Shown piece by piece: positions 1 through 52,749 of a stretch of 52,749 bases of DNA. The notes beneath the pieces were generated by a model that saw only the letters and a list, made by a program, of their open reading frames with translations, ran no database searches and was not told the DNA's origin. The translations under genes and the position numbers were made by a program. Numbering within the stretch: position 1 is the first letter of the stretch; each line of letters starts with the position of its first letter. Source of the stretch: an uncultured Bacteroidales bacterium (GTDB lineage: Bacteria > Bacteroidota > Bacteroidia > Bacteroidales > Paludibacteraceae); contig CADAZU010000005.1 in assembly GCA_902792535.1 (NCBI GenBank), forward strand, positions 1 through 52,749. Direction: 5' to 3'.

Positions 1-237
1 GGCAGCATTGACGGTTGCCGACCAACCGTATCCCCACCAGCCCCAGTTAGCTAAGTATGCTGAGGATCCATATGCAGTATAACTGAATGAAACGGTTGCT
101 ACGTTCGCCGTACTGTAGTTTGCCTGTTCTTTGCCAGTTGCCGTAATTGTGGTCAGCAGCGTTTCCGTCTGCGCCATTGCGCCTGTCGCTGCCATCAGCA
201 GCAGGGCGAGAATTGAAAATAGTTTTAATTTTTTCAT
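1..237 (-). CDS. Secreted protein, N-terminal part only (cut by window edge)
   Basis: Reading the minus strand from an ATG at 237 gives 79 codons without a stop before the window ends. The first 22 residues are a clear Sec signal peptide: MKKLK, then a Leu/Ala-rich core, then AMAQ, with cleavage expected after the second Ala. The mature part begins TETLLTTITATGKEQ and runs into a Ser/Thr/Tyr-rich stretch followed by a Trp/Gly-rich segment (NWGWWGYGW). The protein is therefore exported to periplasm, surface or medium. The family cannot be named from this fragment. No convincing TAnnTTTG promoter was found upstream. Confidence 0.7.
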   Translation of the reverse strand, partial: MKKLKLFSILALLLMAATGAMAQTETLLTTITATGKEQANYSTANVATVSFSYTAYGSSAYLANWGWWGYGWSATVNAA

Positions 238-425
238 AATGATTTTGTTGTTTTACATTGTTAATAATGTTAATTATTTGTTGTTTGCTTTTGGTGCCGA
301 TCTTAATAATCGGATATTTTTGAGGCTCTTTCTTGTGTCGTTTGTGTCTCGGTCATCTCCCGCTCGTCGCTCGGTCAAGGACTAGGGCTGTCCGTTTGCC
401 TGCCATCTTAACGAGAGTACATTTT

Positions 426-453
426 AAGAACCAAGCGACCAAGTACCAAGGAC
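426..453. repeat. Degenerate 7-base tandem repeat
   Basis: Four units in exact 7-base register: aagaacc, aagcgac, caagtac, caaggac. This belongs to the same class of heptad repeats found at many other places in this window, here in noncoding DNA. Confidence 0.6.
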
Positions 454-519
454 TTTTCATCGAACGTATCAACAAACACATACAGACATAAGAAAAGCGT
501 GCGCTTTCGCTGCTTTCAT

Positions 520-673
520 TTGATTGTTTGAGGAATTCTGGACTACCTTACTTATTCAAATTTATGCACGGAAAACTCACGCTAATACGTGAGCGCACAT
601 AAAACCATGCTTGAATAAGTAATTGTTGAAAGTATAAGTAATTGTTGAAAGTGTCCAGTTTTCAAACAATCAA
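520..673. repeat. Large nested inverted repeat (possible MITE or structured RNA)
   Basis: Arms nest from outside in. TTGATTGTTTGA (520-531) pairs with TCAAACAATCAA (662-673), 12 of 12. CTGGAC (538-543) pairs with GTCCAG (653-658). TTACTTATTCAA (548-559) pairs with TTGAATAAGTAA (611-622), 12 of 12. TTTATG (561-566) pairs with CATAAA (598-603). CTCACG (576-581) pairs with CGTGAG (588-593). The right half is longer because it contains a 19-base tandem duplication at 615-652. No transposase or target-site duplication was recognised. A miniature inverted-repeat element, a structured RNA or a recombination site are all possible. Confidence 0.75.
615..652. repeat. Perfect 19-base tandem duplication
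   Basis: ATAAGTAATTGTTGAAAGT occurs at 615-633 and again at 634-652 without mismatch. It lies in the right arm of the nested inverted repeat and accounts for most of that arm's extra length. Confidence 0.9.
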
Positions 674-817
674 GTTTGGCTTATAACGCTATTATTTATG
701 TATGTTTTTGTCTGTTGTTTTATGCCATAGGCAGATTTTTGTTTATATTTTGATTATTGTTGATTTTCTATTTATTGCTTTTTCTGCACCCTTATATCCG
801 AAAGAGCGACAGATGGG

Positions 818-1636
818 TTACTTCAAAATATGTTTGCTTTCAACATTCTCCAGCACGGTCATTTGCTGGATGGCTATTTGGTTGAGTTTCTGGAGGCGCT
901 CACCTTGCGGAAGGCCTTCGTTGATAAAGACCGCATTAAGGTTCTCCATGTTACTCAGACAGATCAATTGGTTGATTGTTGCGTAGTCGCGGATGTTGCC
1001 TTTGTCCTCTGGATGGGCATCGCGCCACTCTTTGGCGGTCATTCCGAACAATGCCACATTGAGCACATCGGCTTCGTTGGCATAGATAAGCGAACTATGG
1101 TACGCGTCAATCTCCTGCGGCACAAGGTGCTCCTTAATCGCGTCCGTATGGATATGATAGTTAATCTTCGCCAACTCGCGTTTCGCCGACCATCCGATAG
1201 CCTTTTGTTCCTCCTCTTTGAGACGCTGGAACTCCTTAATCAAATAGAGTTCAAACTCAACAGACACCCAACTGGCAAACTTAAATGCTATATCCCGTTG
1301 TGCATATGTGCCACCATTATTTCCACTTCTCGAAATAATGCCTATTGCTCCTGTCAATTCAATCCACCGCGACGGACTCAACGTAAATGCGTTACTCCCT
1401 GCTTCTCTCAAAAGGGGATCGAATTCGACCCCTTTGAACTGTGGATTGTTTAAAGCTTCCCACATTCCGAGATACTCAATCGTATTTTTGAGTCGCATCC
1501 AGTTCTTTACTACATCCTTAGGCTCTGAGGCATTCTTCTGCCTTGCAATATCCGTGATACAGATATAATCCCATCCGTTCTGCGAAAAAGAACGGATAGT
1601 AGTGTCTCTTACGATTATTTCCTGGAGTTTAGCCAT
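818..1636 (-). CDS. KilA-N domain protein
   Basis: This 272-residue protein is recognised as KilA-N by its N-terminal pattern: a short beta strand, then GWDYICITDIARQK, then the Asn/Trp/Leu-rich NWMRLKNTIEYLG and the SPSRWIELTGAIGI segment followed by GGTYAQRDIAFKFASWVS near residue 110-125. KilA-N is a DNA-binding fold common in phage and mobile-element antirepressors and in chromosomal islands of Bacteroidota. The C-terminal half (YHIHTDAIKEHL onward) matches the extension usual in this family, so the protein appears full length. It has its own promoter (1672-1703). Its target is unknown. A role in phage or island regulation is inference. Confidence 0.85.
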   Translation of the reverse strand: MAKLQEIIVRDTTIRSFSQNGWDYICITDIARQKNASEPKDVVKNWMRLKNTIEYLGMWEALNNPQFKGVEFDPLLREAGSNAFTLSPSRWIELTGAIGIISRSGNNGGTYAQRDIAFKFASWVSVEFELYLIKEFQRLKEEEQKAIGWSAKRELAKINYHIHTDAIKEHLVPQEIDAYHSSLIYANEADVLNVALFGMTAKEWRDAHPEDKGNIRDYATINQLICLSNMENLNAVFINEGLPQGERLQKLNQIAIQQMTVLENVESKHILK

Positions 1637-1671
1637 TTTATATATCTTTCAGCACATTTCCAATTTTGCTC

Positions 1672-1703
1672 GCAAAATTAGTGCTTTTTTTTGATATATG
1701 CAA
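1672..1703 (-). promoter_or_regulatory. Bacteroidota-type promoter of the KilA-N gene
   Basis: On the minus strand the -7 box TAATTTTGC is at 1680-1672 and the -33 TTG is at 1703-1701, separated by 20 bases. The start codon lies about 35 bases further on. Confidence 0.75.
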
Positions 1704-1755
1704 GTATTCGGGCAAAAATCGAGTTAGCACGTGCGTTTTTTAGGCATTTTGCTGC

Positions 1756-1804
1756 TCGGTCATGTGTCGGTTGTGAGTCGGTCATCGGTCGGTCATCGGT
1801 CGGT
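1756..1804. repeat. CGGTC-rich tandem repeat (7- and 11-base register)
   Basis: From 1756 the sequence runs as degenerate heptads such as tcggtca, gtcggtc and atcggtc. Its right part is two perfect copies of the 11-mer GGTCATCGGTC (1780-1801). It lies just downstream of bcp, which ends at 1816, and upstream of nothing else on that strand. Confidence 0.65.
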
Positions 1805-1815
1805 GGTTAAGACCT

Positions 1816-2262
1816 CTACCCCAACAGTTGTTCGGAGTGGTTCTTGGTGTCCACTTTCTCTATAATACGCACTAAAACGCCGTTCTCGTCGAAGACAAAT
1901 GTCTTGCGCAAAGTGCCCATAGAGATTTTGCCGTACAACTTCTTCTCACCCCATGCGCCGAAAGCCTGCAACATCTCCGTGCTCGGATCACTCAGCAGCG
2001 GAAAAGGCAGCGCATTTTTCTCTTTGAACCGCACATGGCTCGCTACGGAGTCTTTGCTCACGCCGAAGACCTGATAGCCTTGCGCCAGAAACGCGTGGTA
2101 ATTATCGCGGATATTGCATGCCTCCGCCGTACACCCCGGAGTAGAGTCTTTCGGATAGAAATAAATCACCGTCTTTTTGCCGATCAACTCTTTCTCCGTC
2201 ACTTCTTTTCCTGCCTCGTCCAACACCCTGAACGCCGGCATTTTGTCGCCAATCTGTAACAT
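1816..2262 (-). CDS. bcp: Thioredoxin-dependent thiol peroxidase (Bcp/PrxQ)
   Basis: A cytoplasmic peroxiredoxin of 148 residues, the usual length for the BCP/PrxQ family, which reduces H2O2 and organic hydroperoxides using thioredoxin. The peroxidatic site is seen as FYPKDSTPGCTAEACNIRD near residues 35-52, with the peroxidatic Cys in PGC and a second Cys five residues later, as in atypical 2-Cys PrxQ. The N-terminal LQIGDKMPAF and the FLLSDP-like segment also fit. It sits 12 bases downstream of the DUF1295 gene on the same strand and probably shares its transcript from the divergent promoter near 3203. Confidence 0.93.
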   Translation of the reverse strand: MLQIGDKMPAFRVLDEAGKEVTEKELIGKKTVIYFYPKDSTPGCTAEACNIRDNYHAFLAQGYQVFGVSKDSVASHVRFKEKNALPFPLLSDPSTEMLQAFGAWGEKKLYGKISMGTLRKTFVFDENGVLVRIIEKVDTKNHSEQLLG

Positions 2263-2274
2263 ATCTGTTTAAAA

Positions 2275-3183
2275 TTAAATCAATAATCGTGTCTGTTTTT
2301 TGTATTCGGCATAGTCGGGTTTGTTGGCGAGTTGGCGGTGCTCCATGAGGGGAACAGAGATGCCGAGGAACAAAGCCGTCATTGCTATCGGACCCAGGAT
2401 GAACCAATCGAAGCCATTTAGAGCCGCATACATGATCCAGATGCCCCACCAGAACTGGATCTCGCCGAAATAGTTCGGATGGCGACCGTGTTTCCAAAGC
2501 CCCACATTGCATACCTTACCGGGATTTGCCGCCCGGAAATCATGGCTTTGCTTGTCGGCAATCAACTGAATCGTAGCCGATGAGAGGCAGACAATAAAGC
2601 CGAAAATCAAGACCGCTGCGCTGACAGAAGACAGACCGGCTTCGGCTGACATATAGACCGAATTACTTGTCTCATATAGTTTCAGCCCCGGCAGCATAGC
2701 GGCAAAGACGACAAGCGTCGGAACCATGTTCAAGCCAAAGAAATTGATGAGATGGAAGAGCGCCGGATGAAGACTTCTATACTTTGTATAGCGCCAGTCT
2801 TCATGAGCGATTCCTTTGAAGGTAATGACCCAGTTGCGCGTCAGACGCCACCCCCAATACCACGAAGCAATCAGCAGCAGAATGACCGGCAGCGACCAGA
2901 CGCCCGTATAAAACGCCCATAGCAGAAAAGCCACCGGCGGGAAGACCGACCAATACGGATCATAGACGGACACATTCTCATACAAAAGCCCAAAAATCCA
3001 GACGACCGTAGTTGCCACCAAATCGGCTGCAAATAAAGCGATTATAGGTTTTTGAACATGTACAAAGTCTAGGATTCCCCCATAGAGAACCCAACGAAAC
3101 ATCAACCAGCCCATCAATCCGGCAAACACGTAGATGGCAGTAATTAGCGCCACACTAGTCCATTTCGAGTAAGTCCGTTTCAT
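2275..3183 (-). CDS. DUF1295 / steroid 5-alpha-reductase-like membrane protein
   Basis: A polytopic inner-membrane protein of 302 residues. The ATG at 3183 (MKRTYSKW) is chosen because the in-frame sequence upstream encodes the promoter itself. The C-terminal signature WKHGRHPNYFGEIQFWWGIW, which binds the cofactor in this superfamily (5-alpha reductases, isoprenylcysteine methyltransferases), is intact. The substrate is unknown. A related but distinct DUF1295 gene is at 51695-52489 and a third member of the superfamily at 23225-23734. It is transcribed divergently from the SDR gene with overlapping promoters, so the two may work together on a lipid or isoprenoid, which is inference. Confidence 0.82.
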   Translation of the reverse strand: MKRTYSKWTSVALITAIYVFAGLMGWLMFRWVLYGGILDFVHVQKPIIALFAADLVATTVVWIFGLLYENVSVYDPYWSVFPPVAFLLWAFYTGVWSLPVILLLIASWYWGWRLTRNWVITFKGIAHEDWRYTKYRSLHPALFHLINFFGLNMVPTLVVFAAMLPGLKLYETSNSVYMSAEAGLSSVSAAVLIFGFIVCLSSATIQLIADKQSHDFRAANPGKVCNVGLWKHGRHPNYFGEIQFWWGIWIMYAALNGFDWFILGPIAMTALFLGISVPLMEHRQLANKPDYAEYKKQTRLLI

Positions 3184-3202
3184 AATTACTATGATTTTGA
3201 GC

Positions 3203-3252
3203 GCAAAGATACAACAAATCTTGCATATATGCAAAAAAAAGTGTAATTTTGC
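3203..3252. promoter_or_regulatory. Divergent promoters sharing one palindromic -33 element
   Basis: The palindrome TTGCATATATGCAA (3221-3234) supplies the -33 TTG for both directions. Rightward, TTG at 3221-3223 is 20 bases from TAATTTTGC (3244-3252), ahead of the SDR gene. Leftward, TTG at 3234-3232 is 20 bases from TATCTTTGC (3211-3203), ahead of the DUF1295 gene. The symmetry means RNA polymerase can hold only one side at a time. Confidence 0.8.
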
Positions 3253-3272
3253 AGCCAAAATAGTACTTACTT

Positions 3273-4055
3273 ATGAAACAACATTTCGCACTAGTGACCG
3301 GTGCATCATCGGGAATCGGCTTGGAGTTTGCGCGTCAATTAGCTCAAAAGGGCTATAACTTACTGATTGTCAGCAACGAGGAGGTTATTCACGACCGCGC
3401 AGAGGAACTGCGCAAAGCCATCAGCCCTCAGCTCTCAGTTATCAGTCTGGTGATGGATCTGAGTCGTCAGGAGTCCGCGCGCGAACTATATGAGTACACG
3501 CGTGCGCAGGAGATTGAGGTGGAAGTGCTGGTGAACAACGCCGGCGTCTATCACGACCGCGATATTCTGGACGACAGCGAGGAGTTCACAAGCCTGATTC
3601 TCAACCTGCATATGTACACTCCGGCGATGCTCTGTTACCTCTTCGGGCAAGAGATGCGTGAGCGCAAGCACGGCTATATACTCAATGTCTGCTCCGTGAC
3701 GAGCAAGATTGTTGCGCAGCGGCTGGGCACATATGCTTCTACCAAATCCTTCCTCGCCGCCTTCACCCGCTCGCTGCATATCGAACTGAAGCCTTACGGC
3801 GTGTATGTGACGAACGTGAGTCCGGGAGCAGTAGATACCGGGCTGTATAGTATCAAGCCGATATACACCAAGATCGGTAAATGTCTGGGGATCATCGCTT
3901 CTCCGCAGATGCTGGTTCGCAGAGCATTACGGGCGCTTTTCCACGGACGAAGCAAAGTCACGATTCCTGCGGTTTTCTGGCATATACTGACATTTATTAT
4001 CCTGCTGATCCCGACATGTGTATTGCGGGGTATCCGCAGACTGGGTTGGTTCTGA
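3273..4055 (+). CDS. Short-chain dehydrogenase/reductase
   Basis: This 260-residue NAD(P)-dependent oxidoreductase has the classical SDR pattern: TGASSGIG cofactor loop at residues 9-16, VNNAG near residue 88, and the catalytic YASTKSF (Tyr-x-x-x-Lys) around residue 150. A hydrophobic C-terminus (ILTFIILLIPTCVL) suggests membrane attachment, as in SDRs acting on lipids. The substrate is not recognisable. Residues 50-59 (ISPQLSVISL) are encoded by a 7-base repeat run and so are probably a recent insertion in a surface loop. The stop overlaps the next start by one base (TGATG), so it is coupled to the Y-family polymerase. Confidence 0.88.
   Translation: MKQHFALVTGASSGIGLEFARQLAQKGYNLLIVSNEEVIHDRAEELRKAISPQLSVISLVMDLSRQESARELYEYTRAQEIEVEVLVNNAGVYHDRDILDDSEEFTSLILNLHMYTPAMLCYLFGQEMRERKHGYILNVCSVTSKIVAQRLGTYASTKSFLAAFTRSLHIELKPYGVYVTNVSPGAVDTGLYSIKPIYTKIGKCLGIIASPQMLVRRALRALFHGRSKVTIPAVFWHILTFIILLIPTCVLRGIRRLGWF
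3421..3448. repeat. In-frame heptad repeat inside the SDR gene
   Basis: Four units in 7-base register: tcagccc, tcagctc, tcagtta, tcagtct. The reading frame stays open through it. Confidence 0.65.
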
Positions 4056-5329
4056 TGTACGTTCATCTGGATTGCAATAATTTCTTCGTCAGTTGCGAGT
4101 TGGTATCTCGTCCTGAGCTGAAGGGCACGCCGGTTGTTGTTGCCAATAATAATGACAACAACGGCGGTATTATCCTTGCGCTCAACCAGGAAGCAAAGGC
4201 TGTGGGGCTGAAGCGCGGCAATCCGATTTTCCAAGTGACCCGTATTATCGAGCGCTACCATGTAACCGTGATCGATGTACACCATGAGCTCTACCACCAG
4301 ATCTCGCACAATATCATGGACGAGGTGCGCAAGACCGAGATGGTTCTCAATTTCGTGCAATACAGCGTGGATGAGTTCTTCGGCGAGATGCCGGACGACG
4401 ATCCCGTTCGGCTTCGCGGATACCTGAAGGAACTAAAAGACATGATCTTGGAGAAGACGGATATCCCTGTCTCTTGCGGAGCCGGTGAGACATACACTCT
4501 GGCAAAGACGGCTACGTGGTTTGCCAAGCACTATCCGGGTTACCGCGGGATATGTATCATGAGTGCGGACAAGCGGGAGAAAGCTCTGTCTCTGCTCCCC
4601 GTACGCGAGGTTTGGGGTATCGGTCGCCGCCGGATCAAGACCATCGAGCAATCCGGTATAAAAACGGCTTTGGAATACACAAAGCAGCCGGAGCAATGGG
4701 TAAACAGGCTCTTCGGAGTAACCGGAGCGAGGACTTGGAAAGAGTTAAACGGTATTCCGGCAATCACGATAGCCAGCCATGAGCGGCAGAAATCAATCAT
4801 GTACAGCCGTACGTTTGCGCACATGATCTCGGGCAAAAAAGCGCTGATGCGGGAGTTGAGTAATTTTGCCGCTTCTGCCACACGAAGGCTGCGCGAGAAA
4901 AAATCCCTGTGTCGCACGGTGACCCTCTTTCTCGCTACAAACCGGCATCGGGCTGACTTACCGCAATACTACAATAACGATACAATCCGCCTCACTTCGC
5001 CCACAGATGACTCACGACAGGTCATCGAGACGTCGTCGAGACTTTTAGACCGGCTCTTCCGGGAAGGATACCAATACAAACAAGCCGGCATCATATTAGG
5101 TCAATTGCAAAACTCCGACGGCATTCAGTTAGATATCTTTGCTCCCAACCAAGCAGAAGAGATGGAGCGCAAGAAACGGCTGATGGAAACGATAGACGGC
5201 ATCAACCGCCGATTCGGTAAGAACCAGATTCATTTCGCCGTACAAGGCGAAGAAGCCGACCAGAGCGATGCTCCAGCCGGCTTCATGCGTCCTCGTCGAG
5301 TAGACGAAGATGAGGATTCAGACCGGTAA
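4055..5329 (+). CDS. Y-family DNA polymerase (UmuC/DinB type)
   Basis: A translesion polymerase of 424 residues. The start is the ATG at 4055 (MYVHLDCNNFFVSCE), which overlaps the SDR stop, and it gives the usual N-terminus with the first catalytic Asp in HLDCNNFF. The second acidic pair is in YSVDEFFGEM near residues 103-111. A helix-hairpin-helix segment (VWGIGRRRIKTIEQSGI) and a little-finger domain follow, with the usual UmuC C-terminal extension. No umuD-like gene is adjacent and no LexA box was recognised. The stop abuts the stop of the opposing SIMPL gene (5330) with no intergenic base. Confidence 0.92.
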   Translation: MYVHLDCNNFFVSCELVSRPELKGTPVVVANNNDNNGGIILALNQEAKAVGLKRGNPIFQVTRIIERYHVTVIDVHHELYHQISHNIMDEVRKTEMVLNFVQYSVDEFFGEMPDDDPVRLRGYLKELKDMILEKTDIPVSCGAGETYTLAKTATWFAKHYPGYRGICIMSADKREKALSLLPVREVWGIGRRRIKTIEQSGIKTALEYTKQPEQWVNRLFGVTGARTWKELNGIPAITIASHERQKSIMYSRTFAHMISGKKALMRELSNFAASATRRLREKKSLCRTVTLFLATNRHRADLPQYYNNDTIRLTSPTDDSRQVIETSSRLLDRLFREGYQYKQAGIILGQLQNSDGIQLDIFAPNQAEEMERKKRLMETIDGINRRFGKNQIHFAVQGEEADQSDAPAGFMRPRRVDEDEDSDR

Positions 5330-6019
5330 TCAATCCAGGTAATAATCCACCGTCGTTACCACGCGTACATGTTTTACCCAAGGCTGGTATTGGTCGTTCT
5401 CAATCGAGAACTGACCTTGGCTGGCACGACGGATGGAACCGAGCGAGCATTGCGCATCGTCCGCAAACTTTTGTGCCACGGCGCGTGCATTACGCGTTGC
5501 TTCCTCGATCATAGCCGGCTTCAACTCCGACAGTCCATTGTACTGGTAATCCACATCCCATTTGCTGGAGGTAACGATAATACCCTCTTTGAGCAGATTC
5601 GCCTCTTTGCCTTGGCTCGCTACAACGAGCTGCACTTTGTTGGTCGAAACAATAATGGACGTACGGAGCGTATAGCGGTACTCAGGGCGGCGATCGCCGT
5701 AATAATTCTCCCAGTTATTGTCCACAGAGATCGTACCTTGACGCAGATCCGACTCCTCGAAACCAAGCGAAAGGAGATGCTTCTTCACGCGATCACCCAC
5801 TTTCTCCAACTGGTCATAGAGGGCAGGAAGATCATTCCCATTCCATCCAAAACTGAGCGGCCATACTACGTAGTCCGACTCTACCTCACGCGTGCTAAGT
5901 CCCTTCACAGAAACCGCACGATCTTTACCGGCATACTTGCTGATGCCACAATAGATAAACAAGCCTGCAAGGCTCAATCCCAGCGCAATCAACGCGCCTG
6001 CAATCACATTGTTCTTCAT
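5330..6019 (-). CDS. SIMPL domain (DUF541) protein
   Basis: A 229-residue protein with one N-terminal membrane segment (IAGALIALGLSLAGLFIYCGI) that leaves the rest in the periplasm. The body matches SIMPL/DUF541: VSVKGLSTREVESDYVVWPL near the start, then paired beta-alpha units with YTLRTSIIVST and a C-terminal RNARAVAQKFADD helix. SIMPL proteins form oligomeric periplasmic or outer-membrane assemblies; their biochemical role is unclear. It lies 9 bases downstream of the Na/phosphate transporter and probably shares its transcript. Confidence 0.85.
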   Translation of the reverse strand: MKNNVIAGALIALGLSLAGLFIYCGISKYAGKDRAVSVKGLSTREVESDYVVWPLSFGWNGNDLPALYDQLEKVGDRVKKHLLSLGFEESDLRQGTISVDNNWENYYGDRRPEYRYTLRTSIIVSTNKVQLVVASQGKEANLLKEGIIVTSSKWDVDYQYNGLSELKPAMIEEATRNARAVAQKFADDAQCSLGSIRRASQGQFSIENDQYQPWVKHVRVVTTVDYYLD

Positions 6020-6028
6020 TTCTTTTAA

Positions 6029-7735
6029 TTATTTATCATGTTTGTGTTCATAAACAGCTTCATCTACGTTGATGATGTAGTCCGCCATCTTCTCCAACTC
6101 AAGGATGATATCCATGTAGTTGACGCCGGTGGAATAATCATATACATGGTCTGTAATATCCTGCATATTCTTATTCTTGAGTTCGTCGCGGAAATTATTG
6201 ATCTCATTCTCGACGTTCGTCATATCGAGGAAGGTGTCATCGGAGATCTTACCGTGCTCAAGTGCTTCTACCATCTTGGCTTCCGCTCCGGAGACGAGGT
6301 ATAGCATCATCTCAACGTTCTTGTCTTGATCCTCCACATATTGGATATTGCTCTCGTGCTTATGGCGGATATAGCGCGAGAGGTTGTAATTGGCATCACC
6401 CACCGACTCCAGCTCGGAAACGATACGCAGCATCTTGTGTACCTCGTGCTTGGACTGATCCGACAAACGGCCATCGGCTACTTGGTTCAGATACTGAGCT
6501 ATCTCATATTCCATTCGATCGCATATGCCTTCGTATTTCTCGATACGGGAGAATATCTTGGTGAACGTAGCGCTGTCTTTCTCGTAATAGAGATCGTGGA
6601 TCATACCCACCATTCGCTGCGTACGAATAGCAAAGACATGGATCTCTTTCCACGCTTGGAGGATCGAGAGCTCGGAGGTGGACATCAGACCGCCGGAGAT
6701 AAACCGGAGTTGGCTGTCTGTATCTTTCTGCTCCGGCTTGGACGGGATGATCAATGTCACCAGTTTCTCCAACAGCGGAATGAACCAAATGAGGATCAAG
6801 GTATTGGTGACGTTAAAAGTGGTGTGGAACGTAGCCAAGATGGCATTCAGTTTGTCCGGAGATACATCGGATGGCACTCCCGGAGTGAAGTCCACGCCCC
6901 ATATACGGCATACTCCTCCAACAAACCAGCGGAAGACGCAGAGCACCCAGATCACACCGAAGAGGTTGAAGACCAAGTGCGCCATAGCGGCTCTTCGCGC
7001 CTGAACGGAAGCAGAGAGCGCGACCACATTGGAAGTGATCGTCGTACCGATATTCTCACCCAAGACGAGCGCGATACCCATATCAATCGGCAGGACGTGC
7101 GTGGAGCAAAGGGTCATGGTAATCGCCATGATCGCCGCCGAGGACTGAACCGCAAAGGTCAGAATACCTCCAACCAGAAGGTAGAGGAAATAACTGCCAT
7201 AGCCCCAAGAGGAAGTAGCCATGAAGAAATTGCGGACAGGTGTCATCTGGTCCAAGTGCATCTCGGTTGCGTTGATCTTCAAGGTCGTCAAACCGAGCAA
7301 CATCAGCGACAGACCGATCAGGAAATCACCCAGATTGGCATTGCGCTTGGTATAAATAAGCGCTACAGCCAAAACGATGGTCGCATAAACGACGAGACGG
7401 AGGTCAAACGAGCCGCCGCCGAGGACCATGATCCATGCCGTGAACGTCGTACCGATGTTCGCACCCATAATGACCGAAATCGCTTGCGCCAGCGACAGAA
7501 TGCCCGCGGAAACGAAACTAACAGTCATGACCGTCGTTGCGGTAGAGGATTGAACTGCCGCGGTGATGAACGCTCCGGTTAAGACGCCGGAGAACCGGTT
7601 CGTGGTCATCGTGCCGAGGACATTACTCAATTTGGAACCCGCCATCTTCTGGAGGGATTCGCTCATCACTTTCATTCCGTACATGAGCATCGCTACGGAA
7701 CCGATGAGTGTGATAATTTGTAAAGCTAATTGCAT
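6029..7735 (-). CDS. Na/phosphate cotransporter with PhoU-like tail
   Basis: A 568-residue inner-membrane protein of the Na/Pi (NptA-like, SLC34-related) family. Two inverted repeats each carry the diagnostic Gln-Ser-Ser: QSSTATTVMTVSF near residue 63 and QSSAAIMAITMTL near residue 198. After about residue 340 the protein turns hydrophilic and helical (RMVGMIHDLYYEKDSATF onward), matching a PhoU-like regulatory domain. Expected activity is sodium-driven phosphate import, or export in some bacteria. A run of 7-base repeats (7741-7796) separates its start from the upstream gene. Confidence 0.9.
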   Translation of the reverse strand: MQLALQIITLIGSVAMLMYGMKVMSESLQKMAGSKLSNVLGTMTTNRFSGVLTGAFITAAVQSSTATTVMTVSFVSAGILSLAQAISVIMGANIGTTFTAWIMVLGGGSFDLRLVVYATIVLAVALIYTKRNANLGDFLIGLSLMLLGLTTLKINATEMHLDQMTPVRNFFMATSSWGYGSYFLYLLVGGILTFAVQSSAAIMAITMTLCSTHVLPIDMGIALVLGENIGTTITSNVVALSASVQARRAAMAHLVFNLFGVIWVLCVFRWFVGGVCRIWGVDFTPGVPSDVSPDKLNAILATFHTTFNVTNTLILIWFIPLLEKLVTLIIPSKPEQKDTDSQLRFISGGLMSTSELSILQAWKEIHVFAIRTQRMVGMIHDLYYEKDSATFTKIFSRIEKYEGICDRMEYEIAQYLNQVADGRLSDQSKHEVHKMLRIVSELESVGDANYNLSRYIRHKHESNIQYVEDQDKNVEMMLYLVSGAEAKMVEALEHGKISDDTFLDMTNVENEINNFRDELKNKNMQDITDHVYDYSTGVNYMDIILELEKMADYIINVDEAVYEHKHDK

Positions 7736-7740
7736 ATAAT

Positions 7741-7796
7741 GTTTAGTGTTTGGTGTTTAGCGTTTAGCGTTTAGCGTTTAGCGTTGAGTGATTAGG
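7741..7796. repeat. Heptad repeat GTTTAGC, eight units
   Basis: Starting at 7741: gtttagt, gtttggt, then four perfect gtttagc units, then gttgagt and gattagg. It fills the whole gap between two co-directional genes and reaches into the last codons (Lys-Pro-stop) of the upstream ATP-grasp gene. It is the most regular example of the class in the window. Confidence 0.9.
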
Positions 7797-10728
7797 GTTT
7801 AATGAGTGCCTTGGAGGCAAAGCCGTCAATATACATCTGCAGGGGTTTGTCCAGTCGAACATGGCGGAGCAGTTCCGTCTCTTCGACCGCCGGCATCGCA
7901 TCCAAAACCGCCTGATCATATTCGTCCGTCAGCGGTCTTGCCCACGGATCGACATTGATATATCCCACATTGAAGGACGTTAAGTTCTGGAAGAAATGCG
8001 AGCCCTGCGAAGGTTCGATTCGGAAATCCGGAAGCGAACATTCGGCAATCGCCTTTGCTTCGCTTATATCTCCCCATTGCACAGGCACACCGAGCGTCGG
8101 AATCTGCGATCCCCAGCGGCCGTAGCCGATGAGCAGATACTGCTTTCCCTCCTGGCGTAAGGCATTGTTCCATTCGCGTAGCGTAGCCGCCATTTCTTGC
8201 GTACGGAGGACATCGAAAGTCTCTTTGCGCAGATAGATAATATCGGAAATATCGTCCATCTCTCCCACTCCGAGCGCATTGCCGGAGCGCAGGAATGCCC
8301 CACTCTCATCGATCTTATCCCATTCTACTTTCGCCGTCAGGCTATCCGCCGAAATGGGACGTATCTGCAGGACATGGAATATCTGCGGCTCATGCTCCAG
8401 ATTGACCGCAAACTCGATCTCCACCGGCGTCTTGATCTCCTCGCGCGCAATATCCAATAGGTGTTGAATAATATCGGCGAGAGGGAAGGTATTGAATTTC
8501 AGTTGGGGCGCAAACGTAATGATCCGCGGTCCGTCGGGGTAACAGGAATCCACGATCCGCATGTTCTCGCGGTCGTACGTAGAAGCAACCATTTTGAGGC
8601 TCTCGAACCGGTCACATTCGTGAATCGGAATACGCTCCAGATTGACGGCGTCGTCTATCGAAGTCTTGAACCGCTCCGGGCTGAGGGAAAGTGCCAACAT
8701 TGATTGCTGGGTCTCCCGCATTGCCAGATCGACCGTAGAGGTCTGCAGCACATTCTTGGGATATTTAGGCGAGAAACGAAGCACCTGTTCGCCATCGACT
8801 ACAGCTTTGCCTAAGCCATAAGCGATCTTGACGATGCCGTCCTCGGGTTTCTCTTTGCCCACCGGATAGAAATTGATACTTCGCGCCACGCCGGAGATAG
8901 CGGGGAAATAATATTCTCCTTCCGCCTCTCCGCATACTTCCTGCAGCACAATCGCCATCTTCTCCTCGGACGGCACATTGCCCGTCGAGACGATATACCC
9001 TCTCGACGCCGCGAAATAGACGGAAGCATAAACCGACTTGATTGCCTTGGATAGCATCCGCAGCAACTGGTCCTCGTTCTCCGTGCGGGGGAGCATATAG
9101 GTGCTATAGACTCCGGCGAAAGGCTGGTAATACGAATCTTCCAGTTTGGAGGAGGATCGCACGGCTATAGGACGATGGCATACACGGATAAAATGCCGCA
9201 GCGCGTCCCGCAGCTCCATCGGCAGCATGGCTGCTACAAACTCGGATAGTATCTCTTCGTCCGTGAGGTCGGCATTGATCACGTACTGCAGCCCGTTCTC
9301 ATGGATAAAGCGGTCGAAATAATCAGTAGTGACCACCATCGTGCGCGGCACGAGCACACGCACGTCCGCCCAACGGTCGTAGAGGTCGTATTTCTGGAGC
9401 ATATGGTTGAGGAACGCCAGTCCTCTACCCTTTCCTCCCATCGCTCCGCTGCCGCAGCGGGCAAACCAGATCGTGTCATTATACGTGTCCGGCGCATATT
9501 TGGCTACCACGCCCAAGGCTTGGTTGATACGGTAGTCATGAATAAGCCGGATATTCGTCTGGCGGATATTTTCAATATCCGTCTCGTCTTGAATCGTCAG
9601 TTTGTGCACCTCACGACCGATCGCAAATAGACCACGTGCAAAGAGCCATTTGGAGAGATAGTTATTATCGCTCAGACGTCTAAACGCCGCCGGCGAGATC
9701 GTAGAGATAATACGTTCGAATCCCTCCAGATCGGAAGCACGCGCTATCTCTCTGCCCGTACGCGGGTCACGGGCGATGAAGTCTCCGAAGCCGAACTCCC
9801 GCTCTATGTATTCGCTCACCTCTTGGGTCAGCGTCTTGGATTTCTTCACCACAAAGCCCACATTGAGTTTACGCGCCACGGATTTGATCGATTCCTGGGA
9901 GGATTGCATGAGGAAAGGCATTGTGGGATTGTCCTCACGGATGAGTTTGCACAGGTCCACTCCGGCATCCAGTTTCTCCGCAGAGGAAGGTTCGCCTTTG
10001 TGTATCACAAATCCCACATCGGAGATGACTCCGAGCATATTCTTGCCGAAACGATTGTATAGTTCCACCGCTTCGTCGTAGCACGTAGCGAGTAGCACTT
10101 TGGGTCTCGCGCGCTTGCGGAGGAGTTGCTGCTTCTCGTTGAGAGCATCGCGGATGGCGATGGCGTTTTGCTGGAGAACCAGTTTATAGAGCAGCGGCAG
10201 GTACGTCGAATAATAGCGCACAGAGTCTTCCACCAAGAGGATCGCGCGCACTCCTTCGTCGAGGATGTCATGTTCGGCATTCAGGCGGTCCTCTATCAGT
10301 TTGATGATCGCAATAATCAAGTCAGTGGAGTTATTCCAATTGAAGAGGTAATCAATATTGGATTTGTCCTGCTGCTCTACTCTGCGGTACACCTCTTTGC
10401 TAAAGGAGGAGAGGATGACAATCGGACATTCCGACAGTTTCTTCTTCGCCTCCGCCGCAAAATCCCACACCTCGCTTCCTCCGGCACTATACACCACCAG
10501 AATGAGGTCGAAAGAAGCATCGTCATTGATGAGCGAGAGCGCTTCGTCCGTCGTCTCCGCGCGGGTGATCGCCGGCGGATTAGAGAGGTTGAGTTCGGCA
10601 TATTCCTGCGCGATCTGCACGTCGATACGTCCGTCCTCCTCCAGCGCAAAACTGTCATAGTTATTGCACACGAGCAGTATCCGGCGTACCCGCCTCTCCA
10701 TTAACGATGTATAGGTGTTGCTTTTCAT
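7792..10728 (-). CDS. Large PEP/pyruvate-binding (PPDK_N) ATP-grasp protein with receiver-like domains
   Basis: A 978-residue protein. Residues 10-150 resemble a response-regulator receiver (ILLVCNNYDSF, FDLILVVYSAGG, CPIVILSS). A second receiver-like block follows at about 160-320 (AILLVEDSVRYY, MPFLMQSSQES). From about residue 420 it matches the ATP-binding domain of pyruvate phosphate dikinase and PEP synthase (GSGAMGGKGRGLAFL near 423; RPIAVRSSSKLEDS near 522). I see no swivelling His domain (GGxxxHxxIxAR) and no PEP-binding barrel, so full PEP synthase activity is unlikely. Homologues of this layout are often labelled phosphoenolpyruvate synthase. A phosphotransfer or regulatory role is inferred. 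Its 3' end lies in a heptad repeat. Confidence 0.8.
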   Translation of the reverse strand: MKSNTYTSLMERRVRRILLVCNNYDSFALEEDGRIDVQIAQEYAELNLSNPPAITRAETTDEALSLINDDASFDLILVVYSAGGSEVWDFAAEAKKKLSECPIVILSSFSKEVYRRVEQQDKSNIDYLFNWNNSTDLIIAIIKLIEDRLNAEHDILDEGVRAILLVEDSVRYYSTYLPLLYKLVLQQNAIAIRDALNEKQQLLRKRARPKVLLATCYDEAVELYNRFGKNMLGVISDVGFVIHKGEPSSAEKLDAGVDLCKLIREDNPTMPFLMQSSQESIKSVARKLNVGFVVKKSKTLTQEVSEYIEREFGFGDFIARDPRTGREIARASDLEGFERIISTISPAAFRRLSDNNYLSKWLFARGLFAIGREVHKLTIQDETDIENIRQTNIRLIHDYRINQALGVVAKYAPDTYNDTIWFARCGSGAMGGKGRGLAFLNHMLQKYDLYDRWADVRVLVPRTMVVTTDYFDRFIHENGLQYVINADLTDEEILSEFVAAMLPMELRDALRHFIRVCHRPIAVRSSSKLEDSYYQPFAGVYSTYMLPRTENEDQLLRMLSKAIKSVYASVYFAASRGYIVSTGNVPSEEKMAIVLQEVCGEAEGEYYFPAISGVARSINFYPVGKEKPEDGIVKIAYGLGKAVVDGEQVLRFSPKYPKNVLQTSTVDLAMRETQQSMLALSLSPERFKTSIDDAVNLERIPIHECDRFESLKMVASTYDRENMRIVDSCYPDGPRIITFAPQLKFNTFPLADIIQHLLDIAREEIKTPVEIEFAVNLEHEPQIFHVLQIRPISADSLTAKVEWDKIDESGAFLRSGNALGVGEMDDISDIIYLRKETFDVLRTQEMAATLREWNNALRQEGKQYLLIGYGRWGSQIPTLGVPVQWGDISEAKAIAECSLPDFRIEPSQGSHFFQNLTSFNVGYINVDPWARPLTDEYDQAVLDAMPAVEETELLRHVRLDKPLQMYIDGFASKALIKP

Positions 10729-10774
10729 TTATGTGGTTGTTTTTTCTGGATATTTCAAGGCAATAGTAGATGTC

Positions 10775-11668
10775 CTACATTTTTTCTAATAATTCCGTAG
10801 TAGTCTGCTCCATACGATTAAATGCAAACCATTTTTTGCCTAAATCTTTAAGCGATGCTCCAATATGATAAACCGTCTCGTCTATACACAAGAATCTATC
10901 ATGTGAGCGGTCAAACTGCTCTACCTCAATAGGTGCGTATTGCGCGTTGTGTTTATCAAAATCAAGCGACAGTTGTGGTGTAAAATGCTTTGTATAAATC
11001 TTTGCAGAAACACCTTTTGCACGCTTATCTAACATCTTCAACACACTGTCATCTACATAATTATCAATCAGCACAATGCGTTTCTTCGCTTCACGAATAC
11101 GGTCATTGACAAACGTATATGCATCGAATATTTGACCATCATAGAAGATACCTTCCACAGGAGGTAAGGACGTGCGCACGAAGAAATCGATTTTTTCCTC
11201 CACAGCTTCTAATCTGCGTTCGTGCGCCAGCAAACTTTTATCTACATGCTCTTCTACAGCCAAAAGACGTTGATTAATCGTATAACCACGCAATATATGT
11301 TCGTTTAGGACACGATTCGACCATCTTCTGAACTCTATACCACGAGAACTCTTTACACGATAGCCAACTGATAATATGACATCTAAACTATAATATTCAA
11401 TCTGCCGTACTACACTCCGGCCTCCCTCTTGCTGAACTATCGCAAATTTTGCGACAGTTGGACTCTCATTTTGAAGTGTCGCATTTTTTGCGACAGTTGG
11501 AGCCAATTCTTCGCGTAAAGCATTATTAATGTGCTTACCGATTGTTTTAATGTCACGATCAAACAGCACAGCCATTTGGTTGCGGTTAAGCCATACAGTA
11601 TCATTCTCTACTTTGACTTCTAGAGACAATTCCTCATCGGGTTGATATAATACTATTTCGTCTTTCAT
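10775..11668 (-). CDS. RhuM family protein
   Basis: A 297-residue protein with the RhuM N-terminus (VWLNRNQMAVLFDRDIKTIGKHINNAL) and the conserved QIEYYSLDVILSVGYRVKSSRGIEFRRWSNRVL core. After a short coiled segment (residues 140-165), the C-terminal part contains FYDGQIFDAYTFVNDRI and SHDRFLCIDETVYHIGAS LKDLGKK, a layout seen in phospholipase-D-like extensions of RhuM. RhuM genes are found in genomic islands and beside restriction systems; function is unproven. A 39-base tandem duplication (11447-11501) repeats the PTVAK motif within the protein. The gene is AT-rich compared with its left neighbours, as are the next three genes. Confidence 0.85.
   Translation of the reverse strand: MKDEIVLYQPDEELSLEVKVENDTVWLNRNQMAVLFDRDIKTIGKHINNALREELAPTVAKNATLQNESPTVAKFAIVQQEGGRSVVRQIEYYSLDVILSVGYRVKSSRGIEFRRWSNRVLNEHILRGYTINQRLLAVEEHVDKSLLAHERRLEAVEEKIDFFVRTSLPPVEGIFYDGQIFDAYTFVNDRIREAKKRIVLIDNYVDDSVLKMLDKRAKGVSAKIYTKHFTPQLSLDFDKHNAQYAPIEVEQFDRSHDRFLCIDETVYHIGASLKDLGKKWFAFNRMEQTTTELLEKM
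11447..11501. repeat. 39-base tandem duplication inside the RhuM gene
   Basis: TTTTGCGACAGTTGGA occurs at 11447-11462 and again at 11486-11501, a period of 39 bases or 13 codons. The protein accordingly reads PTVAKNATLQNES then PTVAKFAIVQQEG. The intervening bases are only partly conserved, so the duplication is not recent. Confidence 0.7.
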
Positions 11669-11826
11669 ATACTATAGATATCTTGTATGCAAAATTTGCA
11701 CATGTGATATTTTCACACTTTCACACAAAATTTTATTATATATAGTCAAAATAAAGCCCAAATCTATCACCTCAAATGCAAGTTTTTTAATGTGTTATTT
11801 TGCTCCACTATGTATTGCTGCATTTT

Positions 11827-12210
11827 TCAGTCTTTTAATCCCATCCACATTACCCAAAATACTATTTGCGCTAAAACTGCTGGTATTAACATAAGCAACA
11901 ATACTTCAGAATGTGGGAATAGTACACAAAATATAAAAAGTAACGTGCTGAACACCAGAAATATGATCATAATCCACTCATAAGGAGTCATTCCTGCATT
12001 ATCAGGAAAAGAAGACGAACTTCGCGCAGACGAAACCTTTTGACGCGCATATAGTCCCGATCCTGGTATACTTGAATTCAAGTAAACACCATTCTTTCCA
12101 ATATTTACGCTTCCACCTTTAGGTCCTACAGTTGTACTCACTCCATTTTTGCTAAAGTTTAACTTAACTCCAGAGCCAACAGAAACGCGTTTTCTATAAT
12201 TTATCCCCAT
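11827..12210 (-). CDS. DUF4236 protein with C-terminal membrane segments
   Basis: A 127-residue protein with the DUF4236 pattern at its N-terminus: YRKRVSVGSGVKLNFSKNG, then VGPKGGSVNIGKNGVYL, then SSIPGSGLYARQ. The C-terminal 50 residues form two hydrophobic helices (WIMIIFLVFSTLLFIFCVLF and LLLMLIPAVLAQIVFWVMW). The function of DUF4236 is unknown. Its start overlaps the end of the 71-residue lipoprotein-like gene, and it closes an apparent three-gene operon begun by the GmrSD-type nuclease. Confidence 0.8.
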   Translation of the reverse strand: MGINYRKRVSVGSGVKLNFSKNGVSTTVGPKGGSVNIGKNGVYLNSSIPGSGLYARQKVSSARSSSSFPDNAGMTPYEWIMIIFLVFSTLLFIFCVLFPHSEVLLLMLIPAVLAQIVFWVMWMGLKD

Positions 12211-12409
12211 ATGATGAACAAATTAAGTTAAACATTGCGATGCTATTATTATATCTCCTTTTAGGATGAGTTCTTTTCTGATATTGTTTTGCATCTTTTT
12301 CAATTTTTCTGGCACAGGAACGCGTACAGCCTCCAACCATAGCAAAAAAAGCAACTATTATTGCACAACATATAAAATAGAATAAATGTTTATTTTGTTT
12401 AGGTGTCAT
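12194..12409 (-). CDS. Small lipoprotein-like protein
   Basis: A 71-residue frame that starts one base after the stop of the DUF262 gene and overlaps the DUF4236 start by 17 bases. The N-terminus has a positive charge, a hydrophobic core (FYFICCAIIVAFFAMV) and GGC, a plausible lipobox, followed by a very basic tail. I do not recognise the family. Tight packing between two good genes supports it being real. Confidence 0.55.
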   Translation of the reverse strand: MTPKQNKHLFYFICCAIIVAFFAMVGGCTRSCARKIEKDAKQYQKRTHPKRRYNNSIAMFNLICSSYGDKL

Positions 12410-12410
12410 C

Positions 12411-14321
12411 TTAATTTATTCCGATATAATTAATCAATACATATTGTTTAAATTCCTCTGTATCAGTAAAAAAGAGATAACCTTTACTACTGACCATCTG
12501 TTGAACTTCTACTGGTTCATCAATTAATAATGCGACAGGAGTACTTAAACCATATTGTATTCCATTAGGCCATGCAAGGTCTATTATGATTTCTTTGTTC
12601 GTTTCCTCATTATAAAGATTATAATTACGCTCTCCACTATTAAGGCCATTTTCTTCCATCCATTGAGCTAACTCTGCTATACGTATTTCCTCGTCATTTG
12701 CAATACTTTCCGATAAATTACGATTCGCATAATCATCTATTTCTGTTTTCTCTATCTCACCTATATATAATGAATTAAGAAACATATTCGCATTTTTAGC
12801 CAAAAGCCGTCTTCTTTCTTCTAAAAATGACTCATAATTATCAAGTTCTAAAAGTTCTGGTTTATCTGTAGGAATACTATGAGACTCTATTGCTCCAGGA
12901 TGTAATTTGCAATATTTAGGAATATACTCCTTGGGGTCTTTGTTTGATATTTCCAAATTGGTTTCCTTTGTTATGAACGCATAATTTGCCAAAGAGTTTA
13001 CTATTGATTTTTTATATCCATTTTTGTATAATTTATCCTTGGGAAATATATGATGAACTTCCAAAGATGCATTTTTTCCTAATAAATGGTGAGTTAACTC
13101 TAAACCTGTGCCGAAATCTCTAGCATGATTTACCCTTGTTAGCATATACAATAAAGGATAGAAGCGTGCGCCACTACTCCAGCCCCAAAAATCTTCAGGC
13201 TTCAATTCTAAGCTTCCGCGTTGTTGACGCAGCAGTTTAATTAATCCCTCTATTCCTGAATTATTTGATATCTCGTTAAGATCTTGAGCCATCACACTTT
13301 CCGTAGATCCCGCGTATCTTCCCCATAGCATCGTGTGTACATACCAATAAAGAAGTTTATTCCATTCTTCTTCTGAAAGTTTATATGTATTTTGATTACG
13401 CATATAGCCAATTATGGTGGCTATAGCAAAACGGCTACCCAAAACCCTATCGTGATCCAATCCCAGACGTGAACCTAAATAATTCAAACAAACTCCTATT
13501 CGTTTCTCTGTTTCATTTAAACCTTGTTTAAAATCAGGTATAGATACTCTCTCTAATTCCGAGAAATATGGTCTTCCTGTCAAATGTATGGTAACACAGC
13601 GAAGCAACCATTCTAAAGTAAATGTATACCCTGCTTTTTTGAGAGAAGCGAGGATTCTTCTCATCTCTGTACGGGCTTCCGACCATTGACCACATACTTT
13701 TGCTAGAGCAAGATCACCTTTGCTTAGTTTAGTACCACCACTATTGACATTATTAAATATTTCAACAACTACATCAATAGTCTTGTCCGCTCCAGTAACC
13801 TCCTGAATATGCAAATCAATATGCTTAATATTGTCTATCTTATTTAAGACTCCCAAATAATAAAAAAAAGCAGAAGGATTTTCTGATTGCTGAATGAAAT
13901 TAGATGCCCCTAATTGTAGTAGTTCTGTAACGCTAATCCATAGTGGATTATCCTTCATTTTCATCGGCATGTAGAATTCAAAAATTTCTTCTGCCAAATT
14001 AAAATAAAGTCCTGTAAACGAAGAAGAGTTACCTTCAAAAAATTTAGGAGCATGACCTCGCATTATTCCATACAGGGATGTAATACGCTGTTGCCCATCC
14101 AAGATTAAATTTACGACTCCCGGAGTAAGATGCCCGTCTCCTCTAGTAATAGAAGAATCTGTAGGAGTAACCCAAATCAAGAGACCTCCAATAGGATAGC
14201 CTTTATATAGAGACATCATCAGTTTCTTAACTTGATCTCTATTCCAGACATATCCTCTTTGGAATTCAGGTAGTGCATAACTGCCTAAGTCTATTTGATT
14301 TAAGATGTTTTCTATTGTCAT
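12411..14321 (-). CDS. GmrSD-type DUF262/DUF1524 nuclease
   Basis: A 636-residue protein. The N-terminal DUF262 domain has the LPEFQRGYVWNRDQVKKLMMS motif and the nucleotide-binding LILDGQQRITSLYG at residues 72-85. The C-terminal DUF1524 HNH-like nuclease shows EVHHIFPK at about residues 420-427, followed by the conserved SLANYAFITKETNLEISNKDP. This matches GmrSD type IV restriction enzymes, which cut glucosylated hydroxymethylcytosine DNA, and the wider DUF262 defence group that includes BrxU and SspE. A further C-terminal block (residues 540-636) with LAQWMEENG is present in many homologues. It heads an operon with a small lipoprotein and DUF4236. A phage-defence role is inference from the family. 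Confidence 0.88.
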   Translation of the reverse strand: MTIENILNQIDLGSYALPEFQRGYVWNRDQVKKLMMSLYKGYPIGGLLIWVTPTDSSITRGDGHLTPGVVNLILDGQQRITSLYGIMRGHAPKFFEGNSSSFTGLYFNLAEEIFEFYMPMKMKDNPLWISVTELLQLGASNFIQQSENPSAFFYYLGVLNKIDNIKHIDLHIQEVTGADKTIDVVVEIFNNVNSGGTKLSKGDLALAKVCGQWSEARTEMRRILASLKKAGYTFTLEWLLRCVTIHLTGRPYFSELERVSIPDFKQGLNETEKRIGVCLNYLGSRLGLDHDRVLGSRFAIATIIGYMRNQNTYKLSEEEWNKLLYWYVHTMLWGRYAGSTESVMAQDLNEISNNSGIEGLIKLLRQQRGSLELKPEDFWGWSSGARFYPLLYMLTRVNHARDFGTGLELTHHLLGKNASLEVHHIFPKDKLYKNGYKKSIVNSLANYAFITKETNLEISNKDPKEYIPKYCKLHPGAIESHSIPTDKPELLELDNYESFLEERRRLLAKNANMFLNSLYIGEIEKTEIDDYANRNLSESIANDEEIRIAELAQWMEENGLNSGERNYNLYNEETNKEIIIDLAWPNGIQYGLSTPVALLIDEPVEVQQMVSSKGYLFFTDTEEFKQYVLINYIGIN

Positions 14322-14468
14322 ATATTATGTTTTTGGTGTATTTATAACTCCATTTTATCTCTTAAAAGTTTGCAATTTTTAAGATTCCAACTCAGTTTTC
14401 GAGTCAACCTTTTTCAGGTTTAGTCAAGGTTTAGTCAGAAAAAACATTTGCTTTTTTGTCTCGCTCAT

Positions 14469-14490
14469 CTCTCGGTCTTCTCTCGGTCTT
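14469..14490. repeat. 11-base tandem repeat CTCTCGGTCTT, two copies
   Basis: Two perfect copies lie in the gap between gdhA and the DUF262 gene. It is the same kind of sequence as the CGGTC-rich repeat at 1756-1804. Confidence 0.8.
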
Positions 14491-14556
14491 CGACTGGTGG
14501 AGCATACGCGCGAGGTCGGCCGATTACACCGACCTTGCGCAATCTTTGCACTATAC

Positions 14557-15933
14557 TTAAACCAGCCCTTGCTCGACCATGGCATTGGCGACCTTCATGA
14601 AGCCGGCGATGTTGGCACCCTTGACGTAATTGATATACGGTTTGCCGTCAGGTCCGAGATTTTCGGGTTCGGTACCGTATTTCAAGCAGGCGGCGTGAAT
14701 GTCCGCCATGATCGTACGGAGACGGGCGTCCACTTCTTCGGCAGTCCATTTGAGACGCATGGAGTTCTGGGTCATTTCGAGTCCGGAAGTTGCTACGCCG
14801 CCGGCGTTGGACGCTTTGCCCGGACTATAGAGGATCTTCGCTCCTTGGAAGATGGCGATAGCTTCGGGCGTAGAGGGCATATTCGCACCTTCGGTCACGC
14901 AGAAGCAACCGTTTTTGATCAGGTTCTCCGCATCGGTTTTCTCAATCTCGTTCTGCGTTGCACACGGCATCGCTATGTCGCACGGGATACGCCACGGACG
15001 CTCGTTCTCAAAGTATTTCGCCTGCGGATATTTGGTAATGTACTCTTTTATACGACCGCGGCGGACGTTCTTCAGTTCGAAGATATAGTTCAGTTTCTCC
15101 TCGTTCAGACCCTCTTCGTCGTAGATAAATCCGTTGGAGTCGGAGAGCGTGAGCACTTTGGCTCCAAGGCGCATGGCTTTCTGTGCTGCAAACTGGGCTA
15201 CGTTTCCGGCTCCGGAGATGCAGACACGTTTGCCCTCGAAGGACTCGCCGCGTGTAGCCAGCATGGCTTCGGCGAAATAGCAAGCTCCGTATCCGGTTGC
15301 TTCGGGGCGCATGAGCGATCCGCCCCACATCTGACCTTTTCCGGTCAAAGTGCCGGTAAATTCGTCACGCAGACGTTTGTATTGCCCAAACATATATCCG
15401 ATCTCGCGTCCGCCGACTCCTATGTCTCCGGCAGGCACATCCGTATCCGCTCCGATATGCCGCTGGAGTTCGGTCATAAAACTCTGGCAGAAACGCATCA
15501 CTTCGGCGTCCGATTTGCCGCGCGGCGAGAAGTCCGATCCGCCTTTTGCGCCACCCATCGGCAGGGTTGTGAGTGCATTCTTGAATGTCTGCTCAAAGGC
15601 AAGGAACTTCATGATCGAGAGGTTGACAGAGGCATGAAAACGGATTCCGCCTTTGTACGGACCGATGGCAGAGTTCATCTGCACACGGAAACCGCGGTTG
15701 ATTTGTACTTCGCCCTGGTCGTCCATCCATGGCACGCGGAACATAATCACACGCTCGGGTTCCACGATACGCTCCATCACTTTCTGCTCGCGCAAATAGG
15801 GATATGCCATGATCATCGGCGCTACCGACTCGACAACTTCTTTTACTGCCTGGTGGAACTCACTCTCACCGGGGTTTTTCTTAATGAGGTCCGCCATGAA
15901 AGCGTCCACATACATCTGCGTCTGTTTGTCCAT
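14557..15933 (-). CDS. gdhA: NADP-type glutamate dehydrogenase
   Basis: A hexameric cytoplasmic enzyme of 458 residues that reductively aminates 2-oxoglutarate with ammonia. The ATG at 15933 (MDKQTQMYVDAF) is preferred over an in-frame TTG six codons upstream. Visible motifs are GPYKGGIRFHASVN, the catalytic-lysine stretch PMGGAKGGSDFSPRGKSD near residue 123, DVPAGDIGVGGREIGYM, and the Rossmann ISGAGNVAQFA. The length is typical of family I GDH. It stands alone between an 11-base repeat downstream and a lipoprotein gene upstream. Confidence 0.95.
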   Translation of the reverse strand: MDKQTQMYVDAFMADLIKKNPGESEFHQAVKEVVESVAPMIMAYPYLREQKVMERIVEPERVIMFRVPWMDDQGEVQINRGFRVQMNSAIGPYKGGIRFHASVNLSIMKFLAFEQTFKNALTTLPMGGAKGGSDFSPRGKSDAEVMRFCQSFMTELQRHIGADTDVPAGDIGVGGREIGYMFGQYKRLRDEFTGTLTGKGQMWGGSLMRPEATGYGACYFAEAMLATRGESFEGKRVCISGAGNVAQFAAQKAMRLGAKVLTLSDSNGFIYDEEGLNEEKLNYIFELKNVRRGRIKEYITKYPQAKYFENERPWRIPCDIAMPCATQNEIEKTDAENLIKNGCFCVTEGANMPSTPEAIAIFQGAKILYSPGKASNAGGVATSGLEMTQNSMRLKWTAEEVDARLRTIMADIHAACLKYGTEPENLGPDGKPYINYVKGANIAGFMKVANAMVEQGLV

Positions 15934-16014
15934 AAGACTAATACTATTCAATGAGTTGTTTATTTTTATATCACCGTACCAAGCGTACTAACGCGCCAAA
16001 TAAAAAAATGAAGA

Positions 16015-16821
16015 TTAATCTTCTATGCGGATAAGCCCACTAATCCCTATGCTACCGGAAACATAAGGTTTATAGCCGAGTTTACTCGCATTTTCTTCGC
16101 TATATACCTCATCGGAAAGATTCCTCCATACCATAGTGGTTCTATATTCAGTATTCCTAAAGACGATATTATATGTTGCATACGTGTAAACAGATTGCAG
16201 GTTCGTAATCGCTGCGAAATATTTCTCGCGGTCCGAGAATGTTTGGCTATTCTGTTGATTTACACAGTCCTTAAATGAACTGTAGAGAGTGCCTTCAAAA
16301 GTGTTCGGCTCAAGATCGAGTTCGTCATAAATCGCATTGTCCAACTTAATAAAGAAAGAGTGGTCTTGCGCCAAATCTTTGTTCATGACAAAGGAAATAT
16401 CGAAAGTACTTAGATTACCATAGAAGCCATAATCAAGATACACCTCTGCAAAGATTCTATTGGAAGCCACTATTCTATTGTATCCCACGATTCTTTTGGG
16501 ATCATCCTCTCCATTATAGTCTAAAATTCCTTGGAAATCTTCAGGTGCATTTAAGAAGTAGGTAGCGATACGGGTAATATACTTTTTCGGGGCACGTGCC
16601 GCCGGACTCAATGATGGTTCATCATCCGCTTTTCTGACAAAGCCGGCTTTTATGAGGGCTTGGTCCACCTCATCAAAGGATGCTCCTTTTTTGAGCAGAG
16701 ATCGAAGAGTGGTTGCTGTTTTTTGGATGTTCTGTTCGTCATAGTTGGCATCAGCACCGCCGCCACAAGCTGCCAACATCATCGTCGCTGCAGCCAAAAA
16801 GAAATAGATAATCTTTTTCAT
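16015..16821 (-). CDS. Predicted lipoprotein of unknown function
   Basis: A 268-residue protein with a clear lipoprotein signal: MKKIIYFFLAAATMMLAAC, with lipobox LAAC at residues 16-19 followed by GGG, often an export signal to the outer membrane in Bacteroidota. The mature part has no motif that I recognise. It has alternating beta and helical segments and several Tyr/Asp-rich stretches. The promoter (16874-16905) is divergent from that of lysS. Its stop codon lies in the small palindrome GAAGATTAATCTTC (16010-16023). Confidence 0.75.
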   Translation of the reverse strand: MKKIIYFFLAAATMMLAACGGGADANYDEQNIQKTATTLRSLLKKGASFDEVDQALIKAGFVRKADDEPSLSPAARAPKKYITRIATYFLNAPEDFQGILDYNGEDDPKRIVGYNRIVASNRIFAEVYLDYGFYGNLSTFDISFVMNKDLAQDHSFFIKLDNAIYDELDLEPNTFEGTLYSSFKDCVNQQNSQTFSDREKYFAAITNLQSVYTYATYNIVFRNTEYRTTMVWRNLSDEVYSEENASKLGYKPYVSGSIGISGLIRIED

Positions 16822-16873
16822 AACTATTTTATTTATTATTATTTCCCGTTTAACAATTTAATACAAATCGGCT

Positions 16874-16905
16874 ACAAAAGTACAATATTTTTCTCATATA
16901 CACAA
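16874..16905 (-). promoter_or_regulatory. Promoter of the lipoprotein gene
   Basis: Minus-strand -7 box TACTTTTGT at 16882-16874 and -33 TTG at 16905-16903, 20 bases apart. Confidence 0.7.
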
Positions 16906-16942
16906 GCGCGCGAACATTTTTTATAAATTTTGTCTTTTCTAT

Positions 16943-16974
16943 TTGCGTATATCATTTTTTTGTAGTATCTTTGC
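16943..16974 (+). promoter_or_regulatory. Promoter of lysS-gpsA-pgi
   Basis: A -33 TTG at 16943-16945 and a perfect -7 box TATCTTTGC at 16966-16974, 20 bases apart, about 55 bases before the lysS start. Confidence 0.8.
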
Positions 16975-17031
16975 AGCGAAATTGCGTAGTATGCGCAAAG
17001 ACTATACACAGAACAATAAAATTATATCTAT

Positions 17032-18591
17032 ATGGAATTAAGCGAACAAGAACAAGTACGGCGGCAGAGTCTGCAAGCGATGCGTGATTTGGGGATTGAT
17101 CCCTATCCTGCAGCCGAGTATGAAGTGACGGGCTACTCCACGGAGATCAAAGCCGGTTTTGTAGATGAGCCATCAGAAGGCAGCCATCAGCAATCAGAAT
17201 GGCACACGGGCGACACGGTGCGGATTGCGGGACGACTGATGTCCAAACGAATCATGGGAAAAGCGTCTTTCATTGAGATTCAGGATTCGAAGGGTCGTAT
17301 CCAAGTGTATGTCAGCCGCGATGATATCCAAGCGCCAGTAGCCGAAGGCGAGCAGCCGACGACCGTGGAGCAGCAGATGTACAACGTGGTATTCAAGAAA
17401 CTGCTGGATATCGGCGATTTCATCGGTATCGAAGGATTTGTTTTCCGCACACAGATGGGCGAGATTTCTGTTCACGCCAAGAAGCTGACAGTGCTGGCAA
17501 AGAGTCTTCGTCCGCTGCCGATCGTCAAATACAAAGACGGTGTGGCTTACGACGGATTTAACGATCCGGAGCAACGCTACCGCCAGCGTTACGTGGATCT
17601 CGTGGTCAACGACGGTGTGAAGGATACGTTCCTCAAACGCGCGACGATTCTCAGGACGATGAGACAGGTGTTTGACGAAGCCGGTTATACCGAGGTGGAG
17701 ACACCTATTTTGCAGCAGATCGCCGGAGGTGCTTCGGCTCGTCCGTTCATCACCCATCATAACTCGCTCGACGTGGATATGTACCTGCGTATCGCAACGG
17801 AGCTGTATCTGAAACGGCTGATCGTTGGCGGTTTCGAGGGCGTGTATGAGATCGGTCGTAACTTCCGCAACGAAGGAATGGACCGCAGCCACAACCCCGA
17901 GTTCACCTGCATGGAGCTGTATGTGCAATACAAGGACTATAACTGGATGATGGGCTTCACGGAGCAGCTGTTGGAGAAGATCGCGATTGCCGTGAACGGT
18001 TCGACCAAAGTCAAAGTGGGCGAGAACGAGATTGACTTCAAGGCTCCTTACCGCCGGTTGCCGATCCTCGATGCCATCAAAGAGAAGACCGGACTGGATC
18101 TGGCTTCAATGGACGAAGAAGCCATCCGCGCAGAGGCAAAGAAACTGGGCGTGGAGGACACGGAGCATATGGGCAAAGGCAAGTTGATCGACGAGATCTT
18201 CGGCGAGACCTGCGAGGGTACGTTTATCCAACCGACTTTCATTACCGACTATCCGGTTGAGATGTCTCCGCTGACGAAGATGCACCGGAGCAAACCGGGT
18301 CTGACGGAGCGATTCGAGCTGATGGTAAACGGCAAAGAGTTGGCTAATGCTTACTCGGAGCTGAACGACCCGATCGACCAATACAACCGCTTCGTTGAGC
18401 AGATGAAGCTGGCGGACAAGGGCGACGACGAGGCAATGGTGATTGACCATGACTTCATGCGCGCGCTGGAATACGGTATGCCGCCGACATCCGGTATCGG
18501 AATCGGTATCGACCGTCTGGCAATCCTCATGACCGGTCAGCCGACCATTCAGGAAGTGCTACTCTTCCCGACCATGAAACCGGAGGCATGA
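17032..18591 (+). CDS. lysS: Lysyl-tRNA synthetase, class II
   Basis: A 519-residue cytoplasmic enzyme that charges tRNA-Lys. The OB-fold (VRIAGRLMSKRIMGKASFIEIQD) is followed by the class II motifs: motif 2 in GVYEIGRNFRNEGMDRSHNPEFT and motif 3 in GIGIGIDRLAILMTGQ near the C-terminus. Residues 46-58 (EPSEGSHQQSEWH) are encoded by a 7-base repeat tract and appear as an extra loop before the OB fold. It is the first gene of a tight operon, with gpsA starting two bases after its stop and pgi behind that. Confidence 0.97.
   Translation: MELSEQEQVRRQSLQAMRDLGIDPYPAAEYEVTGYSTEIKAGFVDEPSEGSHQQSEWHTGDTVRIAGRLMSKRIMGKASFIEIQDSKGRIQVYVSRDDIQAPVAEGEQPTTVEQQMYNVVFKKLLDIGDFIGIEGFVFRTQMGEISVHAKKLTVLAKSLRPLPIVKYKDGVAYDGFNDPEQRYRQRYVDLVVNDGVKDTFLKRATILRTMRQVFDEAGYTEVETPILQQIAGGASARPFITHHNSLDVDMYLRIATELYLKRLIVGGFEGVYEIGRNFRNEGMDRSHNPEFTCMELYVQYKDYNWMMGFTEQLLEKIAIAVNGSTKVKVGENEIDFKAPYRRLPILDAIKEKTGLDLASMDEEAIRAEAKKLGVEDTEHMGKGKLIDEIFGETCEGTFIQPTFITDYPVEMSPLTKMHRSKPGLTERFELMVNGKELANAYSELNDPIDQYNRFVEQMKLADKGDDEAMVIDHDFMRALEYGMPPTSGIGIGIDRLAILMTGQPTIQEVLLFPTMKPEA
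17169..17203. repeat. In-frame heptad repeat inside lysS
   Basis: Five units in exact 7-base register: gccatca, gaaggca, gccatca, gcaatca, gaatggc. It codes for a hydrophilic loop ahead of the anticodon-binding OB fold. Confidence 0.7.
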
Positions 18592-18592
18592 T

Positions 18593-19582
18593 ATGTATCG
18601 CAAAATAGCAATATTAGGATCCGGTTCTTGGGCGACGGCTTTGGCTAAGATCGTCATGCAGAATCAGGGCGAGATCAATTGGTTTATCCGCCGTCAGGAG
18701 GTGATAGACGAGTTTATCTCGACCGGCAAGAACCCCACTTACCTTGGAGCCGCCAGTTTCGACGTGAGCCGCATTCATTTCTCGTCGGACATCAACCAGA
18801 CGGTGGCTCAATCGGATGTGCTGATCCTCGCGATTCCTTCGCCGTATGTGAAGCAGTCGCTCAATAAGATCCGCCGCGACATGACCCACAAAGTGGTCAT
18901 CTCCGCCGTCAAAGGTATGATTCCGGACGAGAACGTGATCGTGACGGATTACCTGCATGACCGATTCGGCATCCCGTTCGACCAACTGGGCGTGATAGCC
19001 GGTCCGTGTCACGCGGAGGAGATTGCGCTGGAGCGGCTTTCGTATCTCACCATCGGCTGCGAAAATCGCGCCAATGCGGAGATCTGGGCGAAACTATTCC
19101 AGACGCAGTACGTCCACACGATAACTTCCAGCGATGTGATCGGACTGGAGTACAGCTCGGTAATGAAGAACATCTACGCCATTGCCGCCGGCATGTGCCA
19201 AGCGCTGCATTACGGCGATAATTTCCAAGCCGTGCTGCTCTCCAACGCCATTCAGGAGATCCAGCGTTTCGCAACGGCGATGAGCAATGTGCCGCGCGAT
19301 ATCACCATGAGCGGTTACCTGGGCGACGTGCTCGTCACGGGCTATTCCCAGTTCAGCCGCAACCGCCAGTTCGGACAGATGCTCGGTCTGGGCTATTCGG
19401 TCAAAGCCGCGCAGATGGAGATGGAGATGGTGGCGGAAGGTTACTACGGCACGAAAGCGATCCACGAAGCGAACCAACGGATGCAGGTAGCCCTGCCGAT
19501 CGTGGACGCCATGTACGAGATCCTCTACAACCGCCAAAAAGCCAAAACGATTATCAAGTCATTAACTACTAAATTACAATAA
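18593..19582 (+). CDS. gpsA: NAD(P)H-dependent glycerol-3-phosphate dehydrogenase
   Basis: A 329-residue cytoplasmic enzyme making sn-glycerol-3-phosphate from dihydroxyacetone phosphate for phospholipid synthesis. It has the N-terminal [13 protein letters not shown] cofactor loop, [17 protein letters not shown], the [10 protein letters not shown] signature near residue 140, and the C-terminal [18 protein letters not shown] and [22 protein letters not shown] segments. Length is normal. It sits between lysS (2-base gap) and pgi (2-base gap). Confidence 0.96.
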
Positions 19583-19584
19583 TC

Positions 19585-20928
19585 ATGAAACTATGTCTTA
19601 AGAATGCAGCTCCGTTCGTGGACGCAGCTGCCCTGAAAAAACTGGAGTCACAAACCGAAGCAGCCAACCTCCTGCTGGAGAATGGTCAGGGAGCAGGAAA
19701 TGACTACATCGGATGGGTTCATCTGCCCTCCTCTATCACGGATGAGTTTCTGGCGGAAGTGCAGGCTTCTGCGGACGAGTTGCGCCGCCGTTGCGAGGTA
19801 GTGATCGTAGCCGGAATCGGTGGTTCCTATCTCGGTGCTCGCGCTGTGAATGAGGCTTTGAGTTCGTCTTTCGACGCCTTCGTAGCCAAAGACCGCAAAA
19901 ATCCGTATGTTGTGTATGCCGGAAATAACATCGGCGAGGACTATCTGGCAGAACTCATGGAGTTCCTTGCGGACAAGCAGTTCGGTATCATTAATATCTC
20001 CAAATCGGGTACGACGACCGAGACCGCGCTCGCTTTCCGTCTGCTGAAGACCATGCTGGAGAAGCAGGTTGGCAAAGAGGAAGCGAAACACCGTATCGTA
20101 GCCGTTACCGACCGCGCGAAAGGTGCGCTCCGCAGCCTCGCGACCAAAGAGGGATACAAGACGTTCGTTATTCCGGATAATGTGGGCGGTCGTTTCTCGG
20201 TACTCACGCCGGTGGGTCTGCTGCCGATTGCGGTTGCCGGAGGAGACATCAAAGCACTCGTTCGCGGCGCTCAGGAGATGGAGAAAGCTACGGACGTCAA
20301 AGTGCCGTTCGCGGAGAACCCGGCTTGCCAGTATGCAGCCATCCGTAACGCCCTCTATCAGAGCGGAAAGAAGATCGAGATCCTCGTCAACTTCAACCCG
20401 AAACTGCACTATTTCAGCGAGTGGTGGAAACAGCTGTACGGCGAGAGCGAGGGTAAGGATCACAAGGGTATTTTCCCTGCTTCCGTGGATTTCACGACCG
20501 ACCTGCACTCGATGGGTCAATGGATCCAGGACGGCGAGCGCACGATCTTTGAGACCGTGATCTCGATCGAGAAAGCCAACAAAACCGTGCTTGTTCCGAC
20601 GGACGAAGAGAACCTCGACGGACTTAATTTCCTCGCCGGAAAACGCGTGGATGAGGTGAACAAGATGGCTGAACTCGGCACGCAACTCGCCCACGTGGAC
20701 GGAGGTGTGCCTAATATCCATATTTCCTTCGAGAAGATCGACGAATACAACATCGGTCAGTTCATCTACTTCTTCGAGCGCGGATGCGGTATCTCCGGCT
20801 ATGTACTGGATGTCAATCCGTTCAACCAACCGGGCGTGGAGGCATACAAGAAGAATATGTTTGCGCTTCTCAACAAACCGGGTTATGAAGAGGAATCGAA
20901 AGCCATTCAGGCACGTCTCGCGAAATAA
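19585..20928 (+). CDS. pgi: Glucose-6-phosphate isomerase
   Basis: A 447-residue enzyme that interconverts glucose-6-phosphate and fructose-6-phosphate. Length fits the shorter bacterial PGI type. It has [15 protein letters not shown] near residue 75, [18 protein letters not shown] near residue 135, [14 protein letters not shown], and the [17 protein letters not shown] active-site stretch near residue 275. It is the last gene of the lysS operon and is followed by a strong hairpin terminator at 20947-20977. Confidence 0.96.
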
Positions 20929-20946
20929 ATCATCTTGCGACAAATG

Positions 20947-20977
20947 AAAAATCGGCACTCGTGTGAGTGCCGATTTT
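20947..20977. terminator. Bidirectional terminator between pgi and the DUF5103 gene
   Basis: A perfect 13-base stem, AAAATCGGCACTC with GAGTGCCGATTTT, around a GTGT loop. T-rich ends face both ways. It separates two convergent transcripts. Confidence 0.9.
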
Positions 20978-20980
20978 GTT

Positions 20981-22243
20981 TTATGGAGTCGATTTTAGTA
21001 TCTGTACACCGACCAGCCGGTCATACCGCGCGCCGAACGGACGCCAATAGGCATAGACGGCATACTCATTCTCGGTTTGCCAATAACTGCCGTCCACCCG
21101 CTGGGTGGTAGTTTTTGGCTGAGAGCCGAGTGCTGATGGCTGAGGGCTTTTCTCCACAAACCAATACTGGTAGTCATACCCACCCTGCTTGACGAGCGCG
21201 GTCAGCCAATAACATTTCGCTTCGGCGTCGTACTGCATTCGATTGCGCAGGCTTAACTCATTTTGGAATAACTCGCCGCCAATATACAGCGCGCCGTCGA
21301 ACCAAGGCTTGTCCGCCGGAAGCGTCCAATAGACCCACATATACTCCGCCTCGGTGTCGCTGTCAGCTGTGCGTTCGGCATTGACGACAAACCGTCCGTC
21401 GGAGTCGAACTCATGGATATACTGACCTTTGGAGATCTCGGTCGGAAAGAGCGAGACATGGTAGTCGCCCATCTCATGGAACACGCGGTCGATACCGTAA
21501 CCCGCATAGAAACAAGAGAATGCGTCGAAATGGTGGTACTCGTTTCCGCCCTCGAAGATCAGGGATTTGTTGTTAATATACCGCAAGTGCTTGGGTTCGA
21601 TGAACGTCGGTTGGGTCAGCGTCACGGAGTTGTCCAAACGGTTATTTTGGGTCACTACCACCCGGAACTCGGATGGCTGATAGCTGATGGCTGTGTTTTG
21701 CAGGTTAAGCTCCACGTCCACTTGCTGGAAACGACCGTTGAACTCTATATCCGTGTGGCTGCGCACTTTCGTATCGATCTTCACCATCGGCTCCACGACG
21801 CAGAATTCCACCTCCGCTACCCTATTCTCCGAATTGCCGTCCTCATAGACCGTCAGGCGGTAATTGCCGCTCTTGGTGATCGCCATGTCTTCGTTGGGGA
21901 ACTCAAACCAGTAATGGGTATATTCGCGGCTGGTGTTGATGGAGTGTTCATACTCGGTGATATCCCGTGTGGTGAAGCCCCGCAGGTACTCGCCGGACAA
22001 CAATTCGCTGCCGAGCATTTGCACGCTATAGGTATAGAAATGCACATCGTGGCTCATTTCGTCGAAGGATACATGCAGCGTGTTCTCCGGATCGCTTCCG
22101 TCCACGATGCCGTCCGTCAACTCCAGCACGCGTCTCTCCACGCGCAACGTGCGTATCTGCTCATTATAAACGCGCGTATGCGTCTGGGCGCACACCCCCA
22201 TCCACAGGCTTAAAACGACCAATATGAGTCCGAATCTCTTCAT
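20981..22243 (-). CDS. DUF5103 protein (type IX secretion plug-protein family)
   Basis: A 420-residue protein. The ATG at 22243 (MKRFGLILVVLSLWMGVCAQ) gives a clean signal peptide; in-frame sequence upstream of it overlaps the promoter. The body matches DUF5103: HVSFDEMSHDVHFYTYSVQML, then LLSGEYLRGFTTRDITEYEHSINT, then beta-rich domains ending in YWRPFGARYDRLVG. The family is described as a plug of the type IX secretion translocon and is widespread in Bacteroidota, including species without gliding. Two short segments, residues about 182-191 and 365-376, are encoded by 7-base repeats. Confidence 0.82.
   Translation of the reverse strand: MKRFGLILVVLSLWMGVCAQTHTRVYNEQIRTLRVERRVLELTDGIVDGSDPENTLHVSFDEMSHDVHFYTYSVQMLGSELLSGEYLRGFTTRDITEYEHSINTSREYTHYWFEFPNEDMAITKSGNYRLTVYEDGNSENRVAEVEFCVVEPMVKIDTKVRSHTDIEFNGRFQQVDVELNLQNTAISYQPSEFRVVVTQNNRLDNSVTLTQPTFIEPKHLRYINNKSLIFEGGNEYHHFDAFSCFYAGYGIDRVFHEMGDYHVSLFPTEISKGQYIHEFDSDGRFVVNAERTADSDTEAEYMWVYWTLPADKPWFDGALYIGGELFQNELSLRNRMQYDAEAKCYWLTALVKQGGYDYQYWFVEKSPQPSALGSQPKTTTQRVDGSYWQTENEYAVYAYWRPFGARYDRLVGVQILKSTP
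21117..21151. repeat. In-frame heptad repeat inside the DUF5103 gene (1)
   Basis: Five units in 7-base register: ggctgag, agccgag, tgctgat, ggctgag, ggctttt. On the coding strand it gives KSPQPSALGSQPK, a Ser/Pro/Gln-rich loop. Confidence 0.75.
21672..21699. repeat. In-frame heptad repeat inside the DUF5103 gene (2)
   Basis: Units cggatgg, ctgatag, ctgatgg, ctgtgtt in 7-base register. It encodes TAISYQPSE on the minus strand. Confidence 0.6.
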
Positions 22244-22251
22244 TTTCGCCT

Positions 22252-22282
22252 GCAAAAGTACAAAAAAAATGCCAAACGGCAA
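22252..22282 (-). promoter_or_regulatory. Promoter of the DUF5103 gene
   Basis: Minus-strand -7 box TACTTTTGC at 22260-22252 and -33 TTG at 22282-22280, 19 bases apart. The start codon is only about 9 bases after the -7 box, so the leader is very short. Confidence 0.7.
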
Positions 22283-22300
22283 AATATTTTGCATAAAAAT

Positions 22301-22332
22301 TTGCACAATTCAAAAAAAAGTAGTACCTTTGC
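22301..22332 (+). promoter_or_regulatory. Promoter of tRNA-Thr
   Basis: A -33 TTG at 22301-22303, 20 bases, then TACCTTTGC at 22324-22332. It fits the Bacteroidota consensus and stands about 40 bases before the tRNA. Confidence 0.7.
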
Positions 22333-22373
22333 ACCCGCTTTTCGCAAAAAACGAGAGTTCGCGCTTTGCGCTT

Positions 22374-22446
<73 letters not shown>

Positions 22447-22448
22447 CA

Positions 22449-22476
22449 AAGGGAGAAGACGTTGGTCTTCTCCCTT
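22449..22476 (+). terminator. Hairpin after tRNA-Thr
   Basis: GGGAGAAGAC (22451-22460) and GTCTTCTCCC (22465-22474) form a perfect 10-base stem around GTTG, extended by AA/TT. There is no long T-run, so termination is plausible but not certain. Confidence 0.6.
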
Positions 22477-22506
22477 GCCATTCCAAGGACTCTAATCCGG
22501 TGGTTC

Positions 22507-23238
22507 TTAGCCCACAAGGGGCACGATTATTGCGCGCAAGGTGCAATCTTCGACTCGCAAGGTCTTTAGCAAAGCCTTTTGCTCGTCTGTGATACGGAAA
22601 CTCTCAATGGCTTTCTGAATAGTTTTGTTATGCGTATCTTTCTCCAAGCGATGTTGCTCGATATAAGGCAGCGTAGCATCCCATTGTTTGGCAAGCGCTG
22701 TGGCAAAGAACCATGCCTGCATCATGCGGATGTAATACTCATCGCTCTTAATGGATGCAACCCATTCCAAGTACTCCGGTCGGAAAGCATCGTCCAAAAA
22801 GTAGCGCATCAGCATCCCTATGCCAAAACGGGTGATATAAGTGTGTGTGCTCTTCATCCACTTACGTATGTGCGGTAATAGTTCTTGCATATGCTTCCTA
22901 AAGCATTTAGGTGATAGTTGGTCGCAAGTAGCCCAATTATCCACATACGGCAGGAACTGCTCCAGATTAGCGATACAAGTGTTGAAATCCTTCTCTTCCG
23001 ACAGAATAAACGCGTGCACTTGGTTCTCGTCAAAATAGCGATGAGGCAAACTGTGCAAGAACTCTTGCGCAGCAGGAGTCTTGCAGATTTGCTTCGCCAT
23101 TTTGCGCAAGTCCGGTGTCCGCACACCAATAACCGTCTCGCGTTTGACAGTCGGCAGTAACTTGCTTTGGAAGTCAGCATACGCCTTGTCTTGCAAGGCA
23201 AAGAGTTTTGCGGTGATATCTACGCTATTTGTTTCCAT
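22507..23238 (-). CDS. AlkD-type DNA alkylation repair protein
   Basis: A 243-residue HEAT-like-repeat protein matching DNA alkylation repair (AlkC/AlkD) enzymes, which remove positively charged alkylated bases such as N3-methyladenine and N7-methylguanine. Supporting segments are VIGVRTPDLRKMAKQI near residue 40, WATCDQLSPKCF, and YITRFGIGMLMRYFLDD. The start at 23238 (METNSVDITAKLF) overlaps the upstream membrane-protein gene by 14 bases; a longer frame would overlap it by far more. It is the last gene of a six-gene, translationally coupled operon that begins with an ADP-ribosylglycohydrolase. Confidence 0.87.
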   Translation of the reverse strand: METNSVDITAKLFALQDKAYADFQSKLLPTVKRETVIGVRTPDLRKMAKQICKTPAAQEFLHSLPHRYFDENQVHAFILSEEKDFNTCIANLEQFLPYVDNWATCDQLSPKCFRKHMQELLPHIRKWMKSTHTYITRFGIGMLMRYFLDDAFRPEYLEWVASIKSDEYYIRMMQAWFFATALAKQWDATLPYIEQHRLEKDTHNKTIQKAIESFRITDEQKALLKTLRVEDCTLRAIIVPLVG

Positions 23239-23734
23239 TAAATCCAATCGGTAAGAACCGCCCTGTGCGACGGCAATAAGACTCGTATTCTTCGCCAAAA
23301 TCCTGACGGAGACGTTTCTCCTCAGTCAGTACTTGCACGAACATGATAGCAAAGAACACACACCACACCAATAATGCCTGCCATGTCCATAGCCAGACGA
23401 TAAACGACACGAGATAAACAAGCGTTCCTGTCAACATTGGATTGCGGTTGATGCGGTAAGGACCTTCCGTCATCAGATATTGCGTGCGAGGAGCCACCTC
23501 ATGTCCGAACGCATCCATCGGATTGCCTTTGCCGCGAAGCTTCATATAGACAATAGTCCACACGCTGAGTGTTAAGCCGCCCACCATCAACAGTCCTGTC
23601 AGGGATGCACGCAATGCACCGATATGTTCCAATGCCGGCATTCCTGATGCCAGCCACATAATCGTCGGCAAAAGCACTACGAACATCACTCCGCCAAGCA
23701 CATAGCCGGCTCTGTTTTGAATGGTCTTTTTCAT
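23225..23734 (-). CDS. Isoprenylcysteine carboxyl methyltransferase-family membrane protein
   Basis: A 169-residue protein with about four membrane helices and the family signature TEGPYRINRNPMLTGTLVYL near residues 90-110, followed by EEKRLRQDFGEEYESYCRRTGRF. Bacterial members are SAM-dependent or reductase-like membrane enzymes of mostly unknown substrate. The ATG at 23734 is preferred over a GTG three codons upstream. It lies between a 37-codon gene (15-base gap) and the AlkD gene (14-base overlap). Confidence 0.83.
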   Translation of the reverse strand: MKKTIQNRAGYVLGGVMFVVLLPTIMWLASGMPALEHIGALRASLTGLLMVGGLTLSVWTIVYMKLRGKGNPMDAFGHEVAPRTQYLMTEGPYRINRNPMLTGTLVYLVSFIVWLWTWQALLVWCVFFAIMFVQVLTEEKRLRQDFGEEYESYCRRTGRFLPIGFNGNK

Positions 23735-23749
23735 ATCAATCACTTAGTA

Positions 23750-23863
23750 TTAATATCCACGGACAAACTGTCCTTCGGGTTGGTACTCCAGAAAGCAACT
23801 ATTCTCCCGCTGCTCCTCGTCTATCGCTTGCTGCTGTTGCGCTATGTACTCGTCGTAAGTCAT
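23750..23863 (-). CDS. 37-residue protein in the ADP-ribose/repair operon
   Basis: A small frame starting at the ATG at 23863, which overlaps the stop of the upstream 78-residue gene by 4 bases, and ending 15 bases before the next gene. The product is very hydrophilic, begins MTYDEYIAQQQQ, and is rich in Gln and Glu, with one Cys. I do not recognise it. Its coupling on both sides makes it likely to be translated. Confidence 0.5.
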   Translation of the reverse strand: MTYDEYIAQQQQAIDEEQRENSCFLEYQPEGQFVRGY

Positions 23864-24096
23864 AACATTACACAGATTCTTCCGGCTTCTTTGGTGAAGA
23901 TTGAGGGATAACGGCAAATGCAGGCATAGACCTGCGCGGAGGTAACCGGTTTGCCGTCCTTACGCAAGTGCCATCCATTGCGGTTGATAGCGGCGGCTAT
24001 CTGGTCAGTCGTCTTTCCATGACCATCCGACATGATGGCATACCTGCGAAAGCAGTTTCTCCGCTTCGCGTCGATTATTGCTTCCTCAATTTTCAT
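23860..24096 (-). CDS. Small winged-helix-like protein
   Basis: This 78-residue protein reads GHGKTTDQIAAAINRNGWHLRKDG, then PVTSAQVYACICRYPSIFTKEAGRICVML. The layout (helix, 'IAAAINRNG', second helix, then a 'YPSIF...G' wing) resembles the HARE-HTH domain found at the N-terminus of restriction and chromatin proteins and of RNA polymerase delta. That assignment is by eye and tentative. Its start overlaps the Nudix stop by one base and its stop overlaps the next start by 4 bases. Confidence 0.6.
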   Translation of the reverse strand: MKIEEAIIDAKRRNCFRRYAIMSDGHGKTTDQIAAAINRNGWHLRKDGKPVTSAQVYACICRYPSIFTKEAGRICVML

Positions 24097-24554
24097 TAGT
24101 CAATCTTTAACACTTTCTTTGCGTCAGCCAAAATCTTGTCATGGTCGAAAGCGAGTTTCGGCAACGCATTCATCGGCCACCATTTGGCTGCAGCGGCGTC
24201 GTCTGCGGCAGTTGCTTCCGGCATAGTGGTCATGGCGGTATAAGCTGCTGTGATGACACGTCCACGTGGATCACGCTCTACGTCGGAATAGATACCCACC
24301 AACTGCATGCCGGTCAGCACAATGCCGGTCTCTTCCTCCAGTTCCCGCTCGGCACAACGAGCAACCGTCTCATCCATCTCAAGAAACCCACCCGGAAAAG
24401 CCCAGCAACCTTTGTACGGCTCATTACCGCGTTGAATAAGTAGCACATGCATCTGTCCGTCTTTCTCGGCAAAGAGCACGGCATCAGCCGTCACACTTGC
24501 CCGTGGCCAACGATAGGCATATAGCCCGTTCGATGTCTTTGTGTAGTCTATCAT
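24096..24554 (-). CDS. Nudix hydrolase
   Basis: A 152-residue protein with an intact Nudix box, GGFLEMDETVARCAERELEEETGI, at about residues 55-78, with the catalytic REexEE glutamates present. The N-terminal ASVTADAVLFAE and the GCWAFPGGFLE lead-in match the ADP-ribose pyrophosphatase-like and NrtR-like subgroup. The substrate is not proven. Its neighbour, an ADP-ribosylglycohydrolase overlapping it by 4 bases, would release ADP-ribose, which makes ADP-ribose a reasonable guess. Confidence 0.9.
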   Translation of the reverse strand: MIDYTKTSNGLYAYRWPRASVTADAVLFAEKDGQMHVLLIQRGNEPYKGCWAFPGGFLEMDETVARCAERELEEETGIVLTGMQLVGIYSDVERDPRGRVITAAYTAMTTMPEATAADDAAAAKWWPMNALPKLAFDHDKILADAKKVLKID

Positions 24555-25396
24555 AGTTCAGCCAATTTCTCCATTACTTCCCAAAACTCCTTAGGCAGGC
24601 GCATACGCATCTGCTCGATGATCTCGTCGGGAATATCCTTATAATAAGCCTGTGCAATGCCTCCGGTGATGCAAGCGAGCGTATCGGAGTCACCACCGAG
24701 CGAAACCGCGAGACGGATAGACTCCTCATAGTCGTGGCTGTCGAAGAATGCCAAGAATGCAGGCGGCACGGTGCCTTGACAAGAAGACTCCCAGTCGTAG
24801 TACGGTCGTATCTCGTCGCAAGTGTGCTTTAAGTCATAACCGAAGGTCTGCTCTATATAAATTCGTATTGCCTCCTTCGTCTCGCCCTGACGAGCCATGA
24901 AGATAGCAGCTGCAGTGGCTTGCGCGCCCTTGATGCCTTCGGGATGATTGTGCGTGATCTCTGCACTACGTTTGCCCAAGTCCAATGCCTCTTCGATAGA
25001 TTTAGCAGCCCATCCGCAAGCCGATGCACGCATAGCAGAACCATTGCCATACGAGTTATATGGATGACGCTTGCCGTCCTCAAACGGTTGACCATTGAAG
25101 TCATGTAACCTCTGCGGTTGGAAGAGCCACGTGCGGAATCCGCCACCATAACCACCCATCGGGCATTGATAGTGTTTCGCCCAATAGACCAAACGATCCT
25201 CCAACTGTTCTTGCGAGCGGTCTGTATTCACCAACCAATCAGCCACGGCGATAGTCATGATGCTATCGTCGGTGTATTCCGCACGGCGGTCAAACAGCGG
25301 CTGAAAATCGGTCGTCTTGATGTTATCAAACTCATACACAGAGCCCACGGTATCACCGATGATAGCTCCTAAACAAGGAAATTTACTCGTGTCCAT
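24551..25396 (-). CDS. ADP-ribosylglycohydrolase family protein
   Basis: A 281-residue protein of the ARH/DraG family, which removes ADP-ribose from proteins, or from nucleic acids in some members. Metal-binding motifs are visible: YTDDSIMTIAVADWL near residues 40-55 and GGDSDTLACITGGIAQA near residues 235-250. The length is normal. It is the first gene of a six-gene run with overlapping ends (ARH, Nudix, wHTH, 37-residue, ICMT, AlkD). The promoter (25455-25491) carries the palindromic operator shared with two other operons. Confidence 0.9.
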   Translation of the reverse strand: MDTSKFPCLGAIIGDTVGSVYEFDNIKTTDFQPLFDRRAEYTDDSIMTIAVADWLVNTDRSQEQLEDRLVYWAKHYQCPMGGYGGGFRTWLFQPQRLHDFNGQPFEDGKRHPYNSYGNGSAMRASACGWAAKSIEEALDLGKRSAEITHNHPEGIKGAQATAAAIFMARQGETKEAIRIYIEQTFGYDLKHTCDEIRPYYDWESSCQGTVPPAFLAFFDSHDYEESIRLAVSLGGDSDTLACITGGIAQAYYKDIPDEIIEQMRMRLPKEFWEVMEKLAEL

Positions 25397-25454
25397 ACTA
25401 CCTAATTTTTGAAATAATCGTTTGAACTCCTAAGATTGAAATTAGAAATCCGTA

Positions 25455-25491
25455 GCAAAATTAGCACATCAAACTGACACTACAAGTCAGT
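25455..25491 (-). promoter_or_regulatory. Shared operator-promoter A (ADP-ribose/repair operon)
   Basis: The inverted repeat ACTGAC (25473-25478), 7 bases, GTCAGT (25486-25491) covers the -33 TTG at 25485-25483. The -7 box TAATTTTGC is at 25463-25455, exactly 19 bases away. The same arrangement is at 32282-32318 and 38656-38692. Transcription would start near 25449, about 50 bases before the ARH gene. Confidence 0.85.
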
Positions 25492-25505
25492 CATGCAAAA
25501 AAATG

Positions 25506-26426
25506 CTATTTTTCGTACATTTTCGCTAAATTCTCGCTTTCTTCTTTGAATTCGTCTCGCAGATGGGCGGGTTCAAGGACTTCGAGGGTCGAACCGAATT
25601 TACGCAGTTCTTGGATGAAATCGTACGTCGGAGCAACATAGAAACCGAAGATACTGTACTCGTCGTTACGCTCCAACTCAAACTGGCTGCCGTGGATCGG
25701 TAGCGTGCGCATGTAGTTAGCGTCGTACGCGCTCATCTTCACCTTGATACGCTCTGCCTCGGTGATGCGTCGATCGACGCCGAACTGGTTAGCAAAGAAC
25801 TTCGACGCCTTGAAATCCTTGGGCATCTTAAACGTCTTATCCGTCGCGGTCAGCTCTTTCACACGGTCAAGCGAATAGACGCGCGGATCGGCTTCTTCGG
25901 GATGGTCATCCGGCTTGCCGATGACGTACCAACGACGTTTGGACAACTTCAAACAGTATGGTGCCAGCAGGAACGAGTGCGGCTCGGGACGCACGAAATT
26001 CTGATAAGAGATATATAGCTGTTTTCCGTCTCGCATGGCATTGACGATGGTGGACAGATAACGTGTTCCTTCGGGAATGGTCTCAAACAGAATACGATCT
26101 TCCATTCCGCCACCGAGGTTGACCATGTTATTGATGGCAAACGTGTTCATCAGCCACGAACGCATACCGGCTCCATTGGCTTCGTTGAGGCCTTGGATGG
26201 AATACTCTTTGGTGGTACGATTGCACACGATGTCGATACCGAACATCTCCTGAATGGTCTCACGATGGCGGTGGAAGTTTCGTTCCCCATACTCGGTCTC
26301 GTGCATGTCATTATACCGTGCAGTGGACCACCGGCGGTCTATCTCGTCCCGCGAGATATGCCCTGCGCTGTAGATCGTATCTACCAGCCAAATCAGTCTC
26401 TGAAAAAGTTTTGATTGAGCAGCCAT
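25506..26426 (-). CDS. WYL-domain transcriptional regulator
   Basis: A 306-residue protein. Residues 1-60 form a winged-helix start (LFQRLIWLVDTIYSAGHISRDEIDRRW). From about residue 115 the WYL domain follows: AMRDGKQLYISYQNF, APYCLKLSKRRWYVIGKP, and YSLDRVKELTATDKTF. A C-terminal extension follows (IHGSQFELERND, EELRKFGSTLEVLEP-like). WYL proteins such as BrxR and CapW are known repressors of phage-defence loci and bind inverted repeats. It is the last gene of the restriction-modification operon, directly beside operator A, so control of the ACTGAC-N7-GTCAGT sites is the leading inference. Confidence 0.87.
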   Translation of the reverse strand: MAAQSKLFQRLIWLVDTIYSAGHISRDEIDRRWSTARYNDMHETEYGERNFHRHRETIQEMFGIDIVCNRTTKEYSIQGLNEANGAGMRSWLMNTFAINNMVNLGGGMEDRILFETIPEGTRYLSTIVNAMRDGKQLYISYQNFVRPEPHSFLLAPYCLKLSKRRWYVIGKPDDHPEEADPRVYSLDRVKELTATDKTFKMPKDFKASKFFANQFGVDRRITEAERIKVKMSAYDANYMRTLPIHGSQFELERNDEYSIFGFYVAPTYDFIQELRKFGSTLEVLEPAHLRDEFKEESENLAKMYEK

Positions 26427-26453
26427 ACGATTTTCGTGTATAAATTCTATTGC

Positions 26454-27890
26454 TTAATATGATTGTTCATTAAATGCTTGATTCAATTTTGCCCATGCTT
26501 CATTAAGGTTAACTCCTACGAACTCTTTGTCGTAGCCGACAGGTTCGTGTAACGTAGGCTCCAATGATTGCGGAGATTCAAAAGATGATGTTTCCTCTTT
26601 TAGAGGGAAACATATACGGATGATTGCTATCACCTCGTCACCGCCTTGCTTGCCGGAGAAGTTCTTCGTGATAGTATCATGCGCCTTCTGATTGGCAAGA
26701 TAATATCGCCAGTTGCGTTTTCCTGCACAGATAAGATGCAATACGGCACTTCTGATAGCTTCGTTATGGGCAAAGGTTTTGCCATATAGTGCGTCTTCAT
26801 CTTTATAAGTGCGATATTTTTCTAATTTACTCAATACCCACAATACCAATAGATATTCCAGTTGGATGTATATGGCTCGCGTATTGTTGTTATCGTTGAG
26901 AATATCCGTAATTTTTTGATTAACCCAATAGTAGTCCTCCGATGGTATATGGCTGAAATTGGCTCGCACATAATAGTGTATGAGCGTATAAAACACCTTA
27001 CGACCAATATCTGTTTTGGGATTATGTTTGGCAAAATCCACCCAATTACCATTTGGAACCAAGATGTCATAGATGCACCACTCGTATTCTTCGTACAGAT
27101 CACGGAAAGGTTTGCGTTTAATCTCTTCTATCACTTTTGCAGCGGAGGCTTCATCGCGCTTCTGCTTCCATTCATTCACTATGGTTTCTAAGCGTTGGTA
27201 CTCTTTTTTTGATGCAGCGCGAAGTTCTTCTGCCTCTTTCGCTTCTCTTTCTTCTTCGGCTAATGCTTGTTGACACTTTGCTTCATTTTCTCTATCCCAG
27301 ACCGGACAACTAATCCATTCTCTATGTTCGGTGTCTTTCGTAAGCCGTTCAATTACATCTTGTTCTGTATATTCGGTTCCGAGTAAGTCTTTAAAATCAA
27401 TCTCTATGCAATATACTCCTCGTCGTCTTATGTCTTCTTTACGTTCCGTATCTACTTTATGACGGCAGTATATCTCGACCCATAATGGATAGGTTGCATC
27501 TTCTTGTGTACAAACGCAATCTGGCTTACGAGTAGAACTCTCGTCTTTCCATACTTGCTCTAATACTACATTGGCAAATTCCTTTTGCAGCGCTTCGTGC
27601 GTGACATATTCCGTATTATAAGCCGGTAACATCACCACTTTGTCTCGTTCAAGAACTTTCTGTGCCAACATGTGGAGTGCGGTCATGCGCGCGCCACCAC
27701 AATCAGCTCCGCTAGTGTGTGCGAAATGGTGCGTTTTTTTCTTTCCTCCGTTTCGGGCGATTAGGTCGTGCTGGCAATGAGGGCACACACAATCGCAGTC
27801 TAAACCGTTCGGAACCTGTGAATCATCAATAAACAATAACTCATCCGTAGTTCCTCGTTTTAGACCATATGTCAGCATTTTATCATGCAT
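26454..27890 (-). CDS. CoiA-like nuclease-family protein
   Basis: This 478-residue protein has a zinc-finger-like start (CVCPHCQ with C36 and C39; THHFAHTSG at 53-61), as in CoiA and related proteins. A PD-(D/E)xK-type core follows, with RKPDCVC (D124) and WVEIYCRHK (E139), and then DIRRRGVYCIEID. A charged coiled coil lies at about 200-250 (EEREAKEAEELRAASKK). The last 230 residues are helical and not recognised. CoiA is known from competence, but in Bacteroidota such proteins often sit in islands. Here it follows the second methylase by 10 bases and precedes the WYL gene by 27, so it is part of the restriction-modification operon. Whether it is the nuclease, an accessory part or a processing factor is unknown. 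Confidence 0.72.
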   Translation of the reverse strand: MHDKMLTYGLKRGTTDELLFIDDSQVPNGLDCDCVCPHCQHDLIARNGGKKKTHHFAHTSGADCGGARMTALHMLAQKVLERDKVVMLPAYNTEYVTHEALQKEFANVVLEQVWKDESSTRKPDCVCTQEDATYPLWVEIYCRHKVDTERKEDIRRRGVYCIEIDFKDLLGTEYTEQDVIERLTKDTEHREWISCPVWDRENEAKCQQALAEEEREAKEAEELRAASKKEYQRLETIVNEWKQKRDEASAAKVIEEIKRKPFRDLYEEYEWCIYDILVPNGNWVDFAKHNPKTDIGRKVFYTLIHYYVRANFSHIPSEDYYWVNQKITDILNDNNNTRAIYIQLEYLLVLWVLSKLEKYRTYKDEDALYGKTFAHNEAIRSAVLHLICAGKRNWRYYLANQKAHDTITKNFSGKQGGDEVIAIIRICFPLKEETSSFESPQSLEPTLHEPVGYDKEFVGVNLNEAWAKLNQAFNEQSY

Positions 27891-27900
27891 AGAGCTAATC

Positions 27901-29100
27901 TTATGCTAAACCGGTAAAGTCAGAAAGAGGACGGACTTTGGATCTGTATGTGTTAATACGCTGTTTAAGACGTGGTGGCTTCGTAAATTCCACCGGCTTA
28001 TTATCAAAAGGAATAACGATGTAATACTCCGCGTGCTCGGGATGAAAGCCATGTTGTTCAAGTGTTTCTTTTTTCCATATTGAGAACGAGCCTTCTTTTC
28101 CTTTTTTTATGTGGAAAAGTTGAGCATCATCACCACCTGTATGTAGTAAAACATAACGCATTTTCTCAAATCCGGGAGTTACTTGTAGAGATCCATCACT
28201 TTCGCCCGCGCGCATATAGCAGATTCCTTTTTCTATCATTAGTTCACGCGTCTCCTTACGAGCATGATTGACGATGACTGTTACCTCTTCTGGATTTTCG
28301 CGCATTTTGCTCAAAAACTTTTCTGCAACCTTTGTGTTGCTAATCTCTTCAACACGACGGATTCCTAATTGCAGAAATTCTTCTGACATATCTACACCGA
28401 TAAACTTACGTCCAAGAAGTTGAGCTGCAATACCAGTTGTACACGAGCCTGTAAAAGGATCAAGGATAGTATCACCTTCATGAGTGCAAGCAAGGATGAT
28501 GCGATAAAGCAAGCGCAAAGGTTTTTGAGTCGGGTGTTTTCCACATTTCTTCTCCCACATACTTGGTGCTGGAATCTTCCATACATCCGGCATGTGTACA
28601 CCTCCGTTCATCGATTTCATCAATTCGTAATTGAAAAAATGCTCCACTTTCATTTCCTTTCGAGCCCAGATAATGTATTCTGCTGAAAAGTTAAAGCGCT
28701 GGTCGGAAATTGTTGTCGGTGGGTCTGACTTTTGCCAAACGATGATATTGAGAATCTTGAACCGCTGTTCTTGCAAACATATTGCCACATCAAAAATATT
28801 ATGGTACGTGCCACTGACCCAAATAGTGCCATTCGGTTTTAGTACTTGACGGCAGGCGGAAATCCATTTTGTATTAAACTCGTGAACTTCTTTTGAAGGG
28901 CGTGCTCTATCCCAATTACCTTTATCAAAACTAATGATACGATTATTTATTCGAACCTTACCATTTCCTGACGACAAGAAATAAGGAGGATCAGCAAATA
29001 CGCAATCTACCGAATTTGGGGATAATTGTTGGCAAATAGAGGCGCTATCCCCATTTAACAACACGAAATCATTATGAGAATAATAAGGCTCCATTTGCAT
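27901..29100 (-). CDS. Beta-class adenine/cytosine-N4 DNA methyltransferase
   Basis: A 399-residue enzyme. Catalytic motif IV, DCVFADPPYFLSSG, at residues 32-45 comes before the SAM-binding motif, DPFTGSCTTGIAAQLLGRKFIGVD, at 214-237, which is the beta-class order seen in HinfI-like enzymes. HPTQKP (189-194) is the usual companion motif. Residues about 285-399 form an extra C-terminal domain (SFSIWKKETLEQHGF and others) that may help recognise DNA. It is the third gene of the restriction-modification operon, between the HNH gene (9-base gap) and the CoiA-like gene. Having two separate methylases in one operon is unusual. Confidence 0.9.
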   Translation of the reverse strand: MQMEPYYSHNDFVLLNGDSASICQQLSPNSVDCVFADPPYFLSSGNGKVRINNRIISFDKGNWDRARPSKEVHEFNTKWISACRQVLKPNGTIWVSGTYHNIFDVAICLQEQRFKILNIIVWQKSDPPTTISDQRFNFSAEYIIWARKEMKVEHFFNYELMKSMNGGVHMPDVWKIPAPSMWEKKCGKHPTQKPLRLLYRIILACTHEGDTILDPFTGSCTTGIAAQLLGRKFIGVDMSEEFLQLGIRRVEEISNTKVAEKFLSKMRENPEEVTVIVNHARKETRELMIEKGICYMRAGESDGSLQVTPGFEKMRYVLLHTGGDDAQLFHIKKGKEGSFSIWKKETLEQHGFHPEHAEYYIVIPFDNKPVEFTKPPRLKQRINTYRSKVRPLSDFTGLA

Positions 29101-29109
29101 AATGATGTT

Positions 29110-30294
29110 TTAAGCAAATAATCTATGACAATGGATATCCGTCTTTAGCGCATTATGCTGCGAAAGATACCACCGGAAGTCATCGCTTAGAATGTTTCTC
29201 GGTAATTCGTGAGAAGTTGTAATAGTCTGTAGATATTCCGCACTAGAATGAGGAACATTGTCACGTACTAACAAATGACCTTCTGGGGAGAATAATAGGA
29301 TGTCTGCATCAAACAACTTGTGGTGGTTTTGACATAGCCAAAGACCGTTATGACCATTTGTTGCATGAACGAACTTTTCTTCATCGCTCAAATTTACATT
29401 ATGGGATATTTCAGATACACCCCAAATATGAGCTCCTTGAATAATCTGCGGAATGTCGCATCCACACAATGCACATTTCTTGTAGCCAATACGCTGGAAC
29501 AGATTGTATGTATATGCAGAAGAACGCAGTTCATTTCTTTCAGGCGTATCAAATAGTTGTCGCCGATCAAAGGTAAGAGATGTATTATGAATCGTCAAAT
29601 TTGGGATATGAGCCAATGTGTTTAGAGAACTCTGAGGTAGTTGGCTCAAATCTTGTTCGCAGATATTATACAAATCTATCGGATTATCTGCAATGTGTGC
29701 AACTGCCAGAGCTAATAAGGTGGATTCGTATTTACTTGCGCCATAAACCTTCGCATAGATCTGTATCTTATCTATAGTTCTGGAAACATACGACGAGTTG
29801 TTCGAAGCGTTGCTCTGCTGATTATCGTTCCTATCTTGGATGATTTCATCAACATTAGAGTATGGTTGCAAATTTCCGTGATAATAGTCTCCTATATTTA
29901 GAAAGCGAACCCCGGCTGTCATCAAAAGTTTGTAAGCAAACAAGTGATAGTCTGTAAAAGGGTTGCCGACGTGCGGCATGAAATAATAGTACAGCCTTTT
30001 GTTGGCCGAAGGATCTGCATAAAATATATTGATAGCAGTTGGTACACTTTGTAAACTTGAGTTACGTCCTGCTATTTCAGTTTCGGATAATGAGATATAG
30101 TTCTTTGTGCCTTGCCACTCCAAAAGTAATAATCGTCCTTTGTTGTAGGTCGAAGTATCCCTTACAACTTGATACTGATTCTGCCCAGTAATACGATGAC
30201 AAATGTCTCTCAGTACTTCTGGCGTTAAAATTTCATCAAATAGCCCATACGTCTTTTGCGCATTAGGACGATATGTAAAAATGGCTTGAGGCAT
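29110..30294 (-). CDS. HNH restriction endonuclease
   Basis: A 394-residue protein. The C-terminal HNH_2-like nuclease is plain: zinc pair CALC at 274-277, GAHIWGVSE with the His near 289, NGHNGLWLCQNHHKLFD at about 313-329, then DILLFSPEG. The first 250 residues (including PHVGNPFTDYHLFAYKLLMTAGVRFLN) are not recognised beyond resembling restriction enzymes; they probably bind DNA. It lies between two methylase genes, 4 bases after the first and 9 before the second, which supports a type II role. The specificity is unknown. Confidence 0.85.
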   Translation of the reverse strand: MPQAIFTYRPNAQKTYGLFDEILTPEVLRDICHRITGQNQYQVVRDTSTYNKGRLLLLEWQGTKNYISLSETEIAGRNSSLQSVPTAINIFYADPSANKRLYYYFMPHVGNPFTDYHLFAYKLLMTAGVRFLNIGDYYHGNLQPYSNVDEIIQDRNDNQQSNASNNSSYVSRTIDKIQIYAKVYGASKYESTLLALAVAHIADNPIDLYNICEQDLSQLPQSSLNTLAHIPNLTIHNTSLTFDRRQLFDTPERNELRSSAYTYNLFQRIGYKKCALCGCDIPQIIQGAHIWGVSEISHNVNLSDEEKFVHATNGHNGLWLCQNHHKLFDADILLFSPEGHLLVRDNVPHSSAEYLQTITTSHELPRNILSDDFRWYLSQHNALKTDIHCHRLFA

Positions 30295-30298
30295 AAGT

Positions 30299-32152
30299 TT
30301 AATAATTTGTTATGATTATCTCTTTCCGGTTGTTATATCTGCCTTGGGTAACAGGAACATCAATGACATTATAATGTCGATGATTAGCCCAATCAGCAAT
30401 TTCTTTATTGTAGAAATCATCAATTTGGAGCACGTACGACAACATGAATTTAGAACCTCTTTCGGTTACAGCATCAAGGAAGTTGCACATCTTCTGTTCA
30501 TGTTCAAGCGTCCATCCCTCAAATCCACGTTTACCATCGTTATACACACCAAGAGTAGCACGGTATGGAGGATCTGCATAGACAAATGTGTCTGGATTGA
30601 TTCTTTCCAAAAGGTTCTCAAAGCTCGTATTTGTGTATTCTACATTACGTTGATGCAATACGCGTGAAAATGAGATGAACTTGGATTGTAAGCAACCATT
30701 GAACCAACGAGAGCCGGGAGGATTATTGAATTCGTGCGCTGAGTTGAATCGAATTTGTTGTTGGAAACCATATAGAATCAACGTGTATAGCATACGCGGG
30801 TCTCGCTTTTCAATAGGAATTTTATTATATGTCTCACGGATAGCAAGATAACCCTCTTTGTAATCTGGTGCTAATTGGTATTGTTTGATTAACTTGTCTA
30901 TATAGCGCAGATAAGAAACGGTGTCCGATTCAAAAGAACGGATTAATGCGTTTACAAACGGATTAATATCATTGTATACCAGGTGCTCTGCATCAATATT
31001 GATACCAACATTGAATCCTCCACCGAACAAATCAATGAATGTATGAATGGGATTATTGGGTAGATTCTGCTTGATAAACCCAATCATTTTTGCTTTGCAC
31101 CCCGTGTAGTTAAGTGGAGATTGTAGAACTACTTCCGATGTCGGTTTCTTTTCTACATAGAACAAATATTCACAGTGATTCTCTGCGCCTTGACATTTGA
31201 AGTTATTGTATTTCTTATAATTGATTACACGGCATTCATAAGTCTGCTCATAACCAAATCTTTTGAATGTTGATTCTACAAAATCAGGGGATATGAAGCC
31301 ATCATTATTATAACTGAAGATAATATACTTTGCCTTTGTCAAAGCCACCACTTTCTCAAATAATATCTGTGAATAATATTGCTTTGACCAGTCAGAGCGC
31401 ATTGGTGTAGTCGGGCGTGAGCCTGTGACCCTACTTACTGTCGGATTATCATTCAATACAAGCGTTTCTAATAAGTGATACTGAGTTCCATATTGGTTTT
31501 GAGTGTACGGAGGATCTAAATATAGGACATCACAATCTACATCGGCTATAATTTCCTCTATGCGCCGATTATATACTAGCACATCATTTACTATTCCTGT
31601 CTTACTGTCTATTGGTAAAAACTCAATCGATTTTAAGGCTCGTGCATCCCAATGTTTGAGAAAAGCGCCATATACACCTGCGGTATTCGAAACCGAAGAT
31701 ACTGCTTCTAATAAGCAAGCCAGCAAGTATTTGTATTCTCTGTCGTTGATTCTATGATTCTGATACCATTCTTCAATCTGATAGCGGAAATAATCAATTC
31801 TACCGGCATTCTCTGCGGTAAAGTACATACGGTTTGTTTGTGTAGGAGCATAAGTTGAATAGATGAAACCTTCACGAGTATTTTTGTCGCTTGCAAAGTA
31901 TTCAAAAGGATTGAAACCAAGTGTCTCAAATGTACACTGATTGGCATACAATCTACCTTCAGTGAAAGTTGTGCAACAATGGAGAATGTCGTTAATAATG
32001 AGATGCGGGAAAGCTTTCTTAACGGAATCGCTAACAGAACCCATTCCACAAAAGGCATCAAAGAAAATAGCATCTTCATCAAAGATACCCTTTTCTGCCA
32101 TTAATTGCAGAATGTCGTCTGTTAAGCTATCTTTATTTCCCAAAAATCTCAT
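30299..32152 (-). CDS. Fused double D12 adenine DNA methylase
   Basis: This 617-residue protein has two D12-class (Dam-like) adenine methylase domains in tandem. Domain 1 has FLGNKDSL near the start, FDAFCGMGS at 31-39 and LYLDPPYTQNQYG at about 211-223. Domain 2 has NYTGCKAKMIGFIKQN at 348-363, FIDLFGGGFN at 372-381 and YADPPYRATLG at about 525-535. The layout is that of M.FokI, in which each half methylates one strand of an asymmetric site. The start at 32152 (MRFLGNKD) is the family's usual start, and a good -7 box precedes it. A longer in-frame start at 32245 would be used if transcription began at operator B. It is the first gene of the restriction-modification operon. Confidence 0.9.
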   Translation of the reverse strand: MRFLGNKDSLTDDILQLMAEKGIFDEDAIFFDAFCGMGSVSDSVKKAFPHLIINDILHCCTTFTEGRLYANQCTFETLGFNPFEYFASDKNTREGFIYSTYAPTQTNRMYFTAENAGRIDYFRYQIEEWYQNHRINDREYKYLLACLLEAVSSVSNTAGVYGAFLKHWDARALKSIEFLPIDSKTGIVNDVLVYNRRIEEIIADVDCDVLYLDPPYTQNQYGTQYHLLETLVLNDNPTVSRVTGSRPTTPMRSDWSKQYYSQILFEKVVALTKAKYIIFSYNNDGFISPDFVESTFKRFGYEQTYECRVINYKKYNNFKCQGAENHCEYLFYVEKKPTSEVVLQSPLNYTGCKAKMIGFIKQNLPNNPIHTFIDLFGGGFNVGINIDAEHLVYNDINPFVNALIRSFESDTVSYLRYIDKLIKQYQLAPDYKEGYLAIRETYNKIPIEKRDPRMLYTLILYGFQQQIRFNSAHEFNNPPGSRWFNGCLQSKFISFSRVLHQRNVEYTNTSFENLLERINPDTFVYADPPYRATLGVYNDGKRGFEGWTLEHEQKMCNFLDAVTERGSKFMLSYVLQIDDFYNKEIADWANHRHYNVIDVPVTQGRYNNRKEIIITNY

Positions 32153-32180
32153 CTCGGATTGATTCTTATTAAATTCGGGT

Positions 32181-32211
32181 GCAAAGATACACAAAAAATC
32201 TGGATTATGAA
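32181..32211 (-). promoter_or_regulatory. Internal promoter just before the double D12 methylase
   Basis: A perfect -7 box TATCTTTGC at 32189-32181 with a weak -33 TTC at 32211-32209, 19 bases away. Transcription from here starts about 25 bases before the ATG at 32152 and would exclude the longer start at 32245. The sequence after the box (TTTGCACCCGA) nearly repeats that of operator-promoter B, as if the promoter had been duplicated. Confidence 0.6.
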
Positions 32212-32281
32212 AATTTATTTCATAAATTGCATCATTTTGACTCATTAAAACAACAAATTTCGTAATTTTTCAAAATCGGGT

Positions 32282-32318
32282 GCAAAAGTAGTACAACAAA
32301 CTGACACCAGAAGTCAGT
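32282..32318 (-). promoter_or_regulatory. Shared operator-promoter B (restriction-modification operon)
   Basis: ACTGAC (32300-32305), 7 bases, GTCAGT (32313-32318). The -33 TTC at 32312-32310 is in the spacer, and the -7 box TACTTTTGC is at 32290-32282, 19 bases away. The spacer sequence ACCAGAA is the same as in operator C. It controls the longest transcript of the operon, starting near 32276. Confidence 0.85.
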
Positions 32319-32382
32319 CGTGAAGAAAATAATGCAAAAAAGTGATTTTTTATGAAAATGAAGATATTTTTTTGCGTGAAAA

Positions 32383-32416
32383 TGTAAAAGTGTGAGCGTT
32401 TGCCCACACTTTTACA
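32383..32416. terminator. Strong hairpin after the DUF3987 gene
   Basis: TGTAAAAGTGTG (32383-32394) and CACACTTTTACA (32405-32416) form a perfect 12-base stem with a 10-base loop, directly after the stop codon at 32427. The T-run on the minus strand is interrupted, so termination is likely rather than certain. Confidence 0.7.
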
Positions 32417-32426
32417 TGTTGCCACG

Positions 32427-34862
32427 TTAGATCTTTCTCCACGTTGTTTCCGTGGATTTCTCAATACGGTGGTTGTTGCGCCAGCGGTTGAGAACCATAC
32501 TGATGGCAGCCGACTTGACGGATTGACCTTTGCGGGCACGGAGTTTGATGAGATCCGCGGCGGTGAACTCTGCCGGAAGTAAGGCAAGGAGAGACGCTGC
32601 TGCTCCGCGTTCGGACTGAGCATCCATAGAGCATTTGATCTCTTGCTCCATCTGTTCGCCCCAGAGTTCCATCTGATTGCGGAAGACATACTCGGCAACC
32701 CATTCGGCAAAAGATGCGACGGTTTTGGTGAACTTGCGGTTTTCGAGGAGATAGCAGAGCATACCAGCACGGAAACCGATGACACCGGCACGACGGCGAA
32801 GCGTATCCATGGAATGAGAGTCCGCATCAATGGCTTGTTGGCGTTTGGCTTCGAGCCAATCGGAAATGACGGTGTTGAGTTGGGGACAACTGATGTGGAC
32901 GAGGCCTTTGGTGTCCGAATTCAATTCGGACGAAATGGACGAAGACTTTCCGATGGCATCTAACTCGCGAGCCCAACGGATGATCTCGGCGCGCTCGGAT
33001 TCGGTATAGGGAGCGAAGACGGGAATTTCCGAGAAAGAGGTGTCGGGCAATTGGGCGAAGCAGACACGCGTGGCAAGACCGTTTTCGAGATCTTTGAAGA
33101 AGCGCTTCATGGAGTTGGGTGTGCCGGTCAATAACAGGTTGTAATAGACCTTGATATGGGCGTTGAAACTCGCATCGGACATGTAGGCTTGACCATATTC
33201 GGCATTGTCGAACGCAAGACGGTAGATGTCGGATTTCTGGCTCCAGACACCTGCACGTTCGGACTTGACCAGCGTGTCCATTTCTTCGCCGATACCGATG
33301 AGGTGCTTGCCCTCTGCATACGTCAGCAGTTGGAGCAGTTTGGCGATGGAGATAGCGACACCGTTGTTGCGCGGACATGCGTGCGGATCTTCGGGTTGGT
33401 TCTTGCTGTTCTTGGACGCGCGTAACTTCTCTTTGTAGGCTTGCTCTTTCTCGCGCTCGATAGCATCCTGTTCGTTGATAGGCGTGAGGAGGAGATCAAG
33501 CGGTTTGCGGATGAAAGATTTACCGCTGGCAGCAGGAGCGGTGATACAACTGAAGAACGAGAGCGACTGTTCCTGACGATCCAAGTACTCGAAGCGGATG
33601 CGGGTTGCCAAAGTGCCGAGGATGGGCAGCGAGGCAATGACCATCGCGGGTTGGTATTCTTCGGGCAAGCGGCGGCAGACGAGTTTGAGTAAGCGAGGTA
33701 ACGGCGGCAACGCCAAGTTCGTTGATTTCTGATTTGAGATTTCAGATTTGTTATTGGTTAGTTCGCGCTCACGCTCGCAGATAGCAATAGCACCTTGTAC
33801 CACAACCGGCAGTTCGGACTTGCGCGGACGACCGATGGCTGAAGAGATAGCTTGGCGGCGTTCTTGCTCGGAGAGACCGAAGTCCGGGAGGATTTGGAGC
33901 AAGAGTTCGGAATTGAAATCACAGATATAGCGCATATAGACCGCAAGGGAGAAATAGACGGTGTTGCGCTCGCCTTGGACGGCTCCGCCACAGTTGCCGG
34001 TGGAGATGAGGAGCTGGTTGACGATGTCGGCATAGGGGATGCCGCGGTACGTTAGACCGGCTTCGCCTGTTTGAACGCTATCGCTGTTTGAACGCTCCGC
34101 TGTTAGACCGTCCTGCGGACTGATAGACTGATCAACATGTGGCGGGAGGGCAAGTTGCCGGATGGCATCCGACGCAAAAGAAGAAGCAGGCGGCTCTTGG
34201 GAGCCGTTGTCCGGATTTAATCCGGACGCAATAGACGAAGAAAAGAGACCAGACTCATCGATAAAAAGGATATAATCGCGGGGAACGACGTACGAGGCAC
34301 GAGCGAGATCCTTGGTGACGGAATCGTATGCGGGGATGCCAAGCGCGGTGGCTATACGGAGCTGGGCAGCTTCAATGGATTCGAGTTGTCGGATGGCATC
34401 CGACGGAAAGGAAGAAGCATTCTCCGCGCTGACGCCCGGAGCACCCGACAAAGAAAGCCTTTCACCTATGATGCGGATGCCATGACCGGAGGCAGTAATA
34501 GCTACAAGATAAATCTTGTTAGATTTGAGATTTGAGATTTGACATTGGACATTTTTCTCAAACCAATCGCGGGGATTGTCCACATGATCCACATCGAGCA
34601 TTGCAAGACCGGACGGAATGGCATCGGCGGAGATGCGCTTGCCGTTCTTGAAAGAGGCGGCGTGCGGGATGATGATAGGCAAGCGGCGTTTGAGGGCTTG
34701 CTTGCGGTCGTTGTAGTCCTCGGCGGTTGGGTCGAGCGCGGCTATACGACGGCAGAGGTTAGACACTTCGGGACTATCAATGAGGTTGTCCCAGATTTCG
34801 GGAGTGCAAGGCTTTGGCGTGCCTTTGCTGACGCTTTCTTGATAACAAAACATATTGTTCAC
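32427..34862 (-). CDS. BT4734-like / DUF3987 protein (primase-helicase type, mobile-element associated)
   Basis: This 811-residue protein opens with the BT4734/VirE-type N-domain: KQALKRRLPIIIPHAASF, then SGLAMLDVDHVDNPRDWF, then VAITASGHGIRII. The DUF3987 domain follows from about residue 395, with ATPase-like FFSCITAPAASGKSF near 455, NGVAISIAKLLQLL, and IGIGEEMDTLVKSERAGVWSQKSD. Such proteins are common in integrative elements of Bacteroidota and are thought to act in replication. No integrase or relaxase accompanies it here. Two segments (residues about 103-114 and 367-380) are encoded by heptad repeats, and the phrase SDAIRQL occurs twice (near 125-135 and 225-235). It probably ends an operon with two small genes. 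Confidence 0.78.
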   Translation of the reverse strand: MNNMFCYQESVSKGTPKPCTPEIWDNLIDSPEVSNLCRRIAALDPTAEDYNDRKQALKRRLPIIIPHAASFKNGKRISADAIPSGLAMLDVDHVDNPRDWFEKNVQCQISNLKSNKIYLVAITASGHGIRIIGERLSLSGAPGVSAENASSFPSDAIRQLESIEAAQLRIATALGIPAYDSVTKDLARASYVVPRDYILFIDESGLFSSSIASGLNPDNGSQEPPASSFASDAIRQLALPPHVDQSISPQDGLTAERSNSDSVQTGEAGLTYRGIPYADIVNQLLISTGNCGGAVQGERNTVYFSLAVYMRYICDFNSELLLQILPDFGLSEQERRQAISSAIGRPRKSELPVVVQGAIAICERERELTNNKSEISNQKSTNLALPPLPRLLKLVCRRLPEEYQPAMVIASLPILGTLATRIRFEYLDRQEQSLSFFSCITAPAASGKSFIRKPLDLLLTPINEQDAIEREKEQAYKEKLRASKNSKNQPEDPHACPRNNGVAISIAKLLQLLTYAEGKHLIGIGEEMDTLVKSERAGVWSQKSDIYRLAFDNAEYGQAYMSDASFNAHIKVYYNLLLTGTPNSMKRFFKDLENGLATRVCFAQLPDTSFSEIPVFAPYTESERAEIIRWARELDAIGKSSSISSELNSDTKGLVHISCPQLNTVISDWLEAKRQQAIDADSHSMDTLRRRAGVIGFRAGMLCYLLENRKFTKTVASFAEWVAEYVFRNQMELWGEQMEQEIKCSMDAQSERGAAASLLALLPAEFTAADLIKLRARKGQSVKSAAISMVLNRWRNNHRIEKSTETTWRKI
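33723..33764. repeat. In-frame heptad repeat inside the DUF3987 gene (1)
   Basis: Six units in 7-base register, starting tgatttc, tgatttg, agatttc, agatttg. It encodes the linker LTNNKSEISNQKS between the N-domain and the ATPase domain. Confidence 0.7.
34521..34555. repeat. In-frame heptad repeat inside the DUF3987 gene (2)
   Basis: Three perfect agatttg units followed by acattgg and acatttt. It encodes VQCQISNLKSNK within the N-terminal domain. The unit is the same as in the repeat at 33723. Confidence 0.8.
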
Positions 34863-34888
34863 AGATTTAACAGATTAAACATTTTGGG

Positions 34889-35251
34889 TTAATGGACGTT
34901 GGCGGATTTGGTGGCATTCCACTTGCCTTTGGAGCGGGTCCATTCACAGCCGACGGCATGGATTTCGGCATGGTCTTCGGGATAGAGTTTGCGTTGGCGG
35001 ATAGCACGTTTTTGGACGGCTTTCTGCATCACTTTCCATTGTTCCTCAGTGACTTCGAGTTTGTCAATACAATGGACGTTGTAGATGTCACAATCTGCCA
35101 TCCATGGGTTCATGGTCATACGGCAATGGGTCTTGAGAGGAATTCCACGTACACCGGTCACCTTTCCTGTCTCGGTGTAGAAGGGGCAGTCCTTGCTACA
35201 AGGACTACCACCTTTCCTAAGAGCGATGATTAACATGAGTTCATTTACCAT
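34889..35251 (-). CDS. Small Cys-containing protein of the DUF3987 operon
   Basis: A protein of about 120 residues. I do not recognise it. It has GGSPCSKDCPFY near the start and CDIYNVHC in the middle, four Cys that could bind a metal, then a basic helix (MQKAVQKRAIRQRKL) and a Trp/Lys-rich end. The first few codons lie in a 7-base repeat (35242-35276) that makes several possible ATG starts (35266, 35251, 35236), so the true start is uncertain. It overlaps the upstream gene by about 11 bases and is followed by the DUF3987 gene. Confidence 0.6.
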   Translation of the reverse strand: MVNELMLIIALRKGGSPCSKDCPFYTETGKVTGVRGIPLKTHCRMTMNPWMADCDIYNVHCIDKLEVTEEQWKVMQKAVQKRAIRQRKLYPEDHAEIHAVGCEWTRSKGKWNATKSANVH

Positions 35252-35639
35252 TTGACGATTTACCATTTTCGATTTTCAAAACACGGATGGCTTCTACCAC
35301 TTTCGACAGCTCCATCTCACAGAGGTTGTCGCCCATCTGCTCGACCTGCTGCGCAAGGATGTCGGCGAGTTCACGACCGGTAGCGTAATCCTCATGCGGG
35401 ATATACAACTCCAGTTTGATGTGGTTGGCATTGGCGGACACTTTTCCGTTCTTGGATTTGTCCAGTACCTGCCAGTGGAGTTCGGGATGGATCTCGTGCT
35501 GTTTTGCACCACGTTCGGTAAAGGTGAACTTGTCTTCCTCGTTGCGGAAGAGTGTTCCTTTACGGCTGTCCAACACTTTGAGGTCTCCCTCTTTCATTTG
35601 CGTGATTAAGTCCACGCATAACATTACATTTTTTTTCAT
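35241..35639 (-). CDS. Unknown 132-residue protein, first gene of the DUF3987 operon
   Basis: This hydrophilic protein begins MKKNVMLCVDLITQ and contains GAKQHEIHPELHWQVLD and HIKLELYIPHEDYATGRELADILAQQ. The beta-then-helix pattern suggests a compact domain. No family is recognised. Its last ten residues (KIENGKSSNGK) come from the 7-base repeat at 35242-35276, so the original stop was probably elsewhere. The leader upstream (35640-35757) has a short GGCAC-C-GTGCC palindrome. Confidence 0.6.
   Translation of the reverse strand: MKKNVMLCVDLITQMKEGDLKVLDSRKGTLFRNEEDKFTFTERGAKQHEIHPELHWQVLDKSKNGKVSANANHIKLELYIPHEDYATGRELADILAQQVEQMGDNLCEMELSKVVEAIRVLKIENGKSSNGK
35242..35276. repeat. Heptad repeat at a gene overlap
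   Basis: Units catttac, catttga, cgattta, ccatttt, cgatttt in 7-base register. It supplies both the end of the 132-residue gene and the candidate starts of the next gene. Confidence 0.75.
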
Positions 35640-35757
35640 AATTGTAAAAATTTTAACGCTGTGGCACCGTGCCGCAGTCGCTAAGATTCTACAATTTTGC
35701 GACCTCAGTTTTGTGTTAAATATGAAGTAAAAAATGCAAGATTTCGTTAAATGACAA

Positions 35758-35793
35758 ATAAAAAACGACCGACAGAATGTCAGCCGTTTTTTA
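35758..35793. terminator. Terminator between the three-gene operon and the DUF3987 operon
   Basis: CGACCGACA and TGTCAGCCG form a stem with seven Watson-Crick pairs out of nine around GAA, flanked by A-run and T-run. On the minus strand it ends in TTTTT, so it can stop the operon that ends at 35817. Confidence 0.75.
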
Positions 35794-35816
35794 TGACTTT
35801 GTGGCAGTCAGAGCGA

Positions 35817-36407
35817 TTAGAGAGTTCCATAAGGTTTGATGTGATCTCGCCGGCAAGCCAATGTATAGATGGAGTAAATGTTGTCCGCTATTTGTTTGAA
35901 CTTACGGAAGAAGCCATCAGCGTCCATGTTGGAGCATTGCCAATTTGGATAGCGTGTGTTGGGATCAATGTACGCGCGATACTTGGTTAGGTTCTGCGAG
36001 TTCTTAGGCACTTCCCGGAAGCGTTTGTCTTGCAGGATTTCCACCAGTTGGTCGTAGTTTTTGAGTAGTCCCAAGTCTTTTCCCAGCCTCTCCGCAGCCA
36101 CCCAGTCATAGGTATTGCTCATAAGGAGGCGATATGAATCTTTGTTTTGCTTGATTTCTTGCGCTTTGAGCATTGCTTCTTTGAAGAGTTGCAGATGTTG
36201 GTCGATAGTGCCATCTGAGATTTCTGTGTTTGGTTGCTCGGAGGGCAGCGGTTGTTGCGGAACGGGTTCCGACTGTGCAGAGAGTTGTTCTGCGTTCATC
36301 ACTTGGATGTTTCCGTCTTTGTCCATGTGGACATCCATGTGCTCGACGTTGGCTATGTTCTGACCAACGGGAGCGTGAAAATTGAAAGTAAAATTTTTCT
36401 CACTCAT
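35817..36407 (-). CDS. Unknown protein, third gene of the ANVE-motif operon
   Basis: This 196-residue protein begins MSEKNFTFNFHAPVG, then QNIANVEHMDVHMDKDG. This beta-rich start carries a motif (hydrophobic-N-h, then P/G-x-N, then IANVE-x-h-x-h) that also occurs at the C-termini of the two genes upstream. A Pro/Gln/Ser linker (residues 40-65) leads to a helical domain with YRLLMSNTYDWVAAERLGKD and YPNWQCSNMDADGFFRKFKQIADNIY. I do not recognise the family. Its start overlaps the upstream stop by 8 bases. A terminator follows. Confidence 0.65.
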   Translation of the reverse strand: MSEKNFTFNFHAPVGQNIANVEHMDVHMDKDGNIQVMNAEQLSAQSEPVPQQPLPSEQPNTEISDGTIDQHLQLFKEAMLKAQEIKQNKDSYRLLMSNTYDWVAAERLGKDLGLLKNYDQLVEILQDKRFREVPKNSQNLTKYRAYIDPNTRYPNWQCSNMDADGFFRKFKQIADNIYSIYTLACRRDHIKPYGTL

Positions 36408-37530
36408 TGTTGTTTATATTTAGTTGTTCAACATTAGCTATTAGTTGATTAGTAGGCGCGTTCACATTGATGGTTTGAGAGACATAAATGAATTTTCCCA
36501 AGTCAATCGGGGCTTGTGGAGAATCCACCTGTGTCGAAGAATTATGGCGCAAGTAGTCTGCTAATTCATCGACCATCTGCTTTGCGTTACTGACCATAGG
36601 GCGAATTGGTTTTTGCGAGTTAGTCGTGTCGATTTTCTCTACGGGTTCTTCGAAAGCTATTTGCGGTTGCGAGAGATTGATAATCTCGTCCATCGCGGCG
36701 CACGATTGCTTGAGCGTGTTGCCCAAGCGTGTGAGTGTAAGATAATCGACCGTTGCGGCAAAGAATTTGGTTTGGCACCACGTGGTTCGCGGATGTGTTT
36801 TGATTATAACCGCCATAGCCCAGAGTGTTTGGTATGCAGGTTCTTTGTCGAAATACATATATCGGTCAGCGAGTTGCATGAGTCGATATCGCATTGGGTC
36901 AATGTAAGCCGATTGCGACATTGGCGGCATGTTGGCTTTATCATGCGTGTTCTCAAAGAGACCCGCTTGGACGATGAACTTGCTTGCGAACTCATGTGCT
37001 ACATGGATAACCAATTCAGGCGGAAACGCGCCGGTGTAATGCGGATATGAGGGCATGTGTTTAGCCATGATTTTATCTTCCTCGCTCATTGTGTATTGAA
37101 ACGGAATGCCATAGGCGATGCGTTCGAGGTTTGGTCTTGGCCAATCGAGATAGGCACCATGGTACTCATCGCGTTTGCTTTGCTCCAGATTGAAATGTAT
37201 AAGGCGGGCACATTCTACTTCAAAGGGACGCCGATTGGGAGAAAATTGGTTCATAGCAAAGACCGTTGTTTGCGCATTGCTTCGCAGGAAAGCGAGTACA
37301 CGGATAGTCTCTTCCCGTGAGATTATTTTGTCGATGAATTTTTTCAGTCCATCGTCTTGCAAATCGGAAGAAAAAGCATACCATTGGATTTCGTAATAGT
37401 CCACTATCTGCTCGCGAGAGAGGAGATTGGCAAGGATGTCAAGTTCGGTGGTGTTTTGATATCTCGGATAGTCGATACTCATCATCCTCAGCAGGAGTTG
37501 GTGGAGTGTTTCAAAAGAGTATTTGTACAT
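36400..37530 (-). CDS. Unknown protein, second gene of the ANVE-motif operon
   Basis: This 376-residue protein is mostly helical and has no known catalytic motif that I can see. Notable segments are YEIQWYAFSSDLQDDGLKKF, NQFSPNRRPFEVECARLIHF, YMYFDKEPAYQTLWAMAVII and TTWCQTKFFAATVDYLTL. It ends in a linker followed by INVNAPTNQLIANVEQLNIN, the same motif that opens the next protein. It lies 7 bases after the first gene of the operon. Confidence 0.62.
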   Translation of the reverse strand: MYKYSFETLHQLLLRMMSIDYPRYQNTTELDILANLLSREQIVDYYEIQWYAFSSDLQDDGLKKFIDKIISREETIRVLAFLRSNAQTTVFAMNQFSPNRRPFEVECARLIHFNLEQSKRDEYHGAYLDWPRPNLERIAYGIPFQYTMSEEDKIMAKHMPSYPHYTGAFPPELVIHVAHEFASKFIVQAGLFENTHDKANMPPMSQSAYIDPMRYRLMQLADRYMYFDKEPAYQTLWAMAVIIKTHPRTTWCQTKFFAATVDYLTLTRLGNTLKQSCAAMDEIINLSQPQIAFEEPVEKIDTTNSQKPIRPMVSNAKQMVDELADYLRHNSSTQVDSPQAPIDLGKFIYVSQTINVNAPTNQLIANVEQLNINNNE

Positions 37531-37537
37531 ATAGCAA

Positions 37538-38467
37538 TTATTTGAAGTTTACATTATCAGCAGATGCGACAAGGGTATTCACTTTGTCCTCAAAATGAAA
37601 GTGCATTTCGGTCGGTTTGGAAGTGTCTTGTGTTTTGGTCGAGTCGGGAATGCCAGCTTTTATTTTCCATGAATGCAGATACGGGTCCAGTTCTTCGAAA
37701 AGCGCTCTACGGTAACGTTCTTTCTCATAGTTGTCTAATTTTTGAAAGTCATAGAACTTTACAGTTACGAACCAATTCCATTCTTGCCGGAACCGCTCCA
37801 CTATTTCTACCGCTTTGGCATGACCGCGGTGGGCGATGATATAGTCCAAGGAAAGGCGGATGTCACGATAACCACCAAACAAGAATCTATCCCACAAGAT
37901 CATTGTATCGGGCATGTCATCGTAACGATAGTCGTTGTACACATCTTCTTTGGTGGGCATGGTGTCCGCGAACCAAAGAAGTCCACGTTCTCGCATTTCA
38001 TTATAGAAACCATAGCGTCCATCCGCGAAAGAGAAATTCTCCGGCGGCACTAATTCGGCAGCTACATCACCATCGACTACGTATTCATCTCTCAAATCGA
38101 ATGGTGGCACCCATACTAAGGGATATGACAAAACATGATCTATCTTTTCAAGTACTTTGTAATCAAAACAGTCCGTCATGCGTAGCCAATCCACTTGATT
38201 TTTCTTGGCATAGAGTTGTTCCGCAAACAAATGATTGCTGAGCAAATCATTGCAATCAAGAAAACTATGGTTGGCATGGTACAATCCTGTTTGATTATCC
38301 AATTTCAAATCAGCTATGTCCTGCGAATTGGAATGTTGCCATCTCTTTTTGAGTAAATCTCGCATCTCATCAATGGTCACGAGACGGTTTTTGAATTCTG
38401 ACACTACATGCTCCGGAAAGTTCCTTTCCAAATCATTAAAATACTCACTGTTTAAGTTTCTGCTCAT
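37538..38467 (-). CDS. Unknown protein, first gene of the ANVE-motif operon
   Basis: This 309-residue protein starts MSRNLNSEYFNDLERNF and carries several acidic/aromatic stretches (YHANHSFLDCNDLLSNH, YDDMPDTMILWDRFLFGGYRD, RFRQEWNWFVTVKFYDF). No family is recognised. The C-terminus, EMHFHFEDKVNTLVASADNVN, resembles the motif ending the next protein. Transcription probably begins at operator-promoter C, giving an unusually long leader of about 180 bases with two palindromes. Confidence 0.62.
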   Translation of the reverse strand: MSRNLNSEYFNDLERNFPEHVVSEFKNRLVTIDEMRDLLKKRWQHSNSQDIADLKLDNQTGLYHANHSFLDCNDLLSNHLFAEQLYAKKNQVDWLRMTDCFDYKVLEKIDHVLSYPLVWVPPFDLRDEYVVDGDVAAELVPPENFSFADGRYGFYNEMRERGLLWFADTMPTKEDVYNDYRYDDMPDTMILWDRFLFGGYRDIRLSLDYIIAHRGHAKAVEIVERFRQEWNWFVTVKFYDFQKLDNYEKERYRRALFEELDPYLHSWKIKAGIPDSTKTQDTSKPTEMHFHFEDKVNTLVASADNVNFK

Positions 38468-38627
38468 ATATGTTATAAATTTTGATTAAGTTCAAAGTTC
38501 ACCTCTTCACTTTTTCACACAAGATTTTGTGTTCAGATTTTTGTCATAATAATATAATAATTTATATTTATTATGGCGTAAAAATCAAGCCACACGGATG
38601 CGTGAAATTGTGGTTATGTGTAGTTGC

Positions 38628-38643
38628 TCCGTTCGCGAACGGA
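38628..38643. promoter_or_regulatory. Perfect 16-base palindrome TCCGTTCGCGAACGGA
   Basis: It lies about 10-25 bases downstream of the predicted start site of operator-promoter C, a position where a bound protein could block transcription. A related, imperfect GTTCGCG-rich palindrome is in the leader of the DUF1295 gene near 52540-52560. Confidence 0.5.
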
Positions 38644-38655
38644 CACAATTCGGCG

Positions 38656-38692
38656 ACAAAATTACTACATCAAACTGACACCAGAAGTCAGT
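38656..38692 (-). promoter_or_regulatory. Shared operator-promoter C (three-gene unknown operon)
   Basis: ACTGAC (38674-38679), ACCAGAA, GTCAGT (38687-38692). The -33 TTC at 38686-38684 is in the spacer and the -7 box TAATTTTGT is at 38664-38656, 19 bases away. It is the third copy of the arrangement at 25455 and 32282. Confidence 0.82.
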
Positions 38693-38735
38693 CGCAAAAG
38701 AAAAATGCATTTTTTTGATTTTTTTGCGAAAATGT

Positions 38736-38768
38736 TTGGAAAAGGTAATTTGTTCATCGTATCTTTGC
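38736..38768 (+). promoter_or_regulatory. Promoter of the small plus-strand operon
   Basis: A -33 TTG at 38736-38738 and -7 box TATCTTTGC at 38760-38768, 21 bases apart. The leader to the 101-residue gene is about 155 bases. Confidence 0.7.
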
Positions 38769-38799
38769 ATCGGTTTTGAAAAAGCATGCTTTCAAACAC

Positions 38800-38821
38800 G
38801 ACCCCTCGTCGACCCCTCGTC
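38800..38821. repeat. 11-base tandem repeat GACCCCTCGTC, two copies
   Basis: Two perfect copies in the untranslated leader of the 101-residue gene. It is the third 11-base tandem pair in the window, after 1780-1801 and 14469-14490. Confidence 0.85.
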
Positions 38822-38932
38822 GAGAAATCAACAAACACATTTATCAACCTAAACCCGGAGCGTCTTCCCGATGAAACGGGAAGAGCGGCCTCCGCCTAGA
38901 AGGGTATTTTTACTATTAAACTAATCTTTATT

Positions 38933-39238
38933 ATGGCTAAATTTAAACCTATCGACCTTATCAAGTCATTGAGCGGAAAAATCTGTTCCCACTCGGACAC
39001 CTATTTCCAGAAACGTGGTAAGACCCTTTGTACAGGGCGTATCTGCAACCCGCGTACCAAACCCTACACCGAAGCCGAATTGGCTCGTCAAGCCAAGTTC
39101 CGCCAAGCGATTCAAGCCGTTGCAGCCCTCACCGAGGAGCAGAAAGCCGCTTACAAAACCGCTTTCGACAACCAGACCAAGTACACCACCTTGCGTGGCT
39201 ACATGTTCGCAAAAGAGTACGAGAAGCTTGGCAACTAA
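38933..39238 (+). CDS. Small basic protein, paralogue 1
   Basis: This 101-residue protein is of unknown family. It shares a scheme with the next gene: SGKI near residue 14-17, then a basic segment, then Pro-x-T/S-x-x-EL (YTEAELARQAKFRQAI), then an AF-x-x-Q helix and a YMFAKEYEKL end. It is rich in Lys/Arg and has no signal peptide. Binding to nucleic acid is possible but is only inference. It is the first gene of a three-gene run with its own promoter. Confidence 0.65.
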   Translation: MAKFKPIDLIKSLSGKICSHSDTYFQKRGKTLCTGRICNPRTKPYTEAELARQAKFRQAIQAVAALTEEQKAAYKTAFDNQTKYTTLRGYMFAKEYEKLGN

Positions 39239-39245
39239 AGAACGC

Positions 39246-39323
39246 ATCAGCCATACATGGCTGATCTAACCCTAACCTATTATTAACCTCGCCCTTCCTT
39301 TTCTCCTCCCCTTTACGGGGAGG
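39246..39323. other. Two hairpins between the small paralogues
   Basis: ATCAGCCA/TGGCTGAT (39246-39265) is an 8-base perfect stem. CCTCCCC/GGGGAGG (39305-39323) is a 7-base stem around TTTAC, followed by a further GGGAGGGG. The C/G-rich hairpin resembles dispersed intergenic repeats often seen in Bacteroidota. Confidence 0.55.
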
Positions 39324-39351
39324 TCGGGAGGGGCTCTAAACCTCAACAACT

Positions 39352-39690
39352 ATGGGAAAAGTAGTATTTGAAGACCCGATTCATCACATCTCGGGCAAGA
39401 TCGCGAAGAAATTTCGCACGATCTACAATTATGCCAAAGCCACCGGCTTGAAGTACACGTCCGTTCATGGTGAGCGTTCCACCCAGCCGTCCACCAAGGA
39501 GCTGAAAGCACGCGAGCGTTTCACCGCCGTAGCCGCAATGGTTCGGGCGCGCAAGATCGACCTGAGCAAGATCGTTACCGATCAGGAAGCCTTCCTTGCG
39601 CAGAAAGACACCGCCACCGGTGCAAAGACCATGAAAGCATATCTCTGGCGCGTTTGCGGACAGGAGTACGACGCGCAGCATAACGGATAA
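39352..39690 (+). CDS. Small basic protein, paralogue 2
   Basis: This 112-residue protein is distantly similar to the preceding one: ISGKIAKKFRTIYNYAKATG near the start, then STQPSTKELKARERFTAVAAM, then a QEAFLAQKDTATG segment and YLWRVCGQEYD near the end. The same order of motifs suggests an old tandem duplication. The family is unknown. It is followed after 5 bases by a 52-residue lipoprotein gene. Confidence 0.65.
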   Translation: MGKVVFEDPIHHISGKIAKKFRTIYNYAKATGLKYTSVHGERSTQPSTKELKARERFTAVAAMVRARKIDLSKIVTDQEAFLAQKDTATGAKTMKAYLWRVCGQEYDAQHNG

Positions 39691-39695
39691 GCAGT

Positions 39696-39854
39696 ATGAG
39701 AAAGATCCTGATTATCGCTATCGCCGGTGTAGCATTGGCGAGCTGCAACGTCACGCGGACGATCACTACCCGGTCGGAAGCATGGCAGAAAGGCGACACA
39801 TCCGTCGTCATCCAGTCTAAAACCATCGAGACGTACGACGCCTCGAAGAAGTAA
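39696..39854 (+). CDS. 52-residue lipoprotein
   Basis: Starts at the ATG at 39696. Residues 1-17 are a lipoprotein signal (MRKILIIAIAGVALASC, lipobox LASC). The mature part, NVTRTITTRSEAWQKGD then TSVVIQSKTIETYDAS, is nearly repeated by the partial gene at the right end of the window (23 of 33 positions identical by eye). The function is unknown. A strong terminator follows immediately. Confidence 0.75.
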   Translation: MRKILIIAIAGVALASCNVTRTITTRSEAWQKGDTSVVIQSKTIETYDASKK

Positions 39855-39889
39855 AAAGAAGCGACCTCACAAGGGTCGCTTCTTTTTTT
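39853..39889 (+). terminator. Terminator after the 52-residue lipoprotein
   Basis: GAAGCGACC and GGTCGCTTC form a 9-base stem, extended by A-run and T-run, around a short loop and followed by seven T. It also faces the end of the RND gene on the other strand. Confidence 0.9.
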
Positions 39890-39917
39890 CTGTGTAGTTG
39901 TCCGGGTAGTTTCCGGA

Positions 39918-42900
39918 TTATTTGGTTCCGCCGCCGAGAGCTACATACAGGTCAATCAGGCTGATCAGACCGTTATACCGGTTCGTCACATCCGAGAGCT
40001 GCGCCTTGAGGTAATTCTCCTGTGCGGTCAACACTTCCAAATACGACGCTTTGCCCTTTTTCATCAGCTCGCACGTACCTTGATACGACTCGCTCTGAGT
40101 GGTCAGAAGGCGTTGGTAAAGTGCGTCTTGCTCCTGTGCGTTTTTGCAACGGAAAATGGCGTCATTGACTTCGCTTCCGGCGCGCAGCATGGTCTCCACA
40201 TAGCGGTTTGCCGCATCTTCTTGCTGCAGTTTGGCGATCTTGAGGTTCGCTTTCAGTTTGCCGCCGGCAAAGATCGGTTGCGTCAAGCCGAGCACAGCAT
40301 TCATCAGCAGTTGTCCGGGGTTCACCACCACGCCGCCGTTATTGGTCCATCCGATTAGTCCGGACAGAGACAGCGCGGGGCAGAAAGCCGCTTTCGCCAT
40401 GTTCGTCTGATAGAACGCCGCCGCCACATTGCGCTCCGCAGCACGGACATCGGCGCGGTTGCTGAGTTGGGCTGCAGGAATAGGCTCTATATTCCACACT
40501 TCGAACTCATAGCTCGTCCACGGCGAGCGGGCGATCTCGTGCGGTTCTTCGTTGAGCAGCAGGCACATAGACAGCTCCAGCGAATGGATCTGCTCCATGA
40601 GTTGCTTGCGCTGGATCTGCACATTGATGAGCGACGCCTCCATCTGTCCGACAGAAGGCGAATAAGCATGACCGTTCTTCACCAATACTTTCTGGATCTC
40701 CAGCACGCGTTGCCAGATCACCTCGGTGCTATCCATGATAATTGCCTGGTAATCAAGCAACTGCAATTGCGTATAAGTCCGGGCAATGGTGGCAACCAAG
40801 TTTGCATGTGCTGCCGCGCGATTATCTTCCGCTTGTTCGCGCAGCGCTTGTGCCTGCCGCTTGCGGTTGGTGATCGTACCGAATCCTTCTCCGCCCCAGT
40901 TGAGCGACAGCGGCACTTGGTAGGTCAGCGTGGCGCCCGACATACCGCCGTCCAGCGAATACGTGCCCATCACACCCACATTTGCCGGAGTGATTGCCAG
41001 CGTCGGCAGGAAGCCTAATTTGGCAGCACGGAGACGTGCGTCTGCCTCCTGAACAGCCAGCTGGCGGGAACGATAATCGACGTTGCTCGACAGCGCTTTG
41101 CGCACATATCCCTGCAGCACAGGATCGGTGATATAGGTCTGCCAGCTCTCGTCGCCGACCGCCGTCACCAGCGAATCCGCTTCCGGTTTGGCTGTCGGCT
41201 CGTATTTCTTGAAAATACCGCAGGAAGAGAACATTAAAGTACTAAGGAACAAAGTACAAAGTACCATTACCGTGTTTACCTTATTCGATTTTCGAGATTC
41301 CGAAGAGTCCTCTACCTCTACGGGTTCGGGCTCTCCTTGGAAACGCTCGTGCAGCTTCTGGAAGATGATATAGAACGCCGGCACAACGAAGACGAGTGCG
41401 AGTGTTCCGACCGCCATTCCTCCCGTCACGCCGATAGCCAGCGCGCGGTTACCGTTCGCACCGGCTCCGCCCTCGATGATCAAAGGAATCATACCGGCGA
41501 TCATGGTCACAACGGTCATCAGAATAGGACGCAGACGATCCTCGCAGGCACCCAACGCCGCCTCAATGATCGGCATGCCCTGCTTGCGTTTCTCAACCGC
41601 GAACTCGGTGATCAGAATAGCCGTCTTCGCCAGCAAACCGATCAACATGATCACACCCGTCTGCAGGTAGATATTGTTCTCCTGACCGCAAAGCCATGAG
41701 AACGCGAACGAACCCATCAGACCGAACGGAACAGACAGCAGCACCGCCAGCGGAATGAAATACGACTCGTAGAGAGAAGCCAGAATCATGTAGATCAGCA
41801 GCACGCAGACGAGGTAGATCAGTATGGTCATGTTGGACTTGCTGTTTGCCTGCAGCTCGCGGCTCATACCGCCGTATTCGTAGCCGTAACCGGTTGGCAG
41901 ATGGTCTTTGGCTACTTCCTCAATCACGCGCTGCACATCGCCATCACTATATCCCGCATTGGGCTGAATATAGCAGCCGATGGACTGATACAGGTTAAAG
42001 CGTTTCTGCGTAGCAGAACCGATCGCAGGCGTCAGCGTGACGAACTGCGAAATAGGAGCCATCTCGTCGCCTATGCGCACGAAAATATTATTGAGAGAAG
42101 CGGGATCCAAACGGTATTCAGGAGCAGCTCCTGCCATCACGCGATAGACCTTGCCGTATTGGTTGAAATTACTGATGTACGCACTTCCGCAGAACGCGCC
42201 AAGCGTGTTGAGAACCACGTCCGGAGAAATGCCTGCGCGGTCGCATTGCGTCGCATTCACATCCACTTTGTATTTCGGGAACGATTCGCTGTAGAGCGAT
42301 TGCGCAATCTGCACTTCCTTATGTTTCTGCAGCTCCGCGAGGAAGGCATTCACCACCTCGTTGAATTTACTCATATCGCCGCCTTGCAGATCCTCCATCT
42401 GCAGGTCGATACCGTTGTTGTTTCCGTAGCCCGGAATCTGCGGCATCTGCGTCGGGAAGATCTTCGCGTCCTTGATATCCTCGCAGGAATAATACAGTTT
42501 CGCCATCACCATGTCGATATAGTGCTCATATCCTTTACGCTGGTCCCAAGGTTTGAGACGCACAACGAGCGTACCGTAATTGACACCTGTTCCTGAGACG
42601 ATACCGAAACCGGAAATCTTGGCGTAACTCTCCACTTCCTCCAGCCGCAGCACATGTTCCTCCACTTGCGCCATGATCTTGTCGGTCTCCACCAGCGGCG
42701 AACCCGCGGGAGCCGTCACATCGACCAGGATCACACCTTGGTCCTCTTGCGGCACAAGACCTGCCGGCAGAGCGCGCATTGCCAATACCATCGCCACCAC
42801 AGCGGCAATCAGCCATAGCCATGCGCGACCGGGTTTCTGCAGGAATTTGGAAACGCCGTTTTTATATTTGCCTAAAACCGCATTGTAGCCTGCCTCGTAA

Positions 42901-44444
42901 GCCTCTTTCACCCATTGATTGAAACTCTTCTTGCCGTTCTTTTCCTCTTTTTTCGGACGGAACAGAATAGCCGTCAACGCCGGACAGAGCGTCAATGCGG
43001 AGATGCAACTCAGACCCACAGAACTGGCAATCGTGATACCGAATTGGGTGAAGAATGTACCGCTCGTGCCGGGCATAAAGGTCACCGGAATGAACACCGC
43101 CATGAACACCAGCGTACAGCTGATAACAGCCACCGTCACTTCGCTCATCGCGTCTTTCGTCGCCTTGTACGCCGACGTATAACCATGCTCCATCTTCGCC
43201 ATCACGGCTTCGACGACGACGATTGCGTCATCGACCACCGTTCCGATCGCCAGCACTAACGCAAACAGCGTCAATATGTTAAGCGAGAAACCGGCTATTT
43301 TCACCACCGCGAAAGTACCCAAAAGCGACACGATGATAGAGATCGACGGAACCAAGGTTGCCTTGAAATCTTGCAGGAAGAAATAAACGACCAGAATCAC
43401 CAGCAGAATAGCGATAATCAGGGTCTCCACCACGTTATGGATCGCAGCGTAGAGGAAGTCGTCGGAGGTCTGAAGGATCGTGAACTCCATGCCCGCCGGC
43501 ATCGACTTTTGCAGATCCGAATAGATCTCATTGATCGCAGCGTTAACCTGCGTTGCGTTCGCGCCCGGAGCTTGATAAATAATGTACGCCACGCCGGGCT
43601 GACCGTCGATACGCGAGGAGAAACTATAGTTCAACGCGCCTAACTCAACGTCCGCTACGTCACGCAGATGCAGCACATTGCCGCCCGAACTGCGCAAAAC
43701 GATGTCGTTGAACTCGTCAATCGATTGCAAACGGCCTTTGTATTCCAGGTTGTACTGGTATGTATTACCGCTCTGCTCACCCAGCGCACCGGTTGCTGCC
43801 ACCATGTTCTGGTTGCCGATCGCCGCAAAAATATCCTCCGGCGCGATCCCGTAACGAGCCATCACATCCGGCTTCATCCAGATTCGCAACGAATAAGTGT
43901 TTCCAAGCAACTGAACCGATCCGACACCCGTGACACGCAGCAAACGCGGTTTGACGTTGATATCCACATAGTTGGCTACGAAATCGTTGTCAAACTTACC
44001 GTCGCGGCTCACCAGCGCTGCGATCTGCAGAATGTTATTCTGTCTCTTTTCTACTTTCACACCCACGCGGGTCACTTCCTGAGGCAGCAGACCCAGCGCA
44101 GCCGACACACGGTTTTGCACATTGACCGCAGCCATGTCCGGATCCGTTCCCTGCTTGAAAAAGACATTAATATTGACATCGCCCGTTGCCGAAGCCTCCG
44201 AGGTCATATACGCCATGTTCTCCACGCCGTTCACAGCCTCCTCTATAGGCATCACAACGGATTTCATCACCGTGTTTGCGTCCGCTCCGGAATACGAAGT
44301 GGTGATCATTACCGTCGGAGGTGCGATATCCGGATATTGCTCAATTGGAAGCGTCTTCAGGCAGATAAAGCCCACCAAAGCGATCAGCAGCGAGATACAC
44401 ACCGCCATCACTTTCCGATCTACGAATATATTTCCCTTTGCCAT
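39918..44444 (-). CDS. RND efflux pump fused in frame to a TolC-like outer-membrane factor
   Basis: One open frame of 1508 residues. Residues 1 to about 1035 are an HAE1-type RND permease (VDRKVMAVCISLLIALVG; LPIEQYPDIAPPTV; proton-relay GTVVDDAIVVVEAVMAKME near 405; typical TM10-12 to the end). Residues 1036-1059 are an odd linker. From residue 1060 a complete outer-membrane-factor lipoprotein follows, including its own signal and lipobox (MVLCTLFLSTLMFSSC) and TolC-type repeats (LSSNVDYRSRQLAVQEADARL; LSNRADVRAAERNVAAAFYQ). The linker and signal codons lie in 7-base repeats (41235-41304). A true fusion is topologically awkward, so an internal start at 41267 giving a separate 449-residue OMF is likely. 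The adaptor gene is upstream. Confidence 0.85.
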   Translation of the reverse strand: MAKGNIFVDRKVMAVCISLLIALVGFICLKTLPIEQYPDIAPPTVMITTSYSGADANTVMKSVVMPIEEAVNGVENMAYMTSEASATGDVNINVFFKQGTDPDMAAVNVQNRVSAALGLLPQEVTRVGVKVEKRQNNILQIAALVSRDGKFDNDFVANYVDINVKPRLLRVTGVGSVQLLGNTYSLRIWMKPDVMARYGIAPEDIFAAIGNQNMVAATGALGEQSGNTYQYNLEYKGRLQSIDEFNDIVLRSSGGNVLHLRDVADVELGALNYSFSSRIDGQPGVAYIIYQAPGANATQVNAAINEIYSDLQKSMPAGMEFTILQTSDDFLYAAIHNVVETLIIAILLVILVVYFFLQDFKATLVPSISIIVSLLGTFAVVKIAGFSLNILTLFALVLAIGTVVDDAIVVVEAVMAKMEHGYTSAYKATKDAMSEVTVAVISCTLVFMAVFIPVTFMPGTSGTFFTQFGITIASSVGLSCISALTLCPALTAILFRPKKEEKNGKKSFNQWVKEAYEAGYNAVLGKYKNGVSKFLQKPGRAWLWLIAAVVAMVLAMRALPAGLVPQEDQGVILVDVTAPAGSPLVETDKIMAQVEEHVLRLEEVESYAKISGFGIVSGTGVNYGTLVVRLKPWDQRKGYEHYIDMVMAKLYYSCEDIKDAKIFPTQMPQIPGYGNNNGIDLQMEDLQGGDMSKFNEVVNAFLAELQKHKEVQIAQSLYSESFPKYKVDVNATQCDRAGISPDVVLNTLGAFCGSAYISNFNQYGKVYRVMAGAAPEYRLDPASLNNIFVRIGDEMAPISQFVTLTPAIGSATQKRFNLYQSIGCYIQPNAGYSDGDVQRVIEEVAKDHLPTGYGYEYGGMSRELQANSKSNMTILIYLVCVLLIYMILASLYESYFIPLAVLLSVPFGLMGSFAFSWLCGQENNIYLQTGVIMLIGLLAKTAILITEFAVEKRKQGMPIIEAALGACEDRLRPILMTVVTMIAGMIPLIIEGGAGANGNRALAIGVTGGMAVGTLALVFVVPAFYIIFQKLHERFQGEPEPVEVEDSSESRKSNKVNTVMVLCTLFLSTLMFSSCGIFKKYEPTAKPEADSLVTAVGDESWQTYITDPVLQGYVRKALSSNVDYRSRQLAVQEADARLRAAKLGFLPTLAITPANVGVMGTYSLDGGMSGATLTYQVPLSLNWGGEGFGTITNRKRQAQALREQAEDNRAAAHANLVATIARTYTQLQLLDYQAIIMDSTEVIWQRVLEIQKVLVKNGHAYSPSVGQMEASLINVQIQRKQLMEQIHSLELSMCLLLNEEPHEIARSPWTSYEFEVWNIEPIPAAQLSNRADVRAAERNVAAAFYQTNMAKAAFCPALSLSGLIGWTNNGGVVVNPGQLLMNAVLGLTQPIFAGGKLKANLKIAKLQQEDAANRYVETMLRAGSEVNDAIFRCKNAQEQDALYQRLLTTQSESYQGTCELMKKGKASYLEVLTAQENYLKAQLSDVTNRYNGLISLIDLYVALGGGTK
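41235..41304. repeat. Heptad-repeat tract at the RND-OMF junction
   Basis: About ten units in 7-base register, among them taaagta, ctaagga and two perfect acaaagt, then ttcgatt, ttcgaga. It spans the linker and the start and signal peptide of the outer-membrane factor and keeps the frame open. Confidence 0.75.
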
Positions 44445-44448
44445 AAGT

Positions 44449-44476
44449 AATTCGTAATTTTTAATTTTTAATTACC
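44449..44476. repeat. Heptad repeat between adaptor and RND genes
   Basis: Units aattcgt, aattttt, aattttt, aattacc in 7-base register. It fills the 27-base gap and includes the stop codon of the adaptor gene (44474-44472). Confidence 0.75.
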
Positions 44477-45557
44477 ATATTACTTTGTCATTTTCATTGA
44501 CGTTAGCAGCTCCTTTGGCAACGATCGTCTCGCCCACTTCGGCTCCGGAGACAATAGCTGCACGCACGCCGTCGCCCAACTCTTCGATCTCCACAATCGC
44601 GCTATGAGCCAGACTGTCAGCTCCCACTTTGTAAACCAGCACTTTGTCTTGGATACGAACAATCGCCGTCAGAGGAACCAGCATCGCGTCTTGCCATTCA
44701 AACGGCATAACGATCGTTCCTTGCATTCCTGAGAACAACTCGCCTTTCGGGTTGGGGAACGTCACAAAGCAGCTCACGCTACCCGTCCGTTGGTCCACCA
44801 TTCCCGAAAAAGAAGTGATACGGCCTTTTTCCGGATATTCGGTTCCGTCTTTGAATCGCAGCGTCACTTTCGGAGCAATCTTGATCACCTCGTCCAGATT
44901 GCCGAACTCGCTTACCAGCGCGTGGATTTGGCTCTCGGTCAAAGAGAAACTGGCTTCCATCTCGCTCACTCCGGCTACGCGGGTCAACATCATTCCTTCG
45001 GAAATCACATCGCCTACGCGCGGAAGAATGGTTCCTACCAACCCGTCAACCGGGCTTTTGATCGTGCAATAATCCAGCCGCAATTCGGCGTCGCGAACAG
45101 CCGCATTGGCTTGCGCCACTTGCGCTTCGGCGGACTGCAGAGTGTTCAAACTCTTGCGCAGCAAGTATTCGCCGATAATACCCTGCTCTGCTAATTCTTT
45201 GTTGCTCTCTGCCTCCAGACGCATGTTATCGCGGTTGGCAATTGCGGTCTGCAAATCGGCACGCGCATGTACCAGCGCATTCTCTTCGCTACGACTGTCG
45301 ATCAAAAACAGCACATCGCCTTTCTTCACCCGCTGACCGTCTTTCACTTTGATAGCGTTCAGCGTGCCGGTGCAACGCGACACGATCGACACATCGCCTG
45401 TTCCGCGGATGGCGGCGCTCCAACTAACCGGAGCGGTCACATTTTCGCGTTTCAGCGTTACGGTTTCATAACTCGTGTGTTGTGCTTCCGGCACTTTCAC
45501 GCAGCCAGACAACACACATACCAACAAGGAATAAAAAAGTACCTGTGTTTTTTTCAT
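44472..45557 (-). CDS. RND efflux periplasmic adaptor (membrane-fusion protein)
   Basis: A 361-residue lipoprotein: MKKTQVLFYSLLVCVLSGC gives the lipobox LSGC at about residues 16-19. The HlyD/AcrA pattern follows: beta strand RGTGDVSIVSRCTGTLNAIKV, lipoyl-type IKVKDGQRVKKGDVLFLID, a coiled hairpin (residues 85-145) and LDYCTIKSPVDGLVG. It links the RND pump and the outer-membrane factor encoded downstream. The promoter is at 45607-45638. Confidence 0.93.
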   Translation of the reverse strand: MKKTQVLFYSLLVCVLSGCVKVPEAQHTSYETVTLKRENVTAPVSWSAAIRGTGDVSIVSRCTGTLNAIKVKDGQRVKKGDVLFLIDSRSEENALVHARADLQTAIANRDNMRLEAESNKELAEQGIIGEYLLRKSLNTLQSAEAQVAQANAAVRDAELRLDYCTIKSPVDGLVGTILPRVGDVISEGMMLTRVAGVSEMEASFSLTESQIHALVSEFGNLDEVIKIAPKVTLRFKDGTEYPEKGRITSFSGMVDQRTGSVSCFVTFPNPKGELFSGMQGTIVMPFEWQDAMLVPLTAIVRIQDKVLVYKVGADSLAHSAIVEIEELGDGVRAAIVSGAEVGETIVAKGAANVNENDKVIW

Positions 45558-45572
45558 TTCAGTAAGTATAAT

Positions 45573-45600
45573 AATTTTTAATTCTCAATTCTCATTAAAT
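45573..45600. repeat. Heptad repeat in the leader of the efflux operon
   Basis: Units aattttt, aattctc, aattctc, attaaat in 7-base register, in the untranslated leader. Confidence 0.75.
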
Positions 45601-45606
45601 CGCGCT

Positions 45607-45638
45607 GCAAATTTACTACTTTTTTCTGACATACACAA
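45607..45638 (-). promoter_or_regulatory. Promoter of the efflux operon
   Basis: Minus-strand -7 box TAAATTTGC at 45615-45607 and -33 TTG at 45638-45636, 20 bases apart. Confidence 0.75.
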
Positions 45639-45651
45639 TACCCACCCGCAT

Positions 45652-45685
45652 TTTGTCAAATATCTGCATGTCATTTACTGACAAA
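45652..45685. promoter_or_regulatory. Possible operator with TGTCA/TGACA half-sites
   Basis: TTTGTCA (45652-45658) and TGACAAA (45679-45685) form an inverted repeat. A further TGTCA (45669-45673) makes the closer palindrome TGTCA-N5-TGACA. It lies between the efflux operon promoter and the CDP-alcohol phosphatidyltransferase gene and could serve either. Confidence 0.4.
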
Positions 45686-45750
45686 TGGAACATTTGGCAT
45701 GATTTTTGCACGAAAAAAGACAGTTTAATATAACGTATTTTTACTATACT

Positions 45751-46467
45751 ATGGATATCAAACAATCTAATCGTATTCAAACTTCGCTCCTCAACGGAGT
45801 GGAAAAAAAGGTTTTAGTCTGGATAGGTTCACGTCTGCCGCAATGGGTCACAAGTGATATGCTGACTTGGTTAGGTCTCTTTGGCTCGTTTCTCGGTGGT
45901 CTCGGTTTTTTCCTAACCCACTATAGTATCTATTGGCTGTGGCTCTCGTGCCTCGGTCTTGTGATTAACTGGTTTGGCGATTCGCTCGACGGAACGGTTG
46001 CCCGCGTTCGGCATGCCCAGAGACCGCTCTACGGCTATTATCTGGATCATAATATCGACACCGTCACGGAAGCGTTTATGTTCATCGGAGCAGGTCTCTC
46101 CCCGCTGGTCAATATGAGTGTGGCTTTGCTCTGCTATGCCGCGTACCTTGCTCTCACGGTCTATGTCAGCATCAATGCGCACCTCAAATCGGAATTCAAA
46201 CTGACGTACGGATATATGGGTCCGACGGAATTCCGCGTGGTGATCATTATTGCCAATATCCTGTTGATGTACATCCCTGCCCTCACGGCGTACCATGGCT
46301 CGTTTGAGTATTTCGGCGAAACCATCCATTATGGCACGCTGGACATCATCGGAATGGGTATTCTCTGTATTCTGACCATCTTCTATTTCGTCAGTTTCTT
46401 CAAGGATCTGCATTGGTTCGCCAAGCAAGATCCGCTGATCAAACATCCGAAAGATGAGCAAAAGTAA
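45751..46467 (+). CDS. CDP-alcohol phosphatidyltransferase
   Basis: A 238-residue integral membrane enzyme. The start is the ATG at 45751 (MDIKQSNRIQTSLLNG). The CDP-alcohol signature is complete: DSLDGTVARVRH, then YGYYLDHNID, at about residues 77-105, with the four metal-binding Asp. Six hydrophobic helices are expected. The alcohol substrate cannot be told from sequence. Its end overlaps the GtrA gene by 14 bases. Confidence 0.9.
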   Translation: MDIKQSNRIQTSLLNGVEKKVLVWIGSRLPQWVTSDMLTWLGLFGSFLGGLGFFLTHYSIYWLWLSCLGLVINWFGDSLDGTVARVRHAQRPLYGYYLDHNIDTVTEAFMFIGAGLSPLVNMSVALLCYAAYLALTVYVSINAHLKSEFKLTYGYMGPTEFRVVIIIANILLMYIPALTAYHGSFEYFGETIHYGTLDIIGMGILCILTIFYFVSFFKDLHWFAKQDPLIKHPKDEQK

Positions 46468-46891
46468 GGTAATAGAACTCACTCTCCGTTACCTGCGTTT
46501 TGCAGCCTCCACGCTGGCGGGAACGGCTGTTGACATGCTCGTCCTATGGCTTTGCTCGGATTATCTGTTCAAAGGCAACTACTGGGGCGAGTATCTGCTC
46601 TCGCCGTTTATCTCGTTCGAATGTGCGGTGTTGATGAATTTCACCATCGCGTATTACTCTGTTTGGAAGGATCGTGTCTCGGCACACACGTTTCGCTCGT
46701 TCTGCCGCCACTATGCGGGATATAATCTCTCCTGCACGGGCACGTTCCTGCTGAAAATGTGCGTCCTGCTCCTCATCGAGCGCTTCTCCGGAGGATGGGA
46801 CGTGTTGATCTGTAATATCTTAGCCCTCTGTATATCGGGCATTTTGAATTTTGTACTAAACGAAACCGTGGTCTTCAAAAGCAATAAATAA
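46454..46891 (+). CDS. GtrA family membrane protein
   Basis: A 145-residue protein with four membrane helices and the GtrA pattern: FAASTLAGTAVDMLVLWL at the start, NFTIAYYSVWKDR in the middle and LCISGILNFVLNETVVFK at the end. GtrA-like proteins are thought to flip lipid-linked sugars. Overlap with the phosphatidyltransferase gene suggests joint work on an envelope lipid or glycan. Its stop lies in a heptad repeat leading to the GH43 gene. Confidence 0.88.
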   Translation: MSKSKVIELTLRYLRFAASTLAGTAVDMLVLWLCSDYLFKGNYWGEYLLSPFISFECAVLMNFTIAYYSVWKDRVSAHTFRSFCRHYAGYNLSCTGTFLLKMCVLLLIERFSGGWDVLICNILALCISGILNFVLNETVVFKSNK

Positions 46892-46917
46892 TAAATAAGA
46901 AATCTCAAATATCAAAT
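46883..46917. repeat. Heptad repeat between GtrA and GH43 genes
   Basis: Units aataaat, aataaat, aagaaat, ctcaaat, atcaaat in 7-base register. It includes the GtrA stop and ends in the ATG of the next gene. Confidence 0.75.
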
Positions 46918-48439
46918 GAAACGATCTATTTACTTCCTTATTGCATGCTTCGCCGCACTCACGTGCCAGGCGAAAGCAACTGCTCCGGGTTACACCAACC
47001 CTATTCTGCCCTTCGATTACTCCGACCCGGATGTCATTCGTGTGGGCAAGAATTATTACATGACCTATAGCACCTTTGCTTGCGTGCCGGGTCTGCAGAT
47101 CCTGCAATCCCGCGACGGCGTGGAATGGACGATTGTCGATGTAGCTCTGCCGGACACGGTTCCGGGCTACGGACATCTGGACGCGTGCCCTGCCGGTTGC
47201 GGCGTCTGGGCACCTTCGATTCGTCATCATGCCGGACGGTTCTATATCTATTACGGTGATCCGGACATCGGTATCTTCTGCCTCCGCTCCGAGAAAACGA
47301 AAACAATCCCTTGCCGCTGGGAACCGGCTGTGCTGGTCAAACGCGGCAAAGGTCTGATTGATCCTTGCCCGCTGTGGGATGAAGACGGACGATGCTACCT
47401 CGTGCATGCCTTTGCCGGCAGCCGCGCAGGGTTCAAGTCTGCGCTGGCGGTATGCGAATTAAACCCCGACGGACTTTCCGTGCTGCACGAGGACCAACTG
47501 GTCTTTGACGGACACCAGGAGAACCCGACTTGCGAGGGACCGAAGTTCCATAAACGCAACGGTTATTACTATATCCTCTGCCCCGCCGGAGGTGTTAAAA
47601 CGGGCTGGCAGCTCTGTCTCCGCAGCAAATCCGTCTATGGTCCGTATGAATGGAGGCGCGTGCTGGAGCAAGGTTCAACAGCAATCAATGCGCCGCATCA
47701 GGGTGCGTGGGTGGATGATAAGTTCTACCATTTCCAGGATGTCGGAACGGCAGGGCGTATCGTGCATCTCCAGCCGCTCAAATGGCAGGACAACTGGCCT
47801 GTAATAGGCAATAACGGCGAACCCGTTCTCTCCATGGGACAAACCCATGAACCCGCTTTGCACCGTATTATGGATGGTTTCTGGACACGCACTCTTTCAC
47901 CCGATTGGCAATGGAGCGGAAACCGCAAAGCGCAGTATTACTATCTCGCCGCAGAGACAGACTCCGCTTCGCGCATGGCGAATGATTATATCCGTCTCTT
48001 CACCTACCCTGCCGCAGATGTCCAAACGGCACCGAATTTATTATTACGCAAGATTCCCGCCAATACGGCTTTCTCCGTTATGGCGAGAGTTCGTTTCTCC
48101 CCCCGTCCGCAGGGCAAGAACCCCAAATACAAGGAGGAAGCGGGACTCATCGTCCACGGCAGAAAGAGCCGCACGCTTCCTGTTCCCGCGGATGGCGAAT
48201 GGTGGTATGCCCGAATCGATGTGTCGGCTACGCATCAATGCCGTTTCTTCCTCTGCGATGACGGCGAGGAATGGCAAGAAATAGGCGAACCATTCCAAGC
48301 CGTTGCCGGCGAATGGATCGGAGCCAAAATAGGCTTCTATGCCGTCCGGTCGCTCGTCGAATCCGCCTCTCCCTATAAACGTCCCGACAATACTGCCGGA
48401 TGGATGGATGTCGATTGGTTTGAAATCACTCTACACTAA
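46916..48439 (+). CDS. Secreted glycoside hydrolase family 43
   Basis: This 507-residue protein has a signal peptide (MKRSIYFLIACFAALTCQA) and a five-blade propeller. YSDPDVIRVGKNYYMTYS carries the base Asp near residue 37, GLIDPCPLWDEDGRCYLVHAF a second acidic residue near 148, and NPTCEGPKFHKRNGYYYI the acid Glu near 205. The C-terminal 190 residues are a beta-sandwich (ARVRFSPRPQGKNPKYKEEAGLIV). GH43 enzymes act on xylan and arabinan side chains. No SusC/D pair is nearby. Its end overlaps the convergent PAP2 gene by 14 bases. Confidence 0.9.
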   Translation: MKRSIYFLIACFAALTCQAKATAPGYTNPILPFDYSDPDVIRVGKNYYMTYSTFACVPGLQILQSRDGVEWTIVDVALPDTVPGYGHLDACPAGCGVWAPSIRHHAGRFYIYYGDPDIGIFCLRSEKTKTIPCRWEPAVLVKRGKGLIDPCPLWDEDGRCYLVHAFAGSRAGFKSALAVCELNPDGLSVLHEDQLVFDGHQENPTCEGPKFHKRNGYYYILCPAGGVKTGWQLCLRSKSVYGPYEWRRVLEQGSTAINAPHQGAWVDDKFYHFQDVGTAGRIVHLQPLKWQDNWPVIGNNGEPVLSMGQTHEPALHRIMDGFWTRTLSPDWQWSGNRKAQYYYLAAETDSASRMANDYIRLFTYPAADVQTAPNLLLRKIPANTAFSVMARVRFSPRPQGKNPKYKEEAGLIVHGRKSRTLPVPADGEWWYARIDVSATHQCRFFLCDDGEEWQEIGEPFQAVAGEWIGAKIGFYAVRSLVESASPYKRPDNTAGWMDVDWFEITLH

Positions 48440-49352
48440 CCCCCATAAGGTTATAAACCTTATTCTCGCGGGTGATGTAGAGCACGCCGTTCTCTATCGT
48501 CTTCTTGGCGCTTTCGTTGCGCACCTCGGCTTCCTCGACACCCGTTACTACCGGGTGTGCCTCGCGATAAGCATTCAGCTCGGCTTTGGCATCCTCTACC
48601 AACTCGCGGAACTGTGTATGGTTCATTGCTATCGCAAAAGCGATAGCGCCCAACTGTTTACCCGCTGCCAGGTCGGTGTTCCAGTGCGCACCAATCCATA
48701 GACGGCACTCTGCCCACTCGTCCATCATCGCTTTGATCGCCTGCGCGTTAGCCGGATCAATATAGAGCATACACATTCCGAATAAACCGGCGAAATAACC
48801 GTGACCGGAGGGATAAGAGGAAGCGTCGGTAAGATCAACCGCATATTTCCTTCCGCTATACCATTCGCCGAAATACTTGTACGGACGCGGACGCGTGCGC
48901 CACAGATTGGAAGTGTTCTCCGTCTTCATCACCTCGCATAACTCCTCCAACTCATTCATCTTCGGAAAATCGGTCGTGTTGCGGGTGTACGAAACGCTGT
49001 ATTTATTGGTTCCTGTACGTGTCCAGGACACCTCGATGAAGGGCACATTCATCACCGAATCTGCCGCCAGACGATAGAGCGCAAAATAATACGGCTCATT
49101 CATCTTTGCCCAAATCGAGTCCCATTGATCACCCAGTGTGTCAAGGGAGTTACGGGCGATCTCTCTGTACTGGAAATACTTCACGGAATCGTCCTGCCAG
49201 ATAAGCGAACCCACCTCCGGAGGAGCAGGCAAGAAAAACTCACCGCTCGGCAAAGCATTTTTAAGATCCGCGTCAAGCGTTACTGCTGCCTTCGTCGGCA
49301 GACTAAATAATACCAACAGCCATGTGGCTGCATAGAAAATAAATTTATTCAT
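48426..49352 (-). CDS. PAP2-type acid phosphatase (class A-like)
   Basis: A 308-residue secreted protein; the ATG at 49352 (MNKFIFYAATWLLVLFSLPTKA) gives a clean signal peptide. The phosphatase motifs are present: RTRPRPYKYFGEW, SSYPSGHGYFAG near residues 174-185, and RLWIGAHWNTDLAAG near 216-230. The last 30 residues (ENGVLYITRENKVYNLMG) look like the beta-strand tails found on many secreted Bacteroidales proteins and may be a sorting or anchoring tail; that is inference. It is convergent with the GH43 gene, and the two stop regions overlap. Confidence 0.88.
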   Translation of the reverse strand: MNKFIFYAATWLLVLFSLPTKAAVTLDADLKNALPSGEFFLPAPPEVGSLIWQDDSVKYFQYREIARNSLDTLGDQWDSIWAKMNEPYYFALYRLAADSVMNVPFIEVSWTRTGTNKYSVSYTRNTTDFPKMNELEELCEVMKTENTSNLWRTRPRPYKYFGEWYSGRKYAVDLTDASSYPSGHGYFAGLFGMCMLYIDPANAQAIKAMMDEWAECRLWIGAHWNTDLAAGKQLGAIAFAIAMNHTQFRELVEDAKAELNAYREAHPVVTGVEEAEVRNESAKKTIENGVLYITRENKVYNLMGVSVE

Positions 49353-49374
49353 ATCATTTTGTTTTTTAATTGTT

Positions 49375-49548
49375 TCATCCAAGTGGTGTAAGCGGATAAA
49401 CGATATTCGTAATGAATATATTCGCCGCCAGACACACGCTCATCAGCAGTGGTATGACACCCGTAGCAGACAATACCACCATCGCTATCATGATGAGCGC
49501 GGAGAGTAGCGTCCTGAAACCTACGTTGATCACTTCATCACCGGGCAC
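49375..49548 (-). CDS. Possible 57-residue membrane protein
   Basis: A minus-strand frame from a GTG at 49548 to a stop at 49375, overlapping the end of the BASS gene by 11 bases. The product has two hydrophobic segments (LLSALIMIAMVVLSATGVIP and LMSVCLAANIFI). No family is recognised. It could be a real small gene or the remnant of a longer membrane-protein gene. Confidence 0.35.
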   Translation of the reverse strand: MPGDEVINVGFRTLLSALIMIAMVVLSATGVIPLLMSVCLAANIFITNIVYPLTPLG

Positions 49549-50422
49549 CAGACCGTGCGTTTTCGTTAACTATTTTGGTCATCCCTACATATGCCAACAG
49601 AACAAGGTTCATCATCAGCGCATAGATGATTGCCGGAATAGCAATGATCTCGTTATTGAAAATCAACGGACTGCAGGCAATAGTGATCGCCTGCGCTGCG
49701 TTCTGCATGCCAATCTCGATGACCAGCGTGCGGCGCTCTTTGCCGCTCAACCGGAACAGCCATGCCAGCAATGCACCGCAGCCCGTAGTCGCCAGAATAA
49801 GCACCGTCATCATCAGTCCTAACGAACCGATCTCGGCAACGATAGTCTGCCTGTGCTGAATAAAGAAAATGGTCACTAACAACACCAACGCCGGCATGGC
49901 GATGCGTTTGAGCACGTTGTGTATCTTCGCCGCCGTCTCGGAGCGATAGAGGTTTACGATAAACCCCACAGAAATAGGCACTACCATCAGCACGATATTC
50001 TGTATCAGCAGTTTGCCCACAGGCAGATGGATATTCACCGCTTCCCCTACTCCGGCGGTTACCCATGCCATGATAAGCGGCAAGGTAAAGAGCGTGACAA
50101 TACTGCTGCACGCCGTCAGCGTCACCGACAGCGCCACATCGCCTTTCGCCAACATCGAGAACACATTGCTCGAACTCCCGCCCGGACTGCACGCCACCAG
50201 CATAATTCCGACGATGCTGAAAGCTGACAACTGAATACTGAAGGCTGACAACTGAATCAGCCCCCACGCAATGAGCGGCAGGAGTATGATTTGTCCGACC
50301 AGACCGATGATCACCGGCTTCGGACGCTCGGCTATCAGTTTGAAATCAGCAGGCTTGAGCACCAGCCCCAAATCAAACATCAGCACCGTCAGTATCGGCA
50401 GTACGATAAAGATAGTATTCAT
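49538..50422 (-). CDS. Bile acid:sodium symporter (BASS) family transporter
   Basis: A 294-residue inner-membrane protein with about nine helices. Family motifs are MFDLGLVLKPADFKLI near residue 15-30 and ACSPGGSSSNVFSMLAKGD near 77-95, which forms part of the sodium site, with the second crossover near GMQNAAQAITIA. Substrates range from organic acids to steroids and cannot be told here. Residues 56-70 (IQLSAFSI, repeated) are encoded by 7-base repeats and lie in a membrane helix or its edge. It is the third gene after DUF1295 and arginine deiminase, 7 bases behind the latter. Confidence 0.88.
   Translation of the reverse strand: MNTIFIVLPILTVLMFDLGLVLKPADFKLIAERPKPVIIGLVGQIILLPLIAWGLIQLSAFSIQLSAFSIVGIMLVACSPGGSSSNVFSMLAKGDVALSVTLTACSSIVTLFTLPLIMAWVTAGVGEAVNIHLPVGKLLIQNIVLMVVPISVGFIVNLYRSETAAKIHNVLKRIAMPALVLLVTIFFIQHRQTIVAEIGSLGLMMTVLILATTGCGALLAWLFRLSGKERRTLVIEIGMQNAAQAITIACSPLIFNNEIIAIPAIIYALMMNLVLLAYVGMTKIVNENARSGAR
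50216..50257. repeat. In-frame heptad repeat inside the BASS transporter gene
   Basis: Six units in 7-base register: gctgaaa, gctgaca, actgaat, actgaag, gctgaca, actgaat. A 21-base unit is therefore repeated twice, which gives the doubled peptide IQLSAFS. Confidence 0.85.
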
Positions 50423-50429
50423 AATTCTC

Positions 50430-51689
50430 TCAATTGCAGGAAAGAACAGTTCGTTGCAGCACCTGCGTCATGCAGTGCGCCGCGCCATAGCCGTCTATCA
50501 GGCTCTCTAACGGCACCCACTCTACTTTCACTCCGGCTTCGCGGAACCGCTGTTGCAGCGCCTCGCTCTGACCGCCCACCGCCATGATATGCCGCGGCGC
50601 AATGGTCAGATAGTTATTCGCATAGTGCATCTCGTCCTCCGGGTCAATCGGGATAATCTGCATATCCCGTTCACGCAGGAAACCCACAAACGGCGTATCT
50701 TCCTGTATCAGGCGGTATTCCTTTTCGCCTGCCGCACGGGCGTAGATGTCACAGGTGACATACTCCGGCTCACCGGGCTGCGCTTCTAATCGGCTGCGCA
50801 CCATGGTACAGAGATCTCTGTCGATTATATTGAAATATGTATCGAGGTGCATTTGCATCTGCCAGAACTTATGGTCGCGCACCACTACCACCGTGTCATG
50901 TCCGAACGCGTCCGCCTCCATCACTTGGCGGAGACCCTCTCTGTTCGTCCGCATGCCGCAGCCGATGAGCGAGATGGTACCTGCAGGGAAATAATCGCCG
51001 CCTTCTAATCGTCCCTCACCTTCTATACGCAGCACCGGATTCACTCCTAAATGATGGTAGCAGACCTCAATGATTTCCGTCTCCGGCGCACGCTGCGAGG
51101 AGTTCATCTTACAAATAATATGTCCGCGCGGAGTCGTGATACTCTGATCTCGCGTGAAATAGAGGTTCATCAGCGGGTTCTGGATATACTGCGCCTCATA
51201 GCCGGTGTTATTGTCTGTGCGGCTCAACTTGACTGTCGGTTGCAACAAGATACAACGGATCAGATCGCCCCGACTCATCGTTTCTATCGTCTGTACCCGG
51301 TATGCCTCTGACGCCTCAGCGTCCTCGCCGGGGATGGCGGATATATCGTACCGCAACACCTTGGTTGCCAGTGCCCGCAGCGTATCTATCCCCGTCTCAT
51401 TCAGAATCTCGTAAACCGTATGCACACGGATTCCGTTCTTCTCCAACAGACGGATATACTCGCGGTGCTCCGCAGCGGCTTGTTCCACATCAAAATAGTG
51501 TTCAAACAGTCCTGCCGAAGGGTGTATCACGCCATTAAACAGTTCCGCACCGGGGGTGTGCATCAAAATATCTCCTGCTTCGCTCCATTCCGCCTGCGGA
51601 TACGCCATCTCGCCTTTCGGCGTCGGCTGACAGGACACCATGCACACAGCGCATAGTGTTGCCACTACGAAAAATAATTCTTTTTTCAT
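50430..51689 (-). CDS. Arginine deiminase-family lipoprotein
   Basis: A 419-residue protein; the start at 51689 (MKKELFFVVATLCAVCMVSC) gives a lipobox VSC, so it is exported and lipid-anchored. The guanidino-modifying (pentein) catalytic set is visible: EGRLEGGDYFPAG, MHLDTYFNIID and AAHCMTQVL with the nucleophilic Cys at about 406. The expected reaction is arginine to citrulline plus ammonia, unusual for a location outside the cytoplasm, though such secreted penteins occur in Bacteroidota. The next frame upstream (51710) overlaps the preceding gene and is less likely. It lies between the DUF1295 and BASS genes. Confidence 0.85.
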   Translation of the reverse strand: MKKELFFVVATLCAVCMVSCQPTPKGEMAYPQAEWSEAGDILMHTPGAELFNGVIHPSAGLFEHYFDVEQAAAEHREYIRLLEKNGIRVHTVYEILNETGIDTLRALATKVLRYDISAIPGEDAEASEAYRVQTIETMSRGDLIRCILLQPTVKLSRTDNNTGYEAQYIQNPLMNLYFTRDQSITTPRGHIICKMNSSQRAPETEIIEVCYHHLGVNPVLRIEGEGRLEGGDYFPAGTISLIGCGMRTNREGLRQVMEADAFGHDTVVVVRDHKFWQMQMHLDTYFNIIDRDLCTMVRSRLEAQPGEPEYVTCDIYARAAGEKEYRLIQEDTPFVGFLRERDMQIIPIDPEDEMHYANNYLTIAPRHIMAVGGQSEALQQRFREAGVKVEWVPLESLIDGYGAAHCMTQVLQRTVLSCN

Positions 51690-51694
51690 ATCGC

Positions 51695-52489
51695 TTATGC
51701 CTTGAGCCATTCGTATTTGGCTACGGAATAGATGGGCAGGAACGGAATCAGAATCGGAGTCTTCTTCACGTACGCCTGATATTCGGGGTCATTGCCATAG
51801 GCGGCGTTCTGACGCAGCTCCAGACGGCGCGCGCCGCTAAACATTACAAATACGATACCTGCATAGCCGATAGCTACAATCAGCCATTGCCACCAGTTCA
51901 GCCCTGCGCCGATTCCGCTCAGCAGCGCACCTGTCCAAATGGTCACTTCGCCCAAATAGTTCGGGCAGCGCACCAGACGGTACAGACCCGTATCGACAAA
52001 CCGTTTCGGGTTCTTTTTCTTCGCGGCACTCTTCTGCGCGTCGCTGATGCTCTCTAACAGGATTCCACAAGCCATAACCGCCGCACCTATCCATGCCCAT
52101 AACTCGCTGTCGTGCGGACCGTTCGCCAGCCGGAAAGCCACCGGGCTCACCTGCGCCACGTACAGCAGCGCACAGAACAGCCATATCATGATCATCACGC
52201 CGGCAGGTTTCTTGTCCGAATGACCCTCGCCGTAGAGAATCTTACGGTACCCTACCGCCTTGCGTTCACGCACCAAAAGATACGTACCCAGCCGGACACC
52301 GAAAATCAGCAGCAGCACTAACATCACCGCTGTCGGCACACTCAGGTTCGCGTGGTACAGCACGCCCATGGTCACTGCCAATGCGGCAATGCCGTAACCG
52401 TAACCGAGACTGAAGAAATACACGAAGTATTTCCACCCCACTGCGGACACTGCCATCGCCACTGCAAAAAGAATCAATAAATCTGTCAT
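51695..52489 (-). CDS. DUF1295 / steroid 5-alpha-reductase-like membrane protein
   Basis: A 264-residue polytopic membrane protein with the superfamily signature DTGLYRLVRCPNYLGEVTIW near residue 170-190, then PEYQAYVKKTPILIPFLP at the end. It is distinct from the DUF1295 gene at 2275. It heads the operon with arginine deiminase and the BASS transporter; the presence of a steroid-reductase-like enzyme and a bile-acid-type transporter together hints at sterol or other lipid handling, which is inference. Confidence 0.83.
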   Translation of the reverse strand: MTDLLILFAVAMAVSAVGWKYFVYFFSLGYGYGIAALAVTMGVLYHANLSVPTAVMLVLLLIFGVRLGTYLLVRERKAVGYRKILYGEGHSDKKPAGVMIMIWLFCALLYVAQVSPVAFRLANGPHDSELWAWIGAAVMACGILLESISDAQKSAAKKKNPKRFVDTGLYRLVRCPNYLGEVTIWTGALLSGIGAGLNWWQWLIVAIGYAGIVFVMFSGARRLELRQNAAYGNDPEYQAYVKKTPILIPFLPIYSVAKYEWLKA

Positions 52490-52574
52490 AGTATTTTTGT
52501 ATTAATATTGTATATTGTGTTATATGCTATCCGTTGTGTTCGCCGTTCGCGAATTGCGAACACTCAAATGCGCT

Positions 52575-52606
52575 GCAAAGATACTGCTTTTTTTTGAAAT
52601 TTGCAA
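52575..52606 (-). promoter_or_regulatory. Promoter of the DUF1295-deiminase-BASS operon
   Basis: Minus-strand -7 box TATCTTTGC at 52583-52575 and -33 TTG at 52606-52604, 20 bases apart. The leader of about 80 bases has a GTTCGCG-rich imperfect palindrome near 52540-52560. Confidence 0.78.
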
Positions 52607-52620
52607 ATAAAAACGAAAAA

Positions 52621-52638
52621 AGCGGCATTGCTGCCGCT
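52621..52638 (-). terminator. Terminator of the partial gene at the right edge
   Basis: AGCGGCA and TGCCGCT form a 7-base stem around TTGC. On the minus strand it is followed by TTTTTT. Confidence 0.85.
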
Positions 52639-52643
52639 CTTTC

Positions 52644-52749
52644 CTACAATTTCCGACTTGCGTCGTAAGTCTCGATGGTTTTGGTCTGAATGACGATAGA
52701 GGTGTCATTCCGCTGGATGTACCGGCTCTCGTTCGTGATCGTTCTTGTC
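52644..52749 (-). CDS. C-terminal end of a lipoprotein paralogue (cut by window edge)
   Basis: The minus-strand frame enters from the right edge and stops at 52644. It reads TRTITNESRYIQRND then TSIVIQTKTIETYDAS, followed by Arg-Lys-Leu. This matches the 52-residue lipoprotein at 39696-39854 at 23 of 33 positions by eye. It is followed by its own terminator. The N-terminus and any signal peptide lie outside the window. Confidence 0.75.
   Translation of the reverse strand, partial: TRTITNESRYIQRNDTSIVIQTKTIETYDASRKL

Follow-up and report, generated by a model that had tools for sequence, protein, structure and literature searches.

The window is the whole stretch of 52,749 nt analysed here, from contig CADAZU010000005.1 of an uncultured Bacteroidales bacterium (Paludibacteraceae; GCA_902792535.1). 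It carries three copies of the inverted repeat ACTGAC-N7-GTCAGT, which were found exactly where a first-pass annotation of the sequence had placed them, without a single mismatch. The sites, their -7 boxes and the genes of three presumably co-transcribed operons are as follows.

24096..24554, minus strand: Nudix hydrolase, operon 1 (Pfam 2e-22)
24551..25396, minus strand: ADP-ribosylglycohydrolase, first gene of operon 1 (Pfam 7e-40)
25456..25463, minus strand: -7 box TAATTTTG of promoter 1
25473..25491, minus strand: operator 1, ACTGAC-TTGTAGT-GTCAGT, exact match
25506..26426, minus strand: wHTH-WYL-WCX regulator of 306 aa, predicted to read the operators; last gene of operon 2
26454..27890, minus strand: CoiA_N-domain protein, operon 2
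27901..29100, minus strand: N6/N4 DNA methyltransferase, operon 2
29110..30294, minus strand: HNH endonuclease, probable restriction enzyme, operon 2
30299..32245, minus strand: D12-type adenine methyltransferase, first gene of operon 2, matched over two stretches
32283..32290, minus strand: -7 box TACTTTTG of promoter 2
32300..32318, minus strand: operator 2, ACTGAC-TTCTGGT-GTCAGT, exact match
35758..35794, minus strand: terminator-like hairpin of 17 pairs, directly 3' of operon 3
35817..36407, minus strand: protein without assigned function, last gene of operon 3
36400..37530, minus strand: protein without assigned function, operon 3
37538..38467, minus strand: protein without assigned function, first gene of operon 3 (no Pfam family at the cut-off)
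38657..38664, minus strand: -7 box TAATTTTG of promoter 3
38674..38692, minus strand: operator 3, ACTGAC-TTCTGGT-GTCAGT, exact match

The first-pass annotation had predicted one regulon of about 14 genes. A single regulon agrees with our results, but about 10 genes are supported in the window, and a fourth site on contig C61 contributes 3–4 more. The assignment of AlkD to operon 1 is unproven, as approximately 350 bp and another gene lie in between. The hairpin behind operon 3 has the longest stem of a terminator scan that showed no excess overall (13 terminator-like sites versus 14.5 in shuffles); Bacteroidota promoters lie outside the coverage of the sigma-70 scan, which was used for the terminator only.

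Among 245 inverted repeats in the window (6-bp arms, spacers of 3–12), just one combination of arm and spacer reaches three copies or more, namely ACTGAC with 7 bases between the arms. Exact copies in the 2.37-Mb genome number four, compared with 0.14 expected by composition, and all four, including the one on C61, share the promoter TTS-N19-TAnTTTTG. A shuffle control with two mismatches allowed (mean 1.40 matches, at least three in 19 of 100 shuffles) is weak evidence, but all three window sites match exactly. Allowing up to three mismatches in the operator-promoter pattern added one genome match, which used all three, and the reversed control also gave one. The upstream trinucleotide stands 19 nt before the -7 box at all three sites, as previously annotated, but it reads TTG at site 1 and TTC at sites 2 and 3. 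A second word, ACTCCC, is present in the same genome, with four exact sites for each word. Searched without the promoter, a 22-bp palindrome pattern matched 7 of 250 family genomes, and in four of these the spacers were different. The genome is a metagenome-assembled genome (MAG) of 82.65% completeness, so that C61 may be a strain variant.

The product of 25506..26426 matches Pfam WYL (PF13280, 1e-12) followed by WCX (PF25583, 3e-10), as in wHTH-WYL-WCX transcription factors. Its AlphaFold model (mean pLDDT 78.8) shows helices at residues 2–21, 26–34 and 48–62, followed by two strands. Structure alignments to BrxR, CapW and PafBC start at residues 1–4, with a large rmsd across all domains. A profile search of the PDB (E ≤ 0.01) returned DriD entries (1e-9) and PafBC (2e-5) only, and DriD is the best match both by profile and by structure, in the latter case over the C-terminal two thirds. 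R182 and R188 are conserved without exception across 28 WYL orthologues and both align with DriD arginines; this conservation hints at a DriD-like nucleic-acid ligand in the WYL domain, but is suggestive only. C61 carries a WYL copy 98% identical to the window protein. In viral contigs, a pattern search for WYL relatives matched 19 stretches, none of which was confirmed.

Within the genus, the operator-promoter pattern occurs in 19 of 178 genomes and the reversed control pattern in none. It is present in 16 of 27 genomes with a WYL orthologue versus 3 of 151 without (Fisher p = 4e-13), counts that are not independent because the genomes are related; the other 11 of the 27 lack the strict pattern. 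A strict site follows the WYL stop codon by 14–150 nt (median 37) in 21 of 29 orthologous loci, and no strict site was found after wyl in the remaining eight. When the rest of the genome and related genomes were searched, a check proposed in the first-pass annotation, the promoter geometry was seen in all four genome copies and in 36/36 strict sites, where the GTC-to-TA spacing (4 to 24 searched) is 12 in 25 sites, 13 in 11 and nothing else. In two genomes, G266 and G346, the pattern occurs with neither a WYL orthologue nor any evident target gene; both were omitted from the 34-site set and included in the 36-site set.

The class of the half-site follows residue 26 of the WYL protein. At strict sites, all 12 loci with R26 had xGAC (x being any base but G), a count that takes in L098, whose site has a different spacer and belongs to neither the 34- nor the 36-site set, and all 11 loci with L/M/I26 had GGAC, including G337 (I26, from the second contig piece L167). 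A chimeric WYL protein in G189 combines a helix-turn-helix that matches the window protein at 91% with a WYL-WCX part closer to the L083 lineage (73%) than to the window protein (66%), and the operator class at this locus is that of the window protein. Two weaker candidates are exceptions to the rule, namely the second site of L092 (CAGAC) and an imperfect GTGAC-N7-GGC at L085 (L26). The strict pattern gave no site at L076, L078 and L082–L085, with degenerate candidates at L084 and L085; the L076 genome has an unlinked strict site at G317:C40.

These results bear on who reads the operators. Another regulator could do so, with the WYL protein merely a neighbour, and 3 of the 19 pattern-bearing genomes do lack a WYL orthologue at the threshold. 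In one of these three, G304, the site lies only 209 bp into the contig, however, and wyl may be cut off. A separate reader is improbable in view of the co-occurrence, the adjacency in 21/29 loci and a half-site class that tracks the WYL helix-turn-helix even in the chimera, while paralogous loci have words of their own. The same three lines of evidence strongly support the earlier proposal of one regulon, likely run by the WYL protein, and judging from this comparison the protein very probably binds the operators.

In relatives, a similar cassette is found, consisting of defence genes, wyl, operator and accessory genes; frequently an operator also precedes the defence genes. This cassette is joined to different defence systems, and WYL genes 96–99% identical to the window copy were found in different surroundings, as might be the case if the repeats had been spread as a mobile promoter segment, or marked a recombination site, and had no regulatory role. 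Such an origin is extremely improbable, since similarity ends near the operator-promoter edges, the register is preserved at every strict site, and paralogues keep the geometry but not the sequence. Duplication of a larger segment was likewise rejected, because identity between the three window sites drops to near background beyond the operator-promoter.

Operon 3 is the weakest member of the regulon. Homologues of its first gene (37538..38467) occur in 17 of 178 genus genomes, its own included, and a perfect-arm dyad at 18.5 or 19.5 was found at 0 of 28 other loci with such homologues. Over the first 1700 nt per strand, three rows had 5/6 pairs, of which two probably represent a single place. 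Given the absence of the operator at these homologues, operon 3 may be a recent capture.

The geometry extends to paralogues. At 83 paralogous WYL loci, palindromes with differing half-sites stack at one position, their dyad axis lying 18.5 bp upstream of the TAnnTTTG box, which puts the -33 position inside the palindrome. Perfect-arm palindromes were found at this distance before TA in 23 of 1081 boxes and in at most 6 at any other distance, and control patterns gave 2/584 and 2/557. With at least 5/6 pairs, 46 of 248 boxes near WYL genes fall on the peak, compared with a mean of 2.3 per position (-55 to +60). Only 42 of the 83 loci have a dyad of at least 5/6 pairs at 18.5 or 19.5, some of them by chance.

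For the -33 element, we compared predicted promoters, taken as intergenic TAnnTTTG boxes ≤220 bp from ORFs of ≥150 aa rather than as mapped starts, with the following-ORF filter applied to background promoters and not to paralogue sites. In ordinary predicted promoters of these loci, TTG was commoner 20 nt before the box (91/283) than at the 19 nt of the first-pass annotation (17/283). WYL-type promoters had TTG at spacing 20 in 1 of 57 cases (p = 1e-7), an absence that partly follows from the half-site itself, since this is incompatible with one base of the standard -33 TTG, and showed a mild excess at spacing 19 (9/57, p = 0.02). The upstream T fraction was 0.66 in WYL-type versus 0.40 in background promoters. 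TTG stands at spacing 14 in 12% of background boxes, and part of the background boxes are probably WYL-type too.

The palindrome had initially been described as a repressor site of the classic kind covering the -33 box, a description not supported by the single register across paralogues and the near absence of the usual -33 box. A repressor of the BrxR/CapW type would sit over the -33 region as a dimer, block sigma and be released by a phage-derived ligand. BrxR and CapW have the same domain order, also lie beside defence genes and are repressors, and here too a defence operon has a palindromic operator in its promoter. Whereas the operators of these characterised repressors lie on the -10 box or further downstream, the dyad axis here lies 18.5–19.5 bp upstream of the -7 box, and no comparable dyad position exists on or after that box (the next highest, at -2.5, has 12 boxes versus 46). 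Repression is rather unlikely, as the register stays rigid across paralogues whose words differ, TTG at spacing 20 is missing in 56/57 and the sequence profile is nearest to activators. The fixed distance between site and box and the poor -33 element, the latter partly forced by the half-site, are both features of DriD/PafBC-type promoters. Combined with the closest similarity to DriD and PafBC, they suggest an activator, and with the usual -33 box absent the WYL dimer probably activates by replacing the -33 contact.

In a mechanism of this kind, the three window sites and the C61 site would drive one regulon as operator-promoters, recognised by homodimers of the window WYL protein (and of its 98% identical copy on C61), with each helix-turn-helix contacting one GTCAGT half-site. 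The WYL domain may bind a nucleic-acid or nucleotide signal, for example ssDNA from phage attack or DNA damage. The dimer over the -33 region would then recruit or hold sigma and RNA polymerase in a DriD/PafBC-like manner, turning on the restriction-modification operon with wyl itself (positive feedback), the ADP-ribose-processing operon and the third module. Against this, activation of an operon that produces both the nuclease and the methylase makes no obvious sense.

The closest parallel is DriD of Caulobacter crescentus, likewise a wHTH WYL regulator serving several promoters, with a 20-bp pseudo-palindrome over -35 according to excerpted descriptions; its sites overlap -35 at one distance to -10 and have poor -35 boxes, as given in an excerpt of PMC12340889. 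DriD is an ssDNA-sensing activator of a DNA-damage regulon, whereas the promoters studied here have a Bacteroidales TAnnTTTG box and serve defence and ADP-ribose operons, with activation predicted. In excerpted sources, the PafBC motif closely resembles (PMC8223512) a published consensus, tTGTCRgtg-8nt-TannnT (PMC5656591), and the 16 bp from TGTC to TA in mycobacterial PafBC/RecA-NDp promoters equal those of our 12-gap sites. PafBC activates by sigma adaptation as a heterodimer on one -26 motif, unlike the presumable homodimer on the inverted repeat seen here. SiwR of Mycobacterium smegmatis is a homodimeric WYL activator with a 19-bp imperfect palindrome between -35 and -10 beside its own gene, but it controls one operon with DinB-like genes under oxidative stress. 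BrxR and CapW share palindromic operators, BrxR having two in one island, but these lie on the -10 box (CapW, 19–24 bp) or after it (BrxR, 27 bp). For ARG systems, Iyer et al. (2022) predicted WYL or Nudix regulators, with HIRAN and 2H domains in the same networks; in the excerpted text these links of WYL regulators to ADP-ribosylglycohydrolase systems are gene-neighbourhood predictions, the regulators are called negative and no operator is described (PMC9503650). Here, by contrast, operators join an ADP-ribose operon to a restriction-modification operon. Our literature search found no on-subject paper for Bacteroides/Bacteroidales WYL operators, and among the matches listed there was none on Zac proteins.

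On balance, we slightly favour the view that a large family of Bacteroidales WYL activators exists, with half-site words of their own and one docking position (dyad axis at 18.5 bp) that replaces the -33 element belonging to this phylum's unusual sigma factor. Its members would form distinct plug-in regulons, of which this genome has at least two, and would switch defence and ADP-ribose-processing modules on together. The two characterised WYL regulators of defence operons compared here, BrxR and CapW, are by contrast repressors. The fixed register common to WYL paralogues provides a sequence rule for locating a regulator along with its operator and regulon in Bacteroidales, and renders the choice between activator and repressor directly testable. 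Genes for ADP-ribosylglycohydrolase, PARG, Nudix, HIRAN and 2H-phosphoesterase proteins would share control with restriction-modification and other defence genes, and are therefore predicted to act in the same response.

Exact copies of the 19-bp palindrome ACTGAC-N7-GTCAGT were found at all three window positions where the first-pass annotation had placed it, all read on the minus strand, and a search of the rest of the genome revealed a fourth on contig C61. Shuffling was not decisive for the window palindrome, as 19 of 100 shuffles gave three or more matches when two mismatches were permitted; the observed copies, though, carry no mismatch, and base composition predicts 0.14 such copies genome-wide. 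Among 245 inverted repeats in the window, only the ACTGAC/N7 pairing of arm and spacer occurs three times. A genome-wide search with the strict operator-promoter (palindrome plus TAnnTTTG box) gives four exact matches, and permitting three mismatches adds one place. Beyond these ~40 bp, the copies are scarcely more alike than unrelated sequence. The sites and the genes that follow them are:

25473-25491, minus strand: site 1, beginning 14 nt past the WYL regulator stop codon; ADP-ribosylglycohydrolase and Nudix genes
32300-32318, minus strand: site 2; five genes, the WYL regulator closing the series after D12 methyltransferase, HNH nuclease, N6/N4 methyltransferase and CoiA_N protein
38674-38692, minus strand: site 3; three unknown genes, then a terminator-like hairpin (35794-35758)
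Contig C61: fourth site, flanked on one side by a WYL gene (98% identical to that of the window) and on the other by genes for ADP-ribosylglycohydrolase, UPF0102-like and Nudix proteins and a two-piece exonuclease-like frame

Gene spacing suggests co-transcription within each predicted operon. Where a regulon of about 14 genes was originally proposed, about ten are supported in the window, and C61 adds three to four; membership is least secure for operon 3. Two operon-3 proteins (35817-38467) carry short similar stretches, NAPTNQLIANVEQ and HAPVGQNIANVEH, and the third a looser one; by eye, 316-aa proteins after other WYL sites (L094 4346-5296; L135 9836-10786) contain a loosely similar stretch. 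The exonuclease-like gene on C61 (L075 223-738), identified by eye, is split over two reading frames, and its G183 counterpart runs in a single frame as far as the contig covers it. The interval separating operons 2 and 3 (32427-35639) contains two small genes and one for a DUF3987/BT4734-like protein, mobile-element-like in character, and a 1508-aa frame at 39918-44444 seems to be a fusion of an AcrB-type RND pump with an outer-membrane efflux protein domain.

Extending the motif search to related genomes, as had been suggested, showed that operator-promoter and WYL orthologue co-occur. Orthologues (E <= 1e-95) were present in 27 of 178 genus genomes and the pattern in 19, of which 16 held the orthologue (p=4e-13, the genomes being related); a control pattern occurred in none. 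These are metagenome-assembled genomes with incomplete contigs. The WYL stop codon is followed, 14-150 nt on (median 37), by a strict site in 21 of 29 orthologous loci. Six of the 29 carry a strict site (the window two of them) ~3-16 kb before wyl on the same strand, in addition to the one after it except in G189, whose strict site is found only before wyl. Four sites lie off the WYL contig (G251:C70, G238:C59, G111:C5, G317:C40): HIRAN or ADP-ribosylglycohydrolase-Nudix genes follow two of them, and of the remaining pair one is followed by a racemase-like gene and one by a gene for a small beta-flower protein. Genes before wyl differ among loci, comprising type II restriction-modification in the window, type I in G183, type IIG in G317, a Zac-type system in G230 (one locus scanned) and a Mokosh-like one in G257. 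Downstream of the sites, HIRAN, ADP-ribosylglycohydrolase, Nudix, PARG and LigT-type 2H phosphoesterase genes recur.

The distance from the right half-site (GTC) to the box (TA) was 12 or 13 nt in 36/36 strict sites, with 4-24 permitted; in a 34-site set, gap 12 pairs with TNG in the spacer and gap 13 with AAG. We then scored any palindrome upstream of TAnnTTTG boxes, as sequence-predicted promoters, in 83 loci of paralogous WYL genes: three from the window's genome and 80 from others, the best-ranked of those listed, matches having turned up in 86 of 150 genomes. Perfect 6-bp arms peaked with the dyad 18.5 bp before TA (23 of 1081 boxes; at most six at any other distance), and two control patterns gave 2/584 and 2/557 there. 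Within 500 bp of WYL genes, 18 of 248 boxes had perfect arms at 18.5 bp vs a mean of 0.37 per position; with five of six pairs, 46 did vs a mean of 2.3, and the runner-up among 231 positions (-55 to +60) was -2.5, with 12. Such a dyad, with at least five of six pairs, occurred at 18.5 or 19.5 bp in 42/83 loci, some by chance, and in 41 neither was found. Half-site words vary (CTCCC, TGCC, CTGC, GGAC and others). Searches of an open-access library yielded no description of a fixed dyad-to-box register of WYL operators. Among background promoters of the fetched loci, 12% of boxes have TTG at spacing 14, a peak beside that at spacing 20; these are probably further WYL-type promoters with a TTT run preceding the right half-site.

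The half-site follows the helix-turn-helix. At strict sites, the base ahead of the upstream GAC was T, C or A in 12/12 loci with R26 and G in 11/11 with L, M or I26, tallies of loci related by descent rather than of independent events; two weaker candidates (the second site of L092, and L085) break the rule. The G189 WYL protein (L079 9754-10671) is a natural chimera, with its helix-turn-helix from one clade and its WYL-WCX part from another: residues 1-80 are 91% identical to the window WYL and 62% to L083, residues 110-306 are 66% and 73% identical, respectively, and the 110-306 part clusters with L083 and the GGAC loci at an ultrafast bootstrap of 95. The G189 operator matches the window WYL's class exactly: operator class tracks the DNA-binding domain. 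The window genome itself holds a second predicted WYL-type regulon with the word ACTCCC; four exact ACTCCC-N7-GGGAGT operator-promoters in the same register lie beside two WYL paralogues, on C12 and C15, that differ hardly at all over their N-terminal 60 residues:

C12:29281-29316
C12:40356-40391
C15:21307-21342
C15:29717-29752

By analogy, the WYL domain would sense a nucleic acid or nucleotide signal. Iyer et al. (PMC9503650) used gene neighbourhoods to predict WYL control of ADP-ribosylglycohydrolase systems, with those WYL proteins cast as negative regulators sensing ADP-ribose; as a candidate signal, ADP-ribose is a reasonable alternative to ssDNA. In the mechanism we propose, a signal-bound WYL dimer would increase transcription of all three modules at once (restriction-modification, ADP-ribose processing and the third), and wyl itself would be inside the regulatory loop.
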